Below, piece by piece: positions 1 through 64,000 of a stretch of DNA of 64,000 bases. This stretch comes from Neocallimastix lanati (nom. inval.) (Eukaryota > Neocallimastigomycota > Neocallimastigomycetes > Neocallimastigales > Neocallimastigaceae), in the NCBI GenBank assembly GCA_016946835.1, contig JACVTC010000042.1:392501-456500 (forward strand), given 5' to 3'. The stretch's first letter is position 1. Every line of letters starts with the position of its first letter. Position numbers and translations under genes: made by a program. A model generated the notes under the pieces. That model saw nothing but the letters and a program-made list of their open reading frames with translations. It was not told the origin of the DNA and did not search any database.

Positions 1-119
1 TAATTTTTTTACAAATAATTGAAAAACTAAATTTTCAAAATTAATATTAAGAATAATATTGAATAATTAATATAAAAATTTTAATTATATAATTAAAAAA
101 TATTTATAAAAACATAGAA

Positions 120-1480
120 ATGGAAGAAAATCTAATTATTGATGTAAGTGAGTCTAACAAAGGAAAAGAGCAAATTATTATTAATAAAAAATATAAATTT
201 AATTTTTCATATATAAGAAAAGATAATTCCAAAGTTTATAAATGTACCAAATATAAAAAAAAATAAATAGATGTAAATCTTTTATTATTTTAAATGATAA
301 GAAAGAAATCTTAAAATATGATAGTTCACATAATCATCCTGAAAAAGAATACGATGTATCTTTATCTATTATGAAACATAAAATTAAAGATGGAATTGAA
401 AAAAGTTCAATTCCTTTTGGTATAAAAATAAAACCCCTATATAATAAAATTTCTAAAGAAATGGGACTAATATGTCCAGAATATAATTCAATTAAATCCA
501 AAATATCAAGAAAAATAAATAAAAAACTACCATCCAATGTAACAACACTTGCTGAAATTCCTAATGAATCTGAATATGATGATGATATATTTGTTAATGG
601 TACATTTTTTATTGCCCCTAATTCTAGTTATCAAATATTTATTACAAGAACTTATGCTAAAGAATTAGATAGTTTTTACACTACTTCTTTTGCAGTATTA
701 AAAAATAAAGAACAAGAAACATATAAAATATTATTTGAAAAATTAAAAAAAAAATGCTAATACATGTAACAATTAATTTTTTGGTTCAATTATAATTTTG
801 AACCAAAAAATTTGCATTGTAATTTTGAAAGGGACATATCTAAAGTATCTAAAGCAGTAAAAACAATATTTACTAATACAAATAATTAGTATTGCATTTG
901 GCATTACAAAAAATCACTAGAAATTAAAAAAAAAATAAATTATGCTATAATGAAGTAAAAAATGATAATAATATTTATCTATTATAAAGCTATTTCAAAA
1001 TTACCATTTATAAATCCTGAATACATATTTGATATTTATATTATAATTAAAATTAAATCCATTAAAAATAATTATTGTCAATTTTTAAAATTTTTTGAAT
1101 ATTTTTATAAAACATATTTAGTTGGTTATGATATGAAAATTTGAAATTATTATAATAATATGAAACATATAACAAACAATGCCTCGGAATCACTCAATAA
1201 TTATTTAAATAATTTATATCCAACAAAACCATATTTTTATGAATTAATAGATAAATTAAATGAACTTGAACATTTATCATAATATGATTATCAAAGAAAA
1301 ATAAAAGGAATTTGGAAAATTAAAAAAAAAAAAAAAGAGCAATGAATAAAGCTAATGAAATCAGTGTCTTAATTGAACGCTACAAAAATATTGAAGCCAA
1401 GTTAATTAATACTAAATATGATAGAAATTATATTATTAATTATGGGTTGGATTGTTTAATTTATAATGCTTATTAAATTT
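120..1480 (+). pseudogene. FLYWCH/MULE transposase pseudogene, copy 1
   Basis: The ATG at 120 opens a reading that is broken several times but can be followed across frames. A Cys/His FLYWCH-like DNA-binding segment (YKCTKY, then CKSFIIL, then HNHPEKEYD) is followed by a helical linker and then the start of a Mutator-like transposase core with the family motif VNGTFFIAP near 590-620. In intact relatives this motif is VDGTF, and its Asp is the first catalytic residue, so this copy has Asp to Asn. The frame 371-760 is open. The C-terminal part (about 1160-1480) encodes the segment also seen at 57186-57440. It shares over 100 bp of upstream sequence and all coding blocks with copy 2 at 3613. The role is inferred from MULE family motifs; the copy is dead. 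Confidence 0.72.
777..810. repeat. Perfect 13-bp inverted repeat (hairpin)
   Basis: Arms TTTTTTGGTTCAA (777-789) and TTGAACCAAAAAA (798-810) surround an 8-base loop. It lies in the middle of MULE copy 1, in a stretch of about 410 bp that copy 2 lacks. It could be the remnant of a small insertion or a transcript hairpin; no function can be assigned. Confidence 0.6.
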
Positions 1481-2080
1481 ATACAGTTTAAATAAATATT
1501 CAAATACGTCTTTATAATTAATAATTTTATCATTATAATTATTATTTTTTTTAATAAGATTTAAATAAAAGAATTATTATTAATAACATTTATATTTTTA
1601 ATAACATTTATATTTATAATAACATTTATATTTTTTATAACATTTATATTTTTAATAACATTTATATTTTTAATAACATTTATATTTTTAATAACATTTA
1701 AATAAAAGAATAATTATTAATAAGATTTATATTTTTATATAATTTATTAATAACATTTAAATTAAAGAATTAAAATCATAAAATCTAACCATTATATGAT
1801 TTATTTAATTATTTACTTAATAATTAATTTAAAAATTGAAGTAACAAAATAATACAATAAAATAATATTATGTAGCATAATATGGCTATAGCCGAATGTG
1901 GTTCATTTCGCCAATTTTTATAATACAAATTTTCAATACGCCATTTATTTTTAATGGCTTGTAAAATTTTTTGTTAACGCCATAAAAAATTTTAATAAAA
2001 TTATATGTAAAAAAAATAAATGTATAAATAAATAAACAAACAAATAATAAATAAAGAATGTAATAAGTATATAAAATAAA
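1481..2080. other. AT-rich non-coding tail of MULE copy 1
   Basis: No gene is visible. 1586-1700 holds a short tandem repeat based on AATAACATTTATATTTTT, also present in shortened form at 4820-4880 after copy 2. The block 1871-1893 (ATGTAGCATAATATGGCTA...) is shared with 5021-5044. Immediately after it comes a MULE-type terminus, GGTTCATTTCGCCAATTT, at 1900-1917. Confidence 0.55.
1894..1918 (+). repeat. MULE-family terminal inverted repeat (left-type)
   Basis: GAATGTGGTTCATTTCGCC followed by AATTTTT resembles the right end of the 2.26-kb MULE at 58546 read in reverse (GGAATGTGGTCCAAAACGCC) and the reverse complement of the end at 5094. It marks the edge of an element, but a matching target duplication for a pair with 5094 was not found. 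Confidence 0.5.
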
Positions 2081-2081
2081 A

Positions 2082-2285
2082 ATAAATAGTAGAATATGAG
2101 TATAAAGTACAGATTGAATAAAATAAAATAAAATAAAATAAAATAAAATAAAATAAAATAAAATAAAATAAAATAAAATAAAATTAATAGTAGAATATTA
2201 AATATAAAGTACAGATTGAATAAAATAAAATAAAATAAATAGTAGAATATAAATATAAGTAGAGATTGAATAAAATAGAATAAAT
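2082..2285 (-). repeat. AT minisatellite, inverted arm
   Basis: About three units of AATAGTAGAATAT...AGTACAGATTGAAT plus (AAAAT)n, the reverse complement of the unit in the long array at 2570-3460. Together the two arrays form a large imperfect inverted repeat with a spacer of about 280 bp that contains no recognisable gene. Confidence 0.85.
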
Positions 2286-2530
2286 ATCTAATATTTTTTT
2301 TTATTAAAGAATATTACAGATCAATGTTTTAGAAATGAAAATTTTTTACATTTTTATTGTATTCAATTGATGATGTAATTTAATATATAAAACAATATTA
2401 TTGATTGTTAATAATCTCATTAAATATAAATGATTTTTTTGCTTTCTAACATATATAATTAAATAAAACATTTTATTTTTAAAAATAAATTGTCTTTAAT
2501 ATTTTTTAATTAAAAATAATAATAAATATT

Positions 2531-3468
2531 TACTTTATTTTATTTTATATACTTGTACTTTTATATTATTACATTCAATATTTATTTTATTTTATTTTAT
2601 TTTATTTTATTTTATTTTATTCAATCTGTACTTATATTTATATTCTACTATTTATTTTATTTTATTTTATTTTGTTCGATCTGTACTTTATGTTTAATAT
2701 TCTACTATTTATTTTATTTTATTTTATTTTATTTTATTTTATTTTATTTTATTTTATTTTATTCAATCTGTACTTATATTTATATTCTACTATTTATTTT
2801 ATTTTATTTTATTTTATTTTATTCAATCTGTACTTATATTTATATTCTACTATTTATTTTATTTTATTTTATTTTATTTTATTCAATCTGTACTTATATT
2901 TATATTCTACTATTTATTTTATTTTATTTTATTTTATTTTATTCAATCTGTACTTATATTTATATACTACTATTTATTTTATTTTATTTTATTTTATTCA
3001 ATCTGTACTTATATTTATATTCTACTATTTATTTTATTTTATTTTATTTTATTCAATCTGTACTTATATTTATATTCTACTATTTATTTTATTTTATTTT
3101 ATTTTATTTTATTTTATTCAATCTGTACTTATATTTATATTCTACTATTTATTTTATTTTATTTTATTTTATTTTATTTTATTTTATTCAATCTGTACTT
3201 ATATTTATATTCTACTATTTATTTTATTTTATTTTATTCAATCTGTACTTATATTTATATTCTACTATTTATTTTATTTTATTTTATTTTATTTTATTCA
3301 ATCTGTACTTATATTTATATTCTACTATTTATTTTATTTTATTTTATTTTATTCAATCTGTACTTATATTTATATTCTACTATTTATTTTATTTTATTTT
3401 ATTTTATTCAATCTGTACTTATATTTATATTCTACTATTTATTTTATTTTATTTTGTATACTTGTACT
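2531..3468 (+). repeat. AT minisatellite array, (TTTTA)n plus 30-bp core
   Basis: About 14 tandem units, each a variable run of TTTTA pentamers followed by the conserved core TTCAATCTGTACTTATATTT and ATATTCTACTA. Unit length varies mainly through pentamer number. The long Leu/Tyr/Phe-rich ORFs it contains in two frames (2553-3515 and 2672-3511) are translations of the repeat and not genes. Confidence 0.92.
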
Positions 3469-3612
3469 TACTTTTACATTCTTTATTTTTTTATTTTTTT
3501 TTTACAAATAATTGAAAAATTAATTTTTCAAAATTAGTATTTAGAATAATATTGGATAATTAATATAATAATTTTAATTATATAATTAAAAAATACTTAT
3601 AAAAATATAGAA

Positions 3613-4647
3613 ATGGAAGAAAATCTAATTATTGATGTAAATGAGTCTAACAAAGGAAAAAAATAAATTATTATCAATAAAAAATATAAATTTAATTTTT
3701 CATATATAAGAAAAGATAATTCAAAAGTTTATGTACAGAAATAAATGTAAATCTTTTATTATTTTAAATAAGAAAGAAATCTTAAAATATGATAGTTCAC
3801 ATAATCATTCTGAAAAAGAATACGATATATCTCTATCTATAATGAAACATAAAATTAAAGATGGAATTGAAAAAAGTTCAATTCCTTATGGTATAAAAAT
3901 AAAACCCCTATATAATAAAATTTCTAAAGAAATGAGATTTATATGTTCAGAATATAATTCAATTAAATCCCAAATATCAAGAAATTTAAATAAAAACTAC
4001 CATCCAATGTAACAACATTTACTGAAATTCCTAATGAATCTAAATATTATAAAACAATATAAAACAAAGTGAGGTGAAAATTTTATGATATTCAAAAAAT
4101 ATTAATTTAATAATTTTTCAATCTCCTTTTCAAGTAAAATTATTTAGGGAATATAATAATGATATATTTGTTGATGGTACATTTTATATTGCCCCTAAAT
4201 TTAGTTATCAATTATTTATTACAAGAACTTACGCTAAAGAATTAGATAGTTTTTACACTACTTCTTTTGCAATATTACAAAATAAAGAACAAGAAATATA
4301 TAAAATATTTAAAAAATTAAAAAAAAAAATGCTAATACATGTAACAATAATATTATAGTTTCAGAATCAACAGTTATTTAAATAATTTATTTCCAACAAT
4401 ACCATCTTATTATGAATTAATAGATAAATTAAATAAACTTAAACATTTACCATATTATGATTATCGAAGAAAAATAAGAGGAATTTGGAAAATAAAAAAA
4501 AGAGCAATAAATAAAGCTAATGAAATCAGTGTCTTAATTGAACACTACAAAAATATTGAAACCAAGTTAATTGATACTAAATATGATAGAAATAATACTA
4601 TTAATTTGTGGTTTGATTGTTTAACTGATTTAAATAATATAATATAA
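3613..4647 (+). pseudogene. FLYWCH/MULE transposase pseudogene, copy 2
   Basis: Starts at the ATG at 3613 with sequence nearly the same as copy 1 and shows the same order of blocks: FLYWCH-like region, linker (open 3731-4012), transposase core (DIFVDGTFYIAPKF, about 4155-4195) and C-terminal part (about 4370-4647). Unlike copy 1 it keeps Asp in VDGTF. It has several stops and frameshifts, and about 410 bp are missing between the core and the C-terminal part compared with copy 1. Both copies lie in the same orientation with the minisatellites between them, so they probably arose by duplication or nested insertion. Confidence 0.72.
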
Positions 4648-5044
4648 ATATTATTTTATAATAAATAATTAAAAAATGAGGGATAACCAAACGAAATAAT
4701 CAAAATTCTGTCATTCAAAAATTTAATTTATAAAGCTAATTAAATATATACAGTTTAAATAAATTTTCAAATACGTCTCTATAATTAATAATTTTATCAT
4801 TATAATTATTATTTTTTTTAATAACATTTAAATAAGAGAATTATTATTAATAATATTTATATTTTTAATAACATTTATATTTTTATATAATTTGTTATTA
4901 TTAGCATTTAAATAAAAGAATTAAAATCATAAAATCTAACCATTATATGATTTATTTAATTATTCACTTAATAATTAATTTAAAAAGTGAAATAACAAAA
5001 TAATACAATAAAATAATATTATGTAGCATAATATAGCTATAGCC
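4648..5044. other. AT-rich 3' flank of MULE copy 2
   Basis: No gene is seen. The sequence is homologous to 1500-1893 after copy 1, including the AATAACATTTATATTTTT repeats and the ATGTAGCATAATAT block. Confidence 0.5.
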
Positions 5045-5094
5045 ACAAATTTATATATATCACGTGAAAAAAATTGGCGTAATGCAACCTCCCC
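5045..5094 (-). repeat. MULE-family terminal inverted repeat (right end)
   Basis: Read in reverse from 5094 it starts GGGGAGGTTGCATTACGCC, then AATTTTTTTCACGTGATAT. The CGCCAAT...CACGTGATAT portion matches the left end of the MULE at 56286. Directly after 5094 begins sequence homologous to the flank of the second Rpn-family copy (53281 reading backwards), so 5094/5095 is a clean insertion junction. Confidence 0.65.
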
Positions 5095-5137
5095 AAAAAT
5101 AATTATCAATATTTTAATTATAATAAAATAAATATTA

Positions 5138-5168
<31 letters not shown>

Positions 5169-5170
5169 TT

Positions 5171-6452
5171 CTACACGAATCTTCTTCTTTTCACTTTATC
5201 AAATTCTTCTTTCTCAATATAATAAATATTGGAAATTTCACAAATTTCTATTAATTGATTTATATCCAGATTTAAACTAATCGCCAATTCCCTAATACTA
5301 CGTTTTGGATTATTTATAAAATTATCAATAATCTTTAAATCATCCTTAGACAATTTAAAAAAATCCTTAATTTCATCTAGAGATAATTTTCTTTCTTTCA
5401 ACAATGGTATTGCAAAACGAACAGCTGAAATTTTTTCCCCTTCTATGTATTTTTCTTTACCATATTCACTCATTGCAGATAAATGATCCCTTTCGACTTT
5501 TTCTATTTGTTCATACGCTTCACGAATTTTTCCAATATTTCCTAAATAATTAAGATAATTATATGCTTTTTTAAATAATTCTTCTTCGGTATCTTTATAT
5601 ATTTCAGGTTTCAACAAAAATTTAATCCAACTATATTTTTCTGATTCAAGTTGATTTTTATTTATTTTATTTAAAAATTTAGGCAATTCAATAAAATGAA
5701 AAATCAAAGAGTTTTGGCAATTCAATAAAATGAAAAATCAAAGAGTTTTCAAAAATTTCTGTTTTATTTGTTTGAGTATTTTGAATAGTATATACAGAGT
5801 GACATCTATTTTGTAATTCGTTTATGTACGCATTATATTCACTTTCATTATTAAATTGTTCTCTATTTACCGTACTACCCTTAATGGCAACATAATTTAA
5901 TATATTTATCATAACTAAATCTGGTATTTTTTTATATGGTTCATTTTTGGGTAAAGAATGGAAAATTTTACCAGCAGCATAGTATAATGATCGCTTTCCC
6001 ATATGACCTTTATTATTCATTTGAATTTCAATATTAATTAGTTTGTTCGTCCTGGTTTTCGCAAGTAAATCTATATTTTCAGGATATATTATTTTATCAA
6101 TATCTCGTTTTTTTCTTTCATTTGTTTCTCTTAAGTTATAATTTGAAGATGGTGATTCTATAAATGCATTAACTAATATATCCATTTTTCCCAATTTTCC
6201 ATATAATTCACTATTTTCTTCTTTATCATTTACCTCTTTTTCTTTATTGGATTGATTTGTTTCTTTTACAGGAACTATCTCTGTGTCTGTGTTAATATAA
6301 AATAAATCTACAATTGGATTTTCTTCAAATTCCAATATTTTATTTAAAAAATCAATCATTATATCTTTGTTTTGAGGTACCCCAAATAAATTTTTAAATA
6401 TAAGATCATTTTTCGGATCAAGCATCTCTTTTTCTTTTTCAAAAATATTCAT
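5171..6452 (-). pseudogene. Rpn/PD-(D/E)XK nuclease family gene, split by 34-bp duplication
   Basis: This is the same gene as the intact 415-codon copy at 51960-53207, in opposite orientation and with few substitutions. The reading starts at 6452 and is open to 5688. A second open frame, 5725-5171, holds the rest. The break is a perfect tandem duplication of 34 bp (5682-5715 and 5716-5749), which is single in the other copy and shifts the frame by one. The N-terminal half keeps the nuclease residues (Asp of NIDLLAKT, then IEIQ). The family (PF12784/TIGR01784 type, related to bacterial RpnA) contains recombination-promoting DNA endonucleases often labelled putative transposases. Product activity is unlikely with the shift. 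Confidence 0.8.
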
Positions 6453-7788
6453 TATCTAAAAATTAAATTAATTAAAATTAAATTTTAAAATTTTTTATTT
6501 TATTGTTTTTCTTTTTATTTATTTATTTATTTTTTTTTTTAAAAAATTTTAAAATATCAATATCAAAAATATTTAGTAAAAATTTTATTATATTATATCA
6601 ATATCAAAAATAAATATTTTAATTTTATTAATTATATTTTTATATTCTTTAAAAGTTATATTAAAATGATGGTTTAAATTACTCTAAATTAGTATAATAA
6701 ATATTATCTTAAAATCTTATTATATATTATTTTATATATTTGTTATATTATATTATTAAAAATATATTAAAATAAGTTAAGAACTCTATGAATCTAAAAA
6801 GAATAATAATTCAATAAAAAAGAAAAATGTTAATTAAACATTTTAGAAGGGGACTTTTTATGAAAAGAAGAAATAATTAGTCATATATAATGAAGTGTTA
6901 TTAATAAATTAAATAATTAATAATAAATATTTTTAAGTTATATTATTGAAAATATAACTTCTTTGAATTATAAATAATATTTGTGTAATTATTTATAAAA
7001 TAAATTTTGTGTAGAATTAATAGTTTATTTTTATTATAAAAAAAATAAACAAAACTTTCTTTATAATTTTTATTATTATAAGTTGTAAAATAAATTCTTT
7101 CTTAAAAGTTAGAAATTAAATACAACTTTATAATAACATTAGAATATTAATAAATATATTATTTTGTTATCAAATATCAATATCAAAAATAAATATTTCA
7201 ATTTTATTAATATCAATATCAATGAAAGTTATTAAAAAAATATTAAATATGATGAAATTATTACTTTTTAATAATAAATTCACACTAAAATCAATATATT
7301 TTTATTTAAAAAAGATTAAATATAAAGTATTATAAAGTATTATTAATTAAAGAAAAAAATAATAATATATAAAAATATTAATTTTATAAACATAAGTAAT
7401 ATTAATTATATTTATTTAATATATATAAGTGTTTTTCAGATAAAATTGGCCTTTTTTTACAATTACATATTATTAATATTTCCGTATATATAAAAGAATT
7501 TATTAAATCTATAATAATTTTATTAACCTATATTGTATTGATTCAAAAACATAATAATTATTATTTTATTATGATCAAATGTCCAATTTTTTTTTTTTTT
7601 TTTTACTTTTTAATTCTTTTATATTATATATATGTATTTATGTTTTTAACAGCAGCAAATATTACTTAGTCTTTATTAATATTTAATAGATTACATGTAA
7701 AATAAAAAATTTAAAAATAAAAATTAAAAATAATAAAAAATAAAATTTTAAAAAAATAACACAAAAATTATATTTTATATAATATGAA
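6453..7788. other. Upstream flank of Rpn copy 1, duplicated at 51203-51959
   Basis: Non-coding and AT-rich. It aligns in reverse with 51203-51959, but about 570 bp (roughly 6633-7200) are extra here. This block lies between two copies of a ~35-bp sequence (ATATCAATATCAAAAATAAA... near 6596 and 7167), while the other copy has only one. Homology stops at 7788 (AATATGAA). Confidence 0.7.
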
Positions 7789-7880
7789 TATTTCATGTTT
7801 TTTAATATCTACCAATTGTGAAAATGTTTTAATATTCAAAATATTTAAAATTATTATCTTATTATCTCATTTAATGTATA

Positions 7881-8409
<529 letters not shown>

Positions 8410-8412
8410 ATA

Positions 8413-8426
8413 GATTAAGAGTCTCA
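8413..8426 (+). promoter_or_regulatory. Primer-binding site of copia A
   Basis: GATTAAGAGTCTCA, three bases after the LTR end. The same 14-mer follows the LTR of element B (44560) and occurs in reverse near 41374-41361 for element C. Its complement, TGAGACTCTTAATC, equals the anticodon arm of tRNA-Lys(CUU) as known in several eukaryotes, so priming by a half-tRNA is inferred. No TGG for a tRNA 3' CCA end is adjacent. Confidence 0.6.
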
Positions 8427-8487
8427 ATACTCTACAATAATAACAAAGTTTTTTAATTTAAAAAATCGTTTTTAACAAAGTATTAAA

Positions 8488-9240
8488 ATGGCCTATCAAT
8501 TTAACTTAGCTAAGGACCAACGTCTACGTGGTGCATCCAACTTTACTACATGGAATTTCCTTATCATGACAGCAGCTAGAAGATACGGAATGGAAGAATT
8601 CATTGCTTATGGTGATTCAAAACATTGAAGACAAAATATTAAGGGAAGTTAGTAGAATGAAGAAAACATTCACAATTATGGAAAAGCTAACTTCAAAATT
8701 CGATGATATGAATAATGACACTGAATACTGACTCAAGAAATTGCGAAAACTTAAGGCGAATGACCGCAGCCAAATAATGAAGATGGCTGAGAGTGTAAAT
8801 GAAATATTCGGTGAAATGGAAGATGCCGGAGTAAATTTGATTGAAAGGGAGAAATTAAAGTACATTGTTCAATATTTTACTAAATGACTTTAAAAAACAT
8901 TATAGATGTAACCTTAGAAACTACCGCCAGACAATTATATGAAAGTATAAAAGATAGAATTTCAGCTAGATCATATCTAGAAAATTGGGAAAATACAATA
9001 GATGAACATGATGATCATGATGATCCAATAGATATAGATCTAATTGAAAAAACGTTATAAAAATAAAAACTATCATAAAGGAAAAGTTTTTTTTTAAGAA
9101 AATAAACAGAAACAATAACAAAACTAACAAAAATTCATATTGCCATATTTGTGAGGTAAGAGGACATCTCACTAAAAATTGTAAATACAATATGAAAGCA
9201 AGAGAAAACAATAAGGAAAGGAAGCAAAAATCACTCTACC
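8488..9240 (+). pseudogene. copia A gag remnant
   Basis: ATG at 8488 begins MAYQFNLAKDQRL, matching the Gag start of element B (MQDFNLAKDQRL). About 300 bp of the B sequence are missing after codon ~45, followed by frameshifts and stops (for example TGA at 8729). The nucleocapsid zinc knuckle remains at about 9137-9180 as YCHICEVRGHLTKNC (CX2CX4HX4C). Gag would form the virus-like particle shell; this copy cannot be translated intact. Confidence 0.8.
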
Positions 9241-9479
9241 AGAAAAACCATAAAAATGAAGAAAAAGATTTAAAAACATATGGTTTAGTGGAAAAAAATA
9301 ACTTCCAAACATGAAGAAAGTGACAGTGAAAGAGATGATAATTTTGAAGACATCAGACCATTATGTGAACCACGTATTAATGATGCTTTACTAATTGAAT
9401 CAATAAATGAACCATATATTATAGATAATACTGAAAAATCTGTAAACATAATTGAAAGAAATATAGAAAGTAATGAAAC

Positions 9480-10800
9480 AATTGAATGGTATTCTGATAG
9501 TGGAGCTTACGAACATGTAACTAATGATAAAAGCCTATTGAAAGATTATAAAGAAGATTTCGTACAACTAAGATGTCTAAACAATACTATTTTAAACTTT
9601 GAAGGATATGGTAGTTGTGAATTTACCATAAAGAATTTACCATATACAATTAAACAAAGTATTATATTCAAAAAAAGGCACTTAAAAACTTGATAAGTGA
9701 CATCGAATTCGCAAAAATAGGTATATAACATCCGTTATTGAGCCAATAAGTCAAGAAAAAGTTAAATTGACTATATCTGACTGTGATAAAAATGTTATTG
9801 GAATGTTTCTATCAACTGATTTCAATCAATTTAAAATAAATACAAAAAGTATAATAAATAATCAAAATATTTTATCATTAAATGATTTAGGACAAAACAG
9901 TCTAGAAATATGGAACAGAAGAATGGGCCATCAATATATAAAAAATTTTTTCTAAACATTTAGAATTACACGAGATCAAGATCCCAAAATGTAAAGAATG
10001 TAAAGTAGTAAAAATGAAACATTCCCCACATAATGAGAACAATCCAAAATCAAACAAAATACTCAAAGTAATACACTCTAACATTTCGAAGCCATATAAT
10101 AGTTCTATTAATGACAAAAAATATTTTATAACTTTCTTAGACGAATATTCGTGGAAAGTACGGCTATTCACTTTAAAATCTAAAGCTGAAGCGCCAGACA
10201 TTATAAATGATTTTCTCAAATACCTTAACAATCAATTTGAAGATCATAAAGTTAAAATATTTAAAACTGATGGTGGTAAAGAATATAAAAATAAGAAAAT
10301 AAGAAGGTACTGCAAAGATAATGGAATTGAAAAATCATTCTCTCCACCATATTGTCCAGAAAATAATGGAAAAGCCGAAAGGATAAATCAAACAATAAAA
10401 AACACGGCTAAAATCTTTATTATTTTGGGCAAAATTATCTGAAAATTTTCTGGGAATATGCAGTCAAACATGCGGCTTATTTGTTTAATATGATTCCTCA
10501 TGAAGGAAATAATAATTTAATACCTGATGAAGTCATATCAGGAAAAAGTATTTCTTTAAAACACTTAAGAACTTTTGGATGTAAATGTTTATTATATTGA
10601 TAACATGGAAAACAAATCCAATTTCACTCCAAAAGCAAAGGAAGGAATATTTCTTGGTTTCAGCAAGAAAAATTACTCATATAGGATTATGGACATAAAA
10701 AAACAAAAGAATACATCATAACAGAGAAGTAGAATGTTTAGAGGAATGTCCAGCAAACTATATTTATGAGAAAGAAGGATTTGAGGACCCATATTTCTCT
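9480..10800 (+). pseudogene. copia A protease and integrase remnant
   Basis: The aspartic protease motif EWYSDSGAYEH lies near 9484-9515. The pre-integrase motif IWNRRMGHQY is near 9908-9940. The integrase core is open from 10014 to 10442 with KTDGGKEY and ENNGKAERIN. The first catalytic Asp (HSDISGP in element B) is Asn here (HSNISKP, about 10079), so the core would be inactive even without the frameshifts after 10440. The C-terminal integrase part (HLRTFGCKC...) continues to about 10800 in another frame. Confidence 0.82.
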
Positions 10801-10804
10801 TTTA

Positions 10805-12600
10805 TAAAAATTGAAAATAAAATAATATAGCAAACAATAATAATAATAATAATGAAAATAATCATATTATGAATGAAAATATAATTAATAATTTAGAAAA
10901 CATAAATGATGTTTTAAACGATGAAAATAATTTAAATGAAAACAATAATAATAATGATTTAAATTTGAATAACATTATTGTAATCGATAATTTAAATAAT
11001 ATGAATATGGATAAGGAGGATAATAAAATAGAAGTGGAAAATAATATACATGAAAATAACTCTAAAATAATTATTAATACTTTAAATAATATGAATAATA
11101 ATAAAAATATAGATAAAAGTAAGGAAAATATGGATGATAATATTAACAACGACAACATAATTAATTTAAACAATAAAAATAACAAAATTAAAACAATAAC
11201 CTTAGAAAAGGAAGTAAAAACAAATAAATTATTGGATATAAATAAAACAAATAACACGCATAGCAATAAACATAATATTACTTTAGAACAAAATAATTTA
11301 TACGCAAAAAATAATGTTAATTCAAATGTAATTTCTGGGGTGAATAATGAAATTTCAACTAATGCAAAACATAGTATAGTTCATATAAATAAAAATTATA
11401 ATAATCAAAATAAAAACATAGTATTGGAAAAACAAAATATAATTCAAAATGTCAATAACTATTCTTTAAATAAAAATAATGATTTTATATTTACCAATAT
11501 CCATGAAAACAATAGAAATAATTCAAATCTTTCTTTAAAAAATATGGTAAATAATTCTTACATTGAAAAAGGTAAATGCAGTTATTCTTCTAATAAAAAT
11601 AAACATAATTGGGCAGAAAAAGGAAAAGATGCTGAAAATACTTCAATTATCCAAAAGGAATATAGTAAAAAATCCTGTAAAAAGATATTGTTTTACCGAC
11701 TCTGATAAATATTTGATAATTCAAATATAAATGATATCAAACCAACTAAAAATTCTTCTGCTATTACTCCTGTAAAAACACTAGAAGAAAATATTGATAT
11801 TTCTAAATCTAAAAATGAAAAAAAAAATTTTTTAATAATAAAAATTGTTCAAAAAATGAAGTAAAATTTAATTCACGACCATTAGATAATGTTAAAATAA
11901 TTAAATTTCATAATTCAAATTCAGACCTAATAATGACGAAGAATAATAATATTGAGAATAATAGTTCCACTAAATTAAAATCATTTAGTACAACACGTGA
12001 ATCTACGACATTTATTGATAAAAATAATAAATTACAGTAAATTAATAATAATAGTAATAAATCTACGAAACTTTAAAAATTTTTCAAAAATTAATTAAAA
12101 ATTTATTAATAAAAATTTTTTTCAAAATGTCAATAATAAAAATATAATTAATAAAAAAAATAAAAACAGTACATCAGTAACAGATGATAATTTTGATAAA
12201 ACATTTAAACTTTCTCATAATAAATCTTTAAATAATGAAGATTCTGTCACCAAAAATATTAAAGATGACAATTATAATAATAATATTATTGATACTAATG
12301 AAAATTTGCAAGATAATGTTGAAGATGATAATCTATCAATTAACAATTCTAATTGTTCAAATTTCTATGAAAATGATTTTATCCCTATTGACGATAAAAC
12401 TCTCCAGGATTATTTTTCTATTAACTATGATTTAGGTTCTGATACTAATTATATTAATAATAACATTATTTCCATTATTTCTGACCAAGATGTAAATATG
12501 ACTGATGATATGACTGGGATTAACAATCAGTCTGTACTCAAACATTCTTTTAAGTCCTGAAACTTTTTCTAATATTACTAATGATATCTCTCGGCCTAAA
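10805..12600 (+). pseudogene. copia A Asn-rich linker between integrase and reverse transcriptase
   Basis: An Asn-, Lys- and Ile-rich region of about 1.8 kb, with one open piece at 10869-11705 and others at 12235-12560. It corresponds in position and composition to the linker of element B (47300-49130) and has no recognisable domain. This unusually long spacer is shared by A and B and seems a property of the family. Confidence 0.65.
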
Positions 12601-14086
12601 TATAATGTTTCTAATGATGATAAAATGGTTTTTACTATTTACTCTGATACACCTAATAGTTATAAAGAAGCTATTAATTGTCCTAATAAAAATAACTGGT
12701 ATAAAGCTATACAAGAGGAACTTAATAATTTATACAATAATAATATTATGTCCATTGTTAATTACATTCCTAAAAACAAAAATCTTATTTCTACAAAATG
12801 GGTTTTTGCTACCAAAAAAGATTCTAATAATAATATTGTTAGATTTAAAGCTCGCCTAGTGGCTAGAGGTTTTAAACAACGTAGAGGTATTGATTATGAA
12901 CTTACTTATTCTCCTACCTTAAACATTGATGGATTAAAGCTTATTATCGCTTTAGCAGCTAAGTTTAATTAGAATATCTACCAATTAGATATTAAAGCTG
13001 CGTATCTCAACCCTCCATTAGATACTGATATATACACTACTATTCCATTAGGAGATACTAACTTTGGGAGGGGATTCTGGAAACTCAATAAAGCAATATA
13101 CGGATTAAAACAATCCGGTAGGCAATGGAACCAAACGATCACAAATTTTTTAAATAAAAATGGATTTAAACAAATAAAATCTGAAAAGTGTATATTTAAA
13201 TATTCAAAGAATAATAAAACCAAATGCATCATAGGTTTATATGTAGATGATATGATCATAACTGGTGAAGTCAAAGAAATACAAAATATAATTATAAAAA
13301 TTAAAGAAAAATTTAAAATATCAAATTGTGGACCAGCTGAATTCATACTTGGTATAAAAATTGAAAAACAAAAGAATAAAATATATTATATCACAAAATA
13401 GTTTTATAAATAATATGTAAGACAAATTTAATATAAAAAAAATGAGAAAAAGAAAAACACCATGTACAGGAGACAACACTATCTCTAAAAATAATAAACC
13501 TTTCAATAAAACAATCTACAAGAGTGCAATAGGTTCCTTAATATATCTATCAAAATGCACAAGGCTAGATATCGCATTTTCCGTGAACAAGGCTGCCAGA
13601 AAATCAGAAAAACCCACAATATCAGACTGGAATAAAATAACAAATATTTTCAGATATATGAATAGTACTAAAGATTATAAAATTGTATATGATGGACAAG
13701 GGGAAATAATAGCATATACTGATGCCGATTTTGGAGGTGATCTAAATGACAGGAAATCTACGTCTGGCAGAATAATACTTATGGGAAACAGTCCCATATT
13801 CTGGATTTCTAAGAAACAAACATGTGTAGCTACGTCTACAGCAGAAGCGAAATACATTAGCACATCCGAAAATATTATAAAGATTCTATGGATCAGAAAT
13901 ATTTTAAAAAAATTAATAAATTATAATAAAACAATTACCATTTTCACAGATAATTTAACAAGTAAAATAACTATTGAAAATAGTGAAATCAATACAAAGT
14001 TAAAACACATAGATATTAGATTTCATTTTAATAGAGATAATATAGTAAAAAGGAAAGTAAAATTAGAATACAAAGATACAACATAA
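12601..14086 (+). pseudogene. copia A reverse transcriptase and RNase H remnant
   Basis: The reverse transcriptase starts about 12625 ([27 protein letters not shown]). An in-frame TAG at 12970 interrupts it, then it continues with QLDIKAAYLN, IYGLKQSGRQW and the polymerase motif LYVDDM near 13240. The RNase H part (open 13442-14086) has YTDADFGGDL, TAEAKYIS and FTDNLTSK. The acidic residue in EAEY of element B is replaced by Lys (EAKY), one of several changes that suggest loss of function. Confidence 0.85.
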
Positions 14087-14184
14087 ATGTTAGCTGACGC
14101 TCTCACTAAAGAGATTAATGGTACAAAAATGAGTATATTTGCAAATACGATTTTTAGTATTTAAAAATCTAATTTGAGAGGGAG

Positions 14185-14391
14185 TGTTAACGTATGTTAA
14201 ATTTATTAATATAAGGTTATAGTCTAGCTTAAGTTTAATAAAATATTAAATTTAATTATATTAAATAAATTGTAATTACAAATTAGAATATAAATTAATA
14301 TGTTCTAGAACAAGTCACAAATATAAAAACATGTAATTTTATCTTTACTTTAAATCTTTGTTAACCATTTATATAACACTTGCGTTATATA
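14185..14391 (+). repeat. 3' LTR of copia A, truncated
   Basis: Starts TGTTAACGTATG after the polypurine tract and follows the 5' LTR with scattered differences up to CACTTGCGTTATATAT. The terminal ~35 bp are replaced by unrelated AT-rich sequence. No target duplication can therefore be verified. Confidence 0.8.
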
Positions 14392-14985
14392 TTAAAACAT
14401 TTAATAATAATATATAATAATAAAATAAAATGAAAATAAATAAAAATAAAATAAAATTCTTAACAGAAAAACTTATTTATTCTTTAATTTATTATTTTTT
14501 TAGTTTTTATTTTATTTTTTTAATGCTAAAATACAATAAAAAAAAAAGTATACGTTGAAAATAGTGGCGTATTACATATACTATACATATTGTACAATTT
14601 TTTATGTGGATTATACATAAATTATGTCGAAATGCATCACATTCATGATATAAAACAAATATGTGTGTTCTTCATAATTAATACATAATGTATTTTTAAA
14701 AATAAATTAATTAATAATTAGAATGTTTTAATAAATATTATCTCTAATATCAAAATATTAATTATTATTAATTATTTATGTTTTATTTATTATTTACTAT
14801 TCATTGTATTAAATTGTTAAAGTATTTTTCATTTATATATATTGAATAAATTATATTTTTTTATTTATAATATAAATGCAACTTTTATTTTTTTTATTTT
14901 TTTATTTTTTTTTTTGTAATGATTATTAAAATTTAAGAATATAAAAAGAAGAGAAATTTCTCTGTAGAACGTATGTTCCATATTT
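14392..14985. other. AT-rich spacer
   Basis: No gene, RNA or clear repeat is visible. It contains poly-T runs around 14885-14915. Confidence 0.4.
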
Positions 14986-15417
14986 TTGTGGGAAGTATTT
15001 AATTGAACAAGGAGCGGATGTTAACAAAAAGAATAAATATAATGATACCTGCTGAAAAAGACACGAAAATGTTGTGAAATATCTGATTGACCATAGGGAA
15101 AGTATTAATATAGAAAATGAATATAGAAGATCCCCTTTATATATAGAGTGTCTAAAAAATAATGTAGTCATTGTAAAATACTTAATTGATCATGGAGCCG
15201 ACGTCAACCAAAGTAATGCATATTGCGATACACCTCTTGTAATAGCAAGCGATAATGCAAATGAAACTATATTTAAATATTTAATTGAACATTGCGCAAA
15301 TGTCAATAAAAAAGAGAGATATGGCAATACTTCTTTGTAGGTTGCGTATAACAACAAATGTGAATCTATAGCAAATTATTTGATTGCCAATGGCGCAGAT
15401 GTAATTAGTAAATAGTA
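14986..15417 (+). pseudogene. Ankyrin-repeat protein remnant
   Basis: Four to five ankyrin repeats can be read: KYLIEQGADVNKKN, then VVKYLIDHRESINIE, IVKYLIDHGADVNQSN, IFKYLIEHCANVNKKE and IANYLIANGADVISK. The frame has an in-frame TGA near 15054 with a short deletion and TAG at 15338, so no complete protein is possible; 15074-15340 is the longest open part. Ankyrin repeats mediate protein binding. Large ankyrin families are common in anaerobic fungi, which fits the host guess. The upstream part of the gene is missing. Confidence 0.8.
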
Positions 15418-16283
15418 ATGAAGGTCATAGTTAAAAAAATAAATCATTGATGGATTATTTATTTATGTAGGAGGCATTTATTTCTATGAAATTGATTAAG
15501 AAATATTCCATAATTATGATTACACTGTTTATAATAAAATATTAATTATCATTAATATATATATATATATTCTTTTTTTTTTTTTAAATAGTTTCAGCTT
15601 TCAAGATTTCGTTTATTCTATATACATTTCAGATTAAAAGCATAGTGTTACCATTTTATTAATTTTAAATTTAAATTATATTGATATAAAGTAAAGCATA
15701 AAAATATTTTAATATATTTCAAAATAAAATAGAGATGATAAAAATACAGATAAAGAAAACGCTTCAAAATATAAACCTTAATTTATCACTAATATCAATA
15801 CTATAAAATAATAACAACAAATGTGAATCTATATCAAATTATTTGATTACCAATGGCGCCGATATAATTAGTAAATAGTAATGAAGGTTATAGTTAAAAA
15901 AATAAATCATTGATGGATTATTTATTTGTGTAGGAGGCATAAATTCCTATGGAATTGACTAAGAAATATTTCATAATTATGATTACACTGTTTATAATAA
16001 AATATAAATTATCATTAATATATATATATATATTCTTTTTTTTTTTTTAAATAGTTTCAGCTTTCAAGATTTTGTTTATTCTATATATACATATACATTT
16101 CAGATTAAAAGCATGGTGTTACCTTTTTATTTATTTTAAATTTAAATTATATTGATATAAAGTAAAACATAAAAATATTTTAATATATATCAAAATAAAA
16201 TAGAGAAGATGATAATAATACAGAAAAAGAAAACGCTTCAAAATACAAAACTTAATCAATCACTAATATCAATACTATAAAAT
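15348..16283 (+). repeat. Direct tandem duplication, about 463 bp x 2
   Basis: Unit 1 (15348-15810) begins with the last ankyrin codons and includes the 3' flank. Unit 2 (15811 to about 16283) repeats it with about 5% differences and small indels, including an AT dinucleotide run and a T-tract. The ankyrin end is therefore present twice (NKCES...ISK), the second time without upstream repeats. Confidence 0.85.
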
Positions 16284-16300
16284 AATAAAATAAAATGAAT

Positions 16301-16490
16301 AAAGTTTTTATAAATAAATTAAAAAAGTTAAAAATTAAAAAAATAATAGATATATTAATTTCATGTCCAAATTATTAAAAAATAGTATTTAATAAAAAGT
16401 TTTTATAAATAAATTAAAAAAGTTAAAAATTAAAAAAATAATAGATATATAAATTTTATGTCCAAATTATTAAAAAATAGCATTTAATAA
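16301..16490 (+). repeat. Direct tandem duplication, 95 bp x 2
   Basis: AAAGTTTTTATAAATAAATT... begins at 16301 and again at 16396, with near identity through the shared ...CATGTCCAAATTATT block (TTTCATG in the first unit, TTTTATG in the second). Confidence 0.85.
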
Positions 16491-16717
16491 AATATTTATA
16501 ATAAAATAATCTATATGTATAAACAAGAAAAAAAAAAAGTTTAAATTATTTTTATAAATATAATTAGAAAAAATAAACATTATTTATAACTTTTTGAAAC
16601 AAAATAATGGATTACGTTACTAAATTTTAAAAAAATTTTTAGAATAATGACTATAGAAAATATACATCATACTAAGATATAATACTAAACTTTATAATAT
16701 TTATGGAAAATTTATAG

Positions 16718-16748
<31 letters not shown>

Positions 16749-17265
16749 ATATAAAGAACCTTATTTAATAATATTCCTTTAAATTAAATAAAATTTAAGA
16801 AACCTTAAGAAAAGTAGTCATTCTTTTTTTTTTTTTTTTTTTTTCAAACTTAACTTGGATAGATGTCCATTTTTTTTTTTTTATTTTGTAAAATAAATTT
16901 TATTTAATATTATATCACCATCAGAATAAAATTATTTAAATTTATTAAGAAAAGTAGTAATTCTTGTAATGTCCATTTTGTTGTTATAGAAAAGATTATA
17001 TTTTTTTTTTTTTTTTTTTTTCATATACTTTTTCATCAAAGGACCTTTTTAAAATTTTTTTATTTTTTTTTTTTTCTTACACTGTAAATAAGTTATATTT
17101 AAATTTTTTTTTAATTTATAGTTATTTTTTAATTATAATTTTTTGAAATTAAAAAAGTGATTTTATTATTTTTTTATGAAAAAATATATTATTAAAATTA
17201 ATTAGAATATTAAAATTAATAAAATTGAACGATCGTCTTCTTCAGATTTCGTTTTTAACAATAAA
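16491..17265 (+). promoter_or_regulatory. T-tract-rich 5' region of the giant gene
   Basis: No ORF is present. Long poly-T runs lie at about 16719-16745, 16825-16844, 16870-16882, 16999-17020 and 17060-17075. Such runs are typical of nucleosome-depleted upstream regions in AT-rich fungi. The last 45 bp (GAACGATCGTCTTCTTCAG and the AACAATAAA before the ATG) are less AT-rich and could be the 5' UTR. The promoter role is inferred from position only. Confidence 0.4.
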
Positions 17266-20200
17266 ATGGAAATTGATAATGAATATGAAATTATCAGTGA
17301 TAATAACTTAGATCATGACAGTATGCAAATGGAAGATAATAAAACTATGAATTCTAATCAAGAAAATGAAAATATATCATTGGATAAAATGACCTCAAAG
17401 AAAAAATTAATTCAATTAATCAATACGATGGAAATAAAGAATAATGGTGAAATTCAACAAAAATATTTTGTCGCTGAATTTATGAAAAACAAGAATATAC
17501 TAGAAAAATCAATTATTAAGGATTCCTATTTACCTAAAACGGAATGGTATCATTTGAATATTAAGAATGATGGCATCCAGGTTGCTGAAGATGAAAATTA
17601 TTATGAAATAGTATTGATTCGTATATCGGATCTTACACAGCCTATCGATTATTTTAAAGAGCTCATTAGAAAAGAATATAAACTCAATGAAAAAATGGAA
17701 GAATTGTATGATATTTCACCAAAGTTTAAGGGATTTTCTATTTCCAAAACTAAAGTAGTTTCGGTATTTTTCACTTATCCATACACCACTTTAACAGAGT
17801 ATGCTAAAAGTAATAGTAAGAAAGAAATTGTACAAGAATTGATTGATAAGCTTGAATTGATCCATCCAGAGGAGGAACAATGCTTTCTTACTCCTACTTT
17901 ATCACCTAATAATATTTTATGGTGTGAAAACGGAATGTGTTCAATTATTTTTCCAGAGATTTTCACATCCATTGATTCATATAATGATATTATTAAATTT
18001 AAAAAAATTCCAACCTCAAGTTGGTTTTCTCTCGATTTCCTTAAATTAGATGAGTCCAACAAGTGTACATTATCTTATCATTCTTCTCTTCAATCTTTTG
18101 GTAATATCCTCCACTATTTATTGACTGGCTCAGAACCTCCAAAATCTAAAGAAGAATGGGAAAAGTTTTTTACTGCTAGCTCTAATGATAGGGAATACAA
18201 TTTTTTCAGAGATATTTTAAAAGAATATATCTATCCTGAAATGAATAATTTAGATATTAATAAAAATTCATTGGAAAAATCAGAAGTCGTTACTTTCTCT
18301 ACTCTTCGTCAAATGATTGATCAAGCCGACCCTACTATTTTCGAAAAACCTATTCAATCTAATATTTCTTTTAATAGTTCACAAAATCTATCGGAAGATA
18401 TTAACTCAACAAATAATGGGTTATCTGAGAAATCTAAATCATTGGAACAAACAAATATACCAACTGAAGTTTTAAATTACATTTTTGGTGATGAATCTTC
18501 GAATTCAAATATGCTTAATACTAATGATAATACTAATGCTAATCCATCCAATATAAGTTCTTCATCAAAAGAACCAATAGTAGAGAGCATTGAAAAGAAA
18601 ATTGAAGATGAAAATGAAAATGATAAAAACAAGAGAAGTAAAAATAAGTCAAAAAATGACAGTAAAAATGAAGATATTCCATTCAGTGTGCCCGATGATA
18701 AATATCTTGATGGTATTGTTTTTGAGGGAATTAATAATAGTAAAAAAATAGGTATTATTTATATTCATGTAGATGTTATCTTAAATGATCCCACAGAATC
18801 TGATATCGAAATTTATGACATATACAGACCTACTGGTGAGGGCTATAAATTACTGAAGTATGAAGATGATAATGGAAATGGAACCAAATATTTTTCAGTA
18901 GTACCTTTCTACTGCTATAATGGAATGCAATCAATAGTTTTTGGGGTAAGAAAATATCCCAGTAGAAGAAATATAACTTTAAGGAAGCCAAAATCATCTG
19001 CTGATAACAATAGATATGAAATTGAATTAGAGGATGAAAAAATTGATAAAGATTTAAAAATTTATAATCCGATCTATAAAAATGAACTAGATTATTTCAG
19101 ACAAATATCTTTAATAAACCCAAAAAATTTTGAATATTCCTATAAACGTCTACATCAATTATGTGAATCATTACCTATTAATAATTTAGTAGATATAGTA
19201 TTAAAAACAGGATTTAACAATTTCACTAGTATTATTATTAATATCATTGGAAATAGAAATTACTCATTGAAAGATATCTCTCACTATATTGATAGTACTT
19301 ATAAGGTGAGTTCAGAAGAATATAAAAATGCTCCAAAACTAATACGTGAATTGTTTCAAAGAAAAGATGATACAGGATTAGACAAGAGAAATAATGAATA
19401 TAATCATGCAATAGCCGTCGGTGATAAAAAAAATAAATTTCTTTGCGACTTAGAAATTTTTAATTTTGAAAAAGAAAATACAATTGATAAAAGAGATATA
19501 ATATCTGAGACCATCAATAATTTAAATTCTAATAAAGCGAATTTTCTCAATTATATCAATGAAGAATACTGTAAAAATAAAATAGAAGAATATAACAATT
19601 CTGAAGATGGAAAAAAGAAAAAAATATATCTGATTCAGTCCCCCGAAACTTTAAAAAAGATTAAACAAATTTCAGCAGGAATTCTCTCAAATATTCCATT
19701 AATTATTCAGGGTTTCACCTCGGCAGGTAAAAGTTTTATTTCTATTGCTGGTACTGTTATTATTAGAGGTCAGTATCCGGTAACTACAGCTCTTTCAGAA
19801 AATACTACAGTGGAAGATTTACTGGGTAGACCTATTTTACAAAAAAATGGCTCTTCAATGATGACCTTTGTTCCTGGAATATTATTGAATGCTTACATCA
19901 ATGGTCAGACTCTTATTCTCGATGAGTGTGATTTAGCAAAACCAGAAGTACTTTCTTGTATCTTGGCATCCATTTCAAAGGATGAAATCGTCGTAAATAA
20001 TACAGTGTACAAGAAAATGAATGGTTATAACTTAATTTTAACCATGAATGGAGAAGCTGAAGGATTCACTAAGAATCAAAGAAATGAACTTACTCCCAAT
20101 ATTTTATCCAAATTTGTCATTGTTAAGTTTGAAAAAATGAGTCAAAAAGAATGTAAACATATTTTTAGTGAATTAATCTCTGATTCTGACGGTTATAAGA

Positions 20201-23200
20201 AATATGTTAATGATTTCGTGAGTCTCTATGAAAAAATGCTGAATTACAAGCAAAAAACAGTAGATCCTATTGTCACTCTTCGAAACTTAAAGGCATGTAT
20301 TTATTTATCGAAAATTAATGTACCTGTAAGGTTTTCTGCTGAGATAGCTTACACTCGAAGATTCCCTAAAAATGAAAGAGATGACTTTAAAAATATTCTA
20401 CAAAAATTTGGAAGTGATGAGATAGACCATGACATAAAAAATGATATTATTCAGAGATTAAAGATGAATAATTTATATTATGATGAATCATATGTAAAAT
20501 GTGCCTATTTAGCATTGGCAGCATGCAAAGCTGGACTCCATCCTTTGATTATCGGTAAAAATGGATCAGGAGTAACCGAATTTGCCAAGTTTATTGCACA
20601 TAATTATACCTCGAATAAGGATACATTTTTAATTGATAATCCAAGAAATACAATAGAAATTGTTCAACTTGCCTTGGAAACCTCAGTAGATGATTTATTG
20701 GGATGCTTCCAACCCAGTATAGATACCAATATTGAAAAGAATGATAAACCATCAGAAAATGGAATTGACTTAGAGAACATTATTACATGGGTTGATGGAC
20801 CGATTTTAAGAGCTGGAAAAAAAGGAAATCCTGTAATATTGGATAGAATAGATGGTGCGAAATCCCAGGTTATTGAATGTTTAAATCCATTATTAGAAGA
20901 AAACTCAGTCTTTAACAATGTTCAATTCAAATTAATTGAAAAAAATAATAGTGAACAAGTTGATATTGGTAAAGGATTCATCGTAATTGGTACTATGGAA
21001 ATGAAAGATGGAAAAGAAGTGATATCGAAAGCTTTAATGAACAGATTTGTAGCAATAAATCTTGATGATTTTGAATTGAATTCGGTAGCCATTGAAAAAA
21101 TAACAGATATGACTATAAAGAAACTTAATTGTAATTATCAAAAATGTAATCAAACTAACATTAATAATGAAAATTCAAAAGAAAAAATTGAAAAACCGAA
21201 AGAATCAAAAGCGAAAAAAGGTATTCAAATTTTTGATTTTTTATCTAGTGAAAGTGAAAGTGAAAGTGAAAATGATGAGGAAAGTGATAGTGAAAGCAAC
21301 AGTCAATATGATTCTGATGATGATCTAGAAACAGAGCAAGATATTCCATATTGGTATAGAATTAATAATTTTGATGATGTGAAAGTAAATGAGATTTCAA
21401 AATTTATTATTGATGAAAAGTTAAAGTTTGATAATCTTAAATCACTGGTAAAAACTATTACTAAACTATGTTATATTATTCAACGAACCGAATTAGATAT
21501 TTCTGACGCCTATAATCTTTTATTATTAAATGATGAAGCTTATAATATAGATGGTGATTTAACTTCAAAAATGTTAAATAGTGAGGATAAAAATATTAAA
21601 AATAGATTTTTCTTTAATAAAAGTGAAAAAGGAAATGCTCTGAAAATGATCTTATCTTTAATATCCTGTGATCTTTCCCATTCTCCAATATTTATTCAAG
21701 GTACATCGGGTACCGGTAAATCAGTCGCTGCTAGACATTACGGTGCCTATAGAAAATTCAGAAATAGAGATCCTATATTAACAATTAATTGTAATTCGGA
21801 GATATCATTTGAACAATTCATAGGATCTTTTAATTTTAAGAATACATCATTCCAATTCGCTGAAGGTCCATTGTTAACCGCAATGAGAAATGGTGAGCCA
21901 ATTCTTGTGGATGAAATAAACTTATGTCCTGAAAATATATTACTTATCTTACTTCCATTATTAAAAGCAAATGAAAAGGATTTTGTTCAATTAAAAGGTG
22001 TTCCATATCCTGTTCAAATTAAACCTGGCTTTCTATTCATTGCTACGGGAAATGATGACAATGAATCTGGTAGAAAGAAAATGCCTCAATTAATACTAGA
22101 TGAATTAACAACTGTGAAAATTTCAAATCCAACACAAAATGAGTACCTTTCATTACTTAGAGAAATTATAAACAATGAATATGAAGATATTAAAGAATAT
22201 ATAATTCCCGAAAATATTTATGATATTGTTAGGGTAGTAGAAACTGTTGCTCAACAAAATTTCTCTTTAAGGCAAATTAAATGTTTATTGAATAGAATAG
22301 ATAGATTCTGTGCAGGAATATTAACAGATAAGGTAATTTCAAATGAAGAATATAAAAAAATACCCGTGGCCTATGTAATAATCAGCTTTATAATTCCAGG
22401 TTTGAAGATTGGCCCTAAAAGAATAAAACAAATAATAAAAGAAATTGCAAAGATTACTAAATTCAAAAGTGATGAACTATTGAAATTCGTAAAATCTGAG
22501 GTTTCAATTGTTTCAAGAGAAGAAAATAAATTTTTCGTTAAAAAAGGTAAAATAATTCTCTCAACGTCCTTAAAAAGAAATGATTACCCACCCACAATGA
22601 AACAAATATATTTTTGGATACGTATGTCTTGTTCATTATATTCTGATACACCCTCACACGAATCTTTACTCTTAGAAGGACCAACCTCATATAAATCATA
22701 TCTATTGGAAAATTGGTTAGAATTATCAAATGGAAAAGACTCTTATGAAGAACATTTTGTTAATAAGAATACTGAAACACAAGATTTAATTGGTCTTTCA
22801 TCTCTGGATGACAAAGATAAATTATCCAAATTGATCGATTCTCATATTGAAAAAGCCTTACGATATTTGAGTAAGAAAAGAGAATACTTTGAAGGAAATC
22901 GAGAAGAAAAATTGAAATTGATTGAAGATGAATTAAATATTGGACGGAACGGAAGAATAAAGAATAACGAAAACAAATGTTTAGCTTATATTTTTAGGTG
23001 TATAGAGGAATTAATAAAACTGGAAGAAAATTATGATAAAAATAAAGGAATAAAAACGGTAACATCATTCAATTTAGGTATAATACCTTCTGCTTGTATA
23101 TATGGTCAAAAATTAATTATTAAAGGAATAGATCAAATATCACCATCTGTAATTGAAAGAATAAATTCGGTATTAGAGTATCCTAGAAATCTTGTACTTA

Positions 23201-26200
23201 CAGAGGATGCTCAGGGTATATTTAATAATCAAAGAATTTTTAAAGAATTATATAGTGATAAAGGTACAAAAAAAGGAAGTATTCCAATTTCCAATAAATT
23301 TTCAATATTCTTTACCTCAAGAGAAATATTTAATGGAAAATTATCAGAGGCTTTTAAATCAAGATGTACCATAATTAATTGCCCCTCATATGACAATAAA
23401 CTATACCTTGGTATATCATTGAATCCATTAGAAAATTACCGTTGTATTGCTAAAAGTATTATTCAAGAAAAGGATGAACTTTATGAAAAATTAATTGAGC
23501 TATATGAAAATATTTGTTATAATAATTACAATATTCATATACTTTCATTTATAAGATGTTGTCATACAGTAAACGGTATAAGTAAACATATAGAAGATAC
23601 TAGTGCAAAACATATTGTAGGAATTGCTGCCTTAAGAAGCATATTTGATGGTTTTGATCCATATATGAGGAATAGAGTAATTAATGAATTATTATTGGAT
23701 TACTTACCTGAAAATTTAAATAAATTATTAACTAATCAATCCCAAGACATTGATTATGATTCTCCATTTATATTCGAAAAAGATGGAGACGACATCATTT
23801 ACGTAAAATCTTGCTTTAGTAACATTAAGATACAAGTATTTGAACCAAACATCGCCAAAATGAAAGAGATTGTGTGGACCAAATCAGCAGCAGATATGGC
23901 AGATGCGATTTTAACCTCATTAGTTGCTCATGCCATGCAAATATTTGAAGGTCCACCTGGAATAGGAAAGACAAAAATTCCTCTTACTATTTTTGAAGCC
24001 CTTGGTATAAATTATGAAAGAACTAATTTATCTAATTCTACAACAGAAGAAGATATATTTTCTAGAACCATTCCTGTAATTGATGAAAATAATAATATTA
24101 AAACTAAAATTTTGGAAGGACCATTATATGAAGTTCTTAGTAATAGTTCTACATCCCAAGAACATTGCAGAAATGGAATAATTATAGATGAAATTAACTT
24201 ACTGTCAGATGAAGTATCGGATCAATTATGTTCCTATTTAAATTCAATATTTTATAAGGAAGTGTATCATACCTCTCAGGGAAAAGATTATAAAATTGGA
24301 AATATTGCAGTTGTTGCAACAATGAATGATGCTAAGTTATCTAATGCTAGAACTACATTATCGTCAACTCTTTTAAACCTAAGTCATACGTTTAAGGTAC
24401 CTAATTTTAAACCAGAAGAAATGAAAATCTTAACTGAAAAAATATTAGGAGGAACAAAATTGTTCTCTAATAATAAAGAGTATTTAATACGTGCTATACA
24501 ATGTTTTTTAAATTCTCAAAAATATATTAACAATCAAGCAGAAACTGGCGGAAATACATTGAGAGAAATATTGAAGCTGAGAGAATTTACAAATAAATGT
24601 CCCGATGTTCCTCTTGATACATTACTAGATTTAGTATTATGTTCCAATATGTCAGAGAAAGATGCATCTAATTTTAAAAATGAAAACAATATTATTACTA
24701 CTCTTACTAATATAGTACCAGAAATAAAGGATAATAAACTATGCTTTAAAAATTTAGTAAATTTTAATTTAATTAAACCAAGATATGATGGCCAAGTCAA
24801 TAAACAATTTACATTACCTGAAAAAAATGCTCTACTGAAAATTCTTATTGGTCTCAACGCTAAAAGAACAATACTATTATCAGGGGATATCGGTTCAGGA
24901 AAAACATATGTTGTGGAAGCATTGGCGGAAATAATCGGTGTAAAATTAAATGTTATCCAATTTAACTCGGAAACTTCCTCATCAGATATCATAGGAAGAC
25001 TTGAAATGAGTGTAGATTCCAATAAAGTTTTAGATATTAATAACCAATTGAATGAATTAATTAGACTATTAATAATGGATGAATGGCTTCGAGTTACTTC
25101 ATTTATAAATTTAATAAGAGATGGAAATATTAATTATAAAAAATTTAAAGAATTTTTTGAGGGTTTAATTATTGATTATCCATTAAGTAAGGAAGCTATA
25201 GAACAATTAAAGATATATTTTAATACCTTAAAAGATTTCTCTACATTATCTTTCACAAGTTTCGAATTTAAAAAGTCCTTATTAATTAATGCCATGGAAA
25301 ATGGTGAATGGGTTTTAATTGATGATGTTAATTACGCTCCTCAAGAAATAGAAAGACTAATGTCATTACTTGAAGAAAATTCTTCATTAACAATATTTGA
25401 ACAAAATCCACCAGTGATATATTCAAGAGATCCAGTAAAGTCTACAGATTTAATTAAGAATAAGCAGATACATGAAAACTTCAGACTCTTTGTAGTTACC
25501 TCTAATGAAACTGCGTTGTCAGCAGCCATCAAATCAAGATGTTTATGTGTAATGTTAAAACCATTTGAAGAACCGAAACATTATGCAGAACTCATATCAA
25601 GTCGTTTGTCGAATTCATTGATATCCGATGATTACATTACTTCAATAGCTCCACCTATTGGAAAGGCATTCCATGATGTTAAACAACATGAAAAAGAAAA
25701 CGATTACATTATTAGTAACTATTTATTAACACCTGTTAATATAGTACATCTTACAAAGTTTTTAGCTAATTCAACAGGTATTGATGGTAAAATACTTTCG
25801 GAAGGTATTTATTACACTATATTTTCCATGTTTAAGAATAAAAATGAACAATATGAAAGATTTAAAAATTCATTATCAAGTGACATAGATTTCAATATTA
25901 CTACAATTAACAGAATAATAAAGGATAAAAAGTATATTTTGGGCAAAATTGAAAGGAAGATTTTAGAATATGCTAAATTATTATTAAATGAAAAACATAA
26001 AAATAAAATAATTAATCAACAATTAGATGAAATATTTAAAGATTTATACAAAAAGGAAAGAATTTCAAAAGTAATAAATATAGTAGATGATAAAGAAAAA
26101 AATATTTTAAACTATTTCAAAAATAATAGAAATGAATTGATGAAAAATTTAGAGTCATTTTCATTAGGAGATATTGAAGAATATAGTGAATATATTGATG

Positions 26201-29200
26201 AAGTTTTATATATAATGAAAAAATTGATTCCTAATGAAGAAAAGATACATAGTATAATATATTACTTAAAATATTTTAATTCCCTATTAAAAGAATTGAT
26301 TTCAATTGAAAATACAAAAATTAAAGGATTAAAATTATGTACTATTAAACATACAAAAGAATACTTTAAGCAATTTGGAGATTCTGAAGAAACGGCAGAA
26401 GATAGTGCTAGAAAAATATATTGGTTTAGAAATGCTATTAATGGATTTAATTTTCTTGTTCCTGAAAATGTTTCAGTCATAAAATCAAAGATATCAATTA
26501 TTTCTATATACTATATTTATTACTTGAAGGAATTTGAGCAATTAAAAAATACTACGAAAATAGATAATTTAAAAAATCAATATATACATTTAAAAATGTT
26601 AGAAAATATTAAATTAAGAGAAATACTTAAAAATTTCAAAATTTCTCTGTTAGATAAAAATATTCTCAAATTATTTAATATTTTGGTGTACTATACTAAA
26701 CCAATTTCTGTAGAAATTGGTGAATCAGCCAATGAAGAATTAACTATTGAAATTAATCGAAGTATCGTTAAATTAAATGAAAAAGAATATAATTGGAATA
26801 AAACTGATGATATTCAAGACCTTTCAAATGAATTAGGTATAAATAATACAAATAATGATGATAATAAAGGAGAAATCAAAAAAAAAGATTACTATAAAAA
26901 GAATTTGGATTATATAATTCCAAATAGTATAAAAATCAATAATGAAAAAATATCATGGGGAAATTTGTTTTGGTTTTATAAATTATTTGCTAGAGATTAT
27001 CTCCAAAATAATATTATAAATAATGGAATGCTCTGTGAGTTTAATGATGCCATTGAATATATATTAAAGATTAATATATTTAATTTAAAAACTGAAAATG
27101 GAATATGGGATAATGAATTGGAAAATATAATAAATAAAGGATATCAATTAATTTATTCTCTACAATATTTAAAAAACAAAATTTGGGAAGACTCAACTAA
27201 TGAAGATAAGAAAAAGAATATAAAGGAATTTATTAAAAATATTATGAGTATCAAGAAATTATCAGAATTATTTATAGCATGTGAATCAGAAATTCAAATT
27301 ATAAAGAATATAATTAATACTTCAACTATGATTATAGAATACTTTAATAAGTTCAAATTTAATATTTGGGAAAACATGAATATTTTTATAAATACTTGTC
27401 AATCATATATAGAAGAGAAAGAATTAGAAGAAAAATTTGAAAAGGAAAAAAGAGAATACGCTCGTGAATTAGATAGAATTAAAAATAATATCAATAATAT
27501 AAATAATTCAAAAGAAAATCCAAATTTTAAACCGTTATACTATCAAATAAATAAATTGAAAAAAAATTTAAATAATATGGATAGTAGTTATATTAATAAT
27601 GAAATCAATGAAATATTAAAATTAGTAAGTATGTTTAAAAGAGCGAATGAAAATAAAGTAAAAAATCAAAATAAATCAAAAATATTACGATTATCCAACC
27701 ATAATAACAGTGATTTATTGAAATATTGCAAAATATTAAAAAAATACTCTGAACTTAATAGCCTTATTAATAAAATGAAAACAATCAATGATCAACAATT
27801 ATTTATAAATATTATGTTTAGATATAGTGATATTTCTGAACTTGATAATTTTACTGCAGTATTTAAAAACTTACTTACAACGGAGTGTGCTAATAACGAA
27901 CCGGTTTCGAATAATTTAATACTAGAATTAAAATATCTCTCAAATTCATTATTAATTATTGATATAATAAAAACATTTAAAGATAATTATAATGAATATT
28001 TTAAATTTGTTAATGCTTTTCTAGATGGTAATTTAGATTGTATAAGAACTATTGGAGATAACTTTGGAGATGATGACCACATATATTTACCAAAATTTTA
28101 TATAACCGATTTAAAATACTGTGTTAAATTTGGTACTCAAAAAACATATTTAATAAAAGTATATATTAACGAAGAAACAATTATTCGTGAACCAACATCA
28201 GAAGAAACACCAGAAGATTACCTTAAATATTTAATTTCATTATGTGGCTTTAAAATTGAAAATTCACAAAGTGTTAATGAAATAATTAATAATATTAATA
28301 AAAACAGTGATTCAAATAATTTAAAAAAATCAGTAAATAATTTACTCATAGCATTTAAAATAATAGAATATTCAAGCAACATGAAATATAGCTTTGACTC
28401 TGATTGGTTAAAAATTAATAACATTGATGAAATGAAAAATAAATATTGGAAAGAACCAGGAAAAATTATTATCAAAAAGAAATTTAATGAGTTACTTCAA
28501 TTTAGCAATGAAAATCAAATATTTAATGGAGAAAAAATTATAGCTAAATCATTATATGCAACATGTGAAGCCAAAGAATTAATTGAAATTCAATATAAAA
28601 ATGAATTTGGAAAAAAATTTATTACTGAAGTATTACGTGACATATGTAAATCAAATACAGATTATGATTATGGTTATAGACTTATTTCCTTTTATAATAA
28701 AAATATTTATAAAGACAATGTTGCAGAAACAATGGTTATAATAGTATACACTATATTAAATTATCTAGAAACAAAAATCAACAAAACATGTTTAGATTTA
28801 AGAAATAATAACATCAGTAGTATTCTTAAATGTACACTTCAAAAATTTATAGTCGAATGTATTGAAAAAGAAATACCGAAATTTAATAATAACGAATTTA
28901 TTAATATTATTGAAGTATTATTAACAAATATAAATAGTGCATATAGAAATAAATTTGAAAAAGAAAAAACTAATTTAAAAAATAATATTAGTACAAATAA
29001 AGAGGAATATTTATTAATTATTTCGGAAATTGAAAACAAAGTATGTTCTATATTAAATGAAAAAATTAGTCAATTTACGAATGACTTAAATGAATATAAT
29101 AACAAGATAACAGAATTAATAAGTAAATATAAAGAAGAAGGTTTCTTTGAAAAAAGATGGAATGATATTAAGAATATAAAAAAAAATTTGGAAGATAAAG

Positions 29201-32200
29201 TTAAAGAATATTATAAATTCAATAAAGAAAAACCGTTTGATTATAAATATTATGAAAAGTTACAATCATTTCAATCTGAATGTGAGATTTTAAAACAAGT
29301 AAAAGAAATATATGATTCAGATGAAATAAAAAATATTATAATAAATGATAAAAAAATAATTAAAATATCAGAAGAAGTAAATATTGACGATCACTATATT
29401 AATAAGTATAATAAATGTAAAAATGAATTTAAAAAAAATTTAGAAGATTACTTAAATTTAAATCAAGAAAATTCAGATATTGAAAACATCATAAGAAAAG
29501 TTCAAATTCAACCAAACGTTTTTAAAAAATTTAATATTGATGAAGAAATAAAAAGATTGGTATTATGGATTAAAGAATTATCAAAATGTAATATAGATAT
29601 GAAGATATATAAATTTAATGAAAATTTATATTTTTCTAAAAATTTTAGAGTAGAGATTGAAAAGTCTTCAAAAATATATTCAGCAAATAATAATTGGATA
29701 TTCAATAAAGAAAATGCACCAAAATTTTTACTTGATACTATTAATTTAAATTTAGGAATTTATATTTTGGAATACACTGATGTAAACAAAGTAGGTTCTC
29801 TTTCATTTGATAACAGTTGCTCCTACGAAATTAAATATAAATTGGAACAAGATGAAAAAAGTGTTATTTTGGCATATCCATCCGAAAAAAAAATACCTTC
29901 AAATGAACCAATGAATATAAATTTCAGATTAAATAAAAGTCTAAATAAGAATGAAACTATTAAATCGGAATTTATTATCAAATTATTAAACAACAATAAT
30001 GAAGAATATGATGAATGTAAAGTGATGGTATATTTAAATGTAATTCCATTATGTCTAAAGTTCAAATTAAATGAAAAATATAATATTGAGAAAAATGGTA
30101 TCATTAACATCAATCATTATAATAGTTTGCTTGAAATCGAACATCAACATCCCGGAAATTATTCATCCAATTCTTTAGGAATTATGATAAGACCAAATAA
30201 AGAAAACAAATATAATGAAATAGATATTAAACAAGAGCAAGGAAAGATCATTTCTAATTTGAAAATGGCATCCAATAAATTACAATGTTCTGTTAATGTT
30301 GATATCCATATAAATAAAATGAAACTTTTGAATTTAGTTCTCAAATTTATTACACCAACAAATTATGGCCTTATTATTTATGATGAAAATGGAAAGAATA
30401 TTGAATCAATTGAGCTATACAATGAGAATACTAAAGTCTTTTATTTATTTAATATGAGTTATTCTCCAATTTCTATTGATTATCATTATAACAATAATAA
30501 AATTAAATTTTCTAATGAAATTAAAAATATGGAACCAGGAGAGAGAAAGAAATTAGAATTAACAATACTTGATAGTTTTGATTCAGAAGAATTACAAATT
30601 AATGGTAAAAATATTACTATTAAAAATTTTTTATTACCAAAATTACAAATAGAATATTATTATTATAATTATTATTATTGTTGTAGAATACAATATTCTA
30701 ATTTAAGTAAAATTATTCAAGATAAACTTAAATTTGTAATAATAAATAGTAATTATGAATTAAATGAATATAAATATAATGATTGTCCCTTAATTAAAAA
30801 TAATTATTTAAGTAGTGAAATTATATCATGCTATTTAAAATTTAATAATAAAATTGATGAAAATCCATTAGCTAAAAATAATATATATAATAAATTCACT
30901 CATCATAATAGTTTGGTTTATGGTTTCAAAAATGGTGAATTCAAAATTAATGCAAAAATCAATGATGTAGATATAGCATTAAAATTTAATTTAAATTATA
31001 ATTTTAATCATATTTTTTTATTAGATCAAATTAAAAGATTTTCAAGCATTATAAACGAATTTGAATTTAAAACAAAACTACAAAGTGATAACATAGAAAA
31101 TATAAACAATTCAATTCAAAAATTATTGCAATTGGAAGTCCAACTTACTAATGAAAATATATATGAATTTATAAATAATCTTATAGTCACTGATGAAAAA
31201 ACATCTATAAAAAATATAATAAAGCATATAATTAAATATTCAAAGGAGTATACAACTAAAATATTAAAAGAAAAATTAATGCGTTGTTTAGGTATTATGT
31301 ATAAAAGAAAAATATTAATTCCTTATTTCGAAGTTAATCAAAACTTGGAAGCCAATATGAAACAGTTCTTAGAAAAATTAAGTTACATTATTAGCTTTGT
31401 TGATATTGTAGTAAATCCAGGTATTATAAATAACCAAATTATTAATTATATTAATAATACTAAATATAATAATGAAACACAAAATAAATTGGATAAAATT
31501 AATAAAGAATTAGTTGATGATTTTGAAAGATGTTTTAGAAATAAAATTGGAATAGATAAAGAATCGTCAGATTTAATATATTATGACAATAACATATTTA
31601 AATATAGAAGTAATGACATATTCGAAAAACTAAGTAATCAAATAAAAGATTCTATTAAACAATATGATAATAATAACTACAATAAAGAAAAAATTAGTGA
31701 TTTTATTCAGACCTACAAAGAAGAGATTAAAGATACTTTATATAAAATAACTAATGATGATGTTAACATCTCAAATTTACTAAATATATTAGATAAATGT
31801 GTCGGAATAATTATTAAATTCCCATTAATATTTTCTACAAATGAAAATGAAGAAGATCTAAATTATTGTATATCAAAATGTCAAAATATTTTTTATTTTA
31901 TTAATAATTTATTACATTCACCCATTAATAAAACTGATTTTTCTGAACGAATATATTCATCGTATAATGAAGTTAAAAATATTTTATCAAATTATCCATT
32001 CTTTGATTTAAGAACTAACGAATTAAGAACTAAAGATAAAAAATATAATAAAATTAAATCAGTCATTCAATGTGAATTACCGTCGGATAACAGTTACGAA
32101 AATATTTTATTAGAAAATAAAAATACTCAAGAAAATGGTAATCAATTAATTTCTGATTATTATAATAGTACTACTTACAGTAATACTTCTCAATACTTTT

Positions 32201-35200
32201 CAAAAGATACAGAAAATTATAGAAAAGACTTTTCCTATAATTTAAATAGTAATAAGGAAAAATATTTTGAAAGTAAAACTAATGAAAAGCGTAAATACAA
32301 AATTGAATACTCCACTATTCTTACCAACGAAGAAAGAGAAGCCATTTCCATTCCATTTTTAAATGATAACGTTGAGAAGACAAACATTAATAAAGAGATA
32401 AATGATTTTAATATAAATGATATAATGGATTATGAAAATACTAATAAAGAGAAGACGATTTCCATGAATATATTAGAAAGTAGTTTAGAAAATACTACTC
32501 CAACAAAGTTTTTAGAAATGATAATGGAAAAAACAACTTATAAGAATCAATCTTTATCCGAAATTAAAATATCAAAATTAAAAAGAAAAGGTTTATTTGA
32601 TTTAAAATTATTTGATTACTATGATGAATGTTCTCAAGTTTCATCTTTTATACAATCTACAATGTCAAATTCTATAAAATCAAATCTTAAGTTTATTGAA
32701 AATAATAAAATATTTCCTAATAGTATTTTAGACAGTTTCGTCGATATTGCAGTTGACATTACCCATATGTCCCAAATTCAAAGAATTACCGCACTTATCA
32801 TTGCAACTGGTATATCTCTTCCATTATATAATTATGGAGTTCGTATTAGAATTTCGGTGTTTGGAGAAAGAAATGGAGTTTGGATTTTATCAGAGGATTT
32901 TTCTACAGATATAAATATTCAATTAGCAAGATTGAGAGATGCCCTTGCCTGTAAAAAAAGGTACATGTCATTCCCAGGAGATGCATTATATTCTTTAAAG
33001 CAAAATTGGATTAAAAATTTCAATACTTCAGAAACAAATTACACCTCTGTATTAATATCATCATTAATATCTCCTCAAGTAGTCATAAAGCAAACAAAAT
33101 GGAATATTATTTCTAATAATATTGTAGTCTTTGGATTAAAATCAGAATTTGATGAGGAATTTAAACGTCAGCATAGGGTTTACGAAGATTTACTTCATAT
33201 TTCATCCACAAATAAAAATCAAATTGTCCAACAATTTTTAGAACCAATGAAAGTAGTTGGTCAAGATGAATCAGAAAGAGATAAACTTGAGACACTTTGT
33301 AATTCCTTAGTAACTTCTTGTATCTATCCTTCGAATAAAAACGATAACTTCAAAGCCTATGAAATTTTATTGAATCGTGATACGGTAATTAATGAAGTAC
33401 ATCCATTAAATAAGGTGACCAGTTTCATACATAATAATATGGAAGATAAAGTATTCTTTGCCCAATGTATTCCACAAGTGAATACAGATATTTCTAAAAT
33501 TAATGAAAATTTCACTCGTCCTGACATAAAACTACCTGCTATAAATGAAGTCCAGCTGAACATTCAAATGAATGATAATAGTTCTGTAGGTAGTCTTAAA
33601 AATACGGTGGGATTAATTTTACGATCTCAATTTGGATTGGCATTTTCTCCCAATATTTCTGCAGGTAAAGTACCATCAGCATCAGGAGGTACACTTTCAA
33701 TACCCGCTTTGAAAAAATGGATAGTATCAGGATTCACTTATAAAGAAATATTTTTGAAAAAAGCAAATAAAACTAAGAGAAAGTACTCCATCACTATTGC
33801 CATTGATTTTTCATCGTCTATTCATTTATCCTGTAACTATTCTCATGCTATTGCCACTGTAATATTACTATTACTAGCTCCTTCCACTATTCAAGATAAT
33901 GAAGAAATAAAAATTGACGTTGTTGTCAGTACGCGTAATGGTCCAAAAATCATGTTTTTGTCATCGAAAGTTAATACATTCGAGTCTCTTGCCTGTCTCA
34001 ACTCTATTATTAATGTTATTGATAAAGAGATTCCAAAATATTGCACACCAGGAAATACTCTAAATGCTGCTTATCAGTTGGAATTACAAAAAGGTGGTGT
34101 TGGTATGGGTAAAAATATTTTCTTTATTACTGATGGTTATGTCACTTCCAAAAAAGAAATTATGTTTACTAATTCGATTATTAAATCATGTGAAAATGCT
34201 GGAATCGATTTAATAACTTTTGGCGTGGGTTCTTCGCCTTTCGGACTAAAGCAACTCTACCCCAAATTCTGTTATGCTCCCTCTCTCAGGGTGTTAGGTG
34301 ATGCACTTGTATATTTATACTCATTAACTAATGATCCAGTAAGTAGTGAAATTAAATCACAGGTAGTCATCGATCAGGTGTCTGAAGAAATTCAAGAGAA
34401 ACTCCGAGAAATGATTAAGCAACCACCACAAAATAAAGAATTACAACATAGTATCGAAAATAAAAAAATGAACTATATTGAAATGATGGGAAATAATGAT
34501 ACTATGACTATCAGTGATGGTATAGCAATTCTTAATAAGAATCCTGAAATTGAACCCTATCATGATGGATTATATAAAGGATTTAAAATTTTAGTAGTCA
34601 TCTTATACCTAGGAGGATATAAATATCAAGGAAAGATCAAAGACAAAGATATTACAGTTAATCAATTTGAAAAAGGCGCTGGCTGCTCATTAAGAAAAAA
34701 AGGATTTGATTATAAAATGGTGTTTAGCTACGGTGAGGCCATTGAACAACTTACAAAGTCAGAAGGTGGTCGATGCCCATACATTGAAACATGGCTATTT
34801 TGTAGTCGAGGTGATGGTTCATTACCATGGTGTGCCAAAGATATCAATTCTAATAAAATTATTCCATTCCTCAAATGTTTATCAGAATTTAATAGTAAAG
34901 GTGGAGGATTACTACTATTTTGTGATAATGAACCTTACACTCTAGAAACAAATTTATTAATTTCTGAATATTTAAAATTTGAAGACGAGTATGGAAATAA
35001 AATTAGACCTAAATTTGAGATGAAAGGAAATTACAATCAACCTGATTTCAATAAGAAATACATTACACCTTTAAAACCTAACCAAAGTAAAAATGGAAAA
35101 TTTAAACCTGAAATTAAGCTTCCACCTCCTGGAAAATGCAATGATAGATTATCTCTTAGACCTGGTTTAATAAAATTCAATGAAGGAATTACTCTCTCCT

Positions 35201-36096
35201 ATGCCGAATGTCCCAATGGCCTTAATGATTACTCACCATTTATACCTTTTGCGTACTTGACAGATATGAAGAAGGAACGACCATTTATATTGTACTATGA
35301 CCCAAAAATGAAGGCTCAAGCTCAAGCGATTAATCAAGGTCCCATAGTTATACATGGTGGATTTACTTCAGCATTTTATGATTTCAAATTCGATGGAACT
35401 GGTAGATTGGTTACTTCAATAGCCTGCTGGCTTGTTAGATATGAAGAAAGATTATACCAACAGATTCATGCAGACAAAGATATGAATATTGAAATGGTAA
35501 AAAATATACCTGCAATAGATATTCCAGATGATGTAAATGAAAAGTTTACTAAATGGATTAAGCCAAAAGGATTATCTTCCATATATTCTATTATGATTTT
35601 AGATGTTTCAGGTTCTATGAAAGGTTTTTACAGTTCACTAATTGACATGACTAATTCCATTATTCTTAATCAAATGAATAATAATAATAATAATAATAAT
35701 GGAACCGTCATATTCTTTGGTACTAGTGCAAAAGCTGTAATAATTAATAATTACAGATGTTTATCAGTAAATGATATATCTAATGCTCATGTTGGTGGTG
35801 ATACTAATTTTTATAATGCTTTTAAAGAAGCTACATCATTCATCAATCCAATTGGTAATTATGATGATAAAAGACTATTATTTTTGACAGATGGAAAAGA
35901 TAATGGTAATAGAAATATTCTTCCATTATGCAATCAAATATCAAATGCTGGTTTTTCAATTCATATTCTTGGATTTGGAAGTAGGCAATATTTTGAACAT
36001 TTAAGATCATATGTAAGAGGAAATGGAACATTCCAAGTTTATAATGATTTCAATGATATTTCAACTGCAGCAAAGTTAATTTTTGCTGCAGAATAA
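17266..36096 (+). CDS. Giant kinase-like/hexa-AAA+/VWA protein (midasin/dynein-type ring)
   Basis: One intronless frame of 6276 codons; the start is the first ATG (AACAATAAAATGG) after a stop-rich leader. Residues ~60-350 look like a degenerate protein kinase (LSPNNILW at 212-219 in place of the catalytic loop). Six AAA+ modules follow. Walker A sites: GFTSAGKS (816), GKNGSGVT (1097, Lys lost), GTSGTGKS (1479), GPTSYKS (1805, shortened), GPPGIGKT (2229), GDIGSGKT (2540). Walker B DE appears in modules 1, 3 and 5, DR in 2 and DD in 6. An acidic Ser-rich spacer lies at 1327-1358. Residues ~2750-5120 are Asn/Lys-rich helices with beta-rich segments (~4126-4446). The C-terminus has a degenerate VWA (~5160-5340, DITHMS), a VWA with DFSSS (5514), a Rossmann/amidotransferase-like part (~5760-6070) and a VWA with DVSGS (6113). 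Six AAA+ plus C-terminal VWA resembles midasin (ribosome assembly), but length, N-terminus and extra C-terminal domains differ. The function is unknown; a mechanical remodelling ATPase is inferred. Confidence 0.93.
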   Translation: MEIDNEYEIISDNNLDHDSMQMEDNKTMNSNQENENISLDKMTSKKKLIQLINTMEIKNNGEIQQKYFVAEFMKNKNILEKSIIKDSYLPKTEWYHLNIKNDGIQVAEDENYYEIVLIRISDLTQPIDYFKELIRKEYKLNEKMEELYDISPKFKGFSISKTKVVSVFFTYPYTTLTEYAKSNSKKEIVQELIDKLELIHPEEEQCFLTPTLSPNNILWCENGMCSIIFPEIFTSIDSYNDIIKFKKIPTSSWFSLDFLKLDESNKCTLSYHSSLQSFGNILHYLLTGSEPPKSKEEWEKFFTASSNDREYNFFRDILKEYIYPEMNNLDINKNSLEKSEVVTFSTLRQMIDQADPTIFEKPIQSNISFNSSQNLSEDINSTNNGLSEKSKSLEQTNIPTEVLNYIFGDESSNSNMLNTNDNTNANPSNISSSSKEPIVESIEKKIEDENENDKNKRSKNKSKNDSKNEDIPFSVPDDKYLDGIVFEGINNSKKIGIIYIHVDVILNDPTESDIEIYDIYRPTGEGYKLLKYEDDNGNGTKYFSVVPFYCYNGMQSIVFGVRKYPSRRNITLRKPKSSADNNRYEIELEDEKIDKDLKIYNPIYKNELDYFRQISLINPKNFEYSYKRLHQLCESLPINNLVDIVLKTGFNNFTSIIINIIGNRNYSLKDISHYIDSTYKVSSEEYKNAPKLIRELFQRKDDTGLDKRNNEYNHAIAVGDKKNKFLCDLEIFNFEKENTIDKRDIISETINNLNSNKANFLNYINEEYCKNKIEEYNNSEDGKKKKIYLIQSPETLKKIKQISAGILSNIPLIIQGFTSAGKSFISIAGTVIIRGQYPVTTALSENTTVEDLLGRPILQKNGSSMMTFVPGILLNAYINGQTLILDECDLAKPEVLSCILASISKDEIVVNNTVYKKMNGYNLILTMNGEAEGFTKNQRNELTPNILSKFVIVKFEKMSQKECKHIFSELISDSDGYKKYVNDFVSLYEKMLNYKQKTVDPIVTLRNLKACIYLSKINVPVRFSAEIAYTRRFPKNERDDFKNILQKFGSDEIDHDIKNDIIQRLKMNNLYYDESYVKCAYLALAACKAGLHPLIIGKNGSGVTEFAKFIAHNYTSNKDTFLIDNPRNTIEIVQLALETSVDDLLGCFQPSIDTNIEKNDKPSENGIDLENIITWVDGPILRAGKKGNPVILDRIDGAKSQVIECLNPLLEENSVFNNVQFKLIEKNNSEQVDIGKGFIVIGTMEMKDGKEVISKALMNRFVAINLDDFELNSVAIEKITDMTIKKLNCNYQKCNQTNINNENSKEKIEKPKESKAKKGIQIFDFLSSESESESENDEESDSESNSQYDSDDDLETEQDIPYWYRINNFDDVKVNEISKFIIDEKLKFDNLKSLVKTITKLCYIIQRTELDISDAYNLLLLNDEAYNIDGDLTSKMLNSEDKNIKNRFFFNKSEKGNALKMILSLISCDLSHSPIFIQGTSGTGKSVAARHYGAYRKFRNRDPILTINCNSEISFEQFIGSFNFKNTSFQFAEGPLLTAMRNGEPILVDEINLCPENILLILLPLLKANEKDFVQLKGVPYPVQIKPGFLFIATGNDDNESGRKKMPQLILDELTTVKISNPTQNEYLSLLREIINNEYEDIKEYIIPENIYDIVRVVETVAQQNFSLRQIKCLLNRIDRFCAGILTDKVISNEEYKKIPVAYVIISFIIPGLKIGPKRIKQIIKEIAKITKFKSDELLKFVKSEVSIVSREENKFFVKKGKIILSTSLKRNDYPPTMKQIYFWIRMSCSLYSDTPSHESLLLEGPTSYKSYLLENWLELSNGKDSYEEHFVNKNTETQDLIGLSSLDDKDKLSKLIDSHIEKALRYLSKKREYFEGNREEKLKLIEDELNIGRNGRIKNNENKCLAYIFRCIEELIKLEENYDKNKGIKTVTSFNLGIIPSACIYGQKLIIKGIDQISPSVIERINSVLEYPRNLVLTEDAQGIFNNQRIFKELYSDKGTKKGSIPISNKFSIFFTSREIFNGKLSEAFKSRCTIINCPSYDNKLYLGISLNPLENYRCIAKSIIQEKDELYEKLIELYENICYNNYNIHILSFIRCCHTVNGISKHIEDTSAKHIVGIAALRSIFDGFDPYMRNRVINELLLDYLPENLNKLLTNQSQDIDYDSPFIFEKDGDDIIYVKSCFSNIKIQVFEPNIAKMKEIVWTKSAADMADAILTSLVAHAMQIFEGPPGIGKTKIPLTIFEALGINYERTNLSNSTTEEDIFSRTIPVIDENNNIKTKILEGPLYEVLSNSSTSQEHCRNGIIIDEINLLSDEVSDQLCSYLNSIFYKEVYHTSQGKDYKIGNIAVVATMNDAKLSNARTTLSSTLLNLSHTFKVPNFKPEEMKILTEKILGGTKLFSNNKEYLIRAIQCFLNSQKYINNQAETGGNTLREILKLREFTNKCPDVPLDTLLDLVLCSNMSEKDASNFKNENNIITTLTNIVPEIKDNKLCFKNLVNFNLIKPRYDGQVNKQFTLPEKNALLKILIGLNAKRTILLSGDIGSGKTYVVEALAEIIGVKLNVIQFNSETSSSDIIGRLEMSVDSNKVLDINNQLNELIRLLIMDEWLRVTSFINLIRDGNINYKKFKEFFEGLIIDYPLSKEAIEQLKIYFNTLKDFSTLSFTSFEFKKSLLINAMENGEWVLIDDVNYAPQEIERLMSLLEENSSLTIFEQNPPVIYSRDPVKSTDLIKNKQIHENFRLFVVTSNETALSAAIKSRCLCVMLKPFEEPKHYAELISSRLSNSLISDDYITSIAPPIGKAFHDVKQHEKENDYIISNYLLTPVNIVHLTKFLANSTGIDGKILSEGIYYTIFSMFKNKNEQYERFKNSLSSDIDFNITTINRIIKDKKYILGKIERKILEYAKLLLNEKHKNKIINQQLDEIFKDLYKKERISKVINIVDDKEKNILNYFKNNRNELMKNLESFSLGDIEEYSEYIDEVLYIMKKLIPNEEKIHSIIYYLKYFNSLLKELISIENTKIKGLKLCTIKHTKEYFKQFGDSEETAEDSARKIYWFRNAINGFNFLVPENVSVIKSKISIISIYYIYYLKEFEQLKNTTKIDNLKNQYIHLKMLENIKLREILKNFKISLLDKNILKLFNILVYYTKPISVEIGESANEELTIEINRSIVKLNEKEYNWNKTDDIQDLSNELGINNTNNDDNKGEIKKKDYYKKNLDYIIPNSIKINNEKISWGNLFWFYKLFARDYLQNNIINNGMLCEFNDAIEYILKINIFNLKTENGIWDNELENIINKGYQLIYSLQYLKNKIWEDSTNEDKKKNIKEFIKNIMSIKKLSELFIACESEIQIIKNIINTSTMIIEYFNKFKFNIWENMNIFINTCQSYIEEKELEEKFEKEKREYARELDRIKNNINNINNSKENPNFKPLYYQINKLKKNLNNMDSSYINNEINEILKLVSMFKRANENKVKNQNKSKILRLSNHNNSDLLKYCKILKKYSELNSLINKMKTINDQQLFINIMFRYSDISELDNFTAVFKNLLTTECANNEPVSNNLILELKYLSNSLLIIDIIKTFKDNYNEYFKFVNAFLDGNLDCIRTIGDNFGDDDHIYLPKFYITDLKYCVKFGTQKTYLIKVYINEETIIREPTSEETPEDYLKYLISLCGFKIENSQSVNEIINNINKNSDSNNLKKSVNNLLIAFKIIEYSSNMKYSFDSDWLKINNIDEMKNKYWKEPGKIIIKKKFNELLQFSNENQIFNGEKIIAKSLYATCEAKELIEIQYKNEFGKKFITEVLRDICKSNTDYDYGYRLISFYNKNIYKDNVAETMVIIVYTILNYLETKINKTCLDLRNNNISSILKCTLQKFIVECIEKEIPKFNNNEFINIIEVLLTNINSAYRNKFEKEKTNLKNNISTNKEEYLLIISEIENKVCSILNEKISQFTNDLNEYNNKITELISKYKEEGFFEKRWNDIKNIKKNLEDKVKEYYKFNKEKPFDYKYYEKLQSFQSECEILKQVKEIYDSDEIKNIIINDKKIIKISEEVNIDDHYINKYNKCKNEFKKNLEDYLNLNQENSDIENIIRKVQIQPNVFKKFNIDEEIKRLVLWIKELSKCNIDMKIYKFNENLYFSKNFRVEIEKSSKIYSANNNWIFNKENAPKFLLDTINLNLGIYILEYTDVNKVGSLSFDNSCSYEIKYKLEQDEKSVILAYPSEKKIPSNEPMNINFRLNKSLNKNETIKSEFIIKLLNNNNEEYDECKVMVYLNVIPLCLKFKLNEKYNIEKNGIININHYNSLLEIEHQHPGNYSSNSLGIMIRPNKENKYNEIDIKQEQGKIISNLKMASNKLQCSVNVDIHINKMKLLNLVLKFITPTNYGLIIYDENGKNIESIELYNENTKVFYLFNMSYSPISIDYHYNNNKIKFSNEIKNMEPGERKKLELTILDSFDSEELQINGKNITIKNFLLPKLQIEYYYYNYYYCCRIQYSNLSKIIQDKLKFVIINSNYELNEYKYNDCPLIKNNYLSSEIISCYLKFNNKIDENPLAKNNIYNKFTHHNSLVYGFKNGEFKINAKINDVDIALKFNLNYNFNHIFLLDQIKRFSSIINEFEFKTKLQSDNIENINNSIQKLLQLEVQLTNENIYEFINNLIVTDEKTSIKNIIKHIIKYSKEYTTKILKEKLMRCLGIMYKRKILIPYFEVNQNLEANMKQFLEKLSYIISFVDIVVNPGIINNQIINYINNTKYNNETQNKLDKINKELVDDFERCFRNKIGIDKESSDLIYYDNNIFKYRSNDIFEKLSNQIKDSIKQYDNNNYNKEKISDFIQTYKEEIKDTLYKITNDDVNISNLLNILDKCVGIIIKFPLIFSTNENEEDLNYCISKCQNIFYFINNLLHSPINKTDFSERIYSSYNEVKNILSNYPFFDLRTNELRTKDKKYNKIKSVIQCELPSDNSYENILLENKNTQENGNQLISDYYNSTTYSNTSQYFSKDTENYRKDFSYNLNSNKEKYFESKTNEKRKYKIEYSTILTNEEREAISIPFLNDNVEKTNINKEINDFNINDIMDYENTNKEKTISMNILESSLENTTPTKFLEMIMEKTTYKNQSLSEIKISKLKRKGLFDLKLFDYYDECSQVSSFIQSTMSNSIKSNLKFIENNKIFPNSILDSFVDIAVDITHMSQIQRITALIIATGISLPLYNYGVRIRISVFGERNGVWILSEDFSTDINIQLARLRDALACKKRYMSFPGDALYSLKQNWIKNFNTSETNYTSVLISSLISPQVVIKQTKWNIISNNIVVFGLKSEFDEEFKRQHRVYEDLLHISSTNKNQIVQQFLEPMKVVGQDESERDKLETLCNSLVTSCIYPSNKNDNFKAYEILLNRDTVINEVHPLNKVTSFIHNNMEDKVFFAQCIPQVNTDISKINENFTRPDIKLPAINEVQLNIQMNDNSSVGSLKNTVGLILRSQFGLAFSPNISAGKVPSASGGTLSIPALKKWIVSGFTYKEIFLKKANKTKRKYSITIAIDFSSSIHLSCNYSHAIATVILLLLAPSTIQDNEEIKIDVVVSTRNGPKIMFLSSKVNTFESLACLNSIINVIDKEIPKYCTPGNTLNAAYQLELQKGGVGMGKNIFFITDGYVTSKKEIMFTNSIIKSCENAGIDLITFGVGSSPFGLKQLYPKFCYAPSLRVLGDALVYLYSLTNDPVSSEIKSQVVIDQVSEEIQEKLREMIKQPPQNKELQHSIENKKMNYIEMMGNNDTMTISDGIAILNKNPEIEPYHDGLYKGFKILVVILYLGGYKYQGKIKDKDITVNQFEKGAGCSLRKKGFDYKMVFSYGEAIEQLTKSEGGRCPYIETWLFCSRGDGSLPWCAKDINSNKIIPFLKCLSEFNSKGGGLLLFCDNEPYTLETNLLISEYLKFEDEYGNKIRPKFEMKGNYNQPDFNKKYITPLKPNQSKNGKFKPEIKLPPPGKCNDRLSLRPGLIKFNEGITLSYAECPNGLNDYSPFIPFAYLTDMKKERPFILYYDPKMKAQAQAINQGPIVIHGGFTSAFYDFKFDGTGRLVTSIACWLVRYEERLYQQIHADKDMNIEMVKNIPAIDIPDDVNEKFTKWIKPKGLSSIYSIMILDVSGSMKGFYSSLIDMTNSIILNQMNNNNNNNNGTVIFFGTSAKAVIINNYRCLSVNDISNAHVGGDTNFYNAFKEATSFINPIGNYDDKRLLFLTDGKDNGNRNILPLCNQISNAGFSIHILGFGSRQYFEHLRSYVRGNGTFQVYNDFNDISTAAKLIFAAE

Positions 36097-36097
36097 A
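36092..36097 (+). terminator. Possible polyadenylation signal overlapping the stop
   Basis: AATAAA spans the TAA stop at 36094-36096. In sequence this AT-rich such hexamers are frequent, so the assignment is weak. Further AT-rich non-coding sequence follows. Confidence 0.25.
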
Positions 36098-37140
36098 ATA
36101 TATATTATATCATATTAATTAATATAAAAAAATTTCTAATAAATCATGATTACTATATATTATATTATTATTTTTCCTTCTAACAATTTTTCCTTCTAAC
36201 AAAATTTATATTATAAATGTTAAAAATATTTTAATTATTATTTAATATTTTATTTTTATATAATTAATGATTTTATAGTTTTGTTCTTATTTTTAATGTA
36301 TTCTTTAATGTTTAAAGAAATATATTTGTTAAAAATTAATTTATATAATTATATTAAATGATTTTAAATTTTAATAACTATTTTATATAATATAAAAAAT
36401 AAAAAAAAAAAAAAAAAAAAAAAATAAATAAATAATATGGTAAAATACAAACTATTAATATTATTGATGAACTTGACTATTAAATAAAAAATAAAAACTA
36501 TTTCTATATAAATTTAAATGGTATGATATAAAATAATATAAAAAAGAAATACTTCCTGAAAATGAAAATAATAATCCACTGGAACTTCCAAATTGAAAAT
36601 AGCAATAACAGTCAAATAATAATATTTAGTTGAAAATAGTAACAATAATGTTATGATTCCATTATTAAATTGAATATAATATAATGGGTGAATATCATTA
36701 TAGTTTATTAAAAAAAATTAACTGTACTAAATTAATAGTATTAAATTAAACAATATTATTAAATTATAATAATAATGATTAATAAAAAAAATAAATTAAA
36801 CTAATTAAATAACTAAATATATTAAATATTGATATTGCATCAATATCCAAATTTATTAGATTCAAATTTTTTTAATAATTTATAAATTTAAAATATATAA
36901 GAACTATTTCTTTATAAATATATAAGAACTGCCACAATCCCAATCAAATAAAATTAATGAAACCAATGGAAAAAATAGGCTTAAAATATAAAGACCAAAT
37001 TTAAAGTTATTTAATATTTAATGAAATATCATAATGCTTTAAATAATAATGGAAAATAACATACCACTTTAATATGTTAACTACTAAATTTTTTTGAAAA
37101 AAAGTATATTTTATAATATTGTATATCATATTATAAAATT
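36097..37140. other. AT-rich intergenic spacer
   Basis: No gene is recognisable. It contains a poly-A run at about 36400-36424 and scattered short repeats such as TTTTTCCTTCTAACA twice near 36172-36199. Confidence 0.4.
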
Positions 37141-37199
37141 TTAAGAAATCGTTTTTTATTTAAATATTTAGACATAATATTTTCATATATTTCCATTTA

Positions 37200-37930
37200 T
37201 AATGATGCAATATTAATATTATTATATCTATATTACAAAAAAAAACAATATCTGATAATCATTTATTAGAAGTTTTAAAAAAAAAATATAATATTATTAA
37301 CAAAAAACTGTTTATTTGTTCTCTAGAATTAACAAAAAACTGTTTATTTATTCTCTAGAAACTTCAAATTTTGATATTACCAAATTATTATTTAAATACA
37401 ATGTTACTACTTTAAATAAATTATATGAATATATTAAAAAGTATTATTTAACTAATTATGTTTTTAATCCTCATGATTATAAAGTTATATTTTAAACTAA
37501 AAAAAATTATATTTTAGTATTATTAGTTTTGAAAATATTTTATTATAATGAATTAATTTTGAAAATAATTAAATCTATACTCCATGTTATTATTTGCCAT
37601 CCTCGTTACCAATTTAATGATATAAATATAGAATTACTTTTAATGAAGCTTGCTACAACTCTGAAGGATTAAATATTAGCTACTACATAATTGATTTAGT
37701 ATATTATCATTCTTTGTTTAATCTTAATAAATTAAATTTAAATAATATATTTAAAAGTATTGTTAATTGTTGTAATAATTTTTCTGCAAGTTCTTTTGTT
37801 AAGGATTTATTATAATAAGTAATATAAACATATATAAATATAAATAGATTATATGAATTGCTTATTTATATTATTAATTACTATAATTTTAATGATATAA
37901 AAATTTATAATTAAATATAATGTCTTTGTA
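37200..37930 (+). pseudogene. Decayed coding remnant, perhaps of an ankyrin-type protein
   Basis: Protein-like pieces appear in shifting frames: SDNHLLEVLKKKYNIINKKL, then LETSNFDITKLLFKYNVTTL followed by YEYIKKYYLTNYVF (about 37350-37490), and HVIICHPRYQFNDINIELLL (about 37580-37640). A ~30-bp duplication (TTAACAAAAAACTGTTTATT...CTCTAGAA at 37291 and 37329) breaks the frame. The helical composition resembles the N-terminal parts of ankyrin proteins in such genomes, but no repeat consensus is seen, so the family is uncertain. Confidence 0.35.
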
Positions 37931-38880
37931 TTTAAATACTAAAATAAAAATAATTATATATTAAAAAGTTACAAAAATTGGATTATTATATATATATATA
38001 AATATTTTATTTTATTTTCTTCATATATATATTATTTTATTAGTTGTAAAATTTCATTGTATATTTTAAATAATCAATGAAATGATAAAGTTTATTAGCA
38101 GGAAAAATTAAATTCGTTTGTAAGTAATATATCAACATTATTAGAAGGAAAAATTAAAATTCATATAGAGCTTGTAAAAACAATTTATAGGCATTATTAG
38201 CAGGAAAAATTTACAATTATATTTTATTAGTTTTTTTAATTAATAAAAATTTATATATTGATAGAATAATATGAATGGTATTGGAATGTTTAGCGAAATA
38301 AATTTATATATACTTAATTTATGAAAAGTTATTGGAAAAATTTTTAGATGTTATGTTTTTTTTTCAATAATTTCAATTAATTTATACTCATCTTCCTCTA
38401 AATTTATTTATTTACTTCTCTATATATATTATTATTATTATTAAATTTATAATTAATGAACTTCATAATATTTTCATATTTTTTTTTTAATTCTTGAAAT
38501 AGTTCTAATAACATTCAAACAACTTCTTTCTGAATTTATAAAAACTCTTCATTATTCCGATTTTCATTTTCATAATATTGAAAATATATCTCTAAATTTT
38601 TTTGAAAAACTTTTTATTTTGATTTCTATTTCATTTCTTTTATAGCCATAATTATCACGATTTTTTACTTTATTAATTTATTTATCAATTAAATAATTAA
38701 TTATATAGTTCAATAAGATTGTTTATTTTTGAGTTTAAATTTAATGTTTCTGAATGACTAATATTTTTTCGTTTTGTTAATACGTTCGTTGTTTTGTTGA
38801 ATTTTTTTTTTTTTTTGAATTATGAAAAGTATTATTATTGATATTTTGCGATTCTATTAAAAAGTTCTGATTAATATTTT
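37931..38880. other. AT-rich region downstream of copia C remnant
   Basis: Possibly contains decayed copia C sequence (minus strand, Lys/Asn-rich readings broken by stops, about 38450-38880). The direct repeat AGGAAAAATTAAA/AAAATTCAT occurs near 38100 and 38146. No intact gene is visible. Confidence 0.35.
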
Positions 38881-39621
38881 TTATTGATTTTTCAGCTTGT
38901 TTATCAATTGTTTTATTTTTATTATTATTGTAACAATTTTATTATTAGTCGAAGATTTTGTATGCATTTGTATTATTACTATAACCAAAAAAGATAACAG
39001 AATGTGAGTTTTATCAAATTTTGAGTGCAGTTCCTTAGGGGCAAAGAAATAAACACAGTATCCAAAACCACAATAATTATTAAAGTTAATCGGTTTATTA
39101 TAAAGGATTTCATATTGAATTTTATTTTGAATACCTTGATGTAAAAGTCTATTGTGAATAAAAATTACCATGTCCACTACAAATTCCCAAAAATTACGTC
39201 TAAGTTTTGTTTCATTTAATAATGTTTTTGCTGACGAGATTAAAATGCCATTAAGTCTTTCAATATTCCCATTTTGTGAAAGATTGTATGAAACAGTAAA
39301 ATTATGATTTATTCTATTTTCTTGACAAAAATTTTGAAAACTGTTATTACTGAATTCTTTACCTTTATCAGATTTAATAGATTTAACTTTAATATTGAAA
39401 AAATTATAAATTTCATTATACCAAATGATGGATTTGTTGAAGATATCGCTTTTTCTTACAGAGAATACAATACACTCATATCTTGTGTGATCGTCAAGAA
39501 TAGATAAAAAGTATTTATTATTATTAATAGAAGGTGTAACTGGACCAACTACATCCAAATGTATTAACTCGAATATTTGATTTGTTTTGTTGGTTGAAAA
39601 TTTATAAGGTTTATTTCTCAT
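38881..39621 (-). pseudogene. copia C integrase fragment
   Basis: An open frame of 246 codons contains a retroviral-type integrase core: FELIHLDVVGP (first Asp), KSIKSDKGKEFSNN (second Asp), and SQNGNIERLNGIL (Glu), followed by the copia signature NRLLHQGIQNK and FGYCVYFFAPKEL. The DDE triad seems intact, but the zinc-binding N-terminus, protease and reverse transcriptase are absent, and the frame ends in low-complexity sequence. It would join element DNA to target DNA in an intact element. Confidence 0.8.
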
Positions 39622-39860
39622 TTCTGAATTAAGACAAATTTTGTATTTGGTTTTGAATGTTTATTATTTTGAATATTTTACATGCTTTCTTTCTTTGTTT
39701 TAATGGGACTTATTTTTAGTATATCCTTTATATTTATTTCTTTTATTTAGAAGTCATTCTTTTTGATAATGATAGTATTTACAACAAAGAAGATATCTTC
39801 CATTTCTTCTTTTCCTTTGTTTTGGATTTTTCTTCTTATAAATTCATTTAATTTTTATCT

Positions 39861-40640
39861 TTATGTTAAATATATTTTTTGGCTTTTGGCTTTTAAATTT
39901 CTTTTCTTTAACTTTGAGTAAGCGATGTCTGGAATTAATCTTTTAACATAGGAACAACATTCTTTCCAGTTATTATTAAACTGAAAAACATTTAGCAATT
40001 TCAGATCTTCTGGAAGAGCTCTAGCTAAAATTCCAACCTTAACATTATCAGACATGATCTAATCAATGTTTTTCTAACTCATCGATCATGTTTTGAAGAC
40101 TTGCGATAAATATATTTAATGTCGTCTTCAATGTTAAATTTTAGGAGATTTATCTTCAGCTTCAGTAACATTTTCTTATGTTTTATGCCTAATGTAAAAG
40201 AATTTTGGTGAAACTGCTACATTTGATATGTGGCTTTATTGTGGCTTTTTAGAATCCCTTTGGTCTTTTCCTCCAAGGCTTTTTGTGATAATCCACTTCA
40301 CCATTATGTCATTTTTTATGCCTTTTCTATTTGTCTTTGGAACATATACTAATGAATTATCAAAGTTATCAGGTATGTAATTCTCCAAGTTTCCATACAT
40401 GTCTTTCTTTCTTAGCTTTTTCACAATTGAAGAACTTATGTATTCTTCTAAGTTGTTTATTTTTAGTAGATATAAAATGTTGGTTTTCCAATTTTGAAAG
40501 TTTTCAAGTGTTAATTCCGTTAAGAGGTTGAAGCTTTCAGAATAATTAAAATGAAACCCTTTTGATGGGACTTCATATGTAATGTCATTTAATTGAGTGT
40601 TGTTGTTGTTATTGTTTCTACTAAATCTTGATATAGTTAA
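39861..40640 (-). pseudogene. copia C gag remnant
   Basis: Reading from about 40640 it shows an Asn run, then NLLTELTLENFQNWKTNILY, the typical start of a copia Gag (short hydrophobic segment and a conserved Trp), then LEEYISSSIVKKLRKKDMYG, open to 40236. After a frame break, ARALPEDLKLLNVFQF and WKECCSYVKRLIPD (40055-39861) match the Gag C-terminal helices. The zinc knuckle region is not clear. Several frameshifts rule out function. Confidence 0.65.
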
Positions 40641-41374
40641 AAAATTTGGAAATAATATTATTTTTTATGAATTGTTATTTTATATAATGATGTTAATATG
40701 TGTATATTTTTTATTTAATATTATTTGTTTGTATTTTATATTTTTTATTATAATTAATACACAATTAAACGTTCAATGGATTTCTACATTTTGTCATAAA
40801 ATATAAATTTTTTATTTCTATTAATTTAGTAAATATTAATTTTAATATTCCATTGATTGTCGTTATATTAAATTAATATAAATAATATTGATTTTCTCTT
40901 TACTTTCATTTTTATTATTAAAATTTTATATTATATGTAATCATTTAATGTTTAAATATGAAATTAATTTACTAATTTAAAATAAATATTTATATTGAAG
41001 GTAAACATTCCTTTATTTTTTTTAAAAAAAAAAATATTTATATAATTATTTTATTATTTTATAATATATTATATTTTTTTTATTGTGTATTTTATTTCAT
41101 AATTTTCAGCTTAATTAAATAGTTTACTTTAAGATATTTTATCAATGAATGAGTCCTCATATATATATATGAAAAAAAAAGAGAAAAAAGTAAAAGAAAT
41201 TGGTGTATGATTGCTATTATTATTTTGTTTTGTTTATTTGTTTTCTTATAAGTTTATTCATTATTACATTATTTCTTTATTATTAATATTTATATATAAT
41301 ATTATAATGAAATTGAAACTTAACTTTTGCAGAAATTTTCTTTTTAATCTGTAAAGATTGAGACTCTTAATCTG

Positions 41375-41700
41375 TTAAAAATAAGACTTAGTTACACTCA
41401 ATTTTAAAAATACTATAAAGTATCGTTTGGTTCATTTAATCATTTTATAGCATTTTATAGTAACTTATTTTAAAGATGGTAATAAACATAAAATTAATTT
41501 TTTTTTTAATAAATAATAATTTTGTTTTTTTTTTTTTTTTTTTTCATCGTTTAAATAAAATATTTTGTATTTATATATTTCATTAACATAATAAAATCAA
41601 TTTCATTGGTCATTTTATTTATATATAAATTAATTATTTATAGTATATTAATCATTATTTTAATACTTAAGAATAAAAAATTTCTTTAAGGAATCACAGT
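41375..41700 (-). repeat. Possible LTR remnant of copia C
   Basis: The LTR end TAACA lies directly before the primer-binding site in minus orientation. The other LTR boundary is not recognisable, so the extent is a guess based on the ~320 bp LTR of element B. Confidence 0.35.
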
Positions 41701-42085
41701 ACTCGGTTAAGAAGGCGAAGCAAATAGTTTATACAGAAAGTAAGTAAATTGGTCATTTTTTAATTGTTTTGGTTTAAAAATTTTTTATTTCTTTTTTGCT
41801 TATTTTTGAATATTATTTTTATATATTTAGTTTAATTTTATATATTAAATAATGAGGCAAAGGCGAATGGTTCATAATAGAATATATATTACTAACTTAA
41901 TATTTAATCTTTACATATATACATATATTTTTAAATATTTTTTAAATATATTTTTTAATTTATATATATATTTATATATATCTTTTAATTTATATTTTTT
42001 TTGACATACACACACACATATATATATTTCAGGTAAGTATAGTACAATAAGCCTTGAGGATTTAATAGTACCAATTTTCTGTCTT
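41690..42085 (+). other. Candidate small exons with splice-like borders
   Basis: Two short less AT-rich stretches read as protein: KESQYSVKKAKQIVYTE (about 41692-41742), followed at once by a consensus GTAAGT donor, and STISLEDLIVPIFCLS (about 42040-42090), preceded by a pyrimidine/AT tract and TTTCAG. They may be fragments of an intron-containing gene. No family is recognised and the link between them is a guess. Confidence 0.25.
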
Positions 42086-42931
42086 TCTTAATTTATCATA
42101 TAATGTTTATTTTTTCTTTTTCTTCTTTTTAATTCATTTTTTTTAATTTATCTTTTTTTTTAATTCTTTTTATATATTTATATTATTATTTTTTTTCTAT
42201 CTAATAATTTGTTACGTTCCATTTAATATTTATATTTACTATTTTCACTTACATTCTGTATTATCTTTTTTGCTTCAATCCTTTTTTCCTCAAACACATT
42301 TAATGAAACTATGAACTTAACAGATTTCGATCTATGACTGTAATTATTACTTTTAGTAACTATATCAATGACTGTTATATTTTTTTTTTTTACATTCACG
42401 ATTTAAAATAATAGAATAAGTAAACAACTCTATAATGCTATTTATCTAAATTCCATAAAAAAATGAATATTTTTTTTTTTCGGATGGAATGAAATAATCA
42501 CCAAGATATGGCTCCTACTCTTTTATCAAAGTTAATGCAACTAATCAACATAAACTAATCAATTTCCTACTTAGTTAATGACAGGGAACAATGAAAAAAA
42601 AAAAGGGATTACTATCTTGTAAGTCAATTCAGTCTTTAAGCTTGTTTGTATCTGACTTCAGGAAACACTTTATAGTAAATTTGTAGTAAATATTCGCTTT
42701 CTCTCTTCTCCTTACCGCCCTAATTACATTACAATCTTCCTCAAAGCAAATAAAAAGGTTCTAGATATGAGAAGTTTATACCTAAGTGTCCATTTCACCT
42801 GTTCCTTTTGTTCAGAACCTCATGTATACAGTTTTATTTATCATCTCTGTTAGTACCAAATCCTTTTTGTGAACAAAAAATGCTCAACAGGAAATATGTA
42901 TTTCCATCAGAGCAGCTTGAAGAATGCACAT

Positions 42932-43355
42932 TTATAAGGCTTCTCTAAACCTGATAAATGGATAAACTGCCCAGAGTAATAACAACTGTCTCGCTCTCTT
43001 AGTAGGTGATTTTAATATGGCATAAAGAAAAAACTCTCTAATTATATTTAGAACAATTTCACAGTTTGAACTGTTGCTAATCTTACTGGAGACCAACATA
43101 TTTACTCCAAAAGCAAAAAAATTTTCATCATGAACCATGTTGTTTATAATCAAGCTATGGCTGTATATTTTAACATATACTTTCACTTGTTTTAACATAC
43201 GCTTCCACTCGTTCCTTTCTTCATGGTTTCCTGTAAAAGTGGCGCTCTTTTTACAAATAACATTTAACAAAATACTATGAAGAAATGGTCTACTCTTATT
43301 TGTAGCATCAAAGGTAGAGACGTCCTTCATTCCTTTCTCATAACTATTAATCAGT
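42932..43355 (-). CDS. Unrecognised ORF in a less AT-rich island
   Basis: A 132-codon frame from ATG at 43330 (open upstream to about 43361, QPILINSYEKG before the Met) with balanced composition that stands out from its surroundings. It contains WKRMLKQVKVYVKIYSHSL, then NMVHDENFFAFGVNML and ILKSPTKRARQLLLLWAVYP. It is helical, without signal peptide, and no family is recognised. It may be one exon: an AG lies just upstream, and TTATCAG|GTTTAG is present near its end. It could equally be a gene remnant, as nothing around it forms a longer gene. Confidence 0.35.
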
Positions 43356-43563
43356 ATTGGCTGATGAACTTATGCAGTATAACTCCATAAATGATGAAAT
43401 GGTTGATAAATTCATACATACAATTAATGAAATACCCAGAAATATTAAAAAGCTTTCGTCTCTTCCAAACCTAATGGTCCTGCTCTCCACTATCCTGCTT
43501 ATATTAAAAAAACTTACAGAAAAACCTTTTATTGAATACATGAATATCAAATACCGGCTTTGA
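43351..43563 (+). CDS. Unrecognised short ORF, possible last exon or processed remnant
   Basis: Open frame without its own ATG (first codon after a TAA, preceded by the acceptor-like CTATTAATCAG). It reads ADELMQYNSINDEMVDKFIH, then LPNLMVLLSTILLILKKL, ending KYRL and a stop. Downstream are AATAAA at 43623-43628 and an A-run from 43632, so the segment may be a retroposed transcript end or a terminal exon. It lies back-to-back with the minus-strand ORF ending its 5' side at 43355. No family is recognised. Confidence 0.3.
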   Translation, partial: SVLADELMQYNSINDEMVDKFIHTINEIPRNIKKLSSLPNLMVLLSTILLILKKLTEKPFIEYMNIKYRL

Positions 43564-43920
43564 AATACCCAAATATTGACACTTAACCTTAATCAATTTA
43601 CTATCTATGGTATAATATGTGTAATAAACTCAAAAAAAAAAAAAAAAATAAAAATAAAAAAAAATAAAAAGTAAATTCTATTCAAATCTTTATAAACCAA
43701 ATTTCTTATTATAAACTCTAAGTATAGTTGGCGGGGTCTCAGAGATTTAGAACTAGCAACAGAATAGGTCGGTTTAGGTAAATTTATGAGGCCCTATTCT
43801 ATTGAAAGAGTTAAAAAGTATATCTATAAGGATTAAAGTTAATACATAATAGGAAAAATTAAAATTTCATTTAAAGTTTCAAATATAATCTTTTTTAATT
43901 ATTTTTACGAATTTGAAAGT

Positions 43921-43921
<1 letters not shown>
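43564..43921. other. Spacer with A-run and a small less AT-rich patch
   Basis: The A-rich run 43632-43668 follows the AATAAA. 43725-43800 (TTGGCGGGGTCTCAGAGATT...) is clearly less AT-rich than its surroundings; a short reading FMRPYSIERVKKYIYKD exists there, but no gene is supported. Confidence 0.35.
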
Positions 43922-43977
<56 letters not shown>

Positions 43978-44081
43978 CTAATAAAATAATAATAAATAAT
44001 AAATAATAAATAATAATAATAATAATAAATAATAAATAATAAATAATTGAATAATAAATAATAAGTAATAATAAATAATAA

Positions 44082-44112
<31 letters not shown>

Positions 44113-44174
44113 AATAATACAAAATAATAAATAATAAATAATAAATAATAATAATAATAAAAATAATAATAGTA

Positions 44175-44239
<65 letters not shown>
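43922..44239. repeat. Poly-A (50 bp) and imperfect AAT microsatellite
   Basis: An A-run at 43922-43971 is followed by AAT/AAATAAT repeats up to 44239, where copia B is inserted; the AAT array resumes after the element at 51020. The Tyr/Ile-rich minus ORFs here are repeat translations. Confidence 0.9.
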
Positions 44240-44559
44240 TGTTGACTGCACTCATAATTTAACTATATATTTAATTTATTTATTTATAGTATTTATTTAT
44301 ATTTATGTGTATTTATTTATTTATATTTAATGATTACTTAAATGTATTATGATCTATCGTCTTGTATAAATCTATGTTAATTATCTTTTAATATTTTTTT
44401 AATTAATTTTTAATTTATTTTATGTTATGGAAAACGCATGTTGTAACATGTGACTTTATTACTTATTTAAAGCTGAAAGATAGATCATACACTTATTTCC
44501 CTTGTATACCATATTCCATAAGGAATATTATTATAGATCTAAATTTAATAAAGCTAACA
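44240..44559 (+). repeat. 5' LTR of copia B
   Basis: 320 bp, TGTTGACT...GCTAACA. It contains the promoter and polyadenylation functions by analogy with other copia LTRs; no TATA position can be fixed in this AT-rich sequence. Confidence 0.92.
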
Positions 44560-44573
44560 GATTAAGAGTCTCA
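44560..44573 (+). promoter_or_regulatory. Primer-binding site of copia B
   Basis: GATTAAGAGTCTCA directly after the LTR. Its complement matches tRNA-Lys(CUU) positions of about 27-40 (5' anticodon stem, the whole loop with CUU, and two stem bases) and not a tRNA 3' end. Drosophila copia primes from a comparable internal site of initiator tRNA; use of a cut tRNA half is inferred here. Confidence 0.65.
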
Positions 44574-44634
44574 GTTGACTCATATCATTTATTATTAAAA
44601 GTACTTAATTAATACGCTTCACCGCTTCGAAATC

Positions 44635-47600
44635 ATGCAAGACTTTAACTTAGCTAAGGACCAACGCCTCCATGGAAAATCCAACTTTAATGAGTGGAAA
44701 TTCCTTATTGACAATGCCGCTAAACGTCAAGGTATTAAGGAATTCATGGAAGTCGACGTCATTGGAAAACTTAATGATGTAGGTTTTAATTACAACCCCA
44801 ATGTCAACGATGTTATCAACAAGGTAATTACTAAATTAATTACCAAAATGTTACCGCAAGCTCCTGCCGCACCTATTCGAAACAATGCTGAGGTTAATCG
44901 AAACAATAATGTTGATATCAATACTCAGCTAACTAACTTTTTTGGTAATCCTCTTAATCATATCAGATTAGTTGAGGAAGCAGAAAGGATCGATGCTGAC
45001 ATGATACTCATGATCAGTAAGAATGTTGATGATTCTGTCTTAAGAGAAATCAGCAGACTTAATAATGGTTTCCGTATAATGGAAAGACTCAAATCAAAAT
45101 ATGGAAATTCAAATGCTGATATGGAATACTGGCTTAAAAGGTTAAGAAGTATTAAAGCCAGAGATAGAAATCAAATCATCGAAAAGCTAGAACTTATGAA
45201 AGAAACTTTCGATGATATGGAAGAACAACATGTGGAGATCACTGATAAGGAAAAATTAAAATATCTCTATAACGTACTACCGGATGATTATAAAAATATC
45301 ATTCAAATTAATTTGAATAGTGACCCTAATGTATATATTAATAATCTCAAAAGTTTTATTTATGCAAAATCTTACCTAGAAAATTGGGAAGATAACAAAA
45401 CCATTGAAAAAGATGATCCAATGGATCTAGATTTTATCAGTAGAGGAAGAAGAACTAGTAATTCCACAAAGAAAAATGAACACAACAACCATAATAACAA
45501 AAGCTCTAACTCTAAGAAAAGAGGAAAGCAAAATGGTAACCAATATAACAATAATAATAAAGATAATAGTAACAAAGACAATAATAATAAATCATATTGT
45601 CACATTTGTGAAGTTAAAGGACACTCTACCAGAAACTGCATATATAATATGAAGACGAAGTCAAATCATAATAAAGGGAGGCAAGAAAAGCTTCAAGTAA
45701 AGACCACATTAAATGATCATCCAAAGAAGTCTTTACATTTAATAAGTAAAATTTCTGATCCAGACAGTGCCAGTAGTTATGACGATAATTTTGATTTTGA
45801 AGACGCAAGGGCACTGATAGAAAAACAAGAAGAAATAAACATTAACAATAAGGTTAAATTTTCTGGATTAATTGAATACGTGAATGATAGTTCTATTATT
45901 CCAAAGGAGATAACAATTCCTAATAAAAAAGAGGAATTATATGTAAACAACATCAATTATTATGAAGAAAATGATAAGACTAGTGAATGGTTATATGATA
46001 CTGGTGCTGGAGAACATATAACTAATGATTTTAATTTGCTAAATAATTTTATTCACTGCAAAATAAAGTTAAGATGTGCCAATGGGACAATGTGTAGCTT
46101 CGAAGGATATGGTACTTACGAATGTTACATTAATGGAATATATGTACGACTAGACAAGGTATTATATTCAAAATCTGCAACTAAAAATCTTATTAGTGGA
46201 ATAGAACTGGCCAAAATAGGATATAGAGTCATTATTGACACTGATGATTATACACGTGGTAGATTTAACTTATGGGGTCCAAATAATGTATATATAGGAA
46301 CTTATTATTCTACAAATGATAATCAATTCTTAGTAAATACTTACAAGATTAATAAAAACTTTGAAGAAAAGGATAAAAATATTATGGCTTTAAACGAAGT
46401 TAATGAAAAAAGCCTTGAAATTTGGCATAGAAGACTAGGTCATTATTACCTAGAAAACATAAACAAATATCTAAGTTTACACCAAATAAAAACTCCTAAA
46501 TGCATAGAATGTAAAGTAGCTAAAATGTCAAGGAAATCACACGGAGGAAAAACACCGAAAGCTACGAAAATATTAGAAATAATACATTCAGACATTTCAG
46601 GTCCATACAATTTATCTATCAATAATAAAAAATACTTTATTACATTCATGGATGAATTCTCAAGAAAAGTATGGATATATACTTTAAAATCTAAAGCCGA
46701 AGCTCCCGAATTAATTGTGGAATTCTTCAAGTACTTAAATAACCAATTTGAAGAATATAATATTAAAATATTTAAATCAGATGGAGGAAAGGAATTTAAA
46801 AATAAAACAGTTAATAAATACTGTAAAGAAAATGGAATAGAAAAAACCTATTCTCCCCCAGGTTGTCCTGAAGTTAATGGAAAAGCTGAAAGAATAAACA
46901 GAACTCTTAGAAATTCAGCTAAAACTCTTCTATATTGGGCAGAATTATCAGAAAACTTTTGGAATTTCGCCATAAAACAGGCATGCTACATATATAACTT
47001 AATTCCCCATTCAGGAAATAAATTTTTAATACCCAATGAAGTATTTTACAACAAAAAGGTAGAGTTAAAACATTTAAAAACCTTTGGTTGTGTGTGTTAT
47101 TACAGGGATGATACACAACACAAATCAAAATTTTTACCAAATGCTAAGAAGGGCGTATTCTTGGGATTTGATGATAAAAAATATTCATATATTATCATGG
47201 ATATTGAAAATAATAAAATACATTATACTAACGATGTAGAATTCGTTGAAGAAGAGCCTAGTAAACACAAATACGAAACAAGCAATTATAAAGACTCTTA
47301 CTTCTCATTTATGAAAGACAACAATAGAAAAGATATGAATCCAGAAGATAATATTATAAATGAAGATAATAATATAAATGAAGATAATAATATAAATGAA
47401 GATAATAATATGAACAATGAAAATAATTTTAATGGAAGAAACATCTTAAATGAAGAAAACATTTTAAATGAAAATATTAATAATGAAAGGACTACTAATA
47501 CAGAACATAAAAGTAATTACATTAAAAATAAGCATGTCAATAATATATCGTTAAATGAAGAAAATCAAGAATTTGATAATAAAGATATAAACCAGAAAAA

Positions 47601-47715
47601 TAACCATAATTTAAATAAAGATGTTGAAATTAATTCTAAAATTAATCCTGAAATTAAAAATAAAAATAATTGTGAATTTAAATTGAAATTAAAGACTCTT
47701 ACTTCTCATTTATGA
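44635..47715 (+). CDS. copia B Gag-protease-integrase polyprotein (ORF1)
   Basis: 1026 codons. Residues 1-300 are Gag (MQDFNLAKDQRLHGKSNF start, helical UBN2-like body); an Asn/Lys basic stretch precedes the zinc knuckle C322-C325-H330-C335. The protease has DTGA with catalytic Asp455. The pre-integrase motif IWHRRLGHYY lies around H598. The integrase core has Asp653 (HSDISGP), Asp716 (KSDGGKEF) and Glu752 (NGKAERIN), an exact DD35E spacing. Then come the copia signature (CYIYNLIPHSG) and an Asn-rich linker. The frame ends four codons after the border of a 401-bp tandem duplication, so the natural fusion to reverse transcriptase is lost. The stop TGA overlaps the ATG of ORF2 (ATGA at 47712-47715). 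Confidence 0.94.
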   Translation: MQDFNLAKDQRLHGKSNFNEWKFLIDNAAKRQGIKEFMEVDVIGKLNDVGFNYNPNVNDVINKVITKLITKMLPQAPAAPIRNNAEVNRNNNVDINTQLTNFFGNPLNHIRLVEEAERIDADMILMISKNVDDSVLREISRLNNGFRIMERLKSKYGNSNADMEYWLKRLRSIKARDRNQIIEKLELMKETFDDMEEQHVEITDKEKLKYLYNVLPDDYKNIIQINLNSDPNVYINNLKSFIYAKSYLENWEDNKTIEKDDPMDLDFISRGRRTSNSTKKNEHNNHNNKSSNSKKRGKQNGNQYNNNNKDNSNKDNNNKSYCHICEVKGHSTRNCIYNMKTKSNHNKGRQEKLQVKTTLNDHPKKSLHLISKISDPDSASSYDDNFDFEDARALIEKQEEININNKVKFSGLIEYVNDSSIIPKEITIPNKKEELYVNNINYYEENDKTSEWLYDTGAGEHITNDFNLLNNFIHCKIKLRCANGTMCSFEGYGTYECYINGIYVRLDKVLYSKSATKNLISGIELAKIGYRVIIDTDDYTRGRFNLWGPNNVYIGTYYSTNDNQFLVNTYKINKNFEEKDKNIMALNEVNEKSLEIWHRRLGHYYLENINKYLSLHQIKTPKCIECKVAKMSRKSHGGKTPKATKILEIIHSDISGPYNLSINNKKYFITFMDEFSRKVWIYTLKSKAEAPELIVEFFKYLNNQFEEYNIKIFKSDGGKEFKNKTVNKYCKENGIEKTYSPPGCPEVNGKAERINRTLRNSAKTLLYWAELSENFWNFAIKQACYIYNLIPHSGNKFLIPNEVFYNKKVELKHLKTFGCVCYYRDDTQHKSKFLPNAKKGVFLGFDDKKYSYIIMDIENNKIHYTNDVEFVEEEPSKHKYETSNYKDSYFSFMKDNNRKDMNPEDNIINEDNNINEDNNINEDNNMNNENNFNGRNILNEENILNENINNERTTNTEHKSNYIKNKHVNNISLNEENQEFDNKDINQKNNHNLNKDVEINSKINPEIKNKNNCEFKLKLKTLTSHL

Positions 47716-48091
47716 AAGACAACAATAGAAAAGATATGAATCCAGAAGATAATATTATAAATGAAGATAATAATATAAATGAAGATAATAATATAAATGA
47801 AGATAATAATATGAACAATGAAAATAATTTTAATGGAAGAAACATCTTAAATGAAGAAAACATTTTAAATGAAAATATTAATAATGAAAGGACTACTAAT
47901 ACAGAACATAAAAGTAATTACATTAAAAATAAGCATGTCAATAATATATCGTTAAATGAAGAAAATCAAGAATTTGATAATAAAGATATAAACCAGAAAA
48001 ATAACCATAATTTAAATAAAGATGTTGAAATTAATTCTAAAATTAATCCTGAAATTAAAAATAAAAATAATTGTGAATTTAAATTGAAATT
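47290..48091 (+). repeat. Perfect 401-bp tandem duplication inside copia B
   Basis: 47290-47690 is repeated at 47691-48091 with no difference seen. Since 401 is not a multiple of three, the second copy is out of frame with ORF1. Each copy holds the Asn-rich linker start (MKDNNRKDMNPEDN) and smaller internal repeats (NEDNNI three times). Confidence 0.95.
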
Positions 48092-50675
48092 CAATTTCAA
48101 CAATGTTGACAAAAATAATTCTGAAAATAATTATTTGAATGAGATAAATAGAAATTTAGAAATAATAAATAAAAATTATAATAAAAAGTTTAGAAATAAT
48201 ACTAAGAATACCAATTTTAATTCTAACATTATTGAAAAATATAAACCAGAAGATCCTGCTTACGCCGCCTCAACTTCCAGCAGGAACAAAGGAAAAGAAA
48301 AAATAACCGAATTTGAAAATTTTGATAAAAATAAAATATTTTTAAATAATGAAAAATCAAGCCAAAATTTACAGAATTTTACAATAAATAATAATAATAT
48401 GAAAAAAAATTTTAATAATAAAAATTTTTCAAAAAATGATGAAAATTTTCAAGAAAATCTATTGGCTGAAGCAAAATCACATTCATATCATATCAAAAAA
48501 TTTTCAAATAATTCAATAATTCCAAATAACACTAATGAATCACATATAACATATGACAACAATAATGATTCACATAAATCTATTAATAATTCAATTAAAT
48601 CAATGAATATCAAAAATTTACCAAAAAATGATCAAAATTTTATTAATAAAAATTTTTTATCGAAAAATAATGAATTAATTCAACAAAATTCAAAATCCAG
48701 CGACTCTATGAAGAAAAACTATAATTTCTCCACTCCTACAATAGATATCAATAATATTCCTTCAGATAATAAAAATACGGTAATGGAAAATCTTAAAAAT
48801 ATAACTCTTCCATATAATATTAATCAGAATTTACCTTTAATAACCGATTCTTCAACCAACCAAATTTCTCAAAAAACAGACGAAATTTCACCTACTAATA
48901 ATAACGAAATAAATAATAAATTTAACAACAATAATATAGTAAACAAAGAAAATTATGCCCACAAATCTCTTATAGATGCATCAAGTGTTATTGATTTTAA
49001 TAAAGATGAAATTATGGATGACATTGTAGCCATTACAGAATATGGCAACATCTATAAAAGACCACTTAGTCCAAAATATAAAGAGACTGCACCTACTAAT
49101 ATTAGTTCTCGTAGAAAACTAGACCAAATCAACGACATTGTTATTGCTTCTATATTTTGTCACATTCCTAATACGTATGAAGAAGCAATAAACAGTGAAG
49201 ACAAAAATAACTGGATTGAGGCTATTAATGATGAACTTAATAATCTTTATTCTAATAATATTATGACTTTTGTTAAAAATGTACCTAAAAACAAAAACAT
49301 CATTACCACAAAATGGGTTTTCAACACTAAACGTGACTCAAATAATAATATTTATAAATATAAAGCTCGTTTAGTTGCTCGTAGATTTAAACAAAAATGG
49401 GGAATCGATTATGAATTAACTTATTCTCCTACTCTAAACATTGATGGTCTTAAATTAATATTCGCTATTTCTGCTGCTCTTAAGTGGAATATTTTCCAGC
49501 TAGATATAAAGGCCGCTTACCTTAATGCTCCGCTTGATAAAGATATTTATACTACTATTCCTAAAGGCGATACGCGCTTTGGGCGGGGATATTGGAAGCT
49601 CAACAAAGCTTTGTATGGCCTTAAGCAATCTGGTAGACAATGGTATAATACCATTAGAAAATTTCTAATAAAAAATAAGTTCATTCAAATTAAATCCGAA
49701 CAATGTATTTTCAAATTTACAAAAAATAATATAACAAAATGCATTATCGGCTTATACGTGGACGACATGGTCATCGCTGGAGAAAACGAATACATTAAAC
49801 AAATAATAAATAAAATAAAATCAAAATTTAAAATATCTAAATGTGATCCAATTGAATACATATTAGGAATTGAAGTAAAGAAAGAAAATAATTCATATAT
49901 TATTTCACAAAAAAATTTTATAAATAATATGTTATATAAATTTAATATTGATAATACAAAGAAAAGAAAAACATCATGTACTGGTGATAATAAAATATCA
50001 GAAAACAATAAACCTTTCGATAAAACAATCTACAAAAGCGCAATAGGTTCCTTAATATACCTTTCGAAATGTACTAGACCTGACATAGCTTTCGCTGTAA
50101 ATAAAGCTTCAAGAAAATGTGAAAATCCAACTATATCGGATTGGAACAAAATAATAAATATTCTAAAATATATTAATAGTACCAAAGAATTTAAGATAGA
50201 ATATAATGGAAAGGGGGAGCTTGTTGCATATACCGACTCTGACTTTGCCGGCTGTTTGGAAGATAGAAAATCTACCTCAGGAGGAATAATACTTATGGGA
50301 ACAAGTCCGATATGCTGGTTGTCCAAGAAACAAACAAGTGTTGCTACGTCTACTGCTGAAGCAGAGTACATAAGCACTTCCGAAAATATAAAGAAAATAT
50401 TATGGATTAGAAATATAATAAAGGAAATTTTAAACAAATGGATAACTGTTAAAATCTATACAGATAATCAAGCAAGTAAGAAAATAATGGAGAACGGAGA
50501 AATAAATACAAAATTAAAGCATATAAGTGTAAGATATCATTTCAACAGGGACAATATTGCAAAGAAGAAAGTAAAATTAGAATATATTGATACTGAAAAC
50601 ATGCTAGCGGACATATTAACCAAGGACTCAAATGGACCAAAGATACAAAAATTTACAAACAACATTTTTATCTAA
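47712..50675 (+). CDS. copia B reverse transcriptase-RNase H polyprotein (ORF2)
   Basis: 987 codons from an ATG that only exists as a frame start because of the 401-bp duplication. Residues 1-475 are Asn-rich linker. The reverse transcriptase runs from about 490 (WIEAINDELNNLYSNN, TTKWVFNTKRDSNN) through QLDIKAAYLNAPL and LYGLKQSGRQWY to the catalytic LYVDDM (Asp684, Asp685). In the family motif VARGFKQ the Gly is Arg here (VARRFKQ). RNase H has Asp842 (YTDSDFAG), Glu883 (TAEAEYIS) and Asp918 (YTDNQAS), followed by the usual C-terminal KHISVRYHFNRDNI and NMLADILTK. It would copy the RNA into DNA if it is expressed. Confidence 0.93.
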   Translation: MKDNNRKDMNPEDNIINEDNNINEDNNINEDNNMNNENNFNGRNILNEENILNENINNERTTNTEHKSNYIKNKHVNNISLNEENQEFDNKDINQKNNHNLNKDVEINSKINPEIKNKNNCEFKLKFNFNNVDKNNSENNYLNEINRNLEIINKNYNKKFRNNTKNTNFNSNIIEKYKPEDPAYAASTSSRNKGKEKITEFENFDKNKIFLNNEKSSQNLQNFTINNNNMKKNFNNKNFSKNDENFQENLLAEAKSHSYHIKKFSNNSIIPNNTNESHITYDNNNDSHKSINNSIKSMNIKNLPKNDQNFINKNFLSKNNELIQQNSKSSDSMKKNYNFSTPTIDINNIPSDNKNTVMENLKNITLPYNINQNLPLITDSSTNQISQKTDEISPTNNNEINNKFNNNNIVNKENYAHKSLIDASSVIDFNKDEIMDDIVAITEYGNIYKRPLSPKYKETAPTNISSRRKLDQINDIVIASIFCHIPNTYEEAINSEDKNNWIEAINDELNNLYSNNIMTFVKNVPKNKNIITTKWVFNTKRDSNNNIYKYKARLVARRFKQKWGIDYELTYSPTLNIDGLKLIFAISAALKWNIFQLDIKAAYLNAPLDKDIYTTIPKGDTRFGRGYWKLNKALYGLKQSGRQWYNTIRKFLIKNKFIQIKSEQCIFKFTKNNITKCIIGLYVDDMVIAGENEYIKQIINKIKSKFKISKCDPIEYILGIEVKKENNSYIISQKNFINNMLYKFNIDNTKKRKTSCTGDNKISENNKPFDKTIYKSAIGSLIYLSKCTRPDIAFAVNKASRKCENPTISDWNKIINILKYINSTKEFKIEYNGKGELVAYTDSDFAGCLEDRKSTSGGIILMGTSPICWLSKKQTSVATSTAEAEYISTSENIKKILWIRNIIKEILNKWITVKIYTDNQASKKIMENGEINTKLKHISVRYHFNRDNIAKKKVKLEYIDTENMLADILTKDSNGPKIQKFTNNIFI

Positions 50676-50686
50676 AAATATTATTT

Positions 50687-50695
50687 GAGGGGGAG
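50687..50695 (+). promoter_or_regulatory. Polypurine tract of copia B
   Basis: GAGGGGGAG immediately before the 3' LTR, the expected plus-strand primer site. Element A has GAGAGGGAG in the same place (14176-14184). Confidence 0.85.
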
Positions 50696-51018
50696 TGTTG
50701 ACTGCACTCATAATTTAACTATATATTTATTTAATTTATTTATTTATAGTATTTATTTATATTTATGTGTATTTATTTATTTATATTTAATGATTACTTA
50801 AATGTATTATGATCTATCGTCTTGTATAAATCTATGTTAATTATCTTTTAATATATATTTAATTAATTTTTAATTTATTTTATGTTATGGAAAACGCATG
50901 TAGTAACATGTGACTTTATTACTTATTTAAAGCTGAAAGATAGATCATACACTTATTTCCCTTGTATACCATATTCCATAAGGAATATTATTATAGATCT
51001 AAATTTAATAAAGCTAAC

Positions 51019-51019
<1 letters not shown>
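50696..51019 (+). repeat. 3' LTR of copia B
   Basis: 324 bp. It differs from the 5' LTR by a TTTA insertion near its start, two changes in the A/T run about 50853, and T to A in CATGTAGTAACATG. Confidence 0.92.
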
Positions 51020-51087
<68 letters not shown>

Positions 51088-51089
51088 TA
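51020..51089 (+). repeat. AAT microsatellite, continuation after copia B
   Basis: (AAT)n with one AAA interruption. It is the right part of the array in which element B landed. Confidence 0.9.
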
Positions 51090-51202
51090 TTGATTAATAT
51101 TTATTTATTAATAATTAGATATATAACGCAAAGTGTTATATAAATGGTTAACAAAGATTTAAAGTAAAGATAAAATTACATGTTTTTATATTTAATTGTG
51201 GC
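51090..51202 (-). repeat. LTR fragment of copia A type
   Basis: The reverse complement of about 8293-8405 in the element A LTR, from TTGATTAATATTTATT to ...TTAATTGTGGC. It is joined directly at 51203 to the Rpn flank sequence, at the point where the flank homology in the other copy ends (7788). The rest of the element is absent. Confidence 0.85.
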
Positions 51203-51959
51203 TTCATATTATATAAAATATAATTTTTGTATTATTTTTTTAAAATTTTGTTTTTTATTATTTTTAATTTTTATTTTTAAATTTTTTATTTTACATGTAA
51301 TCTATTAAATATTAATAGAGACTAAGCAATATTTGCTGCTGTTAAAAACATAAATACATATATATAATATAAAAGAATTAAAAAGTAAAAAAAAAAAAAA
51401 AAAAAAATTGGACATATGATCATAATAAAATAATAATTATTATGTTTTTGAATCAATACAATATAGGTTAATAAAATTATTATAGATTTAATAAATTCTT
51501 TTATATATACGGAAATATTAATAATATGTAATTGTAAAAAAAGGCCAATTTTATCTGAAAAACACTTATATATATTAAATAAATATAATTAATATTACTT
51601 ATGTTTATAAAATATTTTTATTTATTATTATTTTTTTCTTTAATTAATAATACTTTATAATACTTTATATTTAATCTTTTTTAAATAAAAATATATTGAT
51701 TTTAGTGTGAATTTATTATTAAAAAGTAATAATTTCATAATATTTAATATTTTTTTAATAACTTTCATTGATATTGATATTAATAAAATTGAAATATTTA
51801 TTTTTGATATTGATATAATATAATAAAATTTTTACTAAATATTTTTGATATTGATATTAATAAAATTTTTAAAAAAAGAAAATAAATAAACAAATAAAAA
51901 GAAAAATAATAAAATAAAAAATTTTAAAATTTAATTTTAATTATTTTAATTATTAGATA
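51203..51959 (+). other. 5' flank of Rpn copy 2
   Basis: Non-coding. It is the reverse-complement homologue of 6453-7788 without the ~570-bp internal block. The last 50 bp before the ATG are shared with copy 1 and may hold the promoter, but no element can be named. Confidence 0.6.
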
Positions 51960-53207
51960 ATGAATATTTTTGAAAAAGAAAAAGAGATGCTTGATCCGAA
52001 AAATGATCTTATATTTAAAAATTTATTTGGGGTACCTCAAAACAAAGATATAATGATTGATTTTTTAAATAAAATATTGGAATTTGAAGAAGATCCAATT
52101 GTAGATTTATTTTATATTAACACAGACACAGAGATAGTTCCTGTAAAAGAAACAAATCAATCCAATGAAGAAAAAGAGGTAAATGATAAAGAAGAAAATA
52201 GTGAATTATATGGAAAATTGGGAAAAATGGATTTATTAGTTAATGCATTTATAGAATCACCATCTTCAAATTATAACTTAAGAGAAACAAATGAAAGAAA
52301 AAAACGAGATATTGATAAAATAATATATCCTGAAAATATAGATTTACTTGCGAAAACCAGGACGAACAAACTAATTAATATTGAAATTCAAATGAATAAT
52401 AAAGGTCATATGGGAAAGCGATCATTATACTATGCTGCTGGTAAAATTTTCCATTCTTTACCCAAAAATGAACCATATAAAAAAATACCAGATTTAGTTA
52501 TGATAAATATATTAAATTATGTTGCCATTGAGGGTAGTACGGTAAATAGAGAACAATTTAATAATGAAAGTGAATATAATGCGTACATAAACGAATTACA
52601 AAATAGATGTCACTCTGTATATACTATTCAAAATACTCAAACAAATAAAACAGAAATTTTTAAAAACTCTTTGATTTTTCATTTTATTGAATTGCCTAAA
52701 TTTTTAAATAAAATAAATAAAAATCAACTTGAATCAGAAAAATATAGTTGGATTAAATTTTTGTTGAAACCTGAAATATATAAAGATACCGAAGAAGAAT
52801 TATTTAAAAGAGCATATAATTATCTTAATTATTTAGGAAATATTAGAAAAATTCGTGAAGCGTATGAACAAATAGAAAAAGTCGAAAGAGATCATTTATC
52901 TGCAATGAGTAAATATGGTAAAGAAAAATACATAGAAGGAGAAAAAATTTCAGCTGTTCGTTTTGCAATACCATTGTTGAAAGAAAGAAAATTATCTCTA
53001 GATGAAATTAAGGATTATTGTAAATTGTCTAAGGATGATTTAAAGATTATTGATAATTTTATAAATAATCCGAAACGTAGTATTAGGGAATTGGCGATTA
53101 GTTTAAATCTGGATATAAATCAATTAATAGAAATTTGTGAAATTTCCAATATTTATTATATTGAGAAAGAAGAATTTGATAAAGTGAAAAGAAGAAGATT
53201 CGTGTAG
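51960..53207 (+). CDS. Rpn/PD-(D/E)XK nuclease family protein ('putative transposase'), intact
   Basis: 415 codons, full length with conserved ends. The N-terminus LDPKNDLIFKNLFG and IMIDFLNKIL is the hallmark of the PDDEXK_2 family (PF12784/TIGR01784). The nuclease core has Asp128 (NIDLLAKT) and Glu142-x-Gln144 (INIEIQM), then MGKRSLYYAAGK and PDLVMINILNY. A ~40-residue charged insert (about 95-125) lies between a GKMDLLVNAF stretch and the core. The C-terminus is helical with repeated short motifs (SLDEIKDYCKLSKDDL, SIRELAISLNLDINQL), as in bacterial relatives. RpnA-type proteins are DNA endonucleases that promote recombination; mobility in eukaryotes is inferred. Bacterial origin by transfer is likely. 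The start is fixed by agreement with copy 1 at 6452. Confidence 0.88.
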   Translation: MNIFEKEKEMLDPKNDLIFKNLFGVPQNKDIMIDFLNKILEFEEDPIVDLFYINTDTEIVPVKETNQSNEEKEVNDKEENSELYGKLGKMDLLVNAFIESPSSNYNLRETNERKKRDIDKIIYPENIDLLAKTRTNKLINIEIQMNNKGHMGKRSLYYAAGKIFHSLPKNEPYKKIPDLVMINILNYVAIEGSTVNREQFNNESEYNAYINELQNRCHSVYTIQNTQTNKTEIFKNSLIFHFIELPKFLNKINKNQLESEKYSWIKFLLKPEIYKDTEEELFKRAYNYLNYLGNIRKIREAYEQIEKVERDHLSAMSKYGKEKYIEGEKISAVRFAIPLLKERKLSLDEIKDYCKLSKDDLKIIDNFINNPKRSIRELAISLNLDINQLIEICEISNIYYIEKEEFDKVKRRRFV

Positions 53208-53281
53208 GATTTTTTTTTTTTTTTTTTTAAAAAAAAATAATATTTATTTTATTATAATTAAAATATTGATAATTATTTTTA
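53208..53281. other. 3' border of the Rpn duplication
   Basis: After the stop, a T-run/A-run and AATATTTATTTTATTATAA... match 5095-5170 in reverse. Homology ends at about 53281, the place where the other copy meets the MULE terminus at 5094. Confidence 0.75.
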
Positions 53282-53344
53282 CTTAAACAAAATATAAAAT
53301 GTATAAATAATAAAAACAAAAAAAATAAAAATAAAAAAAATAAC

Positions 53345-53955
53345 ATAATAAATAATTGAATAATAAATAATAAATAATAAATAATAAATAATAAATAATA
53401 AATAATAAATAATAAATAATAAATAATTGAATAATTGAATAATAAATAATAAATAATAAATAATAAATAATAAATAATAAATAATAAATAATAAATAATA
53501 AATAATAAATAATAAATAATAAATAATAAATAATAAATAATAAATAATAAATAATAAATAATAAATAATAATAATAAATAATAAATAATAAATAATAAAT
53601 AATAAATAATAAATAATAAATAATAAATAATAAATAATAAATAATAAATAATAAATAATAAATAATAATAATAAATAATAAATAATAAATAATAAATAAT
53701 AAATAATAAATAATAAATAATAAATAATAAATAATAAATAATAAATAATAAATAATAAATAATAAATAATAAATAATAATAATAATAAATAATAAATAAT
53801 AAATAATAAATAATAAATAATAAATAATAAATAATAAATAATAAATAATAAATAATAAATAATAAATAATAATAATAAATAATAAATAATAAATAATAAA
53901 TAATTAAATAAGAAATAATTAAATAAGAAATAATTAAATAAGAAATAATAAATAA
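53345..53955. repeat. 7-bp minisatellite (AATAAAT)n
   Basis: About 600 bp of AATAAAT/AAT units, with occasional AATTGAATAATTG and TTAAATAAG variants at the ends. The Tyr/Ile/Leu ORF on the minus strand (53227-53982) is repeat translation. Confidence 0.95.
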
Positions 53956-54023
53956 TTTATATGTACTAAAGGAATAAAACAATTATTCACGTAAAAATTA
54001 AACAGATATTGATAATTTTTTTT

Positions 54024-54109
54024 TGGTATGACCATACTCATCTAACTGAAAAAGGAAATATCATTATAGATGAAAGTATTATTGCGTTGTTAAAAGCATT
54101 AAATAATTA
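54024..54109 (+). pseudogene. SGNH/GDSL hydrolase-like C-terminal remnant
   Basis: The frame reads WYDHTHLTEKGNIIIDES, then IIALLKALNN and a stop. The pattern D-x-x-H-L-x-x-x-G followed by a helix is the C-terminal block of SGNH hydrolases, with the catalytic Asp and His. Upstream the 7-bp minisatellite and a T-run replace the rest, so only about 27 codons remain. SGNH esterases are common carbohydrate-active enzymes in gut fungi. The segment is short and the call is tentative. Confidence 0.4.
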
Positions 54110-54910
54110 AAAAAAATTTTTTTTTTTTTAATAATTATACTCTTTCTCAAATCCTTAATTAGTTAAATATCTAAAATATTTAAAAAATATTAAAATAATA
54201 AATATAATATTATTAATATTAATCAGAATTAATAATACAATATATATTTATTATTAAAAAATCATATAATATGGTATAATATATCATATTTTATATATAT
54301 TATGTCTTTCTATCTTTTCAATCTTTATATATTTTTATAACCCAAATAGTAAAAATAAAAAGACAAGTATCAATAATAATAATATTTTATTTCTTATATA
54401 TTATTTCTATTCGTAATAATTATATAATAATTTAAATTAATTATTCAATAATTATTATAATTATTATGTAATTATTTAAGTTAAACAGTTTTATATTTTA
54501 AATGTAAAAGAAAAAAGGGTATAATTTTAATAAAAACATATATATTTATTTATTATTTGTTTTATAAGAAAAAAAAAGAAAGAGAAAAAAAAAAAAATTA
54601 ATAATCATAAAATTAATAAAATAAATAAATTTAAAAACGCATTAAATAGTAATGTAATTAATAGTAAGATTATAAATATATTATGGATAAAAATATTTTT
54701 GTGAATATTACTTCGTCATATTATTCTATTTAAAGAAAAAAGAAAAAATGTTTTTATTATTTATACAATAAAAATAAATAAATATTTCTATGAAATGTTC
54801 ATTTTTAATATAATTTTCTTAACTTTATATATTACATTTTAATTTTATTTCACACTTTATTATTCAGTTTATCTTATTCGTTTTATTTTTGTTTATATTT
54901 AGTTTATTAT
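54110..54910. other. AT-rich spacer
   Basis: No gene is seen. It contains poly-A/poly-T tracts at 54113-54130 and 54570-54597. Confidence 0.4.
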
Positions 54911-55566
<656 letters not shown>

Positions 55567-55785
55567 TTTACTTGGCATAACTCATTAGTAATAGAATCAT
55601 TTCTATATTATGTTTTTGAAATGCTACTAACAGTATATAATCTCCTTCACTATTTTTATTATTAACATTTAATATAATATTATTTTTATTGGCATAATTT
55701 ATTAATAATATGCTCATTTCACTATTTTGTTTTTGAAATGCAACTAATAAGGGATATTGTCCATTATAATTTTGACTCTTCCATC
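55567..55785 (-). pseudogene. Ankyrin-repeat remnant
   Basis: On the minus strand from about 55785: KSQNYNGQYPLLVAFQKQNS, then EMSILLINYANKNNI, and a second repeat GDYILLVAFQKHNIEMI, LLLMSYAK, then stop. This is two ankyrin-type repeats with the QYPLLVAFQ...LL.NYA pattern. The gene is cut off by the ATT array on its 3' side and lacks its beginning. It is not a copy of the remnant at 14986. Confidence 0.7.
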
Positions 55786-56534
55786 ATAGTTTAATTGATA
55801 TTTGTTCATATGACTATATTAATTATCATACTAAATTATTGTTTAATATAACTAATATAAAACAAACAGGTGTAGCAACACATTCGTATATTTAATAATT
55901 ATTAAATATTTAATTTAATATCGCTTCTGTCAATAATAATTGATATACAACTCAAACGTTCGATGTACTTTTGTTGGGATTTATTTATTAAATTTATTAG
56001 TTTATTATTTATTTATTTATTTAATTTTATTTAAAAACTACATATATTTAAAAAGGCTATTTAACAACTTTCTTATACTTTTAATTACAAACTAACTAAA
56101 CATTACTAAACACAATATAACTTTTAATCTTAACTAGACTTAACACAGCAACACTTCTCTTAATTCTGAGAAATGCTTTATTTTTATGTTATTTAGTTAT
56201 AATTAACTATTTAATTAATTGTTCTTGTGATTAGAATAAACTATTAATCATTATTATTTAAGAAAATATTTAATAACTATATAAAGGGAGAGGTCCAAAA
56301 CGCCAATTTTTTCACGTGATATATCAAATTTTGAGGCTTTTTAAATTAAAAGTTATATGATACTATTTTGTTGATTATTAATTTGTAATTTTTTTCTTAA
56401 AATTTATTAAGTGAATAATTAAATAAATATAATGGTTAGATAAAAATAAATATTTTTTTACATAAAAAAAAATAAAATAAAATAAAATATTCAAACAATT
56501 AAAAGGTTTTTTTTTGTAAAAAAAAAAAAAAAAA

Positions 56535-56835
56535 AAAATATTAATAAAATACTTTAACAATTATATAGATTTATTTATTTAAAAAAAAATATTAATAAAA
56601 TACTTTAACAATTATATAGATTTATTTATTTAAAAAAAATATTAATAAAATACTTTAACAATTATATAGATTTATTTATTTAAAGAAAAATATTAATAAA
56701 ATACTTAAACAATTATATAGATTTATTTATTTAAAGAAAAATATTAATAAAATATTTAAACAACTATTAATAAAATACTTTAACAATTATATAGATTTAT
56801 TTATTTAAAAAAAATATTAATAAAATATTTAAACA
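56535..56835 (+). repeat. Tandem repeat, about 57 bp x 5-6, within the MULE
   Basis: Units of AATATTAATAAAATACTTTA then CAATTATATAGATTTATTTA and an A-run, nearly identical in the first four units and shortened after that. Confidence 0.88.
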
Positions 56836-57185
56836 ATTATTAATAAAATTAATTATAAATATTAATAATAAAATATAAAAATATAAAAATATATTATTGA
56901 TATTAATAATAAAGTATAAAAATATAGGATTATTCATTTTAAAAAAAAAAAATATTAATAAAATATTTAAACAATTATTAATAAAATTAATTACAATAAT
57001 AAAAATATAGAATATTTATTTAAACTACATAAATTTTATCAAGTATATAAACATTTTAACTTTTTAATAATTTTAAAATTTTAATTAATAAATTTAATTA
57101 TAAGTTTTTGTATGAAAGAATTTTAATGATTTTTTCTTTTGGAAATTCCTCTGTCATTTCATAATTATTTATTATAAAATATTAT

Positions 57186-57760
57186 TTATAAAATATTATT
57201 TAAATTAGTTAAACATTCAAACCACAATTTAGTAAGATCACTTCTATCATATTTAATATCAATTAACTTGGCTTCTTTATTTTTGTATTTTTCAATTAAG
57301 ATATTAATTTCATCAGTTTTTGTTTTTATTTTTTTTTTTTTCATTCTCCAAATTCCTTTTATTTTCATTTGATAATCATAATATGATAAATGTTCCTGTT
57401 CTTTTAATTTATTTATTAATTCATAAAAATTTGGTTTCATTGGAAATAGTTTATTTAAAGAATTATTGAGTGATTCTGAAGCATTATTGGTTATATGTTC
57501 AATATTATTATAATTTCAACTTTTCATATCGTAACCAAATAACTATGTTTCATAAAAATATTCTAAAAATTTTAAAAATTGACAATATTTTTTTTCAATG
57601 GATTTAGTTTTAATTAATGAAAAAATATCCATTATGTATTCAGGGTTGATAAATGGTAAGTTTGAAATTCCTTTGTAATAATTAAATATTTTTTCATCAT
57701 CGTTCACTTCATTACGGCACAATTCATTTTTAAGATATATTAACCAAAGTATATATGTTC
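57186..57760 (-). pseudogene. MULE transposase C-terminal remnant, copy 3
   Basis: The open part 57440-57186 reads MKPNFYELINKLKEQEHLSY, YDYQMKIKGIWRMKKKK, then IDIKYDRSDLTKLWFECLTN. It matches the C-terminal blocks of the copies at 1200-1480 and 4370-4647. Upstream on the minus strand to about 57760 the sequence matches 962-1140 (NLPFINPEYIMDIF...), but stops break it. The FLYWCH region and catalytic core are absent. It would have encoded the transposase of this element family. Confidence 0.75.
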
Positions 57761-57768
57761 TTTACACG

Positions 57769-57787
57769 CCCATATATATAATATGGG
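57769..57787. repeat. Short hairpin CCCATAT...ATATGGG
   Basis: Arms 57769-57775 and 57781-57787 within a less AT-rich patch (CACGCCCATATA). A similar hairpin occurs at 59673-59690. Confidence 0.45.
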
Positions 57788-58284
57788 ATAGACGTATGAA
57801 TTCATATGTGTAAAAAACTTATTTGTGTATCTCTACAATACGGTTTCGGTAATATGTAAATAGTAATTGAAATGTGAACAACAAATTTTAATTTTTGAAA
57901 TTTCAATTTACAGTTATAATTTAACTCTTATAAAAATATTATTTTGTAATTTTTATTATTATTTAATATTTTATTTATAAATTATATATAAAATAAAAGG
58001 TTTAATCCTATTATTAAGATGTTATAATAACAACTAAAGTTTTAGTTATAATATAAAAAATTAATATTTTAAATAATATAAACTTAAATATAAATTTATA
58101 AAATAAAAATTTTTAATAATAAAATATAAAAATATTATATTGATATCAATAACAAAATATAAAAATTTAAAAATAGAAAAATATAATATTAATAGAAAAA
58201 TATAAAAATATAATATCAATAACAAAATATAAAATATAAAAATATAATATAAATATTAATAATAATATATATAAAAATAAGGTT

Positions 58285-58319
58285 ATAAGGAAAATAATTA
58301 TTTATCATTTTCCTTATAG
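58285..58319. repeat. 12-bp inverted repeat inside the MULE
   Basis: TATAAGGAAAAT and ATTTTCCTTATA separated by about 10 bp, followed by the MULE right-hand subterminal region. It may be a transcript terminator hairpin or a remnant of an insertion. Confidence 0.55.
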
Positions 58320-58690
58320 CATGATTGTTAAAAAAAAAAAAATTATATAAAAATATTTTATTTTTTATTGACCTTTTTAATTTTTATTTATTTATTTATT
58401 TACTTATTTATTTATACATTTATTTCTTTTTTACTTAAAATTATATTAAATTTTATGACGTTATAATATAAAATTTAAAAGCCACAAATAAATAGATGGC
58501 TTATTAAAATTTCAAAAAAAAAAAATTGGCGTTTTGGACCACATTCCTATATAAATATAAATATAAAATAATAAGAATATAATTAAAACATTGATTTATG
58601 CCATAAAATTTATTATTAATTATAAATATAATTAATAAATAGAAATCAAGCCACATATTAAAATTGTTGTAAAATCATTAGATTTAATTG

Positions 58691-60333
58691 TGATTTATGA
58701 CATTAATTTATGTTTGAATAATAAATCTATTTTATATTAATTAAGGTTTGAATATTTCATTTTATATTATAATATTTGAAATAATTTTATTATTCATATA
58801 TTATTCAATATTTATATATATATATTATTAATTATAATGTTAAATATATTAAATTAAATAGTTAATTTCTTATTAATATATTATATAATAATCTTATTTT
58901 ATATAACTTAACAATCTTGAAGTTTATATTAAATATGCATAATTATTCTATATATTATAATATAATGAAATAGTTAATAGTTACTTCTATTATATTATAA
59001 TTATATAATTATTTATTATTTAGTTTATATTTATATAATATGTAATATGTAATATTATTTATTATTTAGTTTATATTTATATAATATGTAATATGTAATA
59101 TTATTTATTATTTAGTTTATATTTAATATAAAAAACATAAAATTAAGATATGTGTTAAATTAATTAAAATTAATTATATTTTTACTTCGTTGTTAAAATT
59201 ATTATTTGAAATATCTTTATTTTAATTTGTAAGTTTCAATGAATTTGACATTAGTCACGGTTTATGTAAATAACTGTAAATTCTCTTTGATTTAAATAGT
59301 TGTAATTACCTTTTATAATAATAATATTATAATAAACAAACTTTAAATAGTATAAAATATTTTATTCTTCTATTTTTTAGAAATAAATATAAATGTTTTG
59401 ATATTTTTAAATATTTATTTTTTAAATAATAAAATATTTTGAATATTTTATATTTATTTATAATAAATAATTACATTAAATAAAAATAAAAATAAATAAA
59501 TAATAATTAAATATAAATAAATAATAATTAAATATAAATAAAAAATAATTAAAAAATAAATAAAAAATGACTATATAAATATTTTATTTGTTAATATATC
59601 AAGAATAAAATTTCTTTGCTTATGGGGAGTTGAGAGCGCCGACGCCGTACTGGTATGGCAGTTAATCATACACCCATATTACTATATGGGGAAGACCAAA
59701 GTCTTTATTCAAAATAAATAATTAAATAGCTTAATATAAATAACAAATCAAATAATTATATAAAAAAAATTCTTTTTTTTTTTTTTTAAACATTAAAAAA
59801 TAAGATATTCTCTTAAAAACTTTCAATAATTTCAATAATTAAAAAATTGAATAATTAATATCAGTTTATTAATAATGAATAATTAAATTTTAATAGCAAA
59901 TAATTGAATATAAATATAAAATAACTGAAAAAAATGTTATTTTCTTATACATTATTTTTTTTTTTTTTAGACTTAGAGAAAACTTAATTTAATTTTTTTT
60001 TTTTTTTTTTATAAATTAAAAAATAAACTATTTTCTTATAAAACATTTAATTTTTTTAAAAAAAAAAAAAAAAAAAAAATACTAATAATAATAATAATAA
60101 AATATATATTTAATAAAAAAATATATATATATATATATATAATTAAAAACAAATTAAAAATCAATAATTGTTTAAAAAATTTTAATATTTTTTAAAAATA
60201 TAAATTTTAAAAAAAAATAAATAAAATATATCTTTATCATTAAATATTTATAAATATTTCTAAATGATTAATTTACTATTATTATTAATATCTTTTATGA
60301 GTTTATGATATGTAACTCTGGTTCGAGGAAGTA
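58691..60333. other. AT-rich non-coding DNA with short repeats
   Basis: No gene. A ~50-bp unit (TTTAGTTTATATTTATATAA...) is repeated about 2.3 times at 59018-59120. AT, A and T runs lie at 59770-59790, 59995-60010, 60055-60080 and 60118-60141. The patch 59621-59700 is treated separately. Confidence 0.45.
59621..59698. other. GC-richer island in AT-rich DNA
   Basis: About 80 bp including GGGGAGTTGAGAGCGCCGAC and GCCGTACTGGTATGGCAG, with a 7-bp hairpin CCCATAT/ATATGGG at 59673-59690. Its composition is unlike anything within several kb. It could be a fragment of an RNA gene or of inserted DNA. It does not fold as a tRNA by inspection and was not recognised. Confidence 0.3.
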
Positions 60334-60750
60334 TGTTGGGATTTATTTATTAAATTTATTATAGTATTATTTATTTATATATTTATTTAATTTTATTATT
60401 ATGATTACAGGAGTAAAATAATTAAATTTGAAATACATATTTAAAACTATTTAACAACTTTCTCACAAACACATTTTCTCTTAATTCAGAGAAATGTTTT
60501 ATTTTTTATGTTATTTGATTATAATTAACTATTTAATTAGTTGTTCTTGTGATTAAAATATACTATTTAACGAATTCTTATGTTAAAGTATTATAAATAT
60601 TAATTAATTATCGTTTATAAGGAAATATTTAATAACTATATAAAGATAAATTCAAAATAATAAGAATATAATTAAAATATTTATATTTTAAAATTTTAAA
60701 ATTTATTAATAATTAATATTAAGAATTCATGCCACATATTATAAAATCAT
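60334..60750 (+). repeat. Dispersed repeat D, copy 2 (no MULE at the target site)
   Basis: Same start TGTTGGGATTTATTTATT as 55972. The segment AATAACTATATAAAGATAAA at about 60632 runs straight into AATAATAAGAATATAATTAA, so the site into which the MULE was inserted in copy 1 is empty here. Confidence 0.7.
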
Positions 60751-60754
60751 TATA

Positions 60755-60905
60755 ATTATTTTTAATGGATTTAATTTTAATTATAATGTAAATATCAAAT
60801 ATGTATTCAGGATTTATAAATGGTAAATTTAAAATAGCTTTATAATAAATAAATATATTACTATCATTTTTTATTTTATTAAGGCATAATTAATTTTTTT
60901 TTAAT
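60755..60905 (-). pseudogene. MULE transposase fragment, copy 4
   Basis: Plus-strand sequence AAATATGTATTCAGGATTTA then TAAATGGTAAATTT is homologous to about 57595-57735 (ATTATGTATTCAGGGTTGAT), i.e. the middle of the transposase on the minus strand. Only about 150 bp remain, with stops. Confidence 0.6.
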
Positions 60906-60955
60906 TTCTAGTGATTTTTTATAATGCAAAATGCAATATTTAATATTAAATAATA

Positions 60956-60988
<33 letters not shown>

Positions 60989-61690
60989 TAATTAATAAAA
61001 GTTTGTTTTATTATTTAATTATTTATTTATAAGATTATATGAATAGGTAATTACAAATGTTTAACTTAATTATTTTACATGTATTTATATCTTTTATGCA
61101 TTGATTCTTGACTTAATACTTAATTTAATGTTATATTAAATTTACTATTTTATATTACATTTACCTTTATCTAGTTCATATTTAATTTATTATTATAAAG
61201 TAAACTTAAATCTTAATAATAATAATAATAATAAAAATAATAATAACAAAATAATAAAATAATACAAATAACAAAAATAATAAAAATAACAACAATAATA
61301 AAAATAATAATTCTTCTTTATATAAGTTTACTAAGAGAAAAAAAAAAAAAGATACTCATCTTCATTTTAAAGTAGAATATTATTTGATATTATGCGTTAT
61401 TAATAGCAATTCTTTTATTATTATTATTTTTATTATTATTATTAATTATTAAATTAATTATTATATAATGTTAAAACTAATTATTCAAAACATTATGACA
61501 CCTCACTACTGAGATATAATCCCCAATACCTTTAATAAAGATTATCTAAATTTTAAAATTTTTATCTATTATTATCATATTTTCATTTTATCTTTTGTTA
61601 ATATTGAAAATAATAATAAAGGTTAGGTATCATACTAAATTGATATCACCCCTAACCTAATTTTACAAACTTTATTAAACTGCTCTTACA
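60906..61690. other. AT-rich spacer with simple repeats
   Basis: AAT-type runs at 60945-60985 and 61215-61310. An inverted repeat with AGGTTAGG/CCTAACCT arms lies at about 61619-61660. No gene was seen. Confidence 0.4.
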
Positions 61691-61964
61691 GGAGAGTTGC
61701 ATTTCCCCAAATTGCATTTCGCCAGGTTGCATTTTGGCAAGTGGAGTAATGATATAAATAAATGAATAAATAAATAAATATTAATTCAAAATAATTTTTT
61801 TTAAAATTGTTTTTATGCGATATCAATAATATTTAATTTTATTTATTTATTTATTTAATAATTTTCATTTTGGTTAAATGCAACTTGGCGAAATGCCACA
61901 TTTTTAATACGCCACATGCTTTCAAAAATTGGCGAAATGCAACCTGGCGAAATGCACCATACCC
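61691..61964. mobile_element. MITE of the same MULE family, about 274 bp
   Basis: Left end GGAGAGTTGCATTTCCCCA, then two more TTGCATTT(T)...GCCA blocks. Right end (reversed) GGGTATGGTGCATTTCGCCA, GGTTGCATTTCGCCAATTTT, and further inside GTGGCATTTCGCC. It is flanked by GCTCTTACA (61682-61690) and GCTCTTACT (61965-61973), a 9-bp target duplication with one difference. There is no coding capacity. It is probably moved by a MULE transposase. Confidence 0.7.
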
Positions 61965-61973
61965 GCTCTTACT

Positions 61974-62218
61974 ACTATATTTATTTAATAATATCATAAA
62001 TTATTATTATTAATATTATTATTTGATTATTATTATTATTATTATAATTAACAATATTTATCAATTATGAATAAATAAAATTTATATATTTATTATGTTT
62101 TATTATTATTCTCTAAAGCTCATAAAAAATTATTGTTTAATTAATAAATAACACCGAGAGATTAAAATATAAAAGATAATTTATAACTATAAGATATTTG
62201 ATATTTATTATTATTCAT

Positions 62219-62250
<32 letters not shown>

Positions 62251-63562
62251 TAATATTTATTAGTATAGCTTTTATTTAAGATTGATGATATTTAAATTAA
62301 AAATAATAAATAAATAAATTGTATATATAATATTATTGAAATGATTAATAACGATTTTTTCAAGGTTAAGTATAATTTAACTGCTAATATAACATAATTA
62401 CATATTTTGTTTTAATGATTTACTTTGGACTATTATACATTCTTGATTGTGATTAGTAATAAGTAAGTGAATGTATCAGTATCTTGTTTATAAATAATAT
62501 GTAATGCCAAAATTAATTAATATATAAATTTTATTTATTTATTTTTTTTTTTAATTATAAATTTAAAAGAGATTCTTGATTTAATATTACTAAAAATTTT
62601 ATCTAATATTTATTTGTTAAACAAAAAAACCTTTACAATGAATCACATATAGTTAAAATATAATAAAAATTTTTTCAGGATATCAAAAAATATAAAATAT
62701 TCAAATATTATAACTAAAATTATAAATGAAGTATGTGGAAATGTATATTTAAACTTGCTTATAGTAATTAATGTTTAATCTAATCATAAATTTAAAATTG
62801 ATGAAAAATGAAAAATAATTTAAAAAAAAAATATTATTCAAAAAACAATGATATTATTCACATTAATAACATAGAATCAAACTAACAAAAAAAAAGTATT
62901 AAATGATATTTATATTATTAAAAACATATAATAAGAAAATTAAATCACATTCAAGTATAGATCTAACATAAATAAAAAATTAATATATAATTATTAGAAA
63001 AAGTAGTTAGATTTAGTTCTAAAATTATGTTAAATACTATATAAATATGAATATATATTTTAATTATTAATTATTAAAGGTTTTACTATATTAATTCAGT
63101 AATGTACTGTTATTAAATGTATAAGTTTAGAGATTTAATTAAATTTAAATAAATAATAATAATAAATAAATAAATAAATAAATAAATAACAATAATAAAT
63201 AATTATAAATAATAATAATGGTAATAATAAAATATTATTAATGTTATTTTGTTTATAATTAATTAATAATAATCATAGTGTTATTATATAAATTTCACAA
63301 TGTTAAGTACTAGTAATACTAGATAATTATATGTAATTAGTTTCTGTTAAATATTGAATGTATGTTGATCTTTAAATATTTTAATATTTATTATAACTAA
63401 TAATTAATAATTATTAAGTATTTTTTAATATTTTTATTATTATATCTATTAGTAAAATAATATATATTATATAATAGATTTATTTTGTTAATTATTATTA
63501 TTACTAAATAGTTCAATATTAATATAATTATACTATATGTAATTATATTAATTTTAATTATA
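61974..63562. other. AT-rich non-coding DNA
   Basis: No gene, RNA or recognisable element. A poly-A run lies at 62226-62250, with AAT/AAAT simple repeats at 63150-63230. Confidence 0.4.
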
Positions 63563-63612
63563 TGATAGTCTTCTATGCCAAATTTCTTGGCTTTGCTCAT
63601 CAGCTTCGTTTA
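63563..63612 (-). pseudogene. Copia pre-integrase fragment (about 16 codons)
   Basis: The minus-strand reading NEADEQSQEIWHRRLS matches the element B stretch NEVNEKSLEIWHRRLG, the start of the integrase zinc-binding region. The patch is less AT-rich than its surroundings, and homology ends on both sides after about 50 bp. Confidence 0.5.
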
Positions 63613-64000
63613 AATAATAATAATATTATTAATATTAATAAAGATTATTACAACCAATATAACCAAAGCTATAACATATTTTATATACACAAAAATAGTT
63701 TAAACTTTTTTTTTTTTTTTTTTTTTTTATATTTTATTTTAATATTTTGCAATTAACAATTTTTTACAATATAAATGTTATATTCATTACAATTATTATA
63801 ATTTTTTTTTTAATATTAGATATTAATAATTTCTATATCTTACAACGACTTCGTATAATTATCATAAGTACATGTTAAATTATCTGTACATATGTCTATG
63901 GTAAATAAAATACAATTTAAAAGAGTAATTATTCAATAAATACTATTAATTTAAAATTTTTTTTACCTAGTATTTACTTTGATAAAAATATTTTTTTTTA
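63613..64000. other. AT-rich window end
   Basis: A poly-T run lies at 63707-63728. No gene is visible. Confidence 0.4.

Follow-up and report, generated by a model that had tools for sequence, protein, structure and literature searches.

The window, the whole stretch of DNA analysed here, covers 64,000 nucleotides of the Neocallimastix lanati genome (contig C357, 392501-456500) and contains a complete forward-strand open reading frame (ORF) for a protein of 6276 residues, P0001, which is read in the standard code and requires no intron. Its features, with positions in the window, are as follows.

17266..36096, +: ORF of P0001, one open frame, with relatives collinear over the whole chain
17398..18360, +: N-terminal pseudokinase, residues ~45-365
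18703..19620, +: pre-ring region, conserved, fold not assigned, residues ~480-785; 56-62% identity over residues 601-900 in P0002-P0008
19621..20463, +: AAA module 1, catalytic by motif (GFTSAGKS, DE), with Lys at the Arg-finger position
20464..21306, +: AAA module 2, finger module without P-loop Lys and Walker B Glu, NRF retained
21610..22452, +: AAA module 3, catalytic by motif, without Arg finger
22588..23430, +: AAA module 4, finger module, P-loop GPTSYKS one residue short
23860..24702, +: AAA module 5, catalytic by motif, without Arg finger, as in most relatives
24793..25635, +: AAA module 6, P-loop and Arg finger retained, Walker B DD, not DE
25636..32682, +: arm of ~2350 residues (2790-5140) leading from the ring to the VWA block
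32734..33240, +: VWA1, with a degenerate MIDAS (DITHM) in fungi
33778..34335, +: VWA2, counterpart of the midasin MIDAS domain (DFSSS, TDG)
34579..35535, +: alpha/beta (Rossmann-like) region in the interval between VWA2 and VWA3, with conserved LLLFCDNEP and PIV.HGGFTSAF; fold unproven
35572..36093, +: VWA3, with an intact MIDAS (DVSGSM, TDG)

The P-loops of P0001 lie at residues 816, 1097, 1479, 1805, 2229 and 2540, the same six positions that had been given in a first-pass annotation of this DNA. That annotation had also read the frame as a giant single-exon protein, and the gene is indeed real, being one open frame with relatives collinear along the chain. The opposite reading, namely that the giant ORF is an artefact of several fused genes, a pseudogene or an assembly error, could draw on a decayed C-terminal fragment with internal stops at C710, but it has to contend with collinear conservation over the chain in independent genomes and with two paralogues in the same genome whose frames stay open over 6461 and 7154 aa. 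We regard an artefact as extremely improbable and as nearly refuted; a chance or fused ORF is ruled out by the same collinear relatives and open-frame paralogues.

The kinase-like N terminus proposed earlier was confirmed as a kinase fold, but its catalytic residues identify it as a pseudokinase. With registers set by eye, Arg takes the place of the VAIK Lys, and Asp is missing from the HRD and DFG stretches, in 7/7 rows of A1; the loss of these three residues rules out an active kinase. Sequence searches with residues 1-800 of P0001 against Pfam and PDB returned zero matches.

At the opposite end of the chain, a VWA domain with the MIDAS pattern DxSxS..T..D is present. The extra VWA-like domains had been described as foreign to midasin; the VWA block itself was confirmed. 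In hhalign comparisons with the midasin MIDAS profile VWA2 reached a probability of 94% over 183 columns (VWA3, 26%; VWA1, 2%). The VWA2 region also matches midasin 6qt8, weakly (E 0.33) in one search and with an E value of 0.001 in another, and DxSxS is found in VWA2 of 25/27 members. VWA1 of P0032 reads DISSSM, and the VIA-align rows are VWA3 throughout. What had been called a Rossmann insert stands as an alpha/beta region with conserved motifs, but its fold is unproven. In the C-terminal structure model (mean pLDDT 51, inter-domain parts of low confidence) this region is mostly below a pLDDT of 50, and we therefore name no fold for it. An NCBIfam scan gave sub-cut-off matches only. The arm showed no similarity to midasin linker profiles (probabilities <1%) and no match in Pfam or, as a single-sequence query, among PDB chains.

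Copia-type retrotransposon ORFs surround the giant gene, as do ORFs of PD-(D/E)XK transposases and repeats rich in AT; 7 of the neighbouring ORFs were scanned and proved to be pieces of retrotransposons, PDDEXK_2 and ankyrin. One Copia-type element (44635-50675) has two forward-strand ORFs, with gag and integrase in 44635-47715 and RVT_2 in 47712-50675; ~125 codons (by eye) at the end of ORF 1 recur at the start of ORF 2, reflecting either a tandem duplication or an assembly effect. A broken Copia copy at 9289-14086 (+), ~3 kb upstream of the giant gene, contains, spread over several frames, an integrase (Pfam) and what by eye are pieces of a reverse transcriptase. Two PDDEXK_2 transposase-family ORFs, near-identical by eye, flank the gene at 5171-6455 (-) and 51960-53207 (+), one being open over 415 aa and the other consisting of two overlapping frames. 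A short ankyrin-repeat ORF of 94 aa at 15056-15340 (+) is probably a piece of a broken or spliced gene, and a 223-aa poly-Asn ORF at 54907-55578 (-) is a trinucleotide simple repeat.

Alternation of catalytic and finger modules

The ring of six AAA+ modules described earlier was confirmed, but just three of them look catalytic. In the module alignment, the odd modules of subfamily A, to which P0001 belongs, carry the Walker A Lys and the Walker B Glu in 31/31 cases each (DE in 30/31) and the finger Arg in 2/31. The even modules retain the Walker A Lys in 22/32 cases, with the short module-4 loop counted as Lys-bearing, and the Walker B Glu in 1/32; the finger Arg is found in all 29/29 with a residue at this column, which is gapped in 3/32. 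Counts in the 27-member alignment, to which P0027 of subfamily B also belongs, refer to members with coverage: DE is present in modules 1, 3 and 5 of 18/19, 20/20 and 22/23 members (60/62 odd modules) and in modules 2, 4 and 6 of 1/19, 0/22 and 0/26 (1/67 even modules). The corresponding counts for the finger Arg are 1/19, 0/20 and 6/24 (7/63 odd) and 19/20, 21/23 and 25/26 (65/69 even).

As a control, the same columns in midasin showed DE in modules 2-5 (7/7 each) and in 0/7 of modules 1 and 6, matching the functional pattern AAA2-5 published for Rea1 in the part of PMC6286127 cited here. The finger column is imperfect, since it is gapped in 6/7 midasin module-2 sequences. In the same part of that paper, AAA5 of Rea1 is described as providing the finger for the AAA4 site (PMC6286127), and because of this geometry the complete sites of family A would be those at 1|2, 3|4 and 5|6 only. 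Subfamily B has the Walker B Glu in 18/24 odd and 0/24 even modules and, in a weaker pattern, the finger Arg in 10/24 odd and 18/24 even modules; Kipferlia has the Glu in 3/3 odd and 0/3 even modules and the Arg in 2/3 odd modules. Full alternation is thus a feature of subfamily A.

The short module-4 P-loop (GPTSYKS type) was found in 39 sequences and in P0049 (GPSGFKN, by eye), all with family module 4 as the best HMM, and in none of the 102 sequences best matched by the midasin counterpart. Three of these 102 "full" loops (GDIGTGKT, GPIGSGKT and GEINSGKT) are identical to module-6 loops of truncated family members; for the remaining 99, the best HMM is what marks them as midasin-like. Not all of the 40 short loops are independent, since P0005 and P0006 seem to be alternative models of a single gene.

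Relation of the ring to midasin

Among PDB sequences, the ring has its best match in midasin (E 2e-58). Module relationships were analysed in an alignment of 159 modules from 11 A and 8 B sequences, Kipferlia and seven midasins, and the set used for IQ-TREE and the AU test held 90 modules from 15 proteins in 193 columns, with dynein and RNF213 modules left out. P0076 and P0044 were likewise left out of the trees, P0076 also out of the midasin profiles; C346 from the same genome was removed as dynein-like, and Kipferlia P0037 was held separate from both sets.

A, B and Kipferlia formed one clade per module position at all six positions (FastTree 0.82-0.998; IQ-TREE UFBoot 99-100), and each midasin module formed its own clade with the N. 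lanati MDN1 at C654 inside (UFBoot 79-100). Odd and even modules were split across both families (UFBoot 98; FastTree 0.79), the family's odd modules grouped together (UFBoot 97), and in profile comparisons odd family modules scored best with odd midasin modules and even with even. Module 6 of the family and module 6 of midasin were the only such pair in the free tree (UFBoot 77), so partial orthology with midasin is possible. Constraining family modules 1-6 to the same-numbered midasin modules was rejected (AU p=0.0046); the free tree (p 0.50), all even family modules together (0.44) and the odd/even split (0.56) were not. Judged from these alignments, the two rings appear to share an odd-even ancestor, and separate or common triplication both fit.

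The N. lanati MDN1 at C654 has an open frame of 5543 aa with PF17867 (midasin AAA lid) three times. Scanning the whole genome at E<=0.01, with 4 candidates scored, we found no PF17867 outside C654 and none in P0001 or its paralogues. Nor does P0001 show the D/E-rich region that precedes MIDAS, its maximum acidic share per 200 aa being 21% vs 37-56% in 7 midasins; the range in 10 family members is 17-34%. The first-pass annotation had raised the outcome that the modules nest one-to-one inside MDN1 in a genome with no other MDN1. Instead, the tree placed family and midasin modules in separate clades, the AU test gave p 0.0046, and a separate true MDN1 was found at C654. Its proposal of a distinct giant six-AAA ring thus holds for a separate single-chain family, but kinship with midasin stays, as seen in the PDB match, VWA2 and the odd/even module types.

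This kinship could also be read as that of a divergent midasin which works in ribosome assembly beside the canonical MDN1, possibly on a specialised pre-ribosome. The top PDB match, the similarity of VWA2 to the midasin MIDAS, the common odd/even module types with the module 6 pairing, and the UniRef name of the Kipferlia relative ("Midasin") all speak for it. We nevertheless consider it quite unlikely, given that one-to-one orthology of the six modules was rejected by the AU test, that PF17867 occurs only in a separate true MDN1, that the D/E-rich region is absent, that the set of catalytic sites is another one, and that the arm has no similarity to the linker. A plain MDN1 orthologue is ruled out by the AU test, PF17867, the catalytic-site set and the missing D/E-rich region. 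By its sequence, P0001 is part of a single-chain six-AAA family of the MoxR/midasin class that is distantly related to midasin and not a member of it.

Family members and their distribution

With the C terminus of P0001 as query we obtained 27 proteins, P0001 included, with its AAA region 353 (of which the best 120 are considered here), and with the C terminus of the Streblomastix relative 31. In 300-residue blocks of the 27-member alignment, identity to P0001 was 38-74% in P0002-P0008, which are gut-fungal and close JGI sequences, several of them with part of the low-complexity block 2 absent. For P0009-P0025 it was 17-62% between the start of the AAA ring and the C terminus (blocks at least one-third covered). 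P0026 (Streblomastix) and P0027 are less identical, with arm values as low as 15% and 13%.

Searches of the N. lanati genome itself (199 Mb, 762 contigs) revealed three A copies, two B copies and one degraded copy. The two paralogues of P0001 are 69-70% identical to it in the C-terminal blocks, and the more distant subfamily is represented by C124 and C268 (26-27% identity). A degraded C-terminal-block fragment, 49-68% identical and with internal stops, lies at G000:C710:128249-128952 (-). It is probably a decayed sixth family copy, so family copies do decay.

Subfamily A comprises P0001, sequences from Piromyces sp. E2, P. finnis, N. californiae and Streblomastix strix, an Orpinomyces-labelled sequence (genus read from the label) and many ENA/JGI proteins; subfamily B comprises N. 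lanati C124/C268, ENA proteins and Tritrichomonas foetus. In a FastTree phylogeny of 40 sequences (4437 columns, occupancy 0.46-1.00, rooted on B), Kipferlia bialata was sister to A, and the fungal B pair was nested in an ENA clade as sister to P0038 (support 1.00). The fungal A genes came out as the sister group of the ENA A clades, which held together as one group with a support of only 0.45, and Streblomastix and two JGI sequences fell outside the fungal/ENA A group (support 1.00). Among the matches listed, the named fungi with the family are Neocallimastigomycetes only; family A scores >500 bits, vs 180-207 bits for the other named fungal matches among the best 120 of the 353, many of which bear the name midasin. 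As far as sequences can tell, distribution and tree fit a horizontal transfer into gut fungi that occurred twice, with another eukaryote as donor; loss elsewhere is the alternative. The contigs of the ENA sequences barely exceed the gene in length, which might point to small chromosomes of the ciliate type. For squalene-tetrahymanol cyclase, PMC7440791 proposes that the anaerobic fungi received the gene by transfer.

Several relatives differ in architecture. P0038, an ENA protein and the nearest relative of C124/C268 among the matches listed, has an N-terminal kinase-like domain, followed by repeats that we take by eye to be Sel1-like and then by the AAA ring. In P0029 and P0030 of Streblomastix strix the last VWA is followed by a strong Pkinase domain, whereas the fungal pseudokinase sits at the other terminus. 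The AAA protein P0076 (eukprot transcript GEMP01000002; 4986 aa), with the short P-loop GPTSCKS, is intermediate between midasin and the giant-ring family and scores with the module HMMs of both; judging from it, the family may extend past the named taxa. We found no earlier description of the family in the open-access PMC literature.

Diverged copies in several per genome (three A, two B and one degraded), the patchy distribution among named carriers, and relatives with kinase domains at either end would suit a conflict or immunity machine, in which a MoxR-VWA-type ATPase switch with a pseudokinase as sensor would act against gut viruses or microbes. Bacterial MoxR-vWA couples offer the analogy, having been proposed as thresholding switches in conflict systems in the portion of PMC7159879 used here. 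We hold such a role to be unlikely: no effector domain is present among the Pfam matches listed, conservation, not rapid change, marks the ring and the C-terminal block, and the 7 scanned neighbour ORFs are pieces of mobile elements and ankyrin repeats.

The named carriers are presumably all anaerobes or microaerophiles, and NorQ and CbbQ are the PDB matches next after midasin. Both points would agree with a chaperone that helps to assemble metallo- or anaerobic-metabolism complexes, much as NorQ/NorD or RavA/ViaA do, of which it would be a eukaryotic analogue. A precedent would be NorQD, a MoxR ring coupled to a VWA protein for metal insertion according to the cited parts of PMC13036017 and PMC9976466. 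We consider this role very unlikely, with neither a client domain nor a genomic link in its favour and with NorQ/CbbQ matches that span a single module and could stem from the general likeness of MoxR proteins.

A candidate mechanism and comparison with known systems

We think it probable, with some reserve, that P0001 is an alternating single-chain hexameric AAA+ motor with an arm, a VWA grip and pseudokinase docking that is separate from midasin, a reading based on its motifs and on analogy with Rea1. By sequence, the odd modules 1, 3 and 5 carry Walker A and B, and the even modules 2, 4 and 6, with the catalytic Glu lost, carry the Arg finger. ATP would be bound and hydrolysed at the composite interfaces 1|2, 3|4 and 5|6, each finger coming from the next module as in Rea1, and the ring would form a trimer of dimers, a geometry that we infer by analogy. 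Module 6, and perhaps module 4, may bind nucleotide without hydrolysis. The cycle would bend the ~2350-residue arm and carry the VWA1-VWA2-alpha/beta-VWA3 block over the ring, a movement proposed by analogy because the arm has no sequence similarity to the midasin linker. For Rea1, the part of PMC6286127 cited here describes ring changes that make a docking site for MIDAS. VWA2 and VWA3, in which the metal-site motifs are kept, would then grip a client side chain and pull the client from its complex, as the Rea1 MIDAS does, and the pseudokinase would serve as a docking or regulatory domain, not as an enzyme. Since the cell has a true MDN1, the client is probably other than the pre-60S ribosome.

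The single-chain six-AAA rings commonly named are dynein, midasin and RNF213, each of them informative on how asymmetric rings produce force. It is conceivable, at somewhat less than an even chance, that the giant ring is a fourth such class, a covalent trimer of dimers that may owe its origin to its own triplication of an odd-even pair, not to a copy of midasin, and that spread among anaerobic eukaryotes of the gut, having entered gut fungi horizontally at least twice (A and B); the module tree underlying this reading held midasin and the giant-ring family, with dynein and RNF213 outside. The split between catalysis and trans-activation in alternate modules would be a natural experiment, and it predicts three ATP sites at the named interfaces. 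The giant ring also points to a midasin relative in gut fungi and anaerobic protists whose role would lie elsewhere than in ribosome assembly and whose VWA block, by its motifs, looks built for client grip. Taken with the relatives in other gut and anaerobic microbes, its copies suggest that molecular machines of a new class exist, and possibly a case of very large genes (~18 kb) acquired repeatedly in gut habitats.

P0001 resembles midasin in combining six MoxR-class AAA modules, a long arm and a VWA (MIDAS) near the C terminus in one chain, in having the odd/even module types, and in VWA2, which is homologous to MIDAS. The catalytic modules are 1, 3 and 5 in family A, in contrast to 2, 3, 4 and 5 in midasin. 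The family furthermore has a short P-loop 4, an N-terminal pseudokinase, two extra VWAs and an alpha/beta region; it lacks AAA_lid_7 and the D/E-rich region, and its arm shows no similarity to that of midasin.

RNF213, like P0001, has six AAA units in a single chain; in the cited part of PMC7311170 it is described as competent at AAA3 and AAA4 only and as having an E3 module, which differs from the catalytic set 1, 3, 5 of P0001. No RING/E3 family was found in the four Pfam-scanned pieces of P0001 (for the AAA piece, the best 25 of 29 families), and the 11 PDB matches of the ring include no chain of RNF213. RNF213 was ruled out by these PDB matches, Pfam and the catalytic set, and to our knowledge it has no VWA.

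Dynein shares the six-AAA ring in a single chain, and AAA_7 (PF12775), a dynein-motor AAA model, is above its cut-off on the ring (31.5 vs 25.8 bits). Dynein_heavy (PF03028) stays under its cut-off on P0001, no dynein tail family is among the Pfam matches listed, none of the 11 PDB matches of the ring (E<=0.01) is a dynein chain, and the dynein-like C346 of the same genome (label by eye) reaches at best 15 bits with the module HMMs. Dynein as the closest class was set aside on the PDB matches and C346 scores, with dynein modules outside the tree.

NorQ/NorD, CbbQ and RavA/ViaA resemble P0001 in joining a MoxR-class AAA with a VWA, NorQ/CbbQ following midasin among the PDB matches. Bacterial MoxR-VWA couples are separate small proteins whose ring is built of AAA copies, as described in the cited part of PMC7159879. 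P0001, in contrast, is one giant chain with diverged modules, whereas the NorQ/CbbQ/RavA ring consists of copies of a small AAA protein. Rotary ATPases alternate catalytic and non-catalytic subunits, and P0001 would resemble them if, as proposed, each of its three catalytic modules is followed by a finger-only one.
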